Source: Zopfochytrium polystomum (Eukaryota > Chytridiomycota > Chytridiomycetes > Chytridiales > Chytridiaceae). Taken from it: a DNA stretch of 64,000 nt. The notes under the pieces are model-generated. The model saw only the letters and a list, made by a program, of their open reading frames with translations. It searched no databases and had not been told where the DNA came from. The stretch lies in assembly GCA_025765615.1 (NCBI GenBank), contig JAIVFJ010000041.1:124001-188000 (forward strand), written 5' to 3'. The translations under genes were made by a program, and so were the position numbers. Positions 1 through 64,000 of this stretch are shown one piece after another; the stretch's first letter is position 1; each line of letters begins with the position of its first letter.

Positions 1-949
1 CTATCCGACCTGCGAGCGGCCTCGACTGGGGCCGCAGGCGGCAAGAAAATGGTCTGGTCTGACCAACTTGCACTGCGTGTCCGCAATGTGTTGGCGTTTG
101 TCGACGCCTTCTGCTCACTCAATCGCCTGAGCGACGCAGCTGCGACCCTGCAAAAGGTGTTTGCGTCGAAAGCCGAATCCCGCTTATACGACCTGGCCGT
201 GGGTCTGGAGGTACTGTACAGAGGCTGCCGAACGGCCGTTGTGCGACAGAGGCAATGGGAGTCGACGGCGGCCAAAGAGCTCGTCCAAGCGGAAAGCGAC
301 CCACCCGGCTCCACGCCGGCGCGTGGCGCAGACGAGGTCTTCCGGCAGTCGCTTACTCTGTTTCTGGACCTCGTCTCGCGGGACATTGAGGCGACTTTTC
401 CCGCGTCCCTGCCGACGACGGCGAGGGCGGCGGAAGAACCAACGGTCGCGGATCGGCGAAACGGTGGCGGCACCGTCAGCGGCACCGTCGCCGGTGCACG
501 CGATTTAACAAGGGGCGACGTCCGCCGCGCCGCGCTTTCCGGAGTGCTGCGCCACCACATTGGGCGCAGGGAGCTCGGCGCGTGCGAGGACGATCTTGGC
601 CATGTCGATTGACCCGCTGGCTGCCGCGGAGCAGGCGGTGGGCGTCTCGTTCGGCCACGACGGAGGCGCTGCCGGTGCTGGCGCGGCGCGAGCGCTGCAC
701 GACTCGCACCCGCTGGACGGCGTGCTTGTGTCCGACGAGCTTTTGGAGGAACTTGCACGGGCGTACGAGAGCGAAGGCCAGCAAGCTGAGGCCGACGCGG
801 TGCGGAGGGAAATGAGGTGGCGTGGTCGTCGTATGGGGAACGACCGGGTCGGGAATGCTGGGAGGGGACTCCCCAACTTGAGAGAGGATGGCGCGTTTGC
901 GGATGTTATGGAACTGGAAGAGACGTTGCAGTCGTGGTCTGGGAAGTAA
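1..949 (+). CDS. 3' part of a gene, possibly a PPR-like protein
   Basis: The frame is open from the window edge, so the 5' end is missing. It reads to about 493, where a candidate 76-nt intron (GTGCAC at 494, CGCAG ending 569) moves the reading into a second frame that ends with TAA at 947-949. The N-terminal visible part (AAATLQKVFASKAESRLYDL) and the C-terminal part (DELLEELARAYESEGQQAEA) look like helix-turn-helix PPR/TPR units. A Ser/Thr/Gly-rich linker lies between them. No catalytic motif is visible. The PPR call rests on helical-repeat appearance only, and the intron is inferred from the frame change. The function is otherwise unknown. Confidence 0.4.
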
Positions 950-1008
950 TTGAGGGATGAAGCGGCCAAGCAAACTAAATATATTGGACAAGTTGTTTGG
1001 GCCATTTT

Positions 1009-2693
1009 TTAAAGTTTCGCAGAGACTGATAGATCGCCGCGATCGACGTACTCCAAAGCACCGTCCACAAAAGCCTTGAAGAGGTGAAGGTAAACTCCGG
1101 CTTCGCCTGAACTAGCTTGCTTCCGCGCAATGCGGGCAGCAATGCCTTGAGAAATGACAGCATACTGTTTGAAATGTACCGAACGGAGGACTGAAAGTCA
1201 GCCCAAGTGGCTGGAAACGAACGTCCCAAAATCTTCGCTTGATTACCTTGAAGAAACAGAACGCAATGCAGAAATCGAATTTCGGGATCGGATAAGGACG
1301 GCCCACTCGTGCGCAGTACTCTCGGATGAGGTCGTCGGCCTCGGGGACTGGTAGAGGCCGCGGAGCTCCCCTGAATCCACCGCCGTTTGTGCCCACGATT
1401 TCGTGAGGCATGTACCAGTATATCAGGAGGTTTGCAAGGTCGGCCAACGGGTGGCCAATGGTCGATCTGCGTAAAGGTTGAGGAGGACAATGAAGCAGGA
1501 TGTTGAGTCCCTTTGGCCGGTCCCAACCGAAAAAAAAAAAAAAAAGGGCGGTACTCAACAATTCCCAGTCCAATAACCCCACCACCCTTGGGGCGACCGG
1601 GTGGAAAACCATGTTGTCGACCTTGAAGTCGCCGTGCATGATGCTCGACTCGTCTGCCACCAAGTTCCGCTTGAACCATGCTATCATCTCGTCCATGCGC
1701 CGTATATCTTCGACTTTGACTCCCTTGTCGTCGACCACCGAGGCCTGGAGATTCGAAATCGCGGAGAGGGTTTTGATCTGACGGAGGTAAAAGTCGCGAG
1801 GCGGGCCGTAGTTGGAGAGCCCAACTTCGTTAGGCTTGACCTTGTGGAGGCGGGCGAGCGTGTCGACCACGGCGTCGTAGCTGGATTGCCGAACACGAGG
1901 GCGATCTCAGAACACGGTTTTAAACCAAATCCCTCGCCGAAGACTCAACTAGACTCGCTTCTGGCTCTTGTCGACTGTGTCCATTTCATTTTTCGTAAAG
2001 ACGCGGCCGTCTAGGAACTCCATGACGTAAAAGGGCGTGCCAATGACAGAGTTGTCCTCGCAGAGGCCAAAAACGCGGGGCACAGGAACGTCGGTTTTCG
2101 TGCCCAGCGCATGGATGACCTGGTACTCACGCTCTACGGCGTGCTGCTTCTTGTTGATCAAGTTCCCAGGAGGTTTTTTGCGGACGACGTACCGGCTGCC
2201 CCTGTATTGTTTTCGGTCGCGGGTTTGCAAAAGTAAGTGACGGAGTTTGGATCACATCGACAATCGGCTTCCACATGGTTGCGAAGCGTACTTTGCATCA
2301 AGAACAAGAAAGGTCGGGTTAGACTGGCCGAACTTGAACTGCTTTAGCACAAGCGGAGTCGCGAACGATGGAATGATGGTTGTGATGTAGGCCTGCAGTG
2401 CTGCCTCGTCGACCGTGTTTCTGTCGTAAAAGGAAGGAGGTCAGGCCAAAACAAGCCACGTGAGGAGGCAGGCGGGTGTCGTCACGCCACAGTCGACGAA
2501 GCAGCCGTCGGCGGCAGCAAATGCGTGGGAAAGGGTTGGAGTGGCAGAGGCCCGCCCGTGCGGCATATGTGAGCGGATAGGCTTGCGCGGTGGTTGCGGA
2601 TGCAGAGGCGAGTAGCTTGCGTGGGAGGGGGGCCTCGGTGGAACGGTTCGCTCACCGCACGGCCCCAACAGCCTCGCCAGTCCTGTCGGTCAT
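1009..2693 (-). CDS. ACAD10/11-like aminoglycoside-phosphotransferase-fold protein
   Basis: This is a stand-alone APH-fold kinase-like protein resembling the N-terminal domain of acyl-CoA dehydrogenase family members 10/11; no dehydrogenase domain follows. Six exons can be placed: 2693-2656, 2420-2292, 2201 to about 1950, about 1900-1560, 1466-1247 and 1164-1009. Visible motifs are KFGQSNPTF, YVVRKKPPG (nucleotide-binding Lys), VPVPRVFGLCED, the catalytic loop HGDFKVDN, and LLDWELSTIGHPLADL, which is restored by a phase-2 intron 1559-1467. The C-terminus FFK/YAVISQGIAAR is joined across intron 1246-1165. The ATG at 2693 is supported because splicing yields GAVRNTVDEAALQAY, as in the family. 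The exon 3/4 junction near 1900-1950 could not be resolved. The substrate is unknown; human ACAD10/11 act on 4-hydroxy acyl-CoA. Confidence 0.85.
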
Positions 2694-3077
2694 AGTTCTC
2701 GATTTTTTTTTTTTCGCTTTGTTTTATTATGAGTTTTTGGTCCTGTATCGGATCAACGGCCTTTTGACCGGTCTAAAACGGGCCACCACAGCGCCTGCTT
2801 CCACTGCAAGCAAGTCAAATGACTGGCGAAGGCAAAAGGAGGAGAGGGTAGGCTGGCTGGGTAGCTGGTGCAGTTCGCTGCTGCGATGTAGTGACGGTTA
2901 CCCATCGGTGTAATTCTGCCGTTCTGCCGATTCCCGAACCACTTCGAGTGGCACCCATTGAGGCATGACAGCCACCGCAGGGGAGACCCCTTCTTTATTA
3001 GAACCCAAGAGCCGCTGTTGAAGGATAAGCAACCGCTTTTCCTTCTTTTGAAAAAATTAGGTCCACCCAACCGTCCT
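2694..3077. other. Intergenic region
   Basis: About 380 bp lie upstream of the phosphotransferase start and downstream of the lectin gene stop. The region holds a T-rich run at 2702-2712. Short open frames on both strands lack any recognisable protein feature. I see no RNA gene. It presumably contains the phosphotransferase promoter and the lectin 3' end. Confidence 0.5.
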
Positions 3078-5195
3078 TCATATGTACTTCTTTGGCGCAG
3101 AATTCATGCGGTAAACGACCGAGCCTGCGTAAGCAAGAATCCCTCCTGCTACGAAGAATATCACGTAGAACAAGTAGTGGGACGAGCCTGCCGTCTGCTT
3201 GATAACTTCGTGTGTCTCTTCCAGCTTCGATTTCGACGACTCGAGGCTCGCTGCAACCTGTCGCAGCGCGTGGTCGCCCTTTTCGTTCATCGCCTTGATT
3301 CGGCCGAAGAGCCCGTGTAGATCTTCCGAAACAGTTTGAAGTTTGGCCCTGTGCATTCACACGATTGAGTCCAGCCATTTGCGACAGGGAACAAAAGACA
3401 AGGAACCCCTACGCAAGTTCTCGAAGTCGAATATTTTCTTCGATCTTCGTACTGCAAATAAACATTATAAGTCCCACCCCACCACTTGCGTGACAAGACG
3501 TGCTTACTTTAGATCATCCAAGCGGGCATTCAAATCCGACAGACGTTGATGCAATGGCGACACTGCTTGGTGCACGCTCTGCCGCGTTTTTTCGTGCGTA
3601 GCATCCGCTGCGGCAATAGGTTCTTCTCCAACTCTGTCATACAAGATGTTCAAGGCCTCAATCATCTTGAACTGGTTCTCTAAGACTTGTTGAAGAACGT
3701 GCGGCTGTGCGGAAGGCGAGATAGGTAATTTAGAGCGCAGGACATCTAAAAAGCCAGCAACGCTCACGCTCATAGTTTCCGGCTGCGAACCATCGTCGGC
3801 AGAAGCTGCATCCCTGAATGCTCTCACCTCCCGCTCAGCTTGCTCAATTTTCTGCATTGGGGAATTCGAAAGGCCTTAGGAGAGCGTGAAACAATGAGGA
3901 GCTCACTCACCTTTCGGGTTTCTTCACTCAGCACTCCCTCAATGGTCGCTCCCTGCTCAAAGAGTAAGCGCAAATCCGGGGCCAGATCCAGTCACGCACC
4001 GCCTTCGGGGGTGGGTTGACTTCAAACACTTCCAGTGACAGCATGTCGTGGTCATCTTCGCAAAAGATCAAGAACAAGTTAGCTTGGCCTATTGGAAGCC
4101 AAGAGCTTCGAACCATAATGGTGCTCGCTAGTGCTTGCGCTCATGCCAAAATGGTAACCGACAGGCAAATCGATCCCGGATTTCTCGAAGCAGAACGTGA
4201 ACGCGTATCCGTCCTGTCGCAAGTCCATATCAAGCTGAACAAGAATGCGGTCAACATATATTCGCACCTTCGTGAACTAAGATTTGCGCCAACACTTACA
4301 CGCAATGTACGGTTTGCGTAGGTTAGCCGGCCCCAAACAGGATGTGGCGCGTTTCTGTAGTCCCTAAAACATCCGCCGATCGAGTTGGCTAGGTACTCAT
4401 TCGGATTGAAAGAGTGAGAACCGTCGTTCACAACGGCATAGATGTATGGCGTGTTTCGCTGTTTCAAAATCATCCATCATTCATCTGTTGAGCTTGCAAT
4501 TGAATGAACAACATTAGTAGCACTTACGCTCTCGTTGGCGTCAGCCGTGTCCAAAAAGATACCAACACCTGGAATGATCACTGGTAAAAATCGAAAATCC
4601 GTCCGTGGAAATCACTAATCCTAAACGCACCAGTGCCATTTGTCCATTGAACCATAAACTGGCCCCTCCACAGACTTGTCCTTCGCGTACCAAATCGCAA
4701 GGCCTTCGCCACCAGTGATCGCGCGGCCAAACACGTTGAAAGAAAAGTGAATCTGCCATTCCTTGTGCGGGTTGCTGCTCTTTGACCAAACCGCACCGCG
4801 TTGGTTGGGAAGGCTCGACGTAAGCCGAAGCTGGTCAGGGGATTTGAGGACGTCTGCGTTCGGTTTTCAGCTGCGTTAGCGAAACGAAAGGTTGAGCACG
4901 ACAACCGACGGTCATTGCACTTTGATCAATTGCTCGGGGTGCAGAGTCGACGGTCCTGGCAATTGCTTTACTCACGTCCGGAGGTTTCGTAATAAGGCAG
5001 CATGTCCGGGTCGTTGTGGAAGAAGAACGGCTTCTTCACAGAAAGCCTGTAGTCGAACCGACGCGCGATCTCGCTGTGCTCGACCTTCAACGCCGATCCT
5101 GCGGCCGTGCCCTCGAACATGCGGGCATGGATCCCGCTGATGATCGCAGCCAGAAAGGCTAGCGCGACTCCGCTGATGCTGCTCAGCCCAACCAT
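3078..5195 (-). CDS. ERGIC-53/VIP36-type L-type lectin cargo receptor
   Basis: This is a type I membrane lectin that would carry glycoproteins from the ER to the Golgi. Exon 1 (5195-4976) encodes a signal peptide (GVALAFLAAIISGIHA) and then the lectin start, FDYRLSVKKPFFFHNDPD. Later exons carry GGEGLAIWYAKD, GVGIFLDTAD, VVNDGSHSFN, GGCFRDYRNAPHPV, PVGYHFGMSAST and DDHDMLSLEVF, which are the lectin metal/sugar-site and fold motifs. A coiled-coil stalk follows (KIEQAEREVRAF onward), then a transmembrane helix (LFYVIFFVAGGILAYAGSVV) and the tail KKYI, a KKxx ER-retrieval signal. Most introns join in phase, e.g. LDDLK/AKLQT. The junction after SMDKWH near 4630 is not fully resolved. Its full set of domains makes ERGIC-53/EMP46-47 the best assignment. 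Confidence 0.9.
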
Positions 5196-5349
5196 CGGGA
5201 TGACTTAATAATTTTTTCTTTGGTTGGTGTTTTTGCTCTTCACCAGCACACGTGCTCCACTTGGCCTACCCTCCAAGTACCAACGCACCGGTTGTATTCA
5301 AGCAATCCCTGAAAAAAAGACGAAAGGAAAGCAAAGAACGGACTGTGAT

Positions 5350-6087
5350 TTATTTCCCGTACTAGCGAGATTACCATGCGTTAGTCGGTTCGTCAACGAA
5401 GTGCACTGCAACGAAAAAATCTACCTTCTGCAATTCCCACTCCCTGTTGTCCAATGGGCAAACGTGCCTCGTTTTAAGCCAACGTGTAATGCAGTGGAAA
5501 TGGAAAGCGTGCTGAATAAGCGGTTAGTTCACTGATTGGGCTCTGGGAGCAGAAAAGGCATACACTGGGGGGAAAGGGAGTTAGTGCGGGCCGAATAAAC
5601 GCGAAAGCGAAAACGTACTTGCAGACTCCCCACGCCACTGTGCATTCTTCGGTCGTGGCGGATGCCTGATTCGCTTGACATTCGATGCCTGGACGGAGTC
5701 AGTGGATTGATTTTAGATCTTGAGCAAAGCCTCTGGTGGCACATGGCATGGACTTACAAAGCTCCATAATATGGTTTCGGCAGATCGCGCAGTTGTCCAC
5801 CACGATGTCTGGCGACGAGCATCAGACGTCCAACTTCGACGAAAGCTCAAGATCACTTCAACATACCCCAGGCCCAGAGGGCAACGGCGTTCCACTGGCG
5901 AGCAGCAAAGTCAGTGTTGGTTGGGTTGGAGGACACGATCTGTGCCGTTCGCCAAGCGATGGTGCGAGCGAGCATTCACCTTTTTGACCTCAAAGCGCTT
6001 CTTGTCTGAAGTGTCCTTGCCCTTCCCCTTCGCAACGGGGAGGGCGGGCGCGGCAGGGTTCCCGGAGTCGACTTCCATGGCGCTCAT
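5350..6087 (-). CDS. RBX1: RING-H2 protein RBX1/ROC1, cullin-RING ligase subunit
   Basis: RBX1 recruits E2 enzymes to cullin-RING ubiquitin ligases. The ATG at 6087 begins [17 protein letters not shown] ends exon 1 at 5980. Small exons then give [75 protein letters not shown] and YGK-stop (TAG/TAC acceptor at 5361, TAA at 5352-5350). The RING-H2 Cys/His ligands are all visible. At the junction before HAFH the strong donor (AA/GTACGT) and the acceptor (TTCAG) leave the frame one base short of the invariant Asn-His. This is either a sequence error or an unusual splice choice. The gene is divergent from SSU72 across 82 bp. Confidence 0.92.
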
Positions 6088-6169
6088 TCTGGTGCTGTTC
6101 GTGTGCTTGTGGTTTGCTGTGCCAAGTTTCTTTCCACCACAACGGAAAAACACCCACCCTTCCAACAGA
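6088..6169. promoter_or_regulatory. Bidirectional RBX1/SSU72 promoter
   Basis: Only 82 bp separate the start codons of two divergent, well conserved genes. Both must start transcription from this stretch or from within each other's leader. No TATA box is evident. The role is inferred from spacing. Confidence 0.55.
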
Positions 6170-7040
6170 ATGTCGGACTTGTCGGGGCCGGTCCCCGTGC
6201 AACACCGCCGCGGGACCGTCTACGCCGTGATCTGCGCCAGCAATCAAAACAGATCTATGGAGGCCCATCACGTCCTCGCGTAAGTGCAGACGTCAATCAG
6301 GTCTTTTATTGGCTCCGACCAGACTTTCATTACTGTTCTCACACTACGCTCCGCAGAAAGCACGGCTTCAACATCTCCTCGTATGGCACAGGAAGCGCGG
6401 TGCGGCTGCCAGGTCCGTCCCTCGACAGACCAAATATCTACAGCTTTGGAACGCCGTACGAAGAGATCTACCAGGACCTTATTCGGAAGGACCCGCAGCT
6501 GTGGGTTCAAACGCTTCGTCTTTCCTCAGCCTAGCAATTCCACCAACACAACACTGCATTTTTTGCAGATATACCAACAACGGACTACTGCAGATGCTTG
6601 ATCGGAACCGCAGAACGAAGCGAGCACCAGAGCAGTGGCAGGAATCAAAGGCTGTCTTCGATGTTATCTTTACGTGCGAAGAGCGATGCTACGATGCAGT
6701 TGTCGAAGGTGAAAGAAGTGGCTTTCTTCACGTGTTCCCTTACTGACCCAACATGAGCAGACTTACTGAACAGGGGAGAGACATTAAGCCTACCTGTTCA
6801 CGTTATCAACCTTGAAATTCGAGATAATCACGACGATGCGGCCGTTGGTGGGAAGCTATTTTTGCAGCTTGCGACCATGGTAATCTCCAAATGCCGTACT
6901 CAAGTTGGTAACGTTGTAATTTTTGTTCTGTTGCGCAGATCGAGCGAGCCCAGGATCGAGAAGACGAGCTGGGGCGAATTCTTGAAGATTTTCAGAGACA
7001 AACAGACGCAAACCTGCTACACACCATATGTTACTTCTAG
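6170..7040 (+). CDS. SSU72: RNA polymerase II CTD phosphatase SSU72
   Basis: SSU72 dephosphorylates Ser5 of the Pol II CTD as part of the 3'-end processing machinery. Exon 1 (6170-6279) carries the Cys-based phosphatase loop as [14 protein letters not shown] (CxxNxxRS). Exon 2 gives [19 protein letters not shown] and [15 protein letters not shown]. Exon 3 gives [17 protein letters not shown] and [17 protein letters not shown], whose C-terminal part contributes the catalytic Asp region. Exon 4 has [17 protein letters not shown], and exon 5 ends [12 protein letters not shown] at 7038-7040. All junctions join in phase and the length is close to the usual 190-200 residues. Confidence 0.95.
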
Positions 7041-7164
7041 GGGCATTGAGTTTATCAATATATATATTATGATCTCCTTCTAGACTTCTAAATTTAGACT
7101 TCTACTCAGTGTCCTCAGTCTCCTTATCACACACCTTCACGGCATTAGCTTATTTTTTCCCCAA

Positions 7165-8079
7165 ATGAGCTCCCGCCTAAAAAAAACTGATCGGACCGGC
7201 GCCTTTGGGAAATTCAGCGGCTCCCCCATGACGGCCAAAGTCTCGGGGGTCTACCAACCAGCACCAGACAGCAGCGGTCGTAGCCCTAATTCGGCCGCCT
7301 GTGGAGGCCTCCCTACGTCGAGCATGGCAGACAGCAGGCTTTCGACTGCCGCCCTAGCGGGTGGCCGATCCGGCCCGCGCTCAGTTTTTGACAAATACGA
7401 TATTGACGGTTCGGGGTCAATCAGTGTTGCCGAGTTTCGGCGTCTGTGCTATGATATGGGATACTTCATGTCCGATAAGGAGCTAGTGATTGATGTGAAG
7501 ATGTTGGACGTGGACGGTGACGGGGAAATCTCGTATGAAGAATGTAAGTGCGCGACGAGGTTCTCACCACCTTCGCTCGCTCCGCGATTTTTTTCTAAAA
7601 CTCCGTCCCACTCAGTCATCAAATGGTGGAGAAAAGATGACCGCTTCAAGGGACTGCAGCTGGAAGAGCACCAGTATGAGAAACTCGCGGGATACTTGCA
7701 GGATTTCAAAAGGTTCCGCTTTGTGCGGGGTAGGGTGGTTGTTTGCGCAGTCTTACTCGTTGAGCGTGGGACAGATTCGACAAGGATGGAAGCGGAATAA
7801 TTGACGTGAGAGAATTCAAGTCGCTATACGTCGACTTAGTCAAGAAAAAGGTGAGCTTGTTTTTGTCAATACGTGGCCAACAGATTAACGAACTGGCCTT
7901 TGGCAGCTTGCGTCGAAGTCACTAATGGCAACGCTCCAGGTGGGTCACAATGGCGAGGATTGCAGAGGCCGGTGTCTGAAGTAACATATCCGTTCAATCT
8001 GAAGGAGATCGACGTGAACAAGGACGGGAAGGTTTCCTTTAATGAGTACGTTAGCTGGGTTGTGCAGCGGGTGGAATAG
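7165..8079 (+). CDS. Four-EF-hand calcium-binding protein
   Basis: This calmodulin-like protein has a Ser/Gly-rich N-terminal extension of about 65 residues. Four canonical EF loops are visible: DIDGSGSISVAE and DVDGDGEISYEE in exon 1, DKDGSGIIDVRE after an intron ending near 7771, and DVNKDGKVSFNE in the last exon. Each has acidic residues at loop positions 1 and 12 and Gly at 6, so all four should bind calcium. Short introns interrupt it after EF2, before EF3 and between EF3 and EF4; the stop is TAG at 8077-8079. The length and the second-half layout fit generic calmodulin-like or calcium-sensor proteins. The specific target is unknown. Confidence 0.85.
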
Positions 8080-8164
8080 AAAATATGTCCCAAGTGTAAA
8101 ACTCGTGTGTTTACTATTGCGCACAAGGAGCCACCGTGCCGCACTTGTCAAATTGCAATCCCAG

Positions 8165-9897
8165 ATGGACGACCTTCCCAACGATCCAACCACCGCCGGT
8201 GCCACGGACGGTGCTGACGACGAGATCGACGACAAGATCGACGACGCACCGCCACCAGATTCACCTAACCCCGCCACTGCAGCCCCTCGCACCTTTTCGG
8301 CGCTCCACGCTGCAATCTTCGGCGATGACGACGAGTCGGATCTCTCCGATGTCGGCAAAGACTCGGACGATGACCTCCCAGCAAAAGAAGCCAGGCCAAA
8401 GAAGTGGGTCAAGAAAAGTGCAGTGGCGGATGGCGACGGCTGGGGGCTCCGGTGGCGAAGTCGGGGAAGAGTACAGGCCGTTGAAACTACCCAAGATTAA
8501 GAAACGGAAGAAGAGCGAAGACGAAGAAGAGCAGGACAAGTGCGTTGAACTGCGAGAGTCACTCAGACCCTCACTCTTGTAAACTGCCTTCATTTCGTGC
8601 AGGAAGGCGAAGAAGAAGCGGCAACCGAGAAAAGACGCGGAAGAGCAACCTGAAGGAGAGGACGGTACTCCAACTGCAGGTGGCCGAACTATTACCTGAA
8701 ACAACACCGTACTGACCCCGATAATAGCTGCAGTTGTGGCCGACGACTTCGAAGCTGCGCTGGAGCGGATCAAAACGAAACGGTCGAAACGGCGCGGTGA
8801 TGGAGACGATACGGTAAGTTGAAACGGCATTCCGGAGCAGTGCTGAGAATCTTCGCAGGCATTCGACGATGAAATTCAGCACCTCATTCAACAAATGGAC
8901 CAAGCTGCAGCAAACGACGTTGCGGACAACGAGAATCAGAAGCCGGCCATCAACAAGATCAAGCTGCTTCCTGTGATTAATGAGAAGCTATTATCAAAGT
9001 GAGTTCGAAAGCGCGTGTTCCATTCTCCACTGACTTTCTGTCAAGGGCGCACCTCTACAATAAGCTCATCGACAATCAAATTCTTACATCCATGCGCTTA
9101 TGGTAGGTTCAGGCTGCGTGCTGAAAATTCTTACGGAAAACCAGGCTCGAGCCGTTGCGAGATGGCTCTTTGCCAAACTTGGATGTGCAGTGGGCGGTGC
9201 TGTCAACGCTGGGCAAAATGACCATCGGGAATACCATTTTGTAAGACAACCACCATGGGCCGTTTTACAACTCACTAATTTTACGATCTGTGCAAACGTC
9301 TTCAGGCTTCGTGAGAGTAAGATTGGTGGAATCATTATGTTCTACACGAAATGTGATCGAGTCGTACCTGGGATCCAGAAGATGGCGCGGGAACTAGTAG
9401 GTTCGTATATATCTTGAAAACGACCTCAACATTGCATGATTTCAACATTTTACCAGATAAATGGATTCGAGTCATTTTGGACAGACCGAAAAGCTACAAG
9501 GAGAGGACGTACACAGCAGTTCCTTACGATGTGACCAAAAAGTGAGTTTGTGCCAGGCAAAGATTCTCGTTGACACTTTCGTATAGGTCGGAGGTGAAAG
9601 TTCGCCCAGCCGCGGAGAACTCGTAAGTCCTGTGCCAACTTCCCGTGGTTTCTTACAAAATATTTGTTTCAAGCCACGCGCCAAACCATGCATCCAACCG
9701 AACTGTTATTCCCAAACCCGTTACGATGTCATTCGACTACGTGCCGGCTTCAAATGTTATGGTAGAGCGCGGCGAGCGCGGGAAGGTTTGTAATCCCTTT
9801 TTTCCTTTCGTCAATCTCACTCGTGATGCAGGCAAACCAGGACTCCATCAGGCGGAAAATGAAGCAGCATATCCAGAACTTGAAGAGAAAGAAATAA
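8165..9897 (+). CDS. IWS1: Transcription elongation factor IWS1/SPN1
   Basis: IWS1/Spn1 binds Spt6 and Pol II during elongation. The N-terminus (ATG 8165) is acidic and disordered (DDEIDDKIDDAPPP). It is followed by basic KKRK runs and then the TFIIS N-terminal-like helical core: NKIKLLPVINEKLL, LYNKLIDNQILTSMRLW, LEPLRDGSLPNLDVQWAVL, ESKIGGIIMFYTKCDR and KWIRVILDRP. The tail has FDYVPAS and ends RRKMKQHIQNLKRKK, TAA at 9895-9897. At least eight short exons are present. Between about 8420 and 8465 the frame changes. This is either a very short 43-nt intron (GTGCAG to GCGAAG) or a one-base error. It faces LEO1, another elongation factor, tail to tail. Confidence 0.82.
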
Positions 9898-10088
9898 AGT
9901 TTGCTAGATCTCTCTCGCATGTATATTTCCCGCTGCTTAGTTGTCAACGAGTGAATAGCATCAATAAGCGAACGTCTCGTCTACTGGGCGGAGACGCATT
10001 CTCTCGTTGAGGCTGTAAAGGAAGCGAGTTGGGAGAAGGATTTCTCAGAGTGCTAGGCAGCATCAGTTTGTGAAGGAGTAGGACACCT

Positions 10089-11638
10089 TTATTCGTCTTC
10101 GTCGCTGTCGACAACCATTCTCCGTTTTAATGGAGGAGGCGCCGCAGCAGGTGGCGGAGCGCGGTGCTTGCTTGACGGCTGCTCCTCGCGACGGCCTCTA
10201 TCACGGTCATCCCTCCTCCGGTCTGATGACGGCTCCGGTCTCCTCTCTTCGACCTCGTCCTCACTGGCAAGGCTCGCCTCATCCTCCAATTCGGACTCTG
10301 AGTAATCGTCCCGTCTCCGTTTCTCCGGCCTGCTGCGCTTCAACTCACGCAGGCGCTCCTCCCTCTCTTCGTCGGAAAAGTCCTCCTCTTCGACTAGCAC
10401 CTTTGTTAGTCTGGCCTCAACGCTAAACCAGCAAACAATGCTCACAGTCTTCCTCGTCGTCGAAAGAACGAACGTCGCGAACTGAGGATCGGTACTGCGA
10501 ACGGTCCCTGAAGAAATCGTCCTTCTTCCGGCGGCTTGCATTGAGCTTCCGTTGCGCCTTCATGGCCTCTCGGTGGGCCTGAATGCAATACGTTAAAGGA
10601 AACTAGTGCGAAAGATGCAGCAAACCTTCTCGGCTTGTTTCTTCAAGTGCTCAGGGTCCTGTGTCTTTGCGAATAGCTTGGTTTTATTCCGCATCTGAGA
10701 ACGGCTGTGCATGGCAGCTTTAAGCCTCTGGTGGGTCAAGCTCTTTGTGGAAGAGGGGGCAAACATCATTAGGTAGTTGAAACGAGCTTGAGTTTCCATG
10801 AGTGCCTCATTCTCGTGCAGTGCAACGAGATACTGGTGGTCAGACTGCAGGCTTTTCAAAGGGCAGTCGAACATTTCGTCGCCCACTAGCAGTGAGAAAG
10901 AGTTATCGGACCACCGGATGAGGCGCGCGTTTGAGTCTTTCTGGTGATGCGTTTCAGTAAGCAGAGAAGAGCTACGAGAAGAGCGAGCCTTACTCTGGCA
11001 TCTTCTGTTGAGGTGTAGCGCCATCGGATCGTGTTTTCAAGCTTGAGCTGTGTTTTCAGATATTCGACATCCTCGAGCTCTTCGATATCGCGAAGCTCCT
11101 CCTCAAACTCGTCTCGGTCAAATGGTCTGGGCTCGATCGACAGGAAGTTTGGCAGCTTTGCAACAAACGGCTGCAAGAGACTATCAGTCACTGCTCTCGG
11201 ATGGTGCAATTGCGTTTCTACTAACATTGTTTTCGGGGCGCGGCAGGTCTGCTATCGTGATGTCGCGAACAATTTCGTTCCGCTTTGGCGAGATATCCCT
11301 CGCCTTTGCTCTTCACCAGGCACGATTAGTACGCAATATCTAAGGTAGATACTCACTCTCCGTCCGAATCTGCGCGCTCGTCGTCGCTCCCATCACCCCC
11401 GTCGTCGACGATCGGGCCGTCTGTCCTCGTCGCTTACACTACCACGCCGATCGTCCCTCTTTCCATCGTCAGCATCCGATCGCGACTCGGATCGCTCCCG
11501 TGCGCCAACCGGCGACGCCTCTCGGCCGCGAGAATCATCGTCGCTGTTGGGGCGCTCGTTCTCGTCGGCGTCGTCGACGAGGTCGCGCGTGTCGCCGAAA
11601 AGATCGTCATCGTCGTCGGAGCCGAGCGGGGACGACAT
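10089..11638 (-). CDS. LEO1: PAF1 complex subunit LEO1
   Basis: LEO1 is a Paf1-complex subunit that couples Pol II elongation to histone modification. The start ATG at 11638 (MSSPLGSDDDDDLFG) gives the typical acidic N-terminus; an in-frame upstream start at 11686 is less likely. The conserved core shows KLPNFLSIEPRPFDRDEFEEE, TQLKLENTIRWRY, SNARLIRWSDNSFSLLVGDE and LTHQRLKAAMHSRSQMR. A charged helix, EAMKAQRKLNASRR, and a Ser/Glu/Arg-rich tail follow (LVEEEDFSDEEREERL, then VVDSDEDE-stop at 10091-10089). Five or so short introns interrupt it. Confidence 0.87.
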
Positions 11639-12717
11639 TTTCTTTTCGGATTTCAAAAACTCTGCTGCGCCCTCAACACCATTCACACTATTACATCACT
11701 GCATATTGCTGGCCGTGTAACGCCCACCGACAAGACAATCGAGTAAACGACAGACAAAAAAGGCCAACGAGCAACAATTGAAACGAGGACAGGGCAATGG
11801 TCTCAGCCCACGTGAGAATAAATATGAAAGACATCACTCTTACGAGCAGTTTAAGGCCTCGCGAACGACCTATGCCTGCTCAAAGCGGACCCATGAAAGA
11901 GGCAACTGGTAAATAGAGAGCGTAAGACTGTTTGTTTTCACCTTTTTCCTTTTTTTTTTTCTTTTTTTTTATGAAGAGACAAAAGTGCACTTACATTGAA
12001 GTTAGAGAGTGTGAAGTTTACACCCATGCGGGCGCACGGCCACGAACACACCGCAAGAGCGACCGCCGCTGAGGCGTAAGCGTCGGCGGCACCCACACAC
12101 ACACACACACACATTCAGAGGCAACCACACACACACACCTACACGCGCGCACACAACCACAGCCACCACCGCTGGCCAAGACTGCAACTGCGGCGGCCGC
12201 TCTGTGTGTGTATCTGCGTGCCCCCGGGGGGGGGGGTGCTATCGACCAGAGGCGGCCGTGGGTGTGAGCGAAACAACAGCTGCAGGAACAAGAGCCGCGG
12301 TGCTCCGTCGGAGCCGGAGAACTACACTCACCAACTACTGCCATTCAGTGTGGCTTGCTCGACAGAAGTTACACTTGGTGGGGTCAGTGGCTTTCCTTAC
12401 CGGTTTTACAGAGTGGTGGCGCCGCGTTGCAAGCCTCCATCCTCCAACGCTTGCCGTGAAGAAGTTTTCCATTGAAGGAAAAAAGTGGAAGGGGAGCCGA
12501 TCAGTGAGCCACACTGTTGGGCTATTGTTGGGCCATTTTCTGCCCTTTAGTGTCCCAAGGCCATTGTGCCAGCGAGAGAGAGATTGAGGCAGAGAGACAG
12601 AGAGAGGCAGAGAGAGACAGAGAGAGGGAGAGCAACAGAGAGCGAGAGATGAATGGTAGCAAGAGCGGCGAAAGCGACCCTTCATCCATGCAAAGCTCCA
12701 CATATGTATTTTTTTCT
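11639..12717. other. Intergenic region with simple repeats
   Basis: About 1.1 kb lie between the LEO1 start and the stop of the next minus-strand gene. The region contains T-rich tracts (11946-11972), (CA)n around 12094-12112 and 12126-12138, a run of nine G at 12227-12235 and an (AG)n-rich stretch at 12571-12650. Open frames here are repeat-driven (Arg/Glu or Cys/Val runs) and look non-coding. No tRNA or other structured RNA was recognised. Confidence 0.5.
12571..12650. repeat. (AG)n-rich simple repeat
   Basis: This is an imperfect purine (AG/GAGA) microsatellite, just downstream of the coiled-coil gene's stop codon in that gene's reading direction. Confidence 0.8.
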
Positions 12718-14496
12718 TCATTTCCCCGCCATGGCAAGCTGCTGCGTGAGCTCCGTAACCCTTACGCTAAGGTCCATAATAACCTTATTTTTCAAATCTA
12801 TTTGCTCCTGCAAGGCCTGCATCGCCAACGCATCGCTTGGCTTTGATAGCGGCTCCAGTGCAGCCGGGGAACCGGGTTTTGAACCGACCCCAACGCGAGA
12901 CATTTTGGTTAACGCTAACGAAAGGTTTACCAGGGTTTTAGCGTTGGCAACCGCCCCTTTGCAACGATCCTTACCAGCGACCTCTTCCTCCAATTCGAAT
13001 ATCCGCACGGCCGCCTCGGCTCGCTGCTTTCCCGCCCGCTGCTTCACTTTGGCCAAGCGCCGCTCGTACCTCTCGATAATCTCTTGAATCTGCGACTTTG
13101 CCTTTCGCAGTTCCGCCTCCATCTGCGCGCCAACGTAGACGTGCGATGATGACGTCCCGAGCCCGGCCAAGGACGGCAGACCGAGTGGCGGAAGGCTTTG
13201 GGCGAGAGTGAGGTGCGACTGACGGTTGCTTAAGGATATCGGTTGAATGCTAGGCGCGAGCCCGCGGGACGGGTTCCGGGGAGGTCCCAGTTCGAGTGGG
13301 TTCGGGGGTGGTGCCCCAGGGTATAAGGGGGGCTTGCCGTCAATGTCAACCAGCCGGGAGCGTGCCCCGATGGACGCCGCAGTGGCGTGAGCCTCCCCCC
13401 GCGCCGACTCGATTGCAAGCAAAAGCTCCGGCGCGGCGTACTGCGCCATTTCGATTAGCGCCGGGTCTTTTCGCTTTTTGGTGCGGTGGTCCTCCGCCGC
13501 AATCGCGAATAAAGGCCCTTCCATTTCGGTTTCGTTCCTGGCTTCTGCTTGCGCATTGTTAGCTCGGTCCGGAGTGAGCGCTCGCCCTGCTCTTAAATCA
13601 TCCCTTCGCATAGAAACCAGCTCATCACGTAGTCGAGCGGCCTGAGCAATCATTTTCTGTTGGTTTTCAAGAGCTCTGTGAATGCGAAACGTACCGTTTC
13701 CTCTGCCTCCTGCAGCCTGTCATTCGCATCATCTAATCTGGACTTGTAAAGCTCCAGTTGCTGCTCCAGCACGGTCTATGTAGCGAAAGTTTTGGTGAAC
13801 TCTGCGGCACACGCAACCTCTTATTGGCACACTTACGCGAGCCGCATCAGGAATCGCAGGACTAGCTTCATTGTCGGCCAAATGGGGCAGCTCGCTTTCG
13901 CCACTCTCACAATTGGCCGTCGCCTTCTCCGCACCATCTGCCGTTGGCACCGCGCAAACCAGCTCTGCTGTGAATTCTACCACAGTCGATGTTGCTGGAG
14001 AAATTTCGTCAGGAGGGAATGCCACGTCCGTCTTCGATTCCCTCAAGGGCGACGCTAAAGTCTCCCACGCGCGTGGAGGCGGCTCTGCATCCCCTTGCGG
14101 CACCACTGCGTTGTGAATGGAATTGTCCGCATTCAGCGTGGTCGCCCCAACGATTTCAATCTCCACCAGAGAAGCGGAAGAGGGTGTGTGTAGGACTGGC
14201 GTTGGAAGATCCATAAGAGAGGTCGTGGACGGCTGATGTAGAACTGGCTTAAACTCGCTGCTGCCTCCCTTATTCTCCAGATTTTGGGCCTCCGCGGAGG
14301 TTGTTGGTGATGCGGTCGCTTCGATTGGCGCGGAGGGCGGTGCGGAGTGACGAGCGTCACCATCGTCAGAGGATGGCGCGACTTTCCCGATTTCACTACG
14401 CCGAAGAGTTTCCGCACTAGTTTTCGCCGGCGCCAGTGGTGTCGTGCCGACGGCAGCCGGCGCTACGCGAACTGATTTGGACGCAGCGCCGCCCAT
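12718..14496 (-). CDS. Coiled-coil protein with N-myristoylation-type start
   Basis: I do not recognise a family. Exon 1 (from ATG 14496) starts MGGAASKSV, which fits the MGxxxS N-myristoylation consensus. It continues as about 220 residues of disordered Ser/Thr/Pro/Ala-rich chain to IPDAAR. A middle exon gives heptad-rich TVLEQQLELYKSRLDDANDR. The last exon gives KMIAQAARLRDELVSMRRD, a Pro-rich segment (LYPGAPPPNPLELGPPRNP), the coiled coil ELRKAKSQIQEIIERYERRL and a second one, LQEQIDLKNKVIMDLSVRV, ending at 12720-12718. Introns join in phase (R/T and T/K). The total is about 590 residues. A membrane-anchored scaffold is plausible but inferred. Confidence 0.7.
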
Positions 14497-14596
14497 TCAG
14501 AAACTTGTCGATGAGGTTCATGTTGCTATCGACAATTTGAGGTTTACGCAAACACTTTGTTTCCAACACAGCTCCCGACCACTCAGTGCTTCCCAC

Positions 14597-16131
14597 TTAA
14601 AGCCTCCAAATCACCAGCTTTCCGTCAACAGCGGTGGTGCTAACGGAGCGCACTTGAGCACCTTGTCGTTCAAGCACGCGAATGGACCTGAGGTCGCCAA
14701 TAATTAAGATGGGTGAAGGGACATCTTGTAAAAAAAAAGAAAAATCTCACGTGATAGTGTTCTGATGGACGCTGTTAAGTTCTGTGTCATTCCTCGCAGA
14801 CTGGCCACGACTGTCCATTGACGTGAATAAGTCTCTGGCGGTATTGCCGGTCTGCGCCTTTGCGACACCCTTGTCGATTTTTCCAGCCAGCGTCCTTGAA
14901 ACACAAAATTAGGTTGATTCACTTCATGACTAAGGTTAAGTTGACGCGCTACCATGCACCGCCGCCGTGCTGGTTGAAAAGGTACGGGACACAATCGTGG
15001 CCCGCTGCAACGATAGACTCTTCGGATGTAAAGACGGCCGTCAACAGTGGAAGGTTGGTGGTCGTGATCGTGTACACAGGGGAGTTTGGCCCGTACGCAA
15101 GGCAAACGTTTCCATCATGGCCTGTAAATGCAAATCGCCCATCAGCGTTGGATTATAGTTGGCGTCGACACACACCAGTCCAGGCCAGCACATTTCCGCT
15201 CGGCGAAAAGGCAACACTGTGCACCCAGCCTCCGTTCTCCAAGCCGAATTCGCCACAAAGATGACCGAACGGAAGCTTGTCTCCCCAGACAGGGTTTGAT
15301 GCCCTTCAATGACGGGCTTTAGTAATGTAAAACATAGAAAGGATATGCGGGATTACTTTTGATCAACGCCCTTGATGTAAGCCGACATAACTCGTGCCTT
15401 CATGTCCGCACATCCAACAGCGAGAACGATGTTGTCCGGATGCCAATCGAGCGAGGTGACAGTCGAACGTATGTGCTTCTTGATGTGTTTCGTCGCGTAC
15501 CAGTCGTTTTCCTCAGCTTGCGATTTCAACCGATTAGCCTAATTTTTGCTCTCCTCCTTTCTCCATTCGAAGCTGCCGTTCTTTTCAGGCCACTCACCAA
15601 AGTAGCCGATCGCAATCAGCTTAGAACCAGTTGCGACGGCGAACTTGTCTTCCCTCGGAGACCATCGCACAAAGGTAGCAGCACGGTTGATGCGGAGCAT
15701 GACCAACTGCGGCTTCCACTGCTTGCCGTCAAAGGTCCACACGTACGCATTCCGGTCCTGGCCGCACGTGACGATCTTGTTCGACTCCGGGGCCCAGTCG
15801 ATCGAAGTGACGAGTTGGTCGTGCTGTTGATAACAGAGTTATTGGGGGTGTAAGTGACCCCGCTGTAGGACTGTACAGTAAACGATGGATGCTCTGGGTT
15901 CACCTCAGAAAGAACATGCGCGAGCGTAAAACCGGCTGGCGACTTCTTGTAGATGTGGACATCCTTGCTGTTGGGGCTGACCGCGACCACTGTGTGTTTG
16001 GTATCCGTCAGGTAAAGACTCGGAAATGAGCACAGAAGCGCCCACAATCACAGCACTCAACTCGATCGATCCTTATTGAAGGAATGGCACGTAATGGGCG
16101 TCCCCCAGAAAAGCTGATACGGTTCGGCCAT
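14597..16131 (-). CDS. ARPC1: Arp2/3 complex subunit 1 (WD40)
   Basis: ARPC1 is the WD40 beta-propeller subunit of the Arp2/3 actin-nucleating complex. The ATG at 16131 gives [21 protein letters not shown] phase-1 intron (GTTGAG to CACAG) joins NKDRS to [17 protein letters not shown]. Further exons give [80 protein letters not shown] and the final blade [18 protein letters not shown] (14599-14597). These match the order and wording of ARPC1 propeller blades closely, including the diagnostic LRINRAA segment. Seven or more short introns are present. Confidence 0.92.
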
Positions 16132-16426
16132 GGTGCTGGGTAGTGTGATTGAGAAGGTATCGATCAGTGAGTGGACGTGGCACGCGTTCTGTGAGCACAT
16201 CCACTTTTCCAGGGTGTTTAGAAGACGCCCACTGGATCAGCGGCGCGCACCGGCGCACATCGGTGGGTCGAGAATACAAGTAGCATCGTGGAGAATCGCG
16301 GGGCCCCACATCGACTTCCCGAGCTGCACTCCTTTCCCTCACCTTGTGGTGATTGTACAGTACGATGCCACCGCCACACCACGGGACAAAAATTTATTAA
16401 CGACTGGGTCCTGAAGGAGCGACCAG

Positions 16427-18648
16427 TCAGCGCACTTTCCCCTGCAGATAATGAAACACGGCCTCCTCAACCCACGGCTTTTTGTAAAAGTCTGACCGGC
16501 GCATCTCTTCCAGGTTTACGCGGCTGTTGCCCAGGATCATCTGACACGGGTGGGACGATAGAGTTGAGTTGGATTGGGCAACAAAACCTAAAGCAGCCCA
16601 CCTCGAGATCGCGGCTCTGGCTTGCAATCCATTTGTTGATGAAGTTAACGGGATCTTTCGCATAAGCAAGCATGAAGTCTCGCTTCAGCTTTGCGTGGTG
16701 GATGTCTTCTATCGCTTTGGAAATCTGAACATTGTGGATTAAAATAAACGGTTTTGAACGAGGAATCAATACCTGCTCATCAAAGGATGTTATCTTTTCC
16801 TGCAGGGCAGGACCCCATCCATTGACAACTGTTCTCAATCGTTGATTTAATGGGATCTTCCAGCTCAACGGGAACTTCGTAGGCAACCTTCGAGGGCGTG
16901 AATGGAGTGCTTACACTGACTGTGTAGTTGATTTTGAGTGGTTGCGAGGCAAACAGGTGATCGCGTAGCAAGTCCGGGACCTGTGAAAACAGGATTTTGC
17001 TTTTGCCTTGGAAGAGCTTCAAGCATTCTCTTAGCCAAGAAAATGAACCCCTTATCCACTCTTGGCGACTCACTCTCGAGAGCTTCGCGTCCAAGTTGAC
17101 CAAACGCTTGTCCTCGGCATTTTGCAGTCCGTTAAGTTTGACGTACTGCCATATAGCCATGATCACATTGGCGCGAGTGTTGGTCTGAAATCCCAAAACT
17201 TGCGCAAGGGGCGGTGACAGTTGGAGTCTTTCCGCATCATTGTCAAAAGATATGGTGATTTTCACTGGGGTATCTGCATCTCCATTTCGACGGACTTCGA
17301 AAGCGTCAAAGCTCTTGCTGCCAGGGGATCTTCTCCACTGTAAAGCAATTTTTTCAGCGAATGGGATAGGCCTCCTAAACATCAAAACTCACTTCGACTT
17401 CGTTGCTTTCGGCGAACAAGTTCGGATCTCGGTCGATGGACACAGCGATGGATTTAAGGAACTGCGAAAATTTGAAATTGGACCTTTCTTCGTCCGTGGC
17501 CTACTCCAGATAGTAAGGTATGGCTTGAAGTGCACCAAAAACATACGTCCATCAGTCTTCCCTCGACCTTTAAAGTCCAGGAAGGTATTTTAAGGGATTC
17601 GAGTGAGAATTCTCCGCTGGAGTTGGTGTCCAACTGATCCATTGCAGTGTTGGACACCAGAATCCGCAACGTTCGCTTTGTCTGTGGGTTCTCTGCAATG
17701 AACATGGCGAAACTAAAAGTTCATAGCCGTCATACCTTCAGAGTAGCAGTCATACTTTCATGCAGCTCCATTTTTTTCCTTAGCATTGTCGCATCTAGAT
17801 TCTTCTCAGCTTCCTGCAGCTTTGCGTAGATTTTCGCTTCCGGCACAAATTCCTCAATTTTCCGAGGAAGTGAACGCTCGAGTGGCTTCCGCTTTCTGCA
17901 AGTAGAAAAAGTCGGTTCATCGTTTGCTCAAGGGCACTCCCCTCTCACGTACTTTGCTGGTGGTACTGGGACGGGAATGAGTCCAGCGTTACTTCCAGAC
18001 CTTACCATGGCCGTGGTCCGCTCCGCGTTTGGCCGGAACTTGCGCCGGTGCCTGTTGGTATTGTTTGGGCGCTGGCGTCGCGAATCCAGACGGAGACGCG
18101 AAGGGAGGACGCACACTGGGTGTCATTGGGTACTGAACAGAGGAAAGCGAACAGTTTGAGAAAATTAGATAACCCCGACAGCGGCCAAAAAGGGCCCTTA
18201 CCCCAGCCGGGAATCCGCCAGCGGGGGCGATTTTCTGCGGAGCAAGCTTCTGCGGCGTCATCTGCGGCTGCGGTTGCTGCGCCATTGGGCCTGGACGTGG
18301 CGGCTGCGAAATTGGCCCGCGCACAGATGAGGGCGGAATGAATTGCTGCTGCGGAGAGGGCGATCCCCGAGGCAGCATCCCGGCCGCGGCCATCTGCTGC
18401 TGCTGTTGGAGCTGGTGAAACTGCTGCAGTTGTTGCTGAATCTGCTGCTGGGTCATGTACGCGGCGTTCGGGTGCATTTGCTGCTGGTGCTGCTGTTGTG
18501 GGGGCTGTTGCGGCTGCTGCGGGAAGGGCATGTGCTGTGACTGCAGGAGCTGCGGCGGCGGCGGCATCCCTGGGATGCCTTGCGGAAGGGCCTGCTGCTG
18601 CGGCGGCTGCTGCGGCTGCTGCTGCTGTTGTTGTTGGCTGCCCTGCAT
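16427..18648 (-). CDS. SNF12: SWI/SNF subunit SNF12/BAF60 (SMARCD family)
   Basis: This is an accessory subunit of the SWI/SNF chromatin remodeller. The first exon from ATG 18648 is extremely Gln/Pro-rich (about 150 residues). Conserved parts follow: RKRKPLERSLPRKIEEFVP, LDATMLRKKMELHES, KRTLRILVSNTAMDQ and LKIPSWTLKVEGRLMD. Then comes the SWIB domain: LQLSPPLAQVLGFQTNTRAN, VIMAIWQYVKLNGLQNAEDK and LVNLDAKL. The C-terminus has IQNVQISKAIEDIHHAKLKR, EEMRRSDFYKKPWVEEAVFH and stop at 16429-16427. Many introns of 60-90 nt interrupt it. The gene shares a 119-bp spacer with PEX12. Confidence 0.88.
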
Positions 18649-18767
18649 ATTGCTATGCGAAGTTACGATTCGCGACCGTTTGGGTAGACTAGATCCAGCT
18701 GAAATTCCTCCAGCGATCAGACTCGTGCCTTGTCAACGTCACAACCCCCGTCACCAAAGATCCGCCT
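18649..18767. promoter_or_regulatory. Bidirectional SNF12/PEX12 promoter
   Basis: A 119-bp spacer separates divergent start codons (18648 on minus, 18768 on plus). No clear TATA element was seen. The call is inferred from spacing alone. Confidence 0.5.
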
Positions 18768-20271
18768 ATGGAGTTCCTCAGTGATGCCGCGACCTCGGCG
18801 GACCCTTTCCGCCCCTCCGTTTTCGAGCTAGTTGCGCAAGAGAAGATGCGCGACATGCTCAAGCCAGCGTTGCGTTTCGTACTCGCAGTCTACGCTCAAC
18901 GGTATCCCCGCTACCTCATTCCACTCGTGAACAACCACGAGCACGTTTTTGCCGCTATTATGGCGATCGTCGAGCGTCACTATCTTGTTGAGTGGGGTAA
19001 GCGATTCGCGGTGATGCGAATATGTGTGTTGGGGGACCTGGGGGCGGCGAAGGGGAAGGGAACGGGGGTTTGCCTGGTGGCTCGGCTGAAATCGTTGTCG
19101 TTCGAACAGGATCGTCCTTTGCCGAAAACTTTTACGGGCTGAAACGAGTCCCCGCCGTGAAGGCCAAGCCTCGTGGCGCACAAAGCACGAAGCTCTCGTC
19201 CCGCCAAGTGTGGGGCTCTATAGTCTTCCTGGTAAATTACGTGTGCAGAGGAAAGAGTGAGCTTCTGGCCGCTGACCGCTCCACGTTCAGGTTGGAGTGC
19301 CATACATGAAAGCGCTCCTCGACGAGACGTATGAAAAGCTCGGGGGAAGACATTCCGGACCGACAGTACCCCTCAGTGACGACGAAGATGAAGTATCTTT
19401 GGAATCGGCATCGGAGGTACAAAGATATGGGGTTACGCTTCCAGGCTGAAACTGACTTAAGTTCTTACATATTAGAGCAACGTGCGGAAAAAGTTTGTTA
19501 AGCAGCTGAAGCGCCTGTTTCTCCGACTATATCCGTACCTCCATGCAGCCTACCACATTTCCATACTGGTGAACCAGCTTGCTTACATGTACGAAAAGAC
19601 CGAATTCTGTTCACCTTGGCTCCGGCTGCTGGGACTCAAAATACGCAGAATGAGCGCAAAAGATTATGTATGTCTCCGCGCTCTGGGGCAAGCCAAACGT
19701 AACCTTTAATTCCATTGCAGAAGGAGCACCAAGAGCGCAACGCCTCAAATTCCATCGCCAAGCTTTTCACCTCTCTTTCCACCGCCACCCCAGTCGAGTT
19801 TATCTTCAAACTTGCACAGATTGTATCCTCTGGCAGCCTGGAATTCCTGAAAACTGCGCTGCCAATGTCTGTCTTCTTCTTCCGCTTTCTGGAGTGGTGG
19901 TACGCCTCGGAATACCACAAACAGGCCGGCGTGCAACCAATTCCTCCTCCGCCACCTTTGGTTCAGGTGCGTACCGCGAAACATCCCTCTACCGTGTCCC
20001 TTAGATCACGCAACCCGTATAACAACACCCCCACTCACAAACCTCTGCTGCTTCGGTTAAACTGCAGCCACATCCCGATGGTTTGCCGGTCTTGGACGAT
20101 GACATGTGCAGCATCTGCCAAAAGGAGCGGACAAACGCGACGCTGATTCCGTCAGGATATGTGTTTTGCTACCCCTGCATATTCCGGGAGGTTGAGGCGA
20201 CCGGCCGGTGTCCAATTACCTTCATGGAGACGACTATAGAGCAGCTGAGGCGACTCTATGCGACGGGATGA
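18768..20271 (+). CDS. PEX12: Peroxisome biogenesis protein PEX12
   Basis: PEX12 is one of the three peroxisomal RING ligases that ubiquitinate the import receptor PEX5. Exon 1 from ATG 18768 gives FRPSVFELVAQEKMRDMLKP, as in PEX12. Later exons give SSFAENFYGLKR, GVPYMKALLDETYEKL and KRLFLRLYPYLHAAYHISI, with hydrophobic segments through LEFLKTALPMSVFFFRFLEW. The terminal incomplete RING is CSICQKERTNATLIPSGYVF CYPCIF, then CPIT; it has the reduced Cys set typical of PEX12. Stop TGA at 20269-20271. Introns join in phase (exon 1 ends 18996). Confidence 0.92.
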
Positions 20272-20453
20272 TACGGGGATTGTTTGGGACTTAATAAAGG
20301 CGATATTACTTATGCGCAAGACAGTTGCGCCCCACGCAGAGCGGCCAATTTATGGGGCCATCCGTGCCACAAACACGAAGACCGCGCAGCACACACAGTA
20401 AGTAACGGGGGGGTCCACTCCATGCGCATTCGGCCAACAATTCCGGACAAGTC

Positions 20454-22169
20454 ATGGCGCCCAAATCAAAGAGGGCGTCTGATGTCGCTGACGACGAGGA
20501 GCCGCCCTCCGTCAACGCCGCCGACGCCGACGCCGACGCCGACGCCCACGCCCACGCCGACGACGCCGATGCACCAAAGCGAAAGGCGTCGTCAAAGTCC
20601 GCCTCCAAAACGAAGACGCCGCCGTCGCTCCCCGTAACATGCTGGGGACCGTGAGGCTTTTGCAGCATGGCTACTACTATCCACCAACACCACCACCCGC
20701 CTGACGCCCCGCGGAATCCACGCCCTCCTCGATCTCCAGTCGCAAGGCTGCACCGTACCCTTCATCGCCCGCTACCGCAAAGACGCGACCGGCGGCCTGG
20801 ACGAGGTCCTCGTCGAGGCCGTGATCAAGTCGAAAGAGGACTGGGACGCCGTTGAGAAGAGAAAGGCGTTCATACGGGCGCAGATCGAGGCCGCGGGGAA
20901 GATGACGGATGCACTTGACCGGCAGCTCAGGGATTGTAGAGACGCAGTGGTGCTGGAGGATCTTTACTTGCCCTTCAAGATGAAGAGGACGACAAAGGCG
21001 AGCAAGGCAAGAGAAGCGGGGTTGGAGCCATTTGCCGAGTGGATTTGGTAGGTACGGAAGCGCTTTGCGCTTTGTCGCTGTCTTTTCAGCCACATCTCAT
21101 TCTGTTTCTTCAACGGGGTCACCAGGGAGCGCGGGCATGAGGGCAAACCAGGAAAGAATGTCGAGACGCTGGAAGATCGCGCCGAAAGAGTGCGCAAAGA
21201 GTGCAAGCTGACGACAACAAAGGACGCGATAGACGGCGCGTCCGCCATCATCATCGAGCGGCTGTCTGAAATGGCACACTTGCGCTCCTCGGTTCGCGAC
21301 CGCTTTCGAGCGGAGGGAGTGCTTTCGTCCACTAAGGGCAAGGGCGCCAAGTCACCGTCAAAGTACGAGACCTACTTTGAATACACGTCAAAGGTTCGGT
21401 ACCTGTCGAATCCGGAGCAGTCCCATCGTTACCTCGCTATAAAACGAGGCTCCGCGGAAGACGAGCTATACATGAAACTGACCGTTCCGGAGCACGTGGA
21501 GACAAACCTGATTCGACTTTTTGAGGGCGAAGCTATCACCAACTGGAAAGGCCGACCGCAGGAATCGGAGTTGCCGGCAACTCACGTATTATTGCTGAAA
21601 TGCGCCAAAACGGCCTACACAACCTACGTCGTACCGAGCGCCAGAAACGACGTGCTCAAGGCCTTGCAAGACATTGCAGATGAAGCTGCCATCGACGTCT
21701 TTGCCGAGAACGTCCGCAAGCTCCTCCTCGCAGCACCCTTTGGCCCAAAGCCCGTTATTGGTGTCGATCCAGGTCTGCGGACCGGCTGCAAAACGGCAGT
21801 CCTGGACGCGCTCGGAAATCCTCTCGACCACACAGTCCTTTTCTTTAGTACTGCAGCCCAAACGGAACGTTCGATCGCCTTCATCACCGCCGCCATTCAA
21901 AAGCACAACATCGCGGCCATCGCCGTCGGCAACGGCACGGCCGGCCGCGAAACCGCCGCCGCCCTAGGCCGCGGGCTCGCCGCCAGCCGCGACCCCGCCG
22001 TCGCCGGCACGCCGGTGATCCCAGTCTCCGAGTCCGGCGCGTCCGTCTACTCCGCCAGCGCGCTCGCCCGCGCCGAGCTCCCCGCCCTCGACCTAACGGT
22101 CCGCAGCGCCGTCTCGATTGCCCGCCGCCTGCAGGACCCGCTCGCCGAGCTTGTCAAGGTCGACCCAAA

Positions 22170-22201
<32 letters not shown>

Positions 22202-23315
22202 GAACCCCGCCGCCCTGAAGCGCGCCCTCGCCGCCGCCGTCGCCCGCTGCGTCAACAGTGTCGGCGTCAACCTCAACACCGCATCCGTCGCCCTCCTGAC
22301 CCACGTGTCCGGCATCGGCCCAAAGACCGCGCAGGCCGTCGTCGACCACCGCGACGGCAACGGCGTGTTTGCCTCGCGCGCCGCGCTGATGGACGTCCCG
22401 CGGTTCTCGAAGAAGGCGTTCGTCCAGGCCGCGGGGTTCCTGAGGGTCCCCGAGTCTGACAACTTGCTGGATAACACGGCGGTGCACCCAGAAAACTATG
22501 CGGTCATTGAACGGTTTGCAAAGAAACTCAAGATTGGGGTTGCGCAGCTGGTCGGGCCGGCTGGGAAGGAGTTTCGGCAAAAGTTGCTGGAGAGCACCAG
22601 CGGCGAGGTTGGGACGTATACCGCGCAGGATATGATGTGAGTATGTGTTGACACTATTTTGTTATTTTTCCTTTCTTTCTTGGCACCACGAGCAGTGGAG
22701 AGGTCGAATACTTAAATCTCTCTCTGCCCCCCACCGCCCCCTCTCCAAAACGCGGGTTCATCAAGCATCGAACTCGAACGCCCCGGCCGCGACACGCGCG
22801 AGCCCTTTGAGCTGTTCGCCTTCCGCGACGACATCCACACGATCCACGACCTTCGCGTCGGCATGGAGTGTCCCGGCCTTGTCGCCAACGTCACGCACTT
22901 TGGCGCGTTCGTCGACATTGGCGTTCACACGGACGGACTGATCCCCAACGCCCGCGGCCCCGCGGGGTCGGCGGCAGGTGCCGCGCGGCTGAGTCCCGGC
23001 GAGAAGATCGTTGTAAAGGTCGTGAGGGTTGATCTGGAGAGAGGCCGGATTGGGTTGGAGAAGGTTGCGAAGAGTAGAAAGGGGGAAGATCGCCTTCGTG
23101 ATGCGGAGCATTCAGGGAGTGGTGACAGGGAGCAGCCGGTGCAGGAGAAAGGAGTTAACCGGCGGAAGGACGATAAGAAGAAGATTCCGGACGGTGCTGG
23201 TGCGGTCGTCGAGAAGGAGCTGCCGACTCGGGGTAAAATGTTGAAGAGGAAGAAGGATGATGACGAGGAGATTGTTGCCGTTCCAAAGGAGTCGAAGCGC
23301 CCCCGCAGAAAGTAA
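20454..23315 (+). CDS. Tex/SRBD1-like S1 RNA-binding protein, with a frame break
   Basis: This is a homologue of bacterial Tex and animal SRBD1, related to the Spt6 core. Domain order: a disordered Asp/Ala-rich N-terminus (ATG 20454), the Tex helical domain (GCTVPFIARYRKDATGGLDE, VLEDLYLPFKMKR), a YqgF/RNase-H-like domain (VIGVDPGLRTGCKTAVLD), a helix-hairpin-helix (LTHVSGIGPKTAQAVVDHR), AAGFLRVPESDNLLD, and an S1 domain (VANVTHFGAFVDIGVHTDGL). It ends in a Lys-rich tail, stop at 23313-23315. The universally conserved DPKSIGVGQYQHDVN segment is broken at the A-run 22167-22170: one more A restores the frame exactly. The junction of the first exon with the core near 20633-20690 is also unresolved. 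An rRNA/RNA-binding role is likely. Confidence 0.85.
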
Positions 23316-23413
23316 TCAACTGCTAAAGTGGAATTCTCTGTTTCCTTCGCTGTCGCGCGCTTTCGTATCTCTGCCCTTTAGCGCGTTGTAAATCAGGCTT
23401 CGCACACCCCTGT

Positions 23414-25574
23414 TTACTTCAAACCCAGTTCTCGAAAAGGAGGAAGCCGCGGGCTCCCTGACTGTGACTCAAGCTTCTCCACTGTCTTCCTCGGCAAGTG
23501 TCGTTTGCCGGGCGCCGCTCGTATTCCCCGCTCCCGCGCCAGTCCTCGGCCCCGTCCCCTTCGCGTCGGTTCATCGACTAGGACAAACTCTCGCATGCTG
23601 AAAGAAGGGCGTGTTCATAACAAAGACGAGGACATCGAGGAGGACTGTGGTTTCGGCCCGGTCCCGGGTCTCATCTTCATATTAATAACTTTCAATGTCT
23701 TTCTGGTCCTTTTGTTGGCTTTGCACAAACCCAAAACTTGGACTTTCGTGCGTTGCTGTCTATTATTGTCCAAAAAAAAAAAGAGAAAAAAAAAAAATAC
23801 GTCGAAAACAAGCGACTCGCCCCCTCCCGTTTCACCTTTTCGTCGGGGGCACCCCGCCATCGCTCAGCGTGTCCATCGGCACCCATACCGGCGCCGACGG
23901 TGGGTTCCTCGCTTGATTCGCGATTACCCGTTCCCTCGCCTCCCTTGCCCGCCGCCTGCTCCGGTTCCAGAGCAACGCCCCGACCCAGCAGCAGGCCGTG
24001 ATGACAACGGTCGGAATGACGGCCGACAGGATGACGACGGTAACTAAATTTTTTTTTTTTTTTTTTTTTTTTTCAGGTTGAAGGAGGGCATGTCAGTGTT
24101 GGTTGGTCCCAAGTATGGCCAGGAGAAAAGAAATGAAAGCAACGAAGGAGGGAGAGACTCAACGAAGGCCATCGAACTCGTGGGATCCTTCATAGTCGTC
24201 GTAGTTTCCAGAACACTGCCTCGTGAGGTTTGCCGTTATTCTATTATTTTTGAGGACAAGAACAAGTTAGTGGGTAATCTTCAAAGATTTTCACAGTGGT
24301 CAGTCTCAATCACGAACATTGTAGTGACAGCGCCGGAACTAGCTGGCCTTGAGAAGCCGGTCGTGTTGACGCACGTTTGATTCAAATTACTATGATACGA
24401 GGGAATGTGGTGTTCAGTGAGATTTTGGAAAAGCTCATATGTAGAGCTCACATTGTCAAGTTGTGCGTCGTCGGAATGGCTTGAAAGCTCGAGGGAAGTG
24501 CTCCACGTAGGCCCGAGTTGGATGACAGGTCCAAGAACGTCAAATTCGGCACCGCAAGGCTTGCAGGAACCTGGCCGCTGAGCGAGTTGTGCGAGGCCGT
24601 GAGTTTTCGGAGAGAATTAAGAACTGGGAAAGGATTCGAACTCGAATATAGGTTGTTGTTGTCGACGTGGCTTCAAACGAGCGAGGTTCGTATGATGGAA
24701 AGATGTGTGGTGTTATCCGATATCCTAAGCATAAAAAGACATAATACTAACACATCTACGATGTTGATAAAGTTCCCGATGGCGCTCGGCAATGCCCCAG
24801 ATATTACATTATTTCGCAGGGACCTGATGTGGAATCTGTTTGTCACAGATGCGAAAAATAATCGGTTTGCTTTCAACTGAACTTACAAATACTGAAGCGT
24901 CGTGGACCCAACGCCAGAAGAGATACTTTCAAGGCCAAGGTTCTCTAACGAACTGAAAATCGCCGCTTTGAGCTTTTGGGTGCTTCTCAGGAAAACACGG
25001 ATACTAACAGGGACTTCAAGCTTGGAAACAGAATGATATTGTTTATATCCAAGGTTCTGTTGACGTTGTACCAGTTGTGAAGGGTTCTTTGGGCCAACAT
25101 AAGCATAAAAAACTTAGCGACCGGAGGCATCGGCCAGTCGCAGTCGGGACTCACAGCTCTTCCAGCCCCTTAAGTGCGCTGAAGCTCATGAGAATCCCTT
25201 GTGCGGCAGTGGGGAAGACCCCGGCGCTCGTGATGTGTCTGCAATGCGATACACGGTGGCGGGTGTCGAACGATGACGACCGTGCGGGCGATCGCGGAGC
25301 AAGGAAGGATCAGTACCGAGGCGGTCCTGGGTGTCAGGTCGCAACAAGAAAGAAGAAGAAGAGGAGAGCCAGCTCACACGGCGGTGACGGCGCCGGTCGT
25401 CTGCGAGCAGGAAATGTAGTCGCCGGGAGCCTCGGCCCCGCTGCCGCCGCCGCCGCCGCCCGCCGGCGCCCATCCGCAGCAGGCAGCCGGCACGGTCTCG
25501 TTGACGAAGCCAGCGTTGAGGAGCGAGCGCACAGCCTCGCAGTCGGTGCTGCTGGTGCTGTTTGTCGCCGCCAT
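23414..25574 (-). CDS. Leucine-rich repeat single-pass membrane protein
   Basis: This is a plant-type LRR ectodomain with one membrane span. The first visible ATG (25574) gives MAATNSTSSTDCEAV, then CCGWAP and YISCSQTTGAVTAV, as in LRR N-caps. Spliced exons give HITSAGVFPTAAQG, LEELTLDINNIILFPSLKSL, LENLGLESISSGVGSTTLQY, SLRNNVISGALPSAIGNF, LRKLTASHNSLSGQVPASL and LTFLDLSSNSGLRGALPSSF. A C-cap region with LNQTCVNTTG follows. The transmembrane helix is VVILSAVIPTVVITACCWVG, followed by the basic stop-transfer NRSRRRAREARER and an Arg-rich cytoplasmic tail ending at 23416-23414. There is no kinase. No signal peptide is visible at the chosen start; an upstream exon joined at the TTGGCAG acceptor near 25611 may supply one. 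Confidence 0.72.
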
Positions 25575-25912
25575 TGTCTGTCTGTCTGCTGTGCTTCCTG
25601 CTGATGCAACTGCCAAATCGGGAAAGAAGATATTAATATATTCCTATTAGCTCATCACTTTTGAAGTGTCTTTCGTTCGTCATCACAAACAACACCCAAC
25701 AAACAAAAAACAAAGAAAATAAAAAAAGGAATGCGAAGGGCGTGTATTCTGCATTCAAAATATGTATCATCGTCGAATTAGCCCCGCTTGACTAACACGG
25801 AAATGAACACTAAGGAAGCCCATCAAACAAAGCAATAAAAAAAACAAAACGGAAAAGACGAGCACACTAAAAAAACCAACCCTCCCCCCTCCCCCCTCCC
25901 ATCACCCTCCGT
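25575..25912. other. Intergenic region
   Basis: This A-rich and C-rich spacer lies between the LRR gene start and the M13 peptidase stop codon. It includes an A-rich stretch (25690-25730) and a C-rich stretch (25880-25905). No coding or RNA feature was recognised. It may contain an upstream exon of the LRR gene. Confidence 0.4.
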
Positions 25913-28777
25913 CTAATACAAGAAGCAGCGGTCGCTGTCCGGGGGGCTCATGGGCGACCCGGGTTTGCATTTAAACGCCTTGGCAAAGTCCGGTGAGTTG
26001 GCCAGAGCTCCGCGGATCCGGACCTCGTTTGGCGGGTGCGCGTCGTCTTTCAACTGGATGTGCCGTTCGCGGAAAATGGCGATGGGGGTTAGTGAGTGGG
26101 GTTCCACATATGATTCGTGGAGAAAGAAGCAGAGAAAAAATCTCCCATCCTCACCAGGAATCTTGTTTGCGCATAATCGGGAACGGTGCACCAAGTCTGC
26201 CCAAACGCGACAAAGAACGCCTGCAGCGGCGTCCACCCCTCGAATCCGGCCGAGCGGTCGTTCTCGGTCTCCTTGACGCCCTCCAAGTTCCGCCACGCCT
26301 GCAGCGCCACGCTCAAACCGCCGTTGTCGGCAATGTTCTCCGAAACGGTGCGGACGCCGTTGACCGGCTTGGTCCGACCGTCCTTGAACGCGACAACGTC
26401 GTACGCCCCGTACTGCCGCTCGAAGCAGCCCGCTTGCGCGTTAAACCGCGAGTTCGACTCGGCCGACCACCACGGCTGCATAATGCCGTCCGCGTTGATT
26501 ATGTGCCCGTGCGCGTCGAACGAGTGCGTGATCTCGTGCCCGATGATGACGCCAAGAGACGCGTAGTTCATCAGGTCCGGATTGAACGCGCTGAAAATCG
26601 GCCGCTGGATAATGCCAGAGTTGATCTGCACCTGCACGTAGTCGCTCAGGTGGAACGCGTTGAGCTGCCACGGAAACCCGAAAAAGAGCGTGTTGCGCTC
26701 GAGCGGGCGGCCGCGCTGGTGGATCGACCACGCGTACTCGGAATGTGCGTGCACCTGAACCGCGTTCTCAAAGTACATGGACGGCGAAATCGATAGGTCC
26801 GAGTGGTACGCGTCGATCTGGTCGGCGTCGCTCATCCAGTCGGGGTACCCAACGATGCGTATTGTGTTGTCCAGCTTTCTGAGGGCAGCAGAGCGGGTCG
26901 CGTCGTCCATCCATGTGAGCTTGCTAACGATCTCTCGGTACGCAACAAACAGGCCGTCAATCATTTTCGTCGCGGCTTTTCTTTGGGTTTCTGAAATAGG
27001 TTTTAGGAATAGGTTGAAAGACAGGAAAGTAAACAGCAGCACAAACCATTGAAAGCGTATCTGTTAAATACATGACCAGCCAAATAGTTAAGGTGTACGC
27101 CCATTTCTGCGACACAGTCCACTTGAAATATCTCAGACTTGTCATCATTCTCTTCGTCCACAGTGGATTGTACCGCATTTGTCCATATACGTTGTGCCCA
27201 TAGATTAAACCATTTTCTACCAAGCTTAGAGTAGTGAGTCGTGGCGAGCCGCCACAGCGCGATGTAGGACATCGCCTTTCTGTCGAACTTTGCGATTGCT
27301 GTCAATGTCTTAATCCATGTCCCGCGGTCTCCCCAAAAGTAAATCTTGTCGATTCCTGTCAAGTTCAGGGGCTGAAGGTATTCGTTCCAGTCCATTCCTG
27401 TTTTCTGCGATAGTTCCCATAACGACATCCGCGAAGACCCTGCGTCCGCCCAGAGGTTCGCAGAGCTGGCATGACGGGTGAACGATCGTCAGTATTATAT
27501 TTAAATGTTTTGGGTACGAACTTTTGTGTCTTGATGAGCGAAATGGTCATCTTCTCCACCTTGACTATCCACTCTGCGATACTTTCCAGAGTTGTGTCGG
27601 GAGGAATCGTCAAGATGCGGCGGTCTACAAAGGGCTTCAACGCGCGGATCACCGTTTTTACGGTCACATCGTAACCCGTCGCTGGGAAAAACTGCAGCCG
27701 CAAATCGTTGGGATCCTCGTTCTGGACACGGCTGTAGCTTGTCTTGAACAGGAAATACACAGCCTTCGAATTCATCTTCCCGAATGCCGAAGTGAACGAT
27801 TGCTTCTCAAATAAAGTGTTGAATTCTTTGGCGAGGGGGACAATCGGCTCAAACCCGCGCGCGTTAATAGTTTCTGAATCGAGACAGGAGCGGTAGTAGT
27901 TTATTGCCTTCGCAAAGACTCGACGTTCTGCTGGTGTTTTTGATATCTTGTCCTGCCTTTGGCTGAGAATTTCCTCCATCAGTAGCTTTGTGTGGCGGTC
28001 AGAATGTTTTGAGAACCCACAAGAGACACAACTCACTGTGTTGGTTGTCTGCATAAGCTCGAGTGTGTCCGCGTGAGGAACATCTTCGTACTTTTGGATG
28101 AACCCTCCGCATGCGTATTGGTAAAAATCTTCGCATGGGTCGACGGACTTGTTTAACCAGCTGAGCATCCGATTGGGGCCAAGAATGTGTGGGAACTCTC
28201 TGCTGATGTAAGGCTGGTAAGCTTCGTCTCGTCGTTCTAATGGCGCTGAAAAGGAATGTGAGCCAATAATCTGATCAAAGCGTTTTAGACTCTTACGTGC
28301 ACCGTGAACAGGAGGAGATATTTGGGCAAGAAGGAATAGTGCGGATGCGGCGATGAGAAGAATGGAGGACGAGAGGGTGGAGTGGAGGAGAGAGTGGCTT
28401 TGAGCGAGGCTGAACGAATTTGGCAAAGACTGTTGGGTGCGTTGCCGTAGACTGAAGCATTCCGGCAGATCGCATGGAAGTAGACGGCTCAAGGCAGGAG
28501 AAGGCGGTGCCAGCAAGAAACACCGTGGCCGTGTTCGTTTCGGCCTGCCCGACGATCTGGCTTCTTGCCGTGGTGGTGGCATCTCTGGTGGTCGCAAACC
28601 TGTGGGCGTTGGCGATCGGAGCGGACTTAGCGATGCTATCATCACCGCCTTCGCTCTCCTTCGGGCTGTTGCTGCTGCTGCCGTTGTGACCGTTGGCGTA
28701 GTAGTTGTTTGACTGGCCTCTGATGCTGCTGCCGCCAGCGGCTGCGCCCACCAAGTCCGTTGCCGTTGTGGTGCCAT
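25913..28777 (-). CDS. M13 zinc metallopeptidase (neprilysin/ECE type)
   Basis: This is a type II membrane endopeptidase with its catalytic domain outside the cytoplasm. The start at 28777 (MAPQRQRTWW) gives a long Ser/Thr/Ala-rich cytoplasmic segment; the same frame is open further upstream to about 29041. A transmembrane helix (SSILLIAASALFLLAQI) follows, then the M13 N-terminal signature SVDPCEDFYQYACGGF. The catalytic core has LNAFHLSDYVQVQINSGIIQ, the zinc motif HEITH in VIIGHEITHSFDAHG, and ENIADNGGLSVALQAW, which carries the third zinc ligand Glu and the Asp. The C-terminal FAKAFKCKPGSPM ends RCFLY-stop at 25915-25913. All catalytic residues are present. At least seven exons. Confidence 0.9.
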
Positions 28778-28878
28778 CTGGGCTGAGCTGGGTGGGCAGT
28801 GTGTCTTCTTCTCCCTCTGGCTGCAATTGCTCTCTGTCTCGCACACATATGCCCCACACACACACACACACACACACC

Positions 28879-28915
<37 letters not shown>

Positions 28916-29535
28916 TGGTTCTGTCTCTCCGCTCTCTGTCTCTTGCTTAGTCGTAATCGGTGGCACAAAACAAAGCCCCTCACATTTTTCTATTTTTTTT
29001 ATTATTTTTGAATGAGGCGGACGTTCCCCCTCTAGCTCCATGCACTACCTCAATGCAACACAAATGACGGCTTCGCCAGTGCTCGAGGTTACAATTTCTT
29101 TAATACGCATCTCCGATGCGAAACAATTTAATTCGTTGAATTACTTCCGAACGGACGAGAAGACGGCGGTGGTAGGGCGACCCATCCCGGTTTGTTCCGA
29201 CTGGGCTGAGTGGACGGAGCAGCCTAGCCGCGAGAGCATGTCATCCAGTCCGCAAGCATGTCCACCACTTCGTGCGTGACGGTCTGGTAAATCTCGACCT
29301 CTTCGTTTGCTGCAGCTCAGTTACATTCAAGCGGTGCCGTCCGTGCCACTCGACAGCGGTGGCTGCTCTCGCGTTATTTTGTGGATATGAGAGTAACGTA
29401 CTGACGAGCCGTCGAAGAATTACTTCCTATCATTACTCTGAGAAGGGCGCATGACATCTCGATCTTTCAATACGGCCTCCACTGCCGCCTCGACAATTTC
29501 TGGAAGATCCTTGCCGGTCCTTGTCACGCAACATC
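28778..29535. other. Intergenic region with CA/CT repeats
   Basis: This divergent promoter region lies between the M13 peptidase and GAA1. It holds (CA)n at 28854-28877 directly followed by (CT)n at 28880-28915, close to the peptidase start. Short open frames on both strands show only repeat-encoded Thr/His or Ser/Leu runs. No RNA gene was seen. Confidence 0.5.
28854..28915. repeat. Compound (CA)n(CT)n microsatellite
   Basis: About 12 CA units are followed by about 17 CT units with one interruption. It lies in the leader or promoter of the M13 peptidase gene. Polymorphism there could alter expression, but that is inference. Confidence 0.9.
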
Positions 29536-32174
29536 ATGGCGCCGCCAACACCAAAGAGCCTGGCACAGCGCCGCCGCATCGCCAACGGCATCGCGTCCGC
29601 ACTCGCCCGATTCAGGTGCGTCCTCCTCCACCCACCGCCCGCCTCGCCGGAACCGAAGATCGCGCCAGCAAAATAATAATTAAGCCGTCTCGCTCTCCGT
29701 TGCTGGTGCAAACCAAACCGTCCCGTTCTCTGGCAGCTGGCTCCTTTACGTGACAGGGATCGTCTGGATTGGTCTGTTCCCAATGAAGCAGCTTCAAAAG
29801 TACGGGTACGCTGGGAATATCGACGAAAACGCGCTTCTGCCTGGCCAGGTCAGTTACTAGCCTCCGACAATATCGCTTTTTTTGCACACTTGGCCTGACC
29901 TGGTGTTGTTCACATGCAGGCAAGCAGATATTTCGGGAATTCCGACGCAAACACTGCGTACATGGTCGTCCCGAATCTGATCAAACTGGGAAAGGAAAAC
30001 AGGAGCGTGTAAGGTTTCGCGAACTTGCTCCTCTCATTCTACTAAACAAATTTTTCTGTTCTTCCTCCAGCGCGATAGATTTCGTGGCTGACAACCTGCG
30101 CAGCTTTGGACTTGACGCCACCGTGCAAAAGTACTGGTACCGACAATCCCTCACGGAAAAGGTCAGGAATTCGTTGCGGCCTACTATCCGTGACACCTTT
30201 GTGAAAAACCGCAGCCACGAGAGTTTTCAAACTTGTACGCAGTCGTCCGGTCGCCACGCGCGGCTGGAACAGAAGCAATAATGATTTCAGCGCCGTGGAC
30301 GTGCATGACCGGTGAAGGTTTGTCGGAAGCCCTCTTAGAGATACAACAGCTGAAAAACCTATTTGTGCGACTGTAGAGAATCACAATGGGGTGGCTTATC
30401 TTGTTGCCCCCTCGCTTCATTTCTCATAAGTTTGTATTATCCTGTCACTTATTTTGATAATCCATACTGACGTGTCATAGAATATAACCATTGGTCGAAG
30501 GATGTCGTTCTCTTCTTCCCGGACGGAGACCTTCTGGGGACCAAAGCATTTCTCGAAGCGTACCATGGGCGATTTGGACAACTTACCAAAGGTAGAACAT
30601 CCCCGTTTCCAGTATTGAAGCTTAAGAGGGCATCATTGCTCGGAAGACTTTTCTGCCGAGCCGCTTCATTACCACGGTGGTGTGATTGAAGAAGCAATCA
30701 ACATTGAGTTCCCCGGCGGTGGAAGTTACGACCAAGTGGGCATATTTCCAGGTAACCGTCACGGTTTTTTTCGACGTTTACGATCTAACCATCTGGCAGT
30801 TGGATTGAATGGGCAGCAACCCAATGCTGATATGGTCATGACAATGGCTGTGCTCGCCCAATACGGTGGAATCCCCGTCACCTTGCACAAACAAGGACAC
30901 ATTGATCCCCAAGACGCAGCATGGAAAGAGTATCTGCTGAAATTCGGGCAGGTGGCGGATTATATGAAGGTTCAAGCCCTGGGCATGCCGACGTCCCACC
31001 ACGCCCTTTATCCAAGGTTTGTTGGCCCAAATTCAAGCCCACTTCTGACTTCAGCCCAGGTACAAAATCGAAGGATTGACGCTCTTTGGGATTCAACACG
31101 AAAACGGTGGTCGTGGCATCGATTGCATCCACATCGAACAGTATGTATTCCTCTTGATTATTCGATTTGCTAACGAATGCAAGCCAGAATGCTAGAGTCA
31201 GCTATACGAACGTTTGGCAATCTTTTGGAACGGCTACATCACTCTTTCTGGTTCTACATCATGTCCTCGATATGGACTTATATCCCAATCGCTTTCTACA
31301 TCGCCCCAGTGATAATGCTGTCAATAACTCTTGCTTTTCGAGTAAGCATTGCTCCCTTTTGCTTGGATTTCCTACTTCTAAATTGGAACTCCAGTCACTT
31401 GCTCTCTGGTGGGATTTGGATGGCTTTCCATACAAAACCATTGAAGAGTCCAATGTCCTAGAGGGAACCAAGCTCTTGGTTCGGCCCGCGTCCATTTCCA
31501 CTTTCTCAAATATCGCGAAGCCCATCTTTGCACCAGCCCTGACGCTCGCGCTGTGCTACGCGTTTGGGTTTGCCGCGGCTCTGTTCCCATGGGATCAACT
31601 AGAGATTCCGACTTACGTAAGAACAACCATTTATTGTTGAACTGCATTCTGACTTTTCCTATCCAAGCCTCTGCATCAGATCATTTTTGCTGCTGCTGCT
31701 GCTGCGCTACTCTGCAGCAGCGTTGTAATTCCCGGCGTCATTGCCACACTTTCCCCAATTATTCACTCCCGGGCGGGACCAAACAGTTCCGCTAGCTGGA
31801 CCACGGTCCTACGCTCGATAGCGTGTGCATTGATGGGCATCACCCTGCTCACCGTCTCCGCGTTCAACCCGAGCCTGTCCGTCTTTGCCGCGCTCCCTTC
31901 CGTGCCGGCGTTCTTGCTCTCGTCGCCGTCCTCCCGCAGTCCACGCAGCCCAATCGTCGCGGGCCTAAGAATGGGCCTGCTGCTCCTCGCGTCGCCGGTC
32001 GGCGTCACGGCTGCCGCGTCCGCGTTTGTCGGTGAAGACGACGTGTGGATGGTGCTCCGGACGGCGTTCCAGTCGTTCAAGAGACTCGACGGGTGGTTGC
32101 TGCCTTATGTCGTTGCGCTGTGTTGGCCGCTCAACCTGGCGCTCCAAGTGGCGGTGATGGTTGACAGCGCGTAG
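29536..32174 (+). CDS. GAA1: GPI transamidase subunit GAA1
   Basis: GAA1 is an ER subunit of the GPI transamidase that attaches GPI anchors to proteins. The ATG at 29536 gives MAPPTPKSLAQRRRIANG. The first membrane segment is TGIVWIGLFPMKQL, followed by ENALLPGQ, YFGNSDANTAYMVVPN, NLRSFGLDATVQKYWY and, after splicing, EAIMISAPWTCMTGEG. The M28-like luminal domain continues with WSKDVVLFFPDGDLLGTKAF, AYHGRFGQLTK, INIEFPGGGSYDQVGI and VLAQYGGIPVTLHKQGH. Five or so C-terminal membrane helices end in PYVVALCWPLNLALQVAVMV and stop 32172-32174. About ten exons with short introns. Confidence 0.92.
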
Positions 32175-32985
32175 CTGAGCGGTGTGTACAGTCGGGTTTG
32201 GGTTACATGACAAGAAGTCTTTTGTCATTCTGGATCCATGTTGCGAATGTGTTGCGAATGGGCGAGGGGTGTCTATTTTTGGTTGACCGCCATTGACAAA
32301 ACCCAACGCTGTGTTTATGTGCTCGAAACAGAGCGGATTTGGTCGGGGGACTGGCGCTTGCCAAAACGATCAATTAAAAAACAAGAAGAACCACAACTTA
32401 GGAGGCGTGTAATTAGTTCTCGAATTCCAGCGGGTGCATGTGGTGAAAAGTTTCTAGGTCGCTTTTACTTGACAACTACATCATGTGGAAGTCAACACGA
32501 ACCCTGATAGGCTTCAAATTCGAAGCCGCCATGCCCAGGCCAGGCGGTGGGCACGTGCGCACAGCACCAGCTGGGTTCAACAACATATAGTCAAGGTAAA
32601 TGAACCGTGGCATTTGCGCAAAGGAAGGAGTCGATTTGCAAGGCGTTGGAGATTTTGAAAAAACTGTAAAACTCTAATTTCTGCTGGAAATCAGACAGTT
32701 TATTTGCCTTTACAGCTGCTATTTGAAAATTCACGAATTGGCCCAGTTTCATTAGGGGTAGTCAAACCTCTCGCTGCAAAAATTTCCAAGTCGATTTTCT
32801 CGCATATCAACTCGCTAACGAAACCAATTAGACGCAAGAAGCTGCAAACTCTTTCCTTTCGGCTTTCTTGGTGCTGTTATTTTATCAAACAGCGAGAAAA
32901 TCGAAAATGTCAACTACTCCTGCAAAACGTGTTCAGATAGAGCTACGAAGTTCACTTTGCTGTATTTCATCATTTATTGATAATT
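32175..32985. other. Intergenic region
   Basis: This 810-bp, fairly AT-rich spacer lies between the GAA1 stop and the U2 snRNA 3' end. No ORF with recognisable protein features, no tRNA box pair and no repeat was seen. It probably holds the GAA1 terminator and the U2 3'-end formation signal. Confidence 0.5.
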
Positions 32986-33179
32986 TAGGCCTCAGCCAGC
33001 GGTAGTGTGAGGCCGGCGAGACCAGTGCCCGGGCCGCGACAGCAAGCTGCCGACGGCGATCGAGCGGGGTTTCAAAAATAATTGTGATAATAGATACGCC
33101 GGCGATGCCGGCGGTTAAAGTTATCACACTTTAAAGAACAGATACTACACTTGATCTTAGCCAATAGGCCAGAGAGGAT
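32986..33179 (-). ncRNA. U2: U2 spliceosomal snRNA
   Basis: Reading on the minus strand from 33179, the RNA starts AUCCUCUCUGGCCUAUUGGC, then UAAGAUCAAGUGUAGUAUCU and GUUCUU. The branch-site pairing element GUAGUA is intact and stem I/IIa sequences follow. An Sm site (AAUUAUUUUUGA) lies near 33073-33088. It is followed by GC-rich stem III and a terminal stem-loop IV formed by GGCCUCA and UGAGGCC (33026-32988). The length of about 193 nt matches typical U2 (about 190). The 5' loop differs slightly from the animal consensus. A TATA-like box lies about 35 bp upstream. The exact 3' end is approximate. Confidence 0.95.
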
Positions 33180-33210
33180 TGTAAAGATCAAGGATGGGGG
33201 AGGCGGTGGT

Positions 33211-33217
33211 ATTTATA
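33211..33217 (-). promoter_or_regulatory. TATA-like box of U2
   Basis: On the minus strand TATAAAT lies 32-38 bp upstream of the U2 5' end, the normal spacing for a Pol II TATA element. Confidence 0.65.
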
Positions 33218-33477
33218 CGGTTTGTCGTTGACCCGCTCGGAGAATTCTCATCCTTCGCCCAATGACAGATAAAATCTGACATAGGGCCTCAGACAGACCC
33301 CTCAGCACGTCTGTCTCCTTGTCGGGTTTGCGAGTGGTCGCTCTTGTTGTGTTGGTGTTGCGTGCAAAAAGGGTGAGACAATTCTTGTGTCGCTTGAATT
33401 CAGAGCACACACCACACTTTGTTGACCATACCGCCTGCTTTTACGTAGGCCCCGTTGGTGCGTGCGGCGGGCGTCCC

Positions 33478-33490
33478 AACAACAACAACC

Positions 33491-33578
<88 letters not shown>

Positions 33579-33589
33579 CCACAACAACA
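33478..33589. repeat. (AAC)n trinucleotide microsatellite
   Basis: About 37 AAC units with two CAC interruptions. It lies between the divergent U2 gene and the Gln-rich gene at 33894. It creates artefactual Asn, Thr, Val and Leu homopolymer frames. I consider it non-coding because the nearest supported start codon lies downstream. Confidence 0.95.
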
Positions 33590-33893
33590 TTAAGCCTCGC
33601 TTTGGAAACATCGGCCCTTCTTCTTCTTCTTCTTCCCTTCCTCGTCTTCTTCTTCTTGCACGTACAGGGACCTGCGAAACCGACCGACCGACCGGACAGG
33701 GACTGTGCATATGCCACGCGGAGGGCGGACTCCAGCGTGCGTGCAAGAACTTGCGCGTTGTTCTTTGTTCTTGTTGTTGGGTGCAATCGGAGACCAATTT
33801 TGTCCGCCCAGCTTTCCGGACTGTGACAAGAACACAAGAACAGGCATAGATTGGACTGCCCCCCCACTCTCTCCCCTGACCAAAAGTCCAACT

Positions 33894-35653
33894 ATGAAGC
33901 GAAGACGGGGCGGATGGGCAAGCGCGCCGCAACAGCAGCAGCAGCAGCAGCAAATCCAACAGCAGCTGCGCCAGCAGCAGCACCAGCGGCAGGAACCTCC
34001 CCTTGCATGGTCCAACTCGTCCTTCTTTTCTCACCAGAAGCTCCCTCGGGATCCGTCCACAATCGATGGGGCTCCGCCACCCCGACCAGCTGCACCCTTC
34101 AACTCGTTCCCAGCCTCCTCCCGACCGCCCTCGGCCCCGTTCTCCCCACACCGACCCAACCAGCATGCACCAGCGCCTCTGCCGCCGGGCTTCCGCCGAC
34201 CTGCCACCGCTATCGCCGCAAGTCACAGCCCCTTCTTCAGTTCCCACAGCCCAGGACCAAACATGCCAAACCGATCGCACCCTTCTCCGCAGCAGCAGCA
34301 GCACCCGCATCACGTCGCCGCGCCCCCCGAACCCTTTGGCGTGCCGCGACGGCCGCCGGACCCGCGGAAACGCCAGATGAGCGAGCCATCGACGGCAGCA
34401 GACTCAGCCGCCATCGGCTCGCGGACCGATGGCGCGGCAAAGCGGCTAGCAGTTTCGGCCGATAGGCGTGGTGGTGGCGGTGGTTCCGCTGCAGGGGACC
34501 GGTCCCATTTCCACCAGCATGCGGTAAGGCAAGAGTCAGGCGCGGGCGAAGACGCGGGAGCGTCGGCCGAATTGAAGGGCTCGCCTGCCCCGCTTCTGGT
34601 CAAATCGAAGCTGGAGGGCTCGCCGATCTGGGATGTGTCGAGGGAGAATCAGGGAGAGAGCCAGTTCCGCATTCGCTGTGAGTGCTTGTTACTCGGTGTT
34701 TGGCTTTCCACCATCCAAAACCTTTGAGATGCTGACGTTTGATATTACTTTCGCGCTTCTCACAGTCATTGAAGACACCATGGGTCCATTTGCGGTAAGA
34801 ACTTCTGCTTTTGCCCCATCAAAGATCGTCGTCTGAGTCTGAGTCGGGAACCTTCAGGACATCACGTGCCCCCGAATATCCACAACAGGGTTTTGCATCA
34901 GCATTCAGGACGTTGCGGATCACACCACTCTCGACGCTATGATGAAATGGTACAGTTGCAAGACATTTCAGACTTTTTGACGGTTGGCAACCGGCTCTGA
35001 ATTTACCCTTTTCCTCTTTCAAACCAAACAGCGCGTCCAAGCTAAGCGACCGATACCAGTCCATCGTCCTGTTTGTGCAGCTTCCTTCTCCACCGGCCGC
35101 CTTCTCGGCAGTCGCTTTCCAAAGACTCATGCAAGGACTGCTGCGGGAGAATGGTGGATGCGGTTGGATCACAATACTGCCGGTATCGTCTTCGCGTGAT
35201 TTAGCGGACACACTCGTCTCCCTGTGCAGCCAGGGCAGTGAAAAGTTGGCCGTTGCTCAGGTGTGGGGCGCTGTTCCGCATTGGTGGCAAAAAAAAAATG
35301 GTTGCGCAACGCCGGCAAACTCATTCTTCTTGTAATATCCTAAATTGCAGATGGTGCGGCAAATCGACGCCACTTTAAAAAACGACACCGCGAAGATCTT
35401 GTCGCTTCTGTCGGGAGTGACGCTGCGTCCGCTACCGCGCGAAGGTATTTGTTTGTTTGACAGCGCTATGAAACTGTCTTCACTAATCGATTCACCTTGT
35501 AATGTTTTGAACCAAGACTGCCGTCGGCTTCAGACATCTTTCACTTCCATTGAGGGCATTGCGAGAGCAAGCCGCTCCGATCTTGAACGCTCTGGTATTG
35601 CTCCACCGGCCTCACTACGCGTGCAGCAGTTCTTTGTGGAGGAGTCTCTCTGA
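33894..35653 (+). CDS. Gln/Pro-rich protein with ERCC4/HhH-like C-terminus
   Basis: The ATG at 33894 opens MKRRRGGWASAPQQQQQQQQ, followed by about 240 disordered Pro/Ser/His-rich residues. Introns (GTGAGT near 34680; GTAAGA near 34795; GTACAG/ACAG to 35029) join FIEDTMGPFA, GFCISIQDVADHTTLDAMMK and CASKLSDRYQSIVLFVQLPS, all in phase. The C-terminal half reads WITILPVSSSRDLADTLVSL, then LDSAMKLSSLIDSP-like and TSFTSIEGIARASRSDLERS, then RVQQFFVEESL-stop. The strand/helix layout followed by a double hairpin resembles the ERCC4-like plus (HhH)2 proteins such as FAAP24, ERCC1 or Spo16. No nuclease ERKxxD motif is seen. This is an inference from pattern, and the identity is open. Confidence 0.5.
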
Positions 35654-35816
35654 GCCGGCTCCTCAGCTATTTTCAGCTTAGAGTGTATTTAATGCAAAGC
35701 TGTCCCGTTTCTTTAAGTAACCAAATAGTAGATTCCCATCAGTAGTAGCACAATAAAGGTCCCAAATATCAATCCACTGAGTAGTCCCATGTGAACTTCA
35801 TTGCCAAATGCGGTCA

Positions 35817-38084
35817 TCAAACTGCTGCGACGACCGCCGTTGTCACTTTGTGCGCCTCACACAAATAATGCTGCTGGGCAGGCGGCTGCGCCTCGCCGTC
35901 AGGAGCCATAGGCACGACTGGACTCGGTTGCGCGGTCTTCGCTACTGCCTCGGAAATGACAGCGTCAAACTCGGCAACACCTTCCCACTTGCGTCCCCGG
36001 CAGCACGACTTGCACATCCCGAACGGGCACTTTACGGACCGCGCCTGGCCGCAGGTGGGATGTTGGCACAGGGAGTTTTTGCCGCCTTCGTTCATCCGCG
36101 CTGTGGAAAGACGGGGGTGAGAGCGTTGTCGCGTGTCAAGATTCAAACACAGCGCTGCGCAAGACAAACCCAGCCAGCGCACAGACACGCACAGACACGC
36201 GCACACAAGCACACGCACACGCACACACGCTCACGCGCACACACGCACACAGTGGGACTCATCCACTCACACCAACCGCACCTTTCTTGGCCGCCAGCTT
36301 CTCCGCCTGCGCCTCCCTGCTCTTGCGTTTCAGCTCCTTCCGCTCCTCGCGCTTTCTGTTACGCTCCTTCTGCTCCTCGGTCAGCTCCGTTGCGTCTCCA
36401 CCGTCGACTCCGGCTTCTGCCGTTGACGCAGCGGCGGCGGCGGCGTCCAGGTCAGCGACCCGCGACTCGGCGGTCGGCAGCTCGGGGCGGAAGTGCGGCT
36501 GGCAGACCCAGGAGGGTAAGACGCGGAAGCCGCGCGCGTCCAGCTCCCAGGTGCCAGGGTTGTAAGCGGGGTGGTCGCCGACGGTGGACTGGTTTTTGTA
36601 CGGGGAGTTGGTGGAGCATATCAGGAAAGTGGCGGAAACGGGGGATTGCCGAGGTCAGTTTTTTCAGGCTTGAAGGAGGCCAAATAGGAACAGAAAAAAG
36701 TCGAACCCACCGTGATGCGAGACTTGAATTGCTGAACGAGGTCTTCAAAGTCAGGTAGGTGAATTGTGGCAGCAAGTCGCGTTCGAAGATCCGGATGCTC
36801 ATTTAGACTGCCGGAAGAAGTACCGTAATCGGATCAGCCCGCAACGCAACAGAAAGTGGAGGCATTACCATGGCGCAAAGATTTTGAAAAGATGCGCACG
36901 TATCGCGCTCGTGTCGGCGCTTCCGGGGAAATCTCTGCAAATATGGAGGTACTCCTCGGCCATCCGCCAGACGGCAGGGTGCTCCCCGGCAAACAGGGCG
37001 GGGTTGTACAAGTTTCCCTCAGCCGTCATTACACCATCGACGCCCGTCGCTTTAATGCATTCCTCCACGTTTTCCTTGTACAGGATGTTGCCGTTGGCAA
37101 ACACTGGGATGCTGACACTTTCCCTGTTTGTGCGAGCAGCAGCATAGTTGCAACAATAGGGCGAACGGAAACATAGGGCGAAACGGAAAAGCTTAAAACA
37201 ATCAATTCAGAATGGAAGGTGTTCACTACCCACTTGACGCGTCGGATCTGCTCCCAGTCGGCGACGCCATGTTTTGTGACCCTTCATTTCCCTTGTCCGG
37301 CCGTGGACCGTGAGCAGCTGGCATCCCGCCGATTCCAGCATTTTTGCGTATTCGATCGTCTTCGCTACGTCCGGGTAGACTCGAATTTTGCAAGTCACGG
37401 GTATGGCGAGCTCCTTGTCCAGCAGCCGAACTGAATTGATTGGGTCAAGTGCGTGAGCAGCAGAGCAGGGCGCTTTTCAGACAAGGGCAAACGGTTCAAG
37501 TAGACTGATTTACCCATGTCGGCGATCAAGTCCCATTCCTCCATGAGGAATGCACCGTAATGGCCTCTTTTAGCAATGTGCTGAGGGCATCCCAGATTGA
37601 TGTCCACAGCGTCGCAGTCGTTCTCCACTAGCTTTGCTGCTGCAAGGAGAGCTTGTGGGTCGTTGGCGCAAAACTGGAAAGAAAGGCTATTGACTCAGAT
37701 TTTGAATGGGACAACGACTGCGCCTCAGTGCTTTACCTGAACGATCAAGGCCGATCGTTCGATCCAGTGGTGAAGTTTTCGTCTCGGTACTTCTGGTTTT
37801 CACTGAAGATCTTTGCATGGAGCATGGGCGTGTAGCAGAGGTGTGCGCCGTATCGCCGAGAGAGGATCCGCCAAGCCTTTCATGCACGCAAGAAGGGACA
37901 TGACGTAAGCCCAGATCAAAAAAATGACGCAAGCATAACGAGCAGAAGCATCTTACGTATTCGGATTGATCGACCATTGGCGCGACGATGTAGCGCGGGC
38001 GTCCAAGGATCTTCTCAGTAGAAAGCAAAGCCCTTCAGCTTTCGCGCTGAAGCGGCAGCTGCGGTGGCGGCAGGGCTGTGACAT
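35817..38084 (-). CDS. DUS1: tRNA-dihydrouridine synthase DUS1
   Basis: DUS1 is a flavin enzyme reducing U16/U17 in tRNA. Conserved motifs in order: [18 protein letters not shown] (FMN region), [13 protein letters not shown] exon near 37820, [20 protein letters not shown] (catalytic Cys), [68 protein letters not shown] and [15 protein letters not shown]. The tail is charged ([19 protein letters not shown] style, 36290-36420) and ends in a Cys-rich segment ([20 protein letters not shown]) to stop 35819-35817. An intron near 36176-36255 holds a CA-type repeat. The upstream ATG at 38084 is out of frame by one base with the core; one more T at about 38030 would join them. The start is therefore uncertain. 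Confidence 0.87.
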
Positions 38085-38280
38085 GGACGGGCACGGGTTC
38101 AGAGAAAGAAAGAAAGAGAGAAACTAGGATCAAACCGGTGATCCACCGCGAAGACGCCGAGATTCCCCTCTCATTTTTGTGCACTATCATCTCGCACCTT
38201 CCAGCATACCATTCCACGACCCAGTGTCGCATCGCGTGTTTCAACAAGCCTCCCACACGATCCGAAAGAATCACTTGACC

Positions 38281-40722
38281 ATGACTGCAGCGTCAGCCGC
38301 CTCGCTGTTTCCACAGCGCGTTATTCAGATCATCTTCTACGCCTTGGACGACCCCTCACAGTTCGCAAGGGTGTCGAAAAATATCCACAAGTGCACGAAG
38401 TCTGCCTCTAATAAGGCACATTGGATTCTTCGCCGGGGCGACACGTTTCTCCGTCAGTGGGCAGACGCACGTGTCATTTCGCGCTCTCGCACAGAAAGCG
38501 ATTGGATACAGCGGGCCAACCTGGTGGCAGCAACAGCTCCCGCCTACACTTCCTCTGCAGCGTCAATTGCAGTTTCTGGACAAAGCCCTCCAGTCGCGGT
38601 GACAAAAGACTGGACTCCCCATCAACGCCTTATCGAGCGGCTTCTCTCTGGACCAACACTCGTCCTTCTTGTGGGAGCTTTCGAAGCTGGCCACGTCCGC
38701 CATGCGCTGGGTGGAGCCGAGCATCTCGCCTGCGGTCGCGCGCTTTGGTCCAAGCTTTGCGAGCTCAAACTTTCAACGGTTCTTTCTGCCCTACTCTTGC
38801 ACACACAGCTGGTACTTCCGGACGCTGCAACAGGCACGGCGGTCCAACAATCGCCAGACTCCAAAAGGCAGGTTCAGGTAGCACAGATAACGACCATTCT
38901 CGACGAAACAAGCTGGCGCGAAGTCACGTATGCGGCACTGTCCGTTACGAAAGGCGCTTCCACCGAAACGAACCTCTTAGAAGTTCTTTTGGCTGGCGAA
39001 GACGGAACCAGCCAAACGTCAGGTGTCGCTGGAGAAGAGCAATCTGAGTTCCGCATCAGGCAGGTGGTTCCCGATGCCCCAGTCCTGGCGGCGAAGTTGG
39101 GATCGCAAACACACTTGAAGAGGCTCGTAGACAGTGCGGGTTTCAAGCTTGAAGGATTGAAGTTCGATCTGATGCGAGCAGCAGCCGGAAGGGGTCACCT
39201 AAGTGTGGCCCAGTATCTGTCGGACTCTTTCAAAGATCTGGCTGGCGGCAGTGAGTTACGCGAATTTTTAGGACAGCTGCAGATCCTGGCCGGCGCAGCG
39301 GCCGAACAAAACAAGAGTGCACTTCACGTTGTGGTCGGCAACACGATCAGAGAGTGGCGAGAACAGCAAAAGACCCTGTTGAAACGAGCGAAAGGCAGCC
39401 TGACTTTTCAAAACAAATGGCGCGTCGCTCTGGAGATGGCGCTGGAAGTCAACATGATTGCTCTCGTGGAGGAACTCATTGCTGTTCGAACAACCGATGA
39501 GGCTCGAGACTGCTTCGCATCGGCTCAGGTTGTGGCGGCGATCACTCGCCACCGAAACACCTCAGCGAACGAATTGGCATTTTCTGTGCTTGACACTTCT
39601 GAAATGGTCGCGGACGAGTCGGTATGGAGGAGCGACATCTGCAAGGGCCTTCCCGCCCATTTTGAAGCGGCGAATTTCGAACTTCTCAAGCGCTTCTGTC
39701 TCATTCACACGAATGATCTGGCGAACCAGCTGGGATACGATCTTACAGTTGTGCCGGTTCTGAGCAAGCTCGCGAACGAGCGTCGCATTGAAGCGGCCCG
39801 CTACTTTGTCACTCTTCCCTTCGTCAGAAAGCGTGTGGACTCCGGAGAGCTCGAAGAAACTCTCTGGACTGCCTTCCACCGTGGACACGCCAACGTGATA
39901 ACGGTGCTGAACCAGTATGGGATAAGCATTTCGTGGATGGACAAGTCCGCGTCTGACAACCATGACGAGGGTCTGGAAGCGGCCGAATCCGTCGACTTTC
40001 TTCCAAACCTCCAAAACTTGAGCTCCAGGGAGGCAGCAGACGCTATTGCGTTTTTCGCAGCGCTAGGCGGAACAACCGCCGAACCATCTTCAATTCCCGA
40101 AACTCCCCAGCTTGCGGCTAGTAGCGGACAGATGTCCTCGGGTAAACTCACTCCACACTCGACGGCCGCCGCCACCATGCAGGCTGCGTCGATGAGTGGG
40201 GGAACATCAATTCAACTTCGCCGCGGATCGTGGGCGTCTGCCATTTCCGGCAGTTTCCTTGCCTTACCGAATTCACCACACCGCGTTATGGTCAACACCA
40301 ATGATGCACGATGGACAGCCTTTTTGGGCTCCATTCTGACATCCTCGCAACAAAATCAACAGCACCAGCAGCAGCAACAGCAGCAAGCACAAGCGCAAGC
40401 GCAGCCTCAGAAGGTGGCGCAAGTACCCCCTGGGAGCCCCGTTGCAATGTCCTGGATGGAGCCCCAGCAGCCTCACACTCGGAAAATGGCGTGGGTGAAC
40501 GGCGCTCCTCAATCCGCCGACGGAGTCCGCGGTAGCGTCAATTCGCTGTCTCCCGACCAAGGAACCGACATTTGGCAGGAAATGATTGAAACGCTGCTGG
40601 ACGAAGGAGAAGAGCAGGGTTTGGCGTTCTTTTTGGGTCTGGGTGGGTCGGTCCCTGAGCCATCACCGCGAACGGTGAGGAAAGCAGCCCAATCTGCAAG
40701 GGAAAGCGCACAAGAATATTAA
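38281..40722 (+). CDS. F-box/ankyrin-like large protein, single exon
   Basis: This 813-residue protein is encoded without introns, unusual in this window. The ATG at 38281 follows TTGACC; the frame is open upstream to 38179. The N-terminus LFPQRVIQIIFYALDDPSQF ARVSKN resembles an F-box helix pair. Degenerate ankyrin-like units follow: FDLMRAAAGRGHLSVAQYL and LWTAFHRGHANVITVLNQYG. Near the C-terminus a short motif occurs twice: IAFFAALGGTTAEPS and LAFFLGLGGSVPEPS, separated by a Ser/Gln-rich linker with a polyQ stretch (40352-40410). Substrate recruitment to an SCF ligase is a possible role, by inference; RBX1 is encoded in the same window. No closer identity is claimed. Confidence 0.65.
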   Translation: MTAASAASLFPQRVIQIIFYALDDPSQFARVSKNIHKCTKSASNKAHWILRRGDTFLRQWADARVISRSRTESDWIQRANLVAATAPAYTSSAASIAVSGQSPPVAVTKDWTPHQRLIERLLSGPTLVLLVGAFEAGHVRHALGGAEHLACGRALWSKLCELKLSTVLSALLLHTQLVLPDAATGTAVQQSPDSKRQVQVAQITTILDETSWREVTYAALSVTKGASTETNLLEVLLAGEDGTSQTSGVAGEEQSEFRIRQVVPDAPVLAAKLGSQTHLKRLVDSAGFKLEGLKFDLMRAAAGRGHLSVAQYLSDSFKDLAGGSELREFLGQLQILAGAAAEQNKSALHVVVGNTIREWREQQKTLLKRAKGSLTFQNKWRVALEMALEVNMIALVEELIAVRTTDEARDCFASAQVVAAITRHRNTSANELAFSVLDTSEMVADESVWRSDICKGLPAHFEAANFELLKRFCLIHTNDLANQLGYDLTVVPVLSKLANERRIEAARYFVTLPFVRKRVDSGELEETLWTAFHRGHANVITVLNQYGISISWMDKSASDNHDEGLEAAESVDFLPNLQNLSSREAADAIAFFAALGGTTAEPSSIPETPQLAASSGQMSSGKLTPHSTAAATMQAASMSGGTSIQLRRGSWASAISGSFLALPNSPHRVMVNTNDARWTAFLGSILTSSQQNQQHQQQQQQQAQAQAQPQKVAQVPPGSPVAMSWMEPQQPHTRKMAWVNGAPQSADGVRGSVNSLSPDQGTDIWQEMIETLLDEGEEQGLAFFLGLGGSVPEPSPRTVRKAAQSARESAQEY

Positions 40723-41005
40723 AGAGCCGTCTGCAATAGCCGGATGCTTTCCATTCTGAATCGCTCTTTCCAATAGAAGCTGCCTTTCGTTGCCTCCATC
40801 CAATAAGGGAAGAATAAGGATAAGACTCATTTACACATTTGATGCGTCGCACGACGCAGCCGGTCAGACGGTTAGACATTTCGAAAAAAGGCGAAGGCTC
40901 CAGTTTCGCCCTCAGCCAAAGCGACGCCCACAAGCCGAGCGCCGCACGACGAGAGGAAAAGGTTTACCTTTGAAGCGAACGGATTCCCATCGGCACTTTA
41001 TTGCA

Positions 41006-43196
41006 ATGCAGCGGCGATCGCAACCGCAGAGACCCAGCCGGAATCTGTACCATCTCATTGACGTAGACTTGTGAGGTTCATTCGCGTTTCTCACTTTCAA
41101 ACGTAACACCGTCTCCTGGACCCCACATTTGGTTTCTGCGTCCTGTTGTAGGTATGCCTCTTCTCCTCCGACGTATCAGCAGAATCGCGCCGGCTCCATT
41201 GGCAGCCCTCAATCCCAGCGTACGCGATCATCTGTGAAACCACCGCAGCGGACCACCAAGACCGCCCAGAAACTCGTCGTCTTCCCCTCATCCCAACAAC
41301 CGCCTCTTCCAGCTTCGGCAGGCCCATCGACCGCGCCAGATTCAGTGCTGCAGCCCAACCTCCGGACGCCTCCACAGGTTCCAACCCAGAGTCCTCCAGC
41401 CCCGGCAACACCTTCCGGTGACTTCGATCCTTCAAGTGCCATCGCGCCACCCAATCTCTGGGAATGGACTCTCGACGGACCGGCCCCCTCACCGCCGCAC
41501 CCTCCACAGCGTGAGCCGTCCGGGCCTCTGACAGATCACTCGCCTCAACAGCAACAGCAGCAACAGCAGCAACAGGGGCAAACTGACGCATATGACGGCC
41601 TCGGCCGCACCGACGCCGAGCGCATGCCAAAGAACAGGCGCACGGACCTACCGCGTATGACGTGCTATTGTGCAGCAGATGCGTACGACCTTGCCGCCGT
41701 CAGCGGGTTTCTGACAAAGCGGCACATGGTTGATCCGCAGCTGTACGACGAGTGTCTGTACGTGGTCTACGAGCACGGAAGGAACGTGGGCACGGGGACA
41801 GGGGCGAGGAGGAGGCGGAGGATCGCAAAGGGAGGGTCTCTCGGGAGCGTCGCTGGTGCCACCGCTATGCGTGTACCGCAGCCGATCGGGCACCAGCAGC
41901 AACTGCATCATGTTGCTAGGCGCCCGTCGGCGACGCAGCAGCAGCCTGTCAGCCCCATGATTGCGACGTCCCCGTCGGGCACGCGGGCTTCGAGCCCGAT
42001 GATGCAGGAGCAGAGTCTGCGTCGGCGCAGTAACGTCGGGCTCGATGAGGAGAACAGCGGGCTAAGATCCGTTCGGTTTTCAAGTGCGTCGCTGTTCGAA
42101 GTGGGGCGCGCTGCTTTGAATGGTTCGAGTTACGGCCTCGCTGAGACTCCAAAATGGATGGGACGGAATGAGGTTTTCGTCTTCGAATACGGCGTCATCG
42201 GTGAGTTCAAAGGTGTCCCCCAAAACGCGCGCGTAGTTACTTTGGTCCCCATCCACCTCAGTCTTGTGGAATTTCTCGGAAGAGGAGGAGCTGTCGTTTC
42301 TTTCTACTTGAAGGCCTTCGCTACAAATCCGAGAGTGCTCGGCGACATTGAAGTGGAGGACTTTCACTTTCAGTACGACCTCGTAAACCCCGACCAGCCA
42401 CGAATCTTCAACGACATGATTACATTGAAGAGCGGCAACCCCCTTGTCAAACTCACAATTTCCCATGGTGTCGCTCAATCCGCCTAAGCTTGCCCACTTT
42501 GAAAACATCATGGACGAGGAGATCGAGTCGTCCACGCGATTGCCAAAGATGATGGCCAAGTATGGAGAGGTCAAACTACGGCGAGAAGATGTTGTGAAGG
42601 TCGTTGGACGCCTTTTCCGGTAGGAGGATGTTTTGGACTGACAGCAGTGGGAATGCAAGTGGGTATGTTTTCCCTGACGGCTTCGACACAGGTTACGGGT
42701 AAACGTGAACCTAATATCGAATGTTTTGGACACGCCGGAGGTGTGTTCTCTTCTGGTCGCATTCATTCGCCTCTCCCATTTGGTTTAAACTTAACAATTC
42801 GAGCAAGCTCTTTTGGTCGGAACCGGAACTAGAGGGTCTTTACAATGCTATACGAGGTATGTGTCCTTTGCAAAAAATAGACAACAAGCTTACCCCATCC
42901 GGTCCAAAATCGGGTAAAACAGTAGGATACTTGGAAATTTCCCAGCGCGTAAAGCTCCTCAACAGTCGCGCTGACGTCATTGGCGATACCCTTGCCATGC
43001 TGACCGAACATTTGAATGGAAGTGAAATGACATTTATAACCTGGGTCATCATCATTTTGATCATAGTGACAAGTGAGTTGGATCAATCCCTGCACTCCGT
43101 TCAAACGGGATTTTCTCATGAAATGCAACAGGCTCCATTGCGGCAGCTGAGATTTACGTCAAAGTGCTAATGACGAATGCTGGGATGGAGAAATAA
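41006..43196 (+). CDS. RMND1/RMD1-family (DUF155) membrane protein
   Basis: This is a DUF155 protein of the RMND1/Rmd1/Sif2 family. Exon 1 (41006-41070) joins in phase 2 to the main exon at 41150, giving VDLYASSPPTYQQ. A Gln/Pro-rich N-terminal region precedes the DUF155 core: MTCYCAADAYDLAAVSGFL, LYVVYEHGRN, NEVFVFEYGVIGEFKG, DIEVEDFHFQYDLVNPDQPR and IFNDMITLKSGNPLVKLTIS HGVAQSA. Later exons give DEEIESSTRLPKMMAKYGEV, VVKVVGRLF, RVNVNLISNVLDTPE, FWSEPELEGLYNAIR and LNSRADVIGDTLAMLTEHL. A C-terminal membrane helix (TFITWVIIILIIV) and AAAEIYVK end at 43194-43196. A stop-like TAA at 42485-42487 is bypassed by splicing. The long disordered N-terminus and lack of an obvious transit peptide favour Rmd1/Sif2 over mitochondrial RMND1. 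Confidence 0.87.
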
Positions 43197-43583
43197 ATCT
43201 TGACAGAGCACTGAAAGTAAGCAGCATTGCGTGGTGGTGGTAGAGTGGCGTGGGGGGAAGTGGGAGGCAAAGGGGTGGGCACTTTCCCGATCAGCCACAC
43301 GGCGGTCTGCACGGCAATCCCGACCTCGGGAGTCCGCCACGCGCGGCGCCGGAGAAGAATGTTCGCTTCGCCCAGGCGGATCGGATCGGAGTTCGAATCG
43401 AACCAAACAGAAAAAATCAGCCACACAACAGATCGAATGAGTTCCTCAGCACCCACCCCCCATCCATTCCGCCTTGCGCCGACGCTATAAATGGGTGCAG
43501 GCGCAGGCACTTGTATCTCCCCCTTGTACAAGCGTCACTCATCCACTAGTCCGACTCCTCCTCTTAACCCAACCTGACCAGTT
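43197..43583. promoter_or_regulatory. Intergenic region with TATA box
   Basis: This 387-bp spacer between RMND1-like and the next plus-strand gene carries TATAAAT at 43486-43492, about 92 bp before the next start codon. A GTTCGAATC string near 43391 resembles a tRNA B box, but no A box or acceptor stem accompanies it. Confidence 0.55.
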
Positions 43584-44333
43584 ATGACCTACCTCCACTC
43601 TGCCGCGAAGCCCCGGTCGCCTCTGGGTCAAACACCATTGCGCATTGCTCCCATTGCCCGAGAACAGGCCGCTCGGCCCGCCTCACCGTCGTTAGCCGAG
43701 CCCGTCGCCTTTCGTCGCGACATTGTCGTTGAATGCGAGAACGGATTGTGCCACCCCTCCTCTGCACTTGACGACGAGTACGAGGCAGTCCCTGCGAATG
43801 GAAGGACGTCGACGAGATCGAGGTCCTTCCAACCGACGACCGCGACGATAAGACAGGCGAAGACCCTGACCCTGACCGTCTAACGGCCGATTCCACCGCT
43901 GTTTCTGCTGGGCGTCGCAAGTCGATCACTTTTTCTGAAGTAGTGGAGAAGATTGAGGCACTTTCTGACGATGACTGTGAGTTGTTTCTCCCAACAACCA
44001 CTTTATAAGCTCCATTACTAAGCTGCCGTTCTTTGTTCCCTCCGCATAATTTATGTAGATGATCGCAGCAGTGTTCCGCCCGTACAATTGAGCAGCTCAG
44101 ACGTCGCGGAGTTGCTGTCGGTCAGTGCCGCCAGTACTTCAGGACTTGGGACGGCACTGTCAGAGCCGCCCAAACCAGTTCCACGACCGGCCATACAGAA
44201 ACGACCTTCGCGAACGGTCTTGACACCTGTCATACTGAACGAAGCTTTTGCCGCTGGGATACAACCGTCGACAATCGCTGCTGTGAGCAATTTGGGACTG
44301 CTGACAGCGCGAGACTCATTGGTGCTTTCTTGA
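43584..44333 (+). CDS. Disordered protein with PP1-docking-type motif
   Basis: No family is recognised. The ATG at 43584 gives MTYLHSAAKPRSPLGQTPLR and FRRDIVVECENGLCHPSS. Near 43793 the frame breaks: adding one C to a CCC run continues as EAVPCEWKDVDEIEVLPTDD and an acidic stretch. This is followed by RRKSITFSEVVEKIEALSDD. The core KSITF fits the RVxF-type protein phosphatase 1 docking consensus and RRKS fits a PKA site. An intron (GTGAGT 43979 to GTAG 44058) joins DDDYDRSSVPPVQL. The tail RPAIQKRPSRTVLTPVILNE ends at 44331-44333. A PP1 regulatory role is inferred from a short motif and could be coincidence. Confidence 0.6.
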
Positions 44334-44546
44334 TTGGTTGCAGAAGTATACCATACCATACCATTCGCTTTCCTTTTCAATGTCACGTTTCATATTCGTT
44401 TCCAACTTCGTTTCAACATTACATACCTCTGTATCATGCCGAAAACATTTTGGGGTTCCTATGGGCCACCTGCATTATGATTTGGTTGCATTTAATGTTC
44501 AAGTTCTGTGGAAATGTTTGCGAGGATATAAATCGTTGTTGTCCAT

Positions 44547-47500
44547 CTAGTTTCCTTCACCCAAATGATGGTCCGCTCCCAACCACACCTCTGCTATCAG
44601 GAATATTCCCGCCCAACAGCCAAGGTACGCAAAGACCGCGCCAAACCAAGCCGCGCCGCCGTCGTACTCCAATATTCCCATTGCGATCACTGCGGCGGCC
44701 AGCACGGTCACCCCCCTCCCCACCCACCAGTGCATTTTGTCCCACCAAGGAATAAATGTCCTACCAGGACTCCAAAGCTTGTCGGACACAAACCCCAATA
44801 TAAGCTGCATTGGATAGAGAGCGAGCGCCAAGATCGTCCCCAATATGCCATGATTGGTGTTGATGAAAATGTATGGCGCGTCCCAAGACGCGACTTCCAC
44901 TTCGATCACTGCCAGCCCCGTAATCACAAGGGACCCCACGACGTAGACGAAGAGTGCCACGTGCAACTTGAACCATAGATGCCCGAGCCGATGCTTCATG
45001 TAGCGCGCAAGGAAAATCGCGAACGGTGGCACGCCGGCCCACGCCAGCGTCATGCACGCGCCGTGGGCAGTCTTCAGCATGTGCTGCCGCGCAGCCCCGT
45101 CGTCGCCGCTATCCGTCAATGCGTTCGCGCCAAGGAACCCCTGTGCTCCGAGCTCCAAGGAAAACGCGCCATACACTTCGTGCTTCGTGAAGGACGAAGC
45201 CGGGTCGTCCACTCGCGCCACCGCCCCCAGCTGCGACGACAGCCCGTAGATGAAGTGCGTCGCGTCGTTGGTAAGAATCGGCGCTGCCGCGCTGCCCAAC
45301 GTTGCGTCCACGTCTACCATGGGCCGCATAAATGTGAACACGATGTTGCTGGTCGGGAGGATCGTCGTACTCGGGAGCGGCTGGCTAAGAAGGATGAATC
45401 CTTGCGTCGTGGCCATGGTCGGCATCGCGTGGCTGGCTGCGCCGGACCGAAGGATCCGCTGCGACACCGAGACACCGCCCGCAGAGTTTGGCCACGCGAC
45501 GTAGAAGGTGGCGCCCTTCATCAAACCCCCGACCGGGCTCACTCCCACGGAAGCCCAGGATTTGGCGGAGGACTGCACGGTCATGGTGACGTATCCTGGG
45601 TTTTTATCTCCGTACGTTCGGTTTGTGTAAGCAGTGATGCAGATCGAATTGCTCGGAGTCGATGCAAAACATGTTGCTGTTCACCGTCGCGTTGACAGTT
45701 CCAGTTGGAATCGCCAAGACAGCGCTGCTCGTCGGCGTAACGCTCGTATTGGCGGACTGATAAGCGAAGAGGTTAACTTGACCATTTCCACGGTCTGTGT
45801 GCATCGCAATCCCTGATCCTGCAGAATCAGGGTTCGTGGGCTTTGTTCCAGTGTACGACCATATGATCGATGTTGCCTCATCCGTAGTCGAAACAGGGAG
45901 CACACCTTTGGTACTATCGCCTTTCATGGGAAACTTTAGCGTGCACACTAGAGAAGAAGTGCTAAGAATGGAAACACTGGATGGCACGTCCCACACTTGT
46001 TGGAATCCAGCGGTTGCAGCAATTTGCGGCGCCCCATACTGCGTTGCAGTGCGCTGGGACACCACTGCACCGCCGGTTGAGTTTTTCCAACACATGTATA
46101 TGGTTGGGCCAATCATTGTCAAGCCACCGACACCGATAGCCGCCCATCCCGCAGCAGCTGACTGGATGGTCAAGGAGACGGTCCCGTCTGTGACGTTGGG
46201 AACAAAGCTTCCACAAACACCGGAACCGCTCGTGTCAGAGCAGAAACGGGCTTCAGGAACCGGCTTCAGAATACCCGTCGTGAGTTTCGTGGTGCTTGAC
46301 ACTATGGGTTCTTTTGGACCAGCTTGGCCGGTGAACGCAAGATTTGTGAGGTCCACGCTCATCACGCCCTTCTGGCTGTGCATAGAGAAGGACTGCAAAA
46401 GGATTGTTTCCAGAAGTGACCGCCGCTCCTATACCCCAGATAAGCTTTGTTGGTCCAGTTAAAAATAGTTGAGCGCTTCCTCCAGTCGACGCAACTGCCC
46501 TCGTAAAAGAAAACGCCATGGTACTAGACTTCAGGATGTAGACTGACGACGGCACCGACGGCAGAAGAGCGAAATCCGTATTGCCGGTCACAACTTTCGG
46601 TAAAATGTGACCTGCAGCCTTGCGTTGGGAGCCCACCATGGAGCCGGTTGTGTTTACCCAGCCAACGTACATTGTTGAACCAGCCATAACTGAAAAGCCA
46701 ACACCAAGTGATGCCCAGCCGCCTGGTGGAACTCGACCTTGGATAGTTATTGTAGCGTACTTCGTAGTTGGATTGATTTGAAATGTCGCACAGAATGTGT
46801 TGATCGAGTCAGCGCACTTTGTAGTGTGTGGAAAAACGGTCCATTCGGGTGTTGGGGTCGCAGACGGCACTGCGGTCACCACAGCGGTTGGAGTTTTCGT
46901 CAAAGTGGTGGAGGCTGTGGAATTTTGAGCGGCAATCGCAGCCCAGACAGCAGATGAGAACGTCAGGTCGAATAAAAGAATTGACCGGCTTTCGTGCCTC
47001 CCAAACTTGGCGTCTGGAGCATCCCGAAATAGTGGGGGCAGTGAGCTGCCAGCCACAAGAAAACTGGTTGGCCCAGTCTCTGACACTGGAACGATTCCGT
47101 CTCCCTTTACTGGTCGCCGGACAGAGAACACAATCGACGAGTTTGTGCGAGTAGCAATACCAGCCGGAAGCCTCGACCGATCAAATTGCGGGTTGCTGTC
47201 AATGATCGGAACCATGTGCGTGCTGCTCGACCGTTGAGTGACCAAGTGCGTTCCGACAGACGTCTCCCATCCCAAGTAATACGTCGCACCAGTCATGTTC
47301 GGTCCAAGACCGACTCCCAACCAGCCGCCAAGTGTGCTTTCCGCAGTGATGGTAACGAAGTACGGAGATGCGGCATCGCGAATCACCGTCACGCAAAAGA
47401 ACCCGTCGGGCGTGCACGTCTGCCGAATAAGAACCGGGGAGCGCAGAAGCGTTTGTGGACGGAATGGCAGAGACTGTCGCTGGGAGTATCGTCACTGGCG

Positions 47501-50500
47501 GTGGAAGGAAGCTGCGTGTCGTCGTTAAGGACAAATTAAATGTCCCACGGGAGTCGTGATAGGCGAACTGACGACGATGCATTTGCAGGTGTCACTGGCA
47601 CGCTGTTGGATACGGCAGTAAATGAACCCCTTCGCTGCAGTCGCGAGATCGAGCGGAACTTGGAAGGCCATTGCAATGGCACCGCCGGCTGTGCTCAGCA
47701 GCGTGTTCACGCTCACGGGGATGTTCGCAAGCACTTTGAATTTAGACTGCGCTGTCAATGGCGGGTATCCCCACGCAGGAGCTTTGTGCTGCGACATGAT
47801 TGCAGGCATGCCGGTGGACGTTGCATTGTTGACCCAACCGACATACAGGTCCGGTCCGGCCATGGTGGTCCCGCCAATGCCAATTCCGACCCAGCCTGTG
47901 AACGAAGTTTGGACAACCACCGTCGCCATTCCTGTTGCACTGTTGCGAATGACTGCCACTGCCACGTCTGTGTTCGCAAATGTGTCGAAAGACACATTGG
48001 AAAGCACATACGCGTCGCCAAGCACAGCAACAGTTGTCGGAGTCGTTGTGGACACGGTCGGCTGGGTTGGCGTTGGGACAACTGTCGACGCAGTTGCTGT
48101 CGTCCCGATGACCTTCCACACGTCCGCCGAGAACGTCATGTCGAGAGTGAATATGACTCTGCTCTCATGCCGCGAGAACATTGCGTTCGGCGCGTCGCGA
48201 AAGATTGGAGCAACAGAGCTTCCCGCCACCAAGAATCCAGTCGGACCTGTCTCTGAAACCTCCACAATACCGTATCCTTTGACCGGTCGGCGGACTGTGA
48301 AAACAAGTGACTGAGTTTGAGCGTGGTGTGACGCCGGGCGGCAGGTCCGTCAGCGAAAACGATGGATTTGGGCTGATGATCGGAACCATCCACATTGTGC
48401 TCGACCGCTGCTGTGACAAGCATCGTTCCGACCGAAGACTCCCAACCGACGTAATGGGTTGCGCCAGACATGTTCGGGCCCAAGGCAACACCGAGCCATC
48501 CACCAAAGACGCTTTCTACAGTCAGTGAGATGAATGAAGGCGCGGCTGCATCGCGGAGAGCTGTGACGCAGAAGATTCCATCGGCTGTGCAGAACTGTCG
48601 GACAAGAACTGGCAGGACTGGAGCACTTGCATGGTGGCAAGCGCCGAAACGAGCGATGGAACGGTCGACACTGGCGGTGGAAGCGCCGGGATCACTGAGG
48701 TCAGGTCGAGGGAAAAGTTTCCCCGAGAGTCGTGATATGAAAAGATTGACGTCGAGACGTTCGGCATCATCGGGCTGCTGTTGGACACGGCGTAAATGAA
48801 TCCCTTCGCTGCCGTGGCAAGGTCGACCGGGACACGGAACATGACCAGTGTTGCTCCATTTCCTGTGTCTTTCAGGCGACTCACACTTGCCGGGAAGACT
48901 GCTCGGACGCTGAAGTTCGAAGCAGTTGCAGCGAGCGGAGGGTATCCCCAGGCCGTCGCTTTGTGCTGGGAGACGACGGCCGGCTGCTTGGTTGTCGTCA
49001 CGTTGTTGTTCCATCCAACAAACAAGTCTGGACCAGCCATCGTCCTTTCCGCCGATTCCAATGCCGACCCATCCTTGGAAGGGGGACTGCACGACAAAGG
49101 TTGTCATGCCAGAACTGTTCGAACGAATGGCTGCAATGTAGATATCGTTGTTTTTGAAGGTATCGAAATGCGACGTTGGTCAACACACGGGGTGCAACAG
49201 CTGTGGTCGTGGGCGTCAGCTGTGGGTGTTAGTTGAGTTTGCAGCATTGATGGCCGCCCAAACAGTTCGCAGAGAAGGTCAAGTCAAGCGAAAGGATTGA
49301 CCTGCTTTCGTGTCGTGCAAACTTCGCGTCTGGTGCATCTCGGAACAATGGAGGCAGAGAGCTCCCAGCCACAAGGAAGCTTGTTGGTCCGGTCTCCGAC
49401 ACTGGAACGATTCCATCTCCCTTTACTGGGCGACGAACGGTGAACACAATCGACGAGTTCGTGCGTGTTACGACACCAGACGGCAGTCTCGACCGATCAA
49501 ACTGTGGGCTGCTGTCTATTATCGGAACCATGTGCATGCTGCTCGACCTTTGAGTCACCAAGAGCGTTCCAACAGACGTTTCCCATCCCAAGTAATACGT
49601 CGCACCAGTCATGTTCGGACCCAGTCCAACTCCCAACCAACCGCCAAGCGTACTCTCCGCGGTGATGGTAATGAAGTACGGAGATGCGGCATCGCGAATC
49701 ACCGTCACGCAAAAGAACCCGTCGGGCGTGCACGTCTGCCGAACAAGAACCGGAAGCGCAGAAGCGTTTGTGGACGAAATGGCAGAGACTGTTGCTGGAA
49801 GTATCGTCACTGGCGGTGGAAGGAAGCTGCGTGTCGTCGTCAAGGACAGATTAAATGTCCCACGGGAGTCGTGATAAGCGAACGACGACGATGCGTTTGC
49901 AGGTGTCACTGGCACACTGTTGGATACGGCATAAATGAACCCCTTCGCTGCAGTCGCGAGATCGAGCGGAACTTGGAAGGCCATTGCAATGGCACCGCCG
50001 GCTGTGCTCAGCAGCGTGTTCACGCTCACGGGGATGTTCGCAAGCACTTTGAATTTAGACTGCGCTGTCAATGGCGGGTATCCCCACGCAGGAGCTTTGT
50101 GCTGCGACATGATTGCAGGCATGCCGGTGGACGTTGCATTGTTGACCCAACCGACATACAGGTCCGGTCCGGCCATGGTGGTGCCGCCAATGCCAATTCC
50201 AACCCAGCCTGTGAACGAAGTTTGGACAACCACCGTCGCCATTCCCGTCCCGCTGCTGCGAATGATGGCCACTGCCACATCTGCGTTCGCGAATGTGTCG
50301 AAGGACACATTGGAAAGCACATAGGCGTCGCCGAGCACAGCCGCAGCTGTCGGAGTCGTTGTGGATACCGCTGCTGGCGTTGGTGTTGGTGTAACGGTCG
50401 ATGTGGCTGTCGACCCGATGGCCTTCCACACGTCCACCGAGAACGTCATGTCGAGAGTGAACATGACTCTGCTTTCATGCCGCGAGAACATTGCGTTCGG

Positions 50501-52869
50501 CGCGTCGCGAAAGATTGGAGCAACAGAGCTTCCCGCCACCAAGAATCCAGTCGGACCTGTCTCTGAAACCTCCACAATACCGTATCCTTTGACCGGTCGG
50601 CGGACTGTGAAAACAAGTGATGAGTTTGAGCGTGGTGTGACGCCGGGTGGCAGGTCCGTCAGCGAAAACGATGGATTTGGGCTAATGATCGGAACCATCC
50701 ACGTTGTGCTCGACCGCTGCGTGACGAGCATCGTCCCGACTGAAGACTCCCAACCGACGTAATGGGTTGCGCCAGACATGTTCGGGCCCAAGGCAACACC
50801 GAGCCATCCCCCAAAAACACTTTCCACCGTCAGTGAGATGAACGACGGAGCAGCTGCGTCGCGAAGAGCCGTGACGCAGAAGATTCCATCGGGCGTGCAA
50901 AACTGTCGGACAAGCACTGGCAGGACTGGCGCAGTTGCCGGCGGAACCGCCGAAACCAGAGCTGGAACGGTGGAGACTGGCGGTGGTAGAGCCGGGATAA
51001 CTGAAGTCAGATCGAGGGAAAAGTTTCCCCGAGAGTCGTGATATGCGAACATGGTCGTTGCGACCGTCGGCACAGTCGGATAGCTGTTGGATACTGCGTA
51101 CACAAAACCTTTGGCCGCAGTTGCGAGGTCGACCGGGACCCGAAATATGGCAAGCGTCGCCCCGTTCCCCGTGTCCTTAAAGCGACTCACACTCGGCGGC
51201 AACACGGCCCGAACGCTGAAATTTGAAACAATTGTCGCGAGTGGAGGGTATCCCCAGGCCGCTGCTTTGTGCTGAGAGACGACTGCGGGTTGCTTTGTCG
51301 TTGTAACGTTGTTGTTCCACGCTACAAACAAGTCTGGACCAGCCATCGTCTTTCCGCCGATTCCAATGCCAACCCATCCTTGGAAGGGGGACTGGACGAC
51401 AAAGGTTGTCATTCCAGAACTGTTCGAACGCATGGCTGCAATGTAAATGTCGTTATTCTTGAACGTATCGAATGCGACATTCGTAAGCACGCGGGGGCTG
51501 CTCGCTACCACAGCCGGGGGGACGCCGTCGGCCGTGGACGGTGTAGGAACCGCGGTCGTCGTCACGGTGGCGGTCGGCACGGCTGCCGGAGTGGGCGACG
51601 GCGGCCCGGCACTCGAACTCGACGTTGTGGCAGCGGCGTCCTGTGCCGCCGCGATCTTTGCCCACACGTCGGCCGGAAACGTCAAGTCCAGCGCAAACGT
51701 AGCGCGGCTCTCGTGGCGTGCGAACCGAGCCTCTGGCGCGTCGCGGAACAGCGGGGCGATCGAGCTGCCGGCGACGATGAACGCCGTCGGGGAGGTTTCG
51801 GACACTTCCACGGCGCCGGGCGCCTTGACCGGTCGCTTGACGGTGAAGACCAGCGACGAGTTGGCGCGCGGGGTGAGCCCCTTTGGAAGGTCCGTCTGGG
51901 TGAAGTTTGGCGAGGGTGACAGCATCGGGATCATATGCCCTGTTGAGTAGCGTTGCGACAGGAGGGTGGTGCTGTCGGAGGATTCCCAGCCGATGTAGTG
52001 TGTTGCGCCGGTCATGTTCGGACCAATGCCGACGCCGAGCCATCCGCCCAAAGTGCTCTCCACGGTGATTGAGATGAACGAAGGGGAGGCTGCGTCCCGA
52101 AGCACCGTCACGCAGTGGTTGCCGTCCGGCGTGCAAAAGTTGCGTACAAGCACCGGAAGGGCACCTGAGGCTTTGGGCGTTGCTGATATTGTAGCTGGGG
52201 TTATCGTCACCGTTGGCGGCAGGACGCTCCTCGTGGTTGAAAAGCTGAGTGAAAAGTTTCCGCGTGAGTCATGGTAACTGAATGGAGAGGATGGATTTGC
52301 TGGTGACGATGGCGGGCTATTGGACACCGCGTAGACAAATCCTTTTGTTGCCTTTGCGAGGTCCAAAGGTACTTGAAAGGCCACTGCAGTCGCACCGGCT
52401 CCCGCTGTCGGAAAACGGGTCACCGCAACAGGGAAATTTGCAATAACCTGGAACCAACCGACAAAAAAAATTGTTACCACCGTCGGTGGCGGAGAACACG
52501 AAGAGTTTCGTTACCTTAAAGTTGGGCTGCGAGGTTATGAGTGGTGGGTAGCCCCACGCAGCGGCCTTGTGTTGTGATAAAATCGCCGGCTGTCGCGTAG
52601 ACGTTGCGTTGTTGGACCACCCTACGTATAGATCTGGTCCAGCCATCGTCGTACCCCCGATCCCGATGCCGACCCAGCCAGTGAACGGAGTCTGCACGAC
52701 AAATGTCGCAAGGCCCGTTGAGTTGGAAAAGATCGCCGCAACGCTGATGTCGTCGTTCATGAAAGTGTCAAAGGAGGCATCGGTAACGGCTCGTCGCTGG
52801 ATTGCGTGGGCTGGAGAGAAGTGAGCACACCAGCCATGCGAACACGAAGAATCGAAACGCCTTCACCAT
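44547..52869 (-). CDS. Giant 13-DOMON cytochrome b561 protein
   Basis: This is a secreted-side multi-DOMON array joined to a cytochrome b561 membrane domain, about 2,700 residues. The ATG at 52869 gives a signal peptide, MVKAFRFFVFAWLVCSLLSS; one base too many near 52812 breaks the frame before the first DOMON. A 67-nt intron (GTAACG to TTCCAG, about 52515-52449) lies in DOMON 1. DOMONs 1-10 alternate type A (GGTTMAGPDLYVGW ... YHDSRGNFSL) and type B (GPNMTGATHYIGWES ... RHESRATFAL). DOMONs 11-13 are divergent. Every domain keeps one Met and one His at the places where CDH-type DOMONs bind heme b. The b561 part has five helices with His in TAHGACM, WFKLHVA, NTNHGIL and DKMHWWV. 49310-52448 is one open frame; 45650-49270 carries about a dozen one-base insertions. 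Likely role: transmembrane electron transfer. Confidence 0.85.
46950..51500 (-). repeat. 2.31-kb tandem duplication of four DOMON domains
   Basis: Two copies of a four-domain block (A-B-A-B) lie head to tail, about 51500-49260 (DOMONs 3-6) and 49190-46950 (DOMONs 7-10). Matching landmarks are offset by 2313-2314 bp, for example the GGTCCGGTCCGGCC string at 50161 and 47848. The copies are nearly identical at the nucleotide level over long stretches, so the duplication is recent. DOMONs 1-2 and 11-13 are outside the block and more divergent. Confidence 0.9.
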
Positions 52870-53566
52870 TTGAACAGATCGCTCCCGAGATTGCAGCCAG
52901 TCCCGCGATGAGAAGGCCGGGTCGAAACATTCGGCCGTCCGCATGATCGGTTCGCCGTCTCTTCATAGCGTATGTCAACGAGTTTCTGTTGACAATCTTT
53001 CAGTTTCCGCTGCATAAGAATATTCCGTTGAATATTCCGTTGTCCACTGCTGGTTCCCATGAAAGTTCAAGCACAAGTTGGCAACGTGGCTCCAAAACCA
53101 GCGATCGAATCGAAGTGTTCAACCAATTGCTTCAAAGGAATGGCTACCACAAACTACTTGTTACTGGCTTCAGGAGGCGAGGGAGGGGTAAATGAATAAG
53201 AAGAATCTTTGGCAATATTCAAAAAAAAGGAAGTGCGAGGCAAACGGAACAAAATAAAAAGGTGTCGACACATTGCGAAAGTCCAAAACTGCGCGGTGCA
53301 AAACAAAAAAAAAAACAAAAAACACGAAGATAACGATTTTGTGAGGGGTAATCGACGGATAAGATATTGACTGCTTGAAGTATGTCGCCTTAGTAGGATT
53401 GGATTACACCAACTCGCTACATTCATTTCAGCGATTTTGTGTCACAGCGAGGACAAACGCATGAAGCATTTTGAGGTAACGATAAGTAAATGAACAGAAG
53501 CAAAGGTGCGGGCAGTAAAGATAGCAATTATGGAGACCAAATACACTTCGCCGTGCTTTATCGTAG
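52870..53566. other. Intergenic region
   Basis: This 700-bp spacer lies between the DOMON gene start and the kinase stop codon. It includes A-rich runs near 53220 and 53308. Plus-strand frames across the kinase 3' end are antisense shadows. No other feature was recognised. Confidence 0.5.
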
Positions 53567-55281
53567 CTACCAGCCAAATACGCCGTCAACGCCAACCTTT
53601 ACGGCGATCGATCCTTGCAGCGGCATTGACATCCACTCATGCCGCAGCACTTCGTCCACAGATGCACGGTATGAAGGGTCCGGTGCCAGCATACGGTCCA
53701 GCAAGTCCTCGCATTGTGCTGTGCGACGAGAACGCAGTGCAGGCCGGCGCGTTCGCAAATTTTGCGGGGTATCCGGGAACGGGTGGTAAGATTCCTAAAA
53801 TTTTGCAGGAAGAGTTCGTTAATATGGCCAAAAGAGGGACACGGTTGACTAAAAAAACTTACCAATAGAACAAAAAGGAGGACGCCCAAACACCACACGT
53901 CGTGCTCAAAGCCACCATACATCTCCCCTCGTAAAATCTCCGGCGAAATGTAGGCCCGAGTGCCTGCGAACTCTTCGAACTGCCTGATCACTCTCTTTCG
54001 CGGTTGGGAGGCAGCCGCGGCCGCTATTGCGGTGCTGTTTCCAGCCATTGGGGCAACTGCAGGCACACCAACCAGTCCTGAGGCGACAGGACGGGCTGCA
54101 CCAAAATCAATCAGGCAGACACGCAAGCGAGCATCAACTATAACGTTTTCGTCCTTCAGGTCGCGATGGCAGAAGCCGCGAGAGTGCATATGGTTGATGG
54201 CGGCAGCAATTTGGGAGAAGAGGTGGCGAACAGTGGGTTCCGGGATTTGTGGGTTGCGTTCAATGCAATCAAAAAGGTCGTGAGAGGGGCGGCGGCGTTG
54301 AACAGTTGCAGATGTTGGGGAAGCAAAGGTTCCACTACGAAAAGACCTAGGACGGCGAGGCTCAGATGAAGGCTCGCCCGTTGTTGCCGATAATGGGAGG
54401 TGGCTGCGAAGGCTGCTGAGGTGGGCAAGACGTGCCGCTGCAAGGTCATTCGGATCGTGTGGAGTTGGTTTGGTGTCAAGAGATACATGACGACAATGCT
54501 TTGGGCTCTTTGATGGGGATGGTGGTGTAAGCGTGAGTGACTGAGGTCGTGCACGACGCTGTGGTTCAATTGGGCTGACAGCGTCCATCACCAGGTAAAC
54601 GAACTGGGAGGATCTTGGATTAGAAAAGTGGAATGCCAAACTTGGATGAAAGAGGCCAAAGCTCACCTTGCTATCCTCGTAAATGTCGTAAAACTTCACG
54701 ATATTGATATGGTCCATTTTGCGAAGAATGAAAGCTTCAATGGGTACCATTCGTCTCAGGCCCCGATCTTGCTTCCAGCCATCTGCAGGAATTCTGTCCT
54801 TGAACAGAAACTTGACCGCGACAACTTTGCGATCCGATCTTCTCATCGCGGCGAAAACAAAAGCGGAACCACCGACGCCGAGGGGGAACTTGAGCTGATA
54901 CTGCTTGTAAAACTCGGGTAAAAGATCGTAGTGAGGCAGTGTTGGCGATGTTGTGGTGGCCTTGAGGGCCCTTGGAGAGGGTCGCAGGGGGGCGGACGAA
55001 TAGGATTGGACGACGGCAGGGGAGGACGCCGCGAAGTAGTTTGAAAAGTGCTGAGCATTGCAACCATCTGGGTCCTCGCAATCGTCCACGCCATCGTCAT
55101 CGTCCTCGAGAAACTCGGCCTCCTCATCCGCACCTCCGTTTACTGTCGAGTCGGAATCGTTTTCGTTGGCGTCGCAGCGAGATTCGGCAGGGTCAGTCGT
55201 ATCCGAGCATTGCGTGTCGGCGGAGGTGTCCGAAGAAGGGGGCGAGATGGGACCCGCGGGTGCGGCCGATCTTGCTACCAT
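53567..55281 (-). CDS. PAS-kinase/CAMK-like serine/threonine protein kinase
   Basis: The ATG at 55281 precedes an acidic, disordered N-terminus (about 130 residues). The kinase domain shows the Gly loop LGVGGSAFVFAA, VAVKFLFKD (Lys), IEAFILRKMDHINIVKFYD (alpha-C Glu), a short intron near 54660-54600, and FVYLVMDAV at the hinge. An insert of about 110 Ser/Pro/Arg-rich residues precedes HDLFDCIERNP. Then come CHRDLKDENVIVD (catalytic loop), LIDFGAARP (DFG), AGTRAYISPEIL (P+1) and EHDVWCLGVLLFVLL. An intron ending TTTTAG near 53793 joins ESYHPFPDTPQNLRTR and CEDLLDRMLAPDPSYRASVD EVLRHEWM. HRDxKDENVI and the DVWxLG wording recall PAS kinases, but no PAS domain is present. It should be active. Confidence 0.87.
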
Positions 55282-56007
55282 CTCGGAGTTTGTCTCAACC
55301 GCTCAAGGGTTTGTTAAGCAAGTGCGGGGCCAATGGGAGGTAGTGATGTAATATAATGTAAAAGTAACGGGTGAAGGGGGGGAGTTTTGGTTTGGGGTTG
55401 GCCAGAAGTTTGGTCGAAGAGGGGATGATTTGATCGGTGGCCTGACCGACTGATTGATTGATGGTTGATTGGCTGCCTGATTGATCGTGCTTGCTGAAAC
55501 TTTGTGCGGAAAAAAAAAAAAAAAAAGGAAAGGGAAAACGAGAAAATGGAAAGAAAAGAAACAAAGGGCCAGAGACACAGGGCAAAGCAAGTTGGCCGCA
55601 GCACACAGCACAGAGCGGCCCCCTTTTCGCGCGGACGCTCACACGCTGATTGGACAGAGGCCTCGTGGCCGAAAAACAGTATTAATAACAAGTTCTAAAT
55701 ACTTTTGCTCGCATATAATAAAATATCGAAACCAGCACACACACTTGTTTACATGGAAGCGGACGAGAAGCGTGCCTGTGCCGCACACGCCGGACTCCTG
55801 CCTCGGATAACTGACTGACCGACTGACTTGCTACCAGCTGATCGATCTTTGAGTGGGAGAGTTTTCTTGACGCGCAGTCGTTTGCTTGGTTGCGTGTGCG
55901 AAGTGAGCCACGCGTTGGCGAAAGAAGCAGCAGCGCTTGAAGTGTTTGAACCACTGCCAACACTGAACCATGTGTCCGAAAAAGAGCAGCAGCAGCAGCA
56001 GCAGCCG
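55282..56007. other. Intergenic region
   Basis: This spacer upstream of the kinase gene contains an A-run at 55509-55526 and, further on, CAG units at 55988-56004. Short frames here are repeat-driven or antisense. It presumably includes the kinase promoter. No RNA gene was recognised. Confidence 0.45.
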
Positions 56008-56553
56008 ATGGATCCTCCCACCAACCGCACGCGCTTTGTACGCTCATTGTGTCCACAACCAACCCTGCACCCGCTCGACAGCCCCAGCGCATCGAGGCAC
56101 GTGGGAAACAAGTTTCGCAGTTTAGTTGGGGCCACAGAGCAGGCAGCTCTTCATGGGCACTTAATGGTCAGTTCCGTCCAATTGCCGCTGTGACAAAGAA
56201 TAACGATGCTGCAACTCCCCATCCTCCCCTGCCGTCACTTCAAAGCTAAGCAGGCAGTGGTTGGCTTTGCGATGCGGGTTTGCCGAGCGCAGCTCGCTTG
56301 GCAACTCAAATGATGGCACGACCGCCATTGGCAATGTCTAATGGTCGTCCCTGTAATTCTGTAGGGTGGGTTTGCTGAGGTGATACCTGGACGTAGTCTA
56401 TATTCTAAAAGCGCTCCCTGCTTTCAGATCAAGGAGTCAGAGGAGGAGAAGCACGATCAGAGCGAGAGCAAAAAAGCTGCTGACCAGAAGAGGGAGGCAA
56501 AAGGCGCTGAGATCGTTGATGCTGCTGTCAATCGTCTGGTTAAACGCAGCTGA
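56008..56553 (+). CDS. Possible small two-exon gene
   Basis: The ATG at 56008 opens MDPPTNRTRFVRSLC and continues to GNKFRSLVGATEQAALHGHL M. A candidate 262-nt intron (GTCAGT at 56167 to TTTCAG at 56428) joins IKESEEEKHDQSESKKAADQ and KGAEIVDAAVNRLVKRS-stop at 56551-56553. The second part is a highly charged helix, reminiscent of small stress-type (CsbD-like) proteins. The intron is longer than most in this window and the donor is weak. No convincing homology is claimed. Confidence 0.28.
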
Positions 56554-57302
56554 ACGCCATCTGGATCAACAACATCAAGTGTCTCAACCCATTCGGAGCG
56601 TAAGAACAAGAGCTCAGATCAGCCGTCCGAAGGGGACTCCGACAAAGGCCCTGGACCCTGAAGAAAGCATCTACGATAAATACTCCCTCGGCGATGGTGT
56701 TTCAATGCCAAAGTACGTAGCAGTCTGATTTCCGTTGTAGCATGAGTGGAGGTTTGCAAGAATAGTCGCCACTGGACACATGACGCCCACTTGCTGTAGA
56801 AAAATCTTCTGATTCATGTGGTAATCCAAGAAGGCCCAGTGGCGAACAATGTTTCCAAAGCTCCACTCAACACAAACCCGCACTGCACTCATCCTTTTGT
56901 TGAACTCCGCCTGTTCCGCAGTGAAATTTGAGCCTTTAAAAGGTGAAACCAAATGAGGTAGAAAGCTGAATGCTGGATCCCTGTAGGTGAGAAAAAACGC
57001 GTTATCCCGCTCGAAGAACTCATTTAGATTGCTTTTCTTCAGCAAATAGTTATGATGTTGGCTTCCAGAAATAGGACCGTGAAGATGAATAACAATTCCA
57101 TCAGGAGTTGTTACTGCTTGGTACTTGAGGGCGTGTTTGCGCTTGTGACCGCTATACACAACTTTCTGATTCCGACTCAGACAGCACACCCCACGAACAG
57201 TTCCATCAATAAATGCAACGCAGTGATCAAGAGGTGCACCACGCACACAAATAGCAGCTGCAAATGACAAAAGCTTGGCATTGGTGAGTCAATGATGGTC
57301 CA

Positions 57303-57655
57303 TGTTATGAATCACCCTCTGGAAACCTCTGGAACCTTCTAGAACATTCCTTCATGGAACCTTCTGGAACCTTCTGGAACCTTCTAGAACATTCCTTCAT
57401 GGAACCTTGTGGAACCTTCTGGAACCTTCTTTGCTTTCCTGACTTGTCTTGTTGTCATTGGTATCATTGGTATCATTGTATTACTAATTGCTCTTTCTGG
57501 AACTTTCTTGGAGTCTTGACAAGGAACACTCTCAAAAGGTATAAAAGGGGGATGGGGGACCTGTCCCATCCCTCAAGTGAATTATTGTTTCCAATACAAT
57601 CATCACTCCTCTCAGTTCCTTGTCTGCCTTGTCCTGTCCTGCCCTGTTCCTGACA
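57303..57655 (+). mobile_element. Solo LTR of a Ty3/Gypsy element
   Basis: This 353-bp LTR starts TGTTATGAATC and ends TTCCTGACA (TG...CA). It is flanked by perfect 5-bp target duplications, GTCCA at 57298-57302 and 57656-57660. It matches the LTR at 61046-61353 almost base for base, except for one 45-bp internal duplication in its 5' third. It sits inside the Harbinger transposase in the opposite orientation to that ORF. A TATAAAAG box lies at 57540-57547. No internal element sequence remains, so LTR-LTR recombination is the likely origin. Confidence 0.93.
57331..57430 (+). promoter_or_regulatory. Heat-shock-element-like pentamer array in the LTR
   Basis: Within the LTR, alternating TTC and GAA blocks follow one another with 2-bp spacing, for example GGAACCTTCTAGAACATTCC, repeated several times. 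This is the inverted nGAAn pentamer pattern recognised by heat shock factor trimers. The array lies about 110-210 bp upstream of the LTR TATA box. The 45-bp duplication in this copy adds further units. Binding by HSF is inferred. Confidence 0.6.
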
Positions 57656-58372
57656 GTCCAGGACAAGCAGATGCTTGAAATGACAGAAAATTCCATTGAT
57701 CACGAAGTTGCTGATTTGAGAAAGAGCACCCTTTTTGCTCCCAAACATTCGTTCCATATCTGCGAGCCGGTTTGGATATGCTAGCCGTCGAAGCGCAATG
57801 CAAAGGGCCTCCAATCCGGTGGCTGAGTATCGCCTTTCTGTCACAACTGGGTTCAGCAACTCAAGCAGTGAGACGAGTTCAACAAGCTCGTCCCTGGTGA
57901 AGCAAAATGACTCCTTCCACCGCGGGGAGTCTACTGGCTCTTCCAAGACATTGAAGCGTGGAAGCAATCAACTCTGTGTACGCATTGTTCTCAGTGCAAG
58001 AAAGATGAAGGCCTCGGTATCCTCATCTAACGAATTCTGACTCAAGCATCGCACCAAGTCAAATTTGAGGAATGCAGAACAAAAATCAAAACGTGAAAAA
58101 TAGGATTCGTCACTGTCATGACACTTCATCAGTGGATTCAAATTCCACGTTTGCAGAAACTCTCTAATGTTTTGAACATTGCACTGGCAAGTGCTGTCAC
58201 ACATGCATAAGACCATCATAAAATTTGAGAAATTCAGCAAATGTTGCCGTGCAATAGACTAAACTGCTCACAAAATTTCATTCTTCCAGCTTTTGAATTG
58301 CGCAAGAAAGAGGCAAAGGAAGTGTGCTGCACCATTGGCCCAATTTTGTGGGTGTCCAATGAAATTTTTTAT

Positions 58373-58979
58373 TCAGTATGTAGTGTCCCCCCCAATCACA
58401 GTGGCAATCCTTCCAGGCATACTTTCAATCAAGTTCTGGCAAACTTCAGGGGAATTTGCCTCCGCTGGCAGTGGATTCGCTCTCAGAGCTCTGCATTGGA
58501 TCTTGGATGTCTTTCATAGGAATTCAGCTGAGTTTTCAAATCTCTCCACAGATGCTCGATAGGATTCAGGTCTGGAGATTGAGCTGGCCACTCAACACAA
58601 TGAAATCGTTCTCTTCCAGCCATCCCTTGGTGTATTTTGATGTGTGCTTGGGGTTGCTGTCTTGCTGAAAGGTGATTCCTGCAGGGTAAATTCCCATTTC
58701 ATCGAGACTGGGGATAAGACTATTTTCCAGACTTGTCACATATTGTTCTGAGACTTATTCCTTCTACTAATGCCGATTGCAGCACTCCAGTCCAGGTCCT
58801 AGCACCCCAAACCATCTGGGTAACTGCAGCCAAACTTCTTGGTGTTGTATGTGTCGCTCTTGCAGTGGTTTTCCTGGGATTCTCCAAGTATAAGCCATGT
58901 TGATTTTAGTCTCGTCAGACCAGATGACACACTTAAAATCCTCAACTGTCCAGTTTTCAAATTTTTGAGTGAAGTCCAA
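58373..58979 (-). pseudogene. Tc1/mariner transposase remnant
   Basis: A degenerate C-terminal two-thirds of a Tc1-like transposase lies on the minus strand. Recognisable pieces are ENWTVEDFKCVIWSDETKIN (first catalytic Asp region), WFGVLGPGLE, VEWPAQSPDLNPI (near 58560-58590, leading to the third acidic residue), and the C-terminus MPGRIATVIGG...DTTY before a stop at about 58375. Frameshifts separate them. The N-terminal DNA-binding part is missing. It belongs to a different subfamily from the element at 59320. Confidence 0.75.
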
Positions 58980-59319
58980 GTGATGTGAGACTACACTGAG
59001 GTCTCAGTGATAAAGTCTAGGGATTTTATTTGCAAAAACAAGCGTGCCTGTCATAAAACTGCAAGGATCAGGACCACTATTATTATTCATGGTTCTTTAG
59101 TTTCCAAGGCGTTATCAAAGTGTATTTGCAGCTAACCTGTCTTTATTATTGGGCCCGCTTTTACTACTTTTGTCTTAACAGTTTCCATTGCACCAGGGTT
59201 TTCTCAACACATTTTCTTTTTCGGTGACTAACGGAGACTGTCTGACTGCCTAGGGATGGGGTGCCTGACAGGCTGTACCCCAAGCCTGCCTAATTTATTA
59301 TTTATTTTCAGCACTTGTA
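58980..59319. other. Region between two mariner-type elements
   Basis: This 340-bp, AT-rich stretch has no recognisable ORF. It may contain decayed 5' sequence of the minus-strand mariner remnant, but I could not align it. No terminal inverted repeat was identified. Confidence 0.35.
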
Positions 59320-60625
59320 CAAGGGGAGGACAAAAGTTTCCAGGCACCGCTGTGCCACCCGCCACTGCCAGCTCGTCGATCTGCACTGCCCCATTGACAA
59401 TCTCACCAAACTCGGAGCAATCGCCTCGGCATTTGACATGGGGACAGCAAAGAGAGTGAAGAATGATCATGGTGTGTGCAAGACGCTGATTGCGATGCAC
59501 AACAACGGGAAGAGCACCCGTGAGATCGCCAATGACACAACTGTACCGAAGTCAACAGTCCAGGATATAATTGCGCGCTATGAGAACACTGGCAGTCTCA
59601 CTCACCTGCCCTGTTCCAGACGGCCTCGCAAGCTCTCAGAGAACAATCGCTGTTATTTGGTTCGAGCTACAAAGGAATCTGCATCAAACAGAAGGCAAAC
59701 ACTTGGCGACCTTACAAATCAGTTGAATTCCGCTTGTGACGATCCTGTTTCAACGAGGACTGTTCGACGTGTACTTCACGAGGAGGGGATTTTCAACCGT
59801 CTTGCAGCCAAAAAGCCCTATCTAAAGCCAGAGTATCGACGTAAACGGCTTGAATTTGCAAAGGAGCATGTCAGGTGGTCCGTTGAAGAGTGGGAGAAGG
59901 TAATTTGGACTGATGAGGCCAGCTTTGAGACTGGAGCGCAGGGGCAGGTCCGTGTTTGGCGCTGTGCTGGTGAAAAGCTCAAACCAGAATGTCTTCAAGC
60001 AACAGTGAAGAGTGGCCGCCAGTCGTTCTCAATTTGGGCTTGTTTCCGCGGTTCGATTGCGGGAAGCAATGCATTCATTGACGGGCAACTGAACAGCTTG
60101 CAGTATATTGACATTTTGGATGGTCAACTTCAAGTCTTTATTGAATATTTGGATGAACAGAATGCCGACGAGGAGTTTCTTGAGAACAGCCTGATCTATC
60201 AGCATGACAATGCACCAGCTCACACAGCCCTGAAAGTTAAAGCTTGGTTCAAAGAAAAGGGCTTGCCTATCATGAACTGGCCCGCTCAAAGCCCGGATTT
60301 GAACCCCATGGAGAATCTCTGGGCCTGACTTAAAGATCTAGTATCAGAAGACCAACTGCTTGGCCTCAAGGTGTTGAAAAAGTCAGTTCGAAAAGCTTGG
60401 CAGGAAATTGAACCCCAGTTCCTCCAATCATTAGTGAAGAGTATGCCTGCAAGGATGCAAGCTACTATTGAGAGCGATGGAGGGCCAACAGACTATTGAC
60501 CAGAATTTCGAACCATCACGTTCTTTTTGCTTGAAATACAATTAAGTTTTGTGGAATTGGATGGCTCATGTTGAGCGAAATTTTGGTGGCACAGCAAGTG
60601 CCCAGAAACGTTTGTCCCCCCCCTG
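59320..60625 (+). mobile_element. Tc1/mariner DNA transposon, nearly intact
   Basis: The element is 1,306 bp long and flanked by TA dinucleotides at 59318-59319 and 60626-60627, the expected Tc1/mariner target duplication. Its ends are imperfect inverted repeats: the left end begins CAAGGGGAGGACAAAAG and the right end, read inwards, CAGGGGGGGACAAACG, with similarity continuing through GGCAC and CTGTGCCACC. It carries one transposase frame with a single premature stop. Confidence 0.87.
59438..60499 (+). pseudogene. Tc1/mariner transposase with one in-frame TGA
   Basis: The ATG at 59438 gives a 353-codon frame ending TGA at 60497-60499. The N-terminal HTH part includes LIAMHNNGKSTREIANDTTV and STVQDIIARYENTG; then STRTVRRVLHEEGI. 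The DDE catalytic domain has WEKVIWTDEASFE, IYQHDNAPAHTALK and WPAQSPDLNPMENLW, giving Asp, Asp and Glu in the normal Tc1 spacing. The only lesion is TGA at 60326-60328, directly after ENLWA, about 57 codons before the end and after all catalytic residues. A change from a Trp or Arg codon by one transition would explain it. Confidence 0.88.
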
Positions 60626-61045
60626 TACATCCACGCATAGGGTTGGGGGGGACTTAGAGCATTTGTGGTGGATGCTCCAAGTCAGGGGGGTTGACTTGCC
60701 AATTTTCTCTCTCTCTGTTTCGGGCCATTTCTCTTTTTCCTTTTTTCTTCAATCTGATTTCTGTCCTTTGGCACCAATACAGAGTCCCTTCAAATCCATC
60801 TGGCTCACGGGGGTGAGGGTAGTGAGAGATGGTACACACCTGGGTGTGTACATGGTCCCTTAGTGGGGCTCCTCTTAAGGGGCTGTGGGTGGGGAATGCA
60901 GCTGGCCCCACCAGCGACTGTGTGACATTGCCAGCTCCGTGTTGTTGTGAGGATCCTCCGTGCTTGCCTGCCGCAACGACAGTGGTGGTGGTGGTGGCGA
61001 CGACGACGACGACGGCGTCGTCCTCCCCAACCTTCCTGTCCCTGC
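60626..61045. other. Spacer between mariner and Gypsy elements
   Basis: This 420-bp region contains a perfect palindromic arm pair, GTACACACC and GGTGTGTAC, around 60832-60851, and a (GTG)n/(GAC)n trinucleotide stretch at about 60979-61015. The open frames are low-complexity. No gene was recognised. Confidence 0.45.
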
Positions 61046-61353
61046 TGTCAGGAACAGGGCAGGACAGGACAAGGCAGACAAGGAACTGAGAGGAGTGATG
61101 ATTGTATTGGAAACAATAATTCACTTGAGGGATGGGACAGGTCCCCCATCCCCCTTTTATACCTTTTGAGAGTGTTCCTTGTCAAGACTCCAAGAAAGTT
61201 CCAGAAAGAGCAATTAGTAATGCAATGATACCAATGATACCAATGACAACAAGACAAGTCAGGAAAGCAAAGAAGGTTCCAGAAGGTTCCACAAGGTTCC
61301 ATGAAGGAATGTTCTAGAAGGTTCCAGAGGTTTCCAGAGGGTGATTCATAACA
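61046..61353 (-). mobile_element. 3' LTR of the chromodomain Gypsy element
   Basis: This 308-bp LTR, read on the minus strand, starts TGTTATGAATC at 61353 and ends CAGGAACAG-complement ...CTGACA at 61046. It begins directly after the pol stop codon. It carries the same TATAAAAG box and a shorter heat-shock-type TTC/GAA array (about 61271-61330) than the solo LTR. The purine tract AAAAGGGGGAGATGA just inside it (61354-61368) is the plus-strand priming site. The 5' LTR must lie beyond the right edge. Confidence 0.92.
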
Positions 61354-64000
61354 TCATCTCCCCCTTTTAGGCCTCTTCTGCAACTTGGTGGGGTACCTGG
61401 TCTTGAACTCGAGCAGAAGGTCTTGGCAGTGAGTGAGGTTTGACTCAGGCTCCCAGGTGTTGTCAGCATCTGAGTAACCTTTCCACTTAACAAGGAACTT
61501 GAGTGTTCTTCCAAACCACTTGGCATCCAAGATTTGTTCAACCTCAAATTCCTCTTCACCTTCTACCTCAACTGGAGGAGGAGGAGGAACAACTCTGCCT
61601 GGAATGGAATTGGCCACAAACTTCTCTAAAAGGCTGACATGGAAAACTGGGTGGATCTTCATGGATGCAGGGAGATCCAGCTTGAAGGTGACTGGATTGA
61701 TTTGCTCCAAGATCTTGAAAGGACCCAACTTGAGGTTGTCTAGCTTGGGACTTGGTCTTTTGGTCTGCAAGTTCTTCCTCAGAAGCCAAACTTGCTGACC
61801 CACAGCAAGGTCATGGTCCATTCTGTGAGTGTTGGCAAATCTTGAGGCATCTTCTTGGGCTTGCTTCAGGGTGGAGTCCAGGAAGGTGCTGATGATCTTG
61901 AGCTTATGTAAGTGTGAAGCCGCAGCAGGAGCTTGGACATTGGATAGGGTCTCTTGTCCTAGAAGATCTCCTCTTGGATTGAAGCCATAGGTTGCAAAGA
62001 AAGGAGATAGCTGGGTGCTTGAGTGGAGAGAATTGTTGAGAGCAAATTCTGCCAGTGGAAGGAGGGTGGGCCAATCATCCTGTTGATAGCTGACATAGCA
62101 CCTCAAATACTGCTCCAGAGTCTGGTTTGTTCTTTCTGTTTGTCCATCAGTCTGAGGGTGATAAGCAGTTGACAGTTGAGACTTGATTCCAAGGGCTGCT
62201 GTGAGTGCTTTCCAAAATTGAGATCTGAACTGAGGTCCTCTGTCACTGATGATTGACTGAGGCAGCCCATGGAGCCTGAATATGTGCTGCAAAAACAGGT
62301 CTGCTGTTCCTTGTGCATCTATATTCTCAGTGCAGGGGATGAAATGGGCCAACTTTGTCCTTCTGCAGATGACAACAAGGATAGAGTCAAATCCATGGGA
62401 TGGGGGCAGTTTCACAATGAAGTCCATGGATATTGATGACCAAGGGCTGATGGCAATTGGGAGGGGCTCCAGAAGTCCATAGGGCTTGTGTCTGCTGGAT
62501 TTGTTTCTTTGACAGGTTTCACAGCTGCTGACATAGTTCTTGATGTACTTCCTCATGCCTGGCCAGTAGAAGTCTCTGGAAACAAGCTCATATGTCTTGT
62601 GCTCTCCTGGGTGTCCAGCTGTTGCTGCATCATGCCTTGTCTTGAGTATCTCAAGTTTTTCCTCTTCTTGGCTGATTTGAATCTTGTGAGGCTTGGGGTC
62701 CTTGGAAATAGCATGGGCCCACACACTGTCAGGAAGCAATGAAAGGTGTGTCTTGGATGGTGGGGTGAAACCATCTCCCCCTTCAGGTGCAAGGTCTGTT
62801 CTTCTTGACAGGGCATCAGCCACAGTGTTAAGGTGGCCAGGAGAATAGCACAGCTTAAAGTCATACTCAGAGAGCAGTTCAGCCCACCTGGCATGCCTCT
62901 GCTTGAGCAACCTCCTTGCCCTGAAGAAGGTGAGGTTCTTGTGATCAGAATAGACAGAGATGCCTTTAGAACCAGCCAAGTAGTGTCTCCAGAATTTGAA
63001 TGCTTCCACAATTGCAAGCAACTCCTTGTCATGGACTGTGTAGTTACACTCAGCACTGTTCAGCTTCCTGGAGTAATATGCCACTGGATGCAGAGGAGCA
63101 GAGGGTTCCTGAGAGCTTGGCTGGGACAGAACAGCGCCAAGGGCATAGTCTGAGGCATCAGTTTCCAAGGTGAAGGGAAGCAAGGGATCCACATGCTTAA
63201 GGAGTGGTGCACTTGTGGTTGCTGTCTTAAGAGCTAGCCAGGCTTGCTCTGCTGCTGGGGTCCATTCAAACTTGGTGGTCTTCTTGGTGAGATCAGTGAG
63301 AGGCTTGGCTATGGCAGAATAGTTGGCAATGAAGGTTCTGTAGAAGTTGCAAAATCCAAGGAAGCTTTGAACATCCTTGATGGAATTTGGAGCCTTCCAT
63401 TCAAGAATAGTTTGGATCTTGTCTGGTGCCATGGAGATCCCTTTGTCAGACACAATGAACCCCAAAAACTCAATGGAGGTCTTGTGGAATTCACACTTCT
63501 CCAGCTTTGCATAGAGGTGATGCTGTCTGAGTCTCTCCAAGACAGTCTTGACATGTCCCATATGGCTTGCAGTGTCAGATGAAAATACCAGGATATCATC
63601 CAGGTAGACAATGACAAAAAGGTCCAGAATATCCCTGAAGATGTCATTCATCATGCCTTGGAAAATAGCTGGAGCATTGGTAAGTCCAAAGGGCATAACC
63701 AAGTACTCAAAGTGACCGTATTTGCATCTGAAGGCAGTCTTCCATTGATCCTGGGGCTTAATTCTGACCAAATTGTAGGCACCTCTGAGGTCAATCTTGG
63801 AAAATATCCTTGCATGGCTCAGTTTGTCCAGTAATTCAGAGATGAGAGGCAGTGGATAGCGGTTCTTGACTGTCATCTCATTGAGATCTCTGTAGTCCAC
63901 GCAGGGTCTCAGCCCCCCATCCTTCTTCTTGACAAAAAAGATGGGAGCTCCAGCTGGTGACTTGGAAGGTTGGATGAATCCCTTGTTCAGCATTTCTTCA
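61354..64000 (-). CDS. pol: Ty3/Gypsy chromovirus Pol (RT-RNase H-integrase-chromodomain), partial
   Basis: The frame is open to the window edge, so gag, protease and the 5' part of RT are missing. Visible in order: RT ([41 protein letters not shown]; active site YLDDILVF), RNase H ([50 protein letters not shown]), integrase zinc finger (GHPGEHKT ... CETCQRNKS), core DDE ([32 protein letters not shown]) and a C-terminal chromodomain ([32 protein letters not shown]). The stop TGA at 61356-61354 abuts the LTR. No frameshift or stop is present, so it may be active. Base use is more even than in the GC-rich host genes. Confidence 0.95.

Follow-up and report, generated by a model that had tools for sequence, protein, structure and literature searches.

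A single minus-strand locus of the chytrid Zopfochytrium polystomum was found to carry 13 tandem DOMON units followed by a cytochrome b561. It lies in the window analyzed here, a 64,000-nucleotide stretch of contig JAIVFJ010000041.1 (C41). Published accounts of CYBDOM-related proteins usually give them one or two DOMONs. On balance, we favor the reading that the window gene is an expanded CYBDOM, a plasma-membrane protein in which a flexible ectodomain string of at least 13 b-heme domains and a C-terminal two-heme b561 would export cytosolic electrons to outside acceptors. To our knowledge, no larger array of b-hemes has been predicted for a single polypeptide, and this would be the largest.

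Results

Gene layout

The original prediction of 13 consecutive DOMON units and a five-helix, four-His b561 on the minus strand was borne out, and the whole gene (52930-44547) also includes a putative signal-peptide exon and two short introns, as seen in Table 1. The 13 units are better labeled as CDH-cytochrome domains (PF16010), which scored above the cut-off in the Pfam scan of the window pieces. Pfam matches to TetR_C_18 and DUF2793 were under the cut-off and were discarded as chance. The N-terminus of the spliced first exon is hydrophobic and is read as a putative signal peptide. A similar signal exon is present in a paralog on contig C13. The position of intron 2 is without an intron in the later A units. 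DOMON C was assigned by its order and by eye against unit C of the C13 paralog, outside the unit tree described below. Contig C157, the other haplotype, is 98% identical to the window gene.

Table 1. Features of the DOMON-b561 gene, in window coordinates
Feature	Position	Strand	Details
Exon 1	52867..52930	-	Carries the start codon and a putative signal peptide (MFRPGLLIAGLAAISGAICSNAHA...); C157 has this exon too, with identical frame and splice sites
Intron 1	52811-52866	-	Splice sites same in contig C157
Exon 2	52515..52810	-	First part of DOMON A1
Intron 2	52448-52514	-	gt..ag, 67 nt; splits DOMON A1
Exon 3	44547..52447	-	Remainder of gene, ends at stop codon TAG; frame changes from ~49.26 to ~45.6 kb
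DOMON A1	52214..52787	-	Met 52646, His 52273; split by intron 2
DOMON B1	51656..52153	-	Met 52015, His 51715
DOMON A2, repeat copy 1	50981..51487	-	Met 51346, His 51040
DOMON B2, repeat copy 1	50420..50917	-	Met 50779, His 50479
DOMON A3, repeat copy 1	49814..50317	-	Met 50176, His 49873
DOMON B3, repeat copy 1	49253..49750	-	Met 49612, His 49312
DOMON A2', repeat copy 2	48675..49176	-	Met 49040, His 48734; frame broken
DOMON B2', repeat copy 2	48110..48609	-	Met 48471, His 48169; frame broken
DOMON A3', repeat copy 2	47499..48004	-	Met 47863, His 47558; frame broken
DOMON B3', repeat copy 2	46937..47434	-	Met 47296, His 46996
DOMON C	46370..46831	-	Met 46687, His 46380; frame broken near end
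DOMON D	45742..46260	-	Met 46116, His 45801; groups with C13 unit D, support 100/100
DOMON E	45129..45680	-	Met 45521, His 45182; first residues in another frame; groups with C13 unit E, 100/100
Cytochrome b561, five helices	44580..45104	-	His 206, 240, 277, 317 of the 377-aa open piece
2.3-kb direct repeat, two copies	46956..51496 (51496-49272 + 49192-46956)	-	Four DOMONs per copy, 89% identical

Heme ligands and structure models

The Met and His ligand positions are kept in all 13 window units. In an alignment of 44 units, 43 rows carry the Met and 43 the His, and the remaining row is cut off there. These residues align with the heme ligands M65 and H163 of cellobiose dehydrogenase (CDH; 1d7b), and structure comparison matched the DOMON models to the cytochromes of CDH and pyranose dehydrogenase. 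The b561 models were matched to Dcytb and cytochrome b561. The window b561 has five helices and keeps all four His; PF03188 was below the cut-off in this domain, and for C13 none was reported at E 0.01. The predicted CYBDOM architecture is upheld by PF16010, the Met/His pairs and the four b561 His. Since the ligands are present in every unit, about 15 b-hemes (13 + 2) are predicted, as had been proposed. Two kinds of match were set aside: VIA-align matches to helical bundles of chemoreceptors, talin and channels, which are common helical arrangements, and a phmmer match of the long C157 frame to the PDB, which was chance only (a profile search did better).

The units are separated by linkers of 20-56 residues that are 63-75% Ser, Thr, Pro or Ala (16 linkers of C157), and 62 N-glycosylation sequons were counted in 3,172 residues of the C157 frame. 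The model of an A-B pair had a mean pLDDT of 74.5 and a pTM of 0.48, with pLDDT near 30 in the A-B linker. The E-b561 model had a mean pLDDT of 70.4 (51-58.5 in the other four models) and a pTM of 0.51. Both models are of middling quality. The linker composition and the low pLDDT of the A-B linker suggest that the array is more likely a flexible string, and a rigid form of the wire first envisaged is not supported.

Paralog and relatives

The C13 paralog (378622-382308) reads A-B-C-D-E-b561. It resembles the window gene in its signal exon, units A-E and b561, with 50-52% identity in the units compared, but it has five units, no A-B expansion and a frame open through all five DOMONs and b561 to the stop. 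In a midpoint-rooted unit tree with long branches flagged, which covered 8 of the 13 window units, positions A, B, D and E match between the window gene and this paralog. The tree omits the intron-split A1, the broken A2', B2' and A3', and C of the window, as well as C157 units past copy 2, the P0003 protein described below, the C216 genes and short frames on C74, C536 and C2. The genome also contains an array of two-DOMON genes on C37/C216, with an unequal number of genes between haplotypes. In keeping with a zoosporic fungus, it gave 70 exon-wise matches to chitin synthase 2 (best 2.4e-177), a family that was also hit in 4 of 14 bacterial controls, and 2 matches to radial spoke 3, which was hit in 0 of 14.

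A search for other fungal proteins with more than four DOMONs, as the original prediction advised, was productive. The closest known proteins combine 7 to 8 DOMONs with a b561 and come from the Terramycetaceae (Chytridiomycota, Rhizophydiales), where they are publicly named 'hypothetical protein': Boothiomyces macroporosus HK103_003724 (P0001, 1522 aa; seven whole units and a cut one), Boothiomyces sp. JEL0866 HDV06_005777 (P0003; seven whole units and a broken one) and Terramyces sp. JEL0728 HDV01_000668 (P0004; eight units). P0001 is 26% identical to C13 (7,987 candidates sharing most words were scored), and the long C157 frame had no homologs at E 0.001 among 7,985 candidates sharing most words. 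Like the window gene, the Terramycetaceae arrays have tandem Met/His CDH-cytochrome/DOMON units and then b561. Their units, however, form a clade (100/99) separate from the window and C13 units and pair by position between Boothiomyces and Terramyces; positional orthology with the window units was not seen in the tree of 8 of the 13. The separate clades indicate that the two arrays probably grew apart, and the tree points to at least two origins of long b561-linked DOMON arrays among zoosporic fungi.

Repeat expansion and the second haplotype

In C157 the frame stays open over 3,173 codons and 17 units, and the beginning of an 18th unit precedes the contig end. The contig carries about 3.8 copies of the 2.3-kb repeat, shows a frame change in its last 250 bases and ends inside the repeat, before b561. 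The proposed count of 13 is, therefore, right for one assembled haplotype but not for C157. Instead of shrinking to one to three DOMONs in a better assembly, the array is longer in the cleaner haplotype. Since the C13 paralog is unexpanded and the array is built of repeats, the gene grew by duplication of A-B and then of A-B-A-B, under purifying selection. The dN/dS was 0.10-0.11 between C157 copy 1 and its later copies and 0.10-0.17 for the gene's own A and B units, where dS is saturated.

The heme number probably differs between alleles, as seen in the haplotypes as assembled, with the exact numbers not settled. Another possible explanation is that the copy numbers are an assembly artifact, in which collapsed or multiplied repeats mask a different real number of A-B pairs, perhaps equal on both haplotypes. 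This affects the count rather than the function, and it is a substantial possibility, even if we lean against it. C157 copies 2, 3 and 4 are 1-2 substitutions apart from each other, the contig ends within the repeat, and the C-D-E-b561 end is present once in the assembly besides the C13 paralog, all of which an artifact could explain. Between copies 1 and 2, however, 237 substitutions were counted in C41 and 129 in C157, which makes a minimum of two repeat copies (10 A/B units) genuine, and the C37/C216 array likewise varies in number between haplotypes.

Reading frame of the window allele

The window frame as assembled is not open and changes repeatedly between ~49.26 and ~45.6 kb. More than five DOMONs, a signal peptide and b561 in one open frame were found on none of the contigs, since C41 is broken and C157 stops inside the repeat. 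Taken together, the two haplotypes and the paralog make it likely that the array and b561 are one gene, as originally claimed, although the window's own frame is broken. Repeat copy 2 of C41 has nine inserted bases in eight places (one place is two bases long) and no deletions, and 74 of its 95 substitutions are synonymous, with none creating a stop. Because there are only insertions and the substitutions are mostly synonymous, the frame changes look like assembly error. The same pattern argues against a truly broken window haplotype, which would yield no more than six DOMONs as a secreted fragment lacking b561 while the other haplotype or the paralog works. Such an allele would agree with the frame changes present in the assembly and with one inserted base of C41 copy 2 that recurs in C157, within its final 280 aligned columns. 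However, the C157 contig end shows the same kind of difference (five inserted columns), and the D, E and b561 ligands are retained. We consider a broken allele, which would bear on allele status and not on function, to be improbable.

Discussion

Known CYBDOMs such as Arabidopsis HYP1 and insect CG8399 / human SDR2 share with the window gene a Met/His-heme DOMON followed by a four-His b561 (excerpts of PMC10784544 and PMC10691727), but as a rule they have one DOMON compared to 13. Two DOMONs were reported for 19 of 888 insect CYBDOM matches (excerpt of PMC10691727). HYP1 shuttles electrons between ascorbate in the cytosol and acceptors outside the cell, and whether this requires its DOMON heme could not be tested there, since variants of the heme ligands mislocalized (excerpt of PMC10784544). 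Among the open-access matches listed, mostly titles and abstract openings, none dealt with b561 proteins of more than two DOMONs or with such proteins in chytrids. The phrase 'Eight DOMON' in PMC5501833 refers to eight proteins and 'three DOMON' in PMC3204972 to three genes, rather than to domains, and a DOMON passage was not found in the available part of PMC6492006.

The cytochrome domain of CDH (AA8; 1d7b/4qi3) has the same fold and the Met65/His163 pair. In CDH, a single cytochrome is joined to a flavin dehydrogenase, whereas the window gene joins many to b561; no flavin (GMC) dehydrogenase domain was found in Pfam scans at E 0.01 of all eight window pieces of the gene. Bacterial multiheme c-type nanowires of the OmcS type also have many hemes in an extracellular array, as predicted here. 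In contrast to these, the window protein would have b-type hemes, one per domain, on flexible linkers, and the CxxCH heme-attachment motif was absent from all 10 pieces searched (eight window pieces, C157 and C13).

From the conserved ligands and the fold, each DOMON would bind a single b-heme through its Met and His, like the CDH cytochrome. By homology to Arabidopsis HYP1, cytosolic ascorbate or erythroascorbate would reduce the inner b561 heme (His 240/317), which would pass the electron to the outer heme (His 206/277). The membrane-adjacent unit E may then accept it, and it could travel from unit to unit through collisions of the tethered domains. Distal hemes kept reduced in this way might pass electrons to Fe(III), Cu(II), quinones or partner enzymes, within the cell wall or outside it. 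The string would lengthen through duplication of the 2.3-kb four-DOMON repeat, and heme number would differ between alleles; the sequence supports this step, short of exact numbers. In line with this reading, the genome encodes proteins of the ALO family (2 matches), FTR1 (11) and the ferric-reductase/NOX type PF01794 (20). Since PF01794-type reductases are also present, iron reduction would not depend on the window protein. For the lignocellulose chemistry first suggested, a genome search for AA9 LPMOs gave 0 matches, but the controls also gave 0, making it uninformative.

The array could instead be a redox reservoir and not a conduit, with each heme charged on meeting b561 or a soluble reductant, and the units buffering charge or giving partner enzymes or metals a higher local supply of reduced heme. 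The long flexible linkers, the lack of any docking sign between neighboring units (A-B pair pTM, given above) and the difference in unit number between the haplotypes as assembled, which is expected if dose outweighs order, would fit such a role. However, the identity of A, B, D and E is kept between the paralogs, suggesting that the membrane-proximal units are not interchangeable, and we find a reservoir unlikely. A scaffold or adhesin, in which DOMONs bind cell-wall sugars, b561 is mainly an anchor and heme is incidental or lost, would accord with the Ser/Thr/Pro-rich linkers, the many sequons and the description of DOMONs as heme- or sugar-binding (excerpt of PMC10784544, citing Iyer 2007), but it is very unlikely given heme ligands that stay constant throughout the aligned units despite drift at other positions, and four b561 His that are all kept.

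Within the preferred reading of an electron-exporting CYBDOM, we tentatively propose, with more doubt than conviction, a eukaryotic extracellular multi-heme relay. It would use b-type hemes only, on a flexible chain of perhaps at least 20 cytochrome domains driven by b561, with reach and capacity set by a coding repeat whose length varies between an individual's two alleles. Such a relay would be a counterpart in function, not ancestry, of the bacterial multiheme arrays.

Predicted heme domains rose from 5 to 13 and beyond inside one genome. Both states (5 and at least 13) and two repeat lengths, as assembled, coexist there, making the effect of a longer heme string directly testable. CYBDOMs carry electrons across the plasma membrane, and the window gene bears on the open question of why some of them have more than one DOMON. 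It would also bring a fungal example into the discussion of extracellular electron transfer over long distances. The gene is a multi-DOMON expansion of a known CYBDOM kind, and its product might form a very large relay for electrons at the cell surface.

Gene structure and heme ligands

The window spans 124001-188000 of contig C41 in an assembly of 80 Mb in 761 contigs. The start and both introns of its DOMON-b561 gene were identical in C157, the contig of the second haplotype. With a profile made from units of the Zopfochytrium polystomum genome and two relatives, 13 units were counted in the order A1 B1, (A2 B2 A3 B3) x2, C D E (letters give DOMON types by position), followed by b561, in agreement with the original prediction. 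The top Pfam family for these units was CDH-cyt (PF16010). Met and His were present at the ligand columns in 13/13 window units (26/26 codons) and each in 43 of 44 aligned units, the remaining row being cut off there. In both the 1d7b alignment, on which the numbers were counted, and the profile alignment, these columns match the cellobiose dehydrogenase (CDH) residues M65 and H163. No redox cluster was seen around the gene among the 16 window frames scanned with Pfam, and parts of the window at 61-62.8 kb had no alignment to C157.

Features of the window, in window coordinates
Feature	Coordinates	Strand	Remarks
DOMON-b561 gene	52930-44547	-	exon with putative signal peptide; short gt-ag introns of 56 and 67 nt; long exon
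Protein kinase gene	53602-55302	-	just upstream of DOMON gene; also in haplotype C157
Tc1/mariner-type transposase frame	59294-60325		
Chromodomain Ty3/gypsy retroelement frame	61357-63999		
Peptidase M13 frame	26092-29044		Pfam
Tex/SPT6-like frame with HHH	21052-22637		Pfam
DUF155 (RMND1-like) frame	41075-42484		Pfam
EF-hand protein frame	7084-7797		Pfam

Integrity of the reading frame

The window frame changes repeatedly from about 49.26 to 45.6 kb, and the assembled sequence encodes no single chain. C157 is 98.3% identical to the window over 9.7 kb, colinear through the neighbouring kinase gene, and carries an open frame of 3,173 codons with 17 units (first and last partial), which stays open up to 250 bases before the contig end, inside the repeat. 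As expected for homologous contigs, both C41 and C157 carry FTR1 iron permease matches, at C157:101767-102961 and, about 124 kb away from the DOMON gene, at C41:301033-302226.

In the window, copy 2 of the 2.3-kb direct repeat (A2 B2 A3 B3) differed from C157 by nine inserted bases at eight places, zero deletions and 95 substitutions, of which 70, 11 and 14 fell at codon positions 3, 2 and 1; 74 were synonymous and none created a stop. This formal classification covers copy 2; units C and E also have frame changes. The same insertion-only pattern marks the final 280 columns of the C157 alignment, where 5 inserted columns account for the C157 frame ending near the contig end. Since the C157 frame is open, copy 2 is insertion-only with mostly synonymous substitutions and the C157 end is alike, the window frame changes look like assembly error. 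Against this reading, one inserted base is common to window copy 2 and the C157 end, and a real lesion present in both would explain that base as well.

A frame with more than five DOMONs, open from signal peptide to b561, was found on no single contig. Therefore, we infer the 13-unit single chain, with the frame changes read as assembly error, from the two haplotypes and C13, the contig of a five-DOMON paralogue in the same genome. The prediction of one gene is backed by the open frame of C157 and the b561-joined array of C13, but the window frame itself is broken. Likewise, assignment to the CYBDOM type (DOMON + b561) holds for the domains and Met/His ligands, while the joined array-b561 frame is open in C13 and broken in the window.

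Origin and copy number of the units

The C13 paralogue has single A, B, C, D and E units and a b561, all in one frame that includes the stop. A tree was built from 54 units, 51 of them different; the window contributed 8 of its 13 (the unbroken units without A1). Window units paired with their C13 counterparts (A-A, B-B, D-D, E-E; every clade at least 100/99). It follows that an A-B pair was multiplied to three pairs before duplication of the 2.3-kb block of four units. Between copies 1 and 2, the window has 237 substitutions over 2,225 compared bases and C157 has 129 over 2,228. Copies 2 to 4 of C157 are 1-2 substitutions apart; they either expanded very recently or were multiplied in assembly. 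C157 has 17 units and begins an 18th; counting C, D and E as well, its gene would hold at least 21.

The dN/dS values were 0.10-0.11 for C157 copy 1 against its later copies, 0.21 and 0.36 for later copies against copy 4 (resting on 4-5 differences), 0.21 between haplotypes, 0.10-0.17 among A or B units within the gene (dS 1.5-2.9), 0.25 when B2 is compared with unit B of C13, and 0.26 when E plus b561 is compared with C13 (dS 1.8). The remaining comparisons with C13 were saturated.

Other CYBDOM genes and relatives

Tandem arrays of separate CYBDOM genes lie at C37:184000-203999 and C216:37000-66999 (long frames, 629-718 aa; those on C37, where units were counted, have two DOMONs apiece). These haplotypes are 97-99% identical and carry five genes on C37 vs seven on C216, so gene number too differs between haplotypes. 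Frames of 432, 437 and 465 aa on C27, C224 and C85 have one DOMON each and a b561-like end by eye, with PF03188 matched on C224; the genome's CYBDOMs thus carry 1, 2, 5 and 13 or more DOMONs. More b561 matches, some as tandem pairs, were found on C124, C14, C179, C222, C261 and C266. DOMON-like matches also came from frames with no evident b561, on C2 within 115000-123000 (401 aa) and on C74 within 32000-40000 (172 aa).

Homologues were searched among 5.8 billion proteins with candidate and length limits, so relatives may have been missed. The C13 protein matched at least two proteins and the b561 part of P0001 (Boothiomyces macroporosus HK103_003724) at least four, P0001 among them; three of the four come from Boothiomyces and Terramyces (both Terramycetaceae). 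By the same profile, P0004 (Terramyces sp. JEL0728) has eight units, P0001 seven plus one cut, P0003 (Boothiomyces sp. JEL0866) seven plus one broken, and P0002 four, the first cut. The proposed check for other fungal proteins with more than four DOMONs was thus positive, with 7-8 units before b561 in P0001, P0003 and P0004. Long DOMON arrays on b561 are already in public records, as unnamed proteins, and no description of such proteins was found among the open-access papers listed. In insects, two DOMONs are reported for 19 of 888 CYBDOM hits (PMC10691727).

The Zopfochytrium polystomum array is longer than the Terramycetaceae arrays. In the tree, P0001, P0002 and P0004 contributed 18 units, which formed a clade of their own, outside the 36 Zopfochytrium polystomum units (100/99; rooted at the midpoint, with long branches flagged). 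Boothiomyces and Terramyces units paired by position. Because of these separate clades and this pairing, the Zopfochytrium polystomum array probably grew separately.

Proposed electron transfer

By analogy with HYP1, an Arabidopsis one-DOMON CYBDOM, electrons would pass from cytosolic ascorbate-like donors to the inner b561 heme, the outer heme and then the nearest DOMON heme. The HYP1 model reports iron-iron distances of about 23.5 and 20.9 angstrom; as described there, the requirement for the DOMON heme could not be tested (PMC10784544). In CDH, the flexibly linked cytochrome domain is reported to receive electrons from the flavin when docked, at a closest edge distance of 9 angstrom vs a 14-angstrom limit (PMC4507011).

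A c-type nanowire was ruled out because CxxCH was absent (0) from the 10 pieces searched. The 16 DOMON linkers of C157 are 20-56 residues long and 63-75% Ser/Thr/Pro/Ala, and the A-B linker had a pLDDT near 30 in the structure model, at odds with the predicted electron wire if that wire is rigid. Given these linkers and the flexible CDH linker, we consider it more likely that the cytochromes are tethered on a flexible string and would exchange electrons by collision than that they form a rigid wire. The genome carries ALO, FTR1 and PF01794 genes, whose presence is compatible with a putative metal reduction role but is no proof of one. What sets this protein apart is its predicted heme number, the apparent variation of that number between haplotypes and its probably separate origin.
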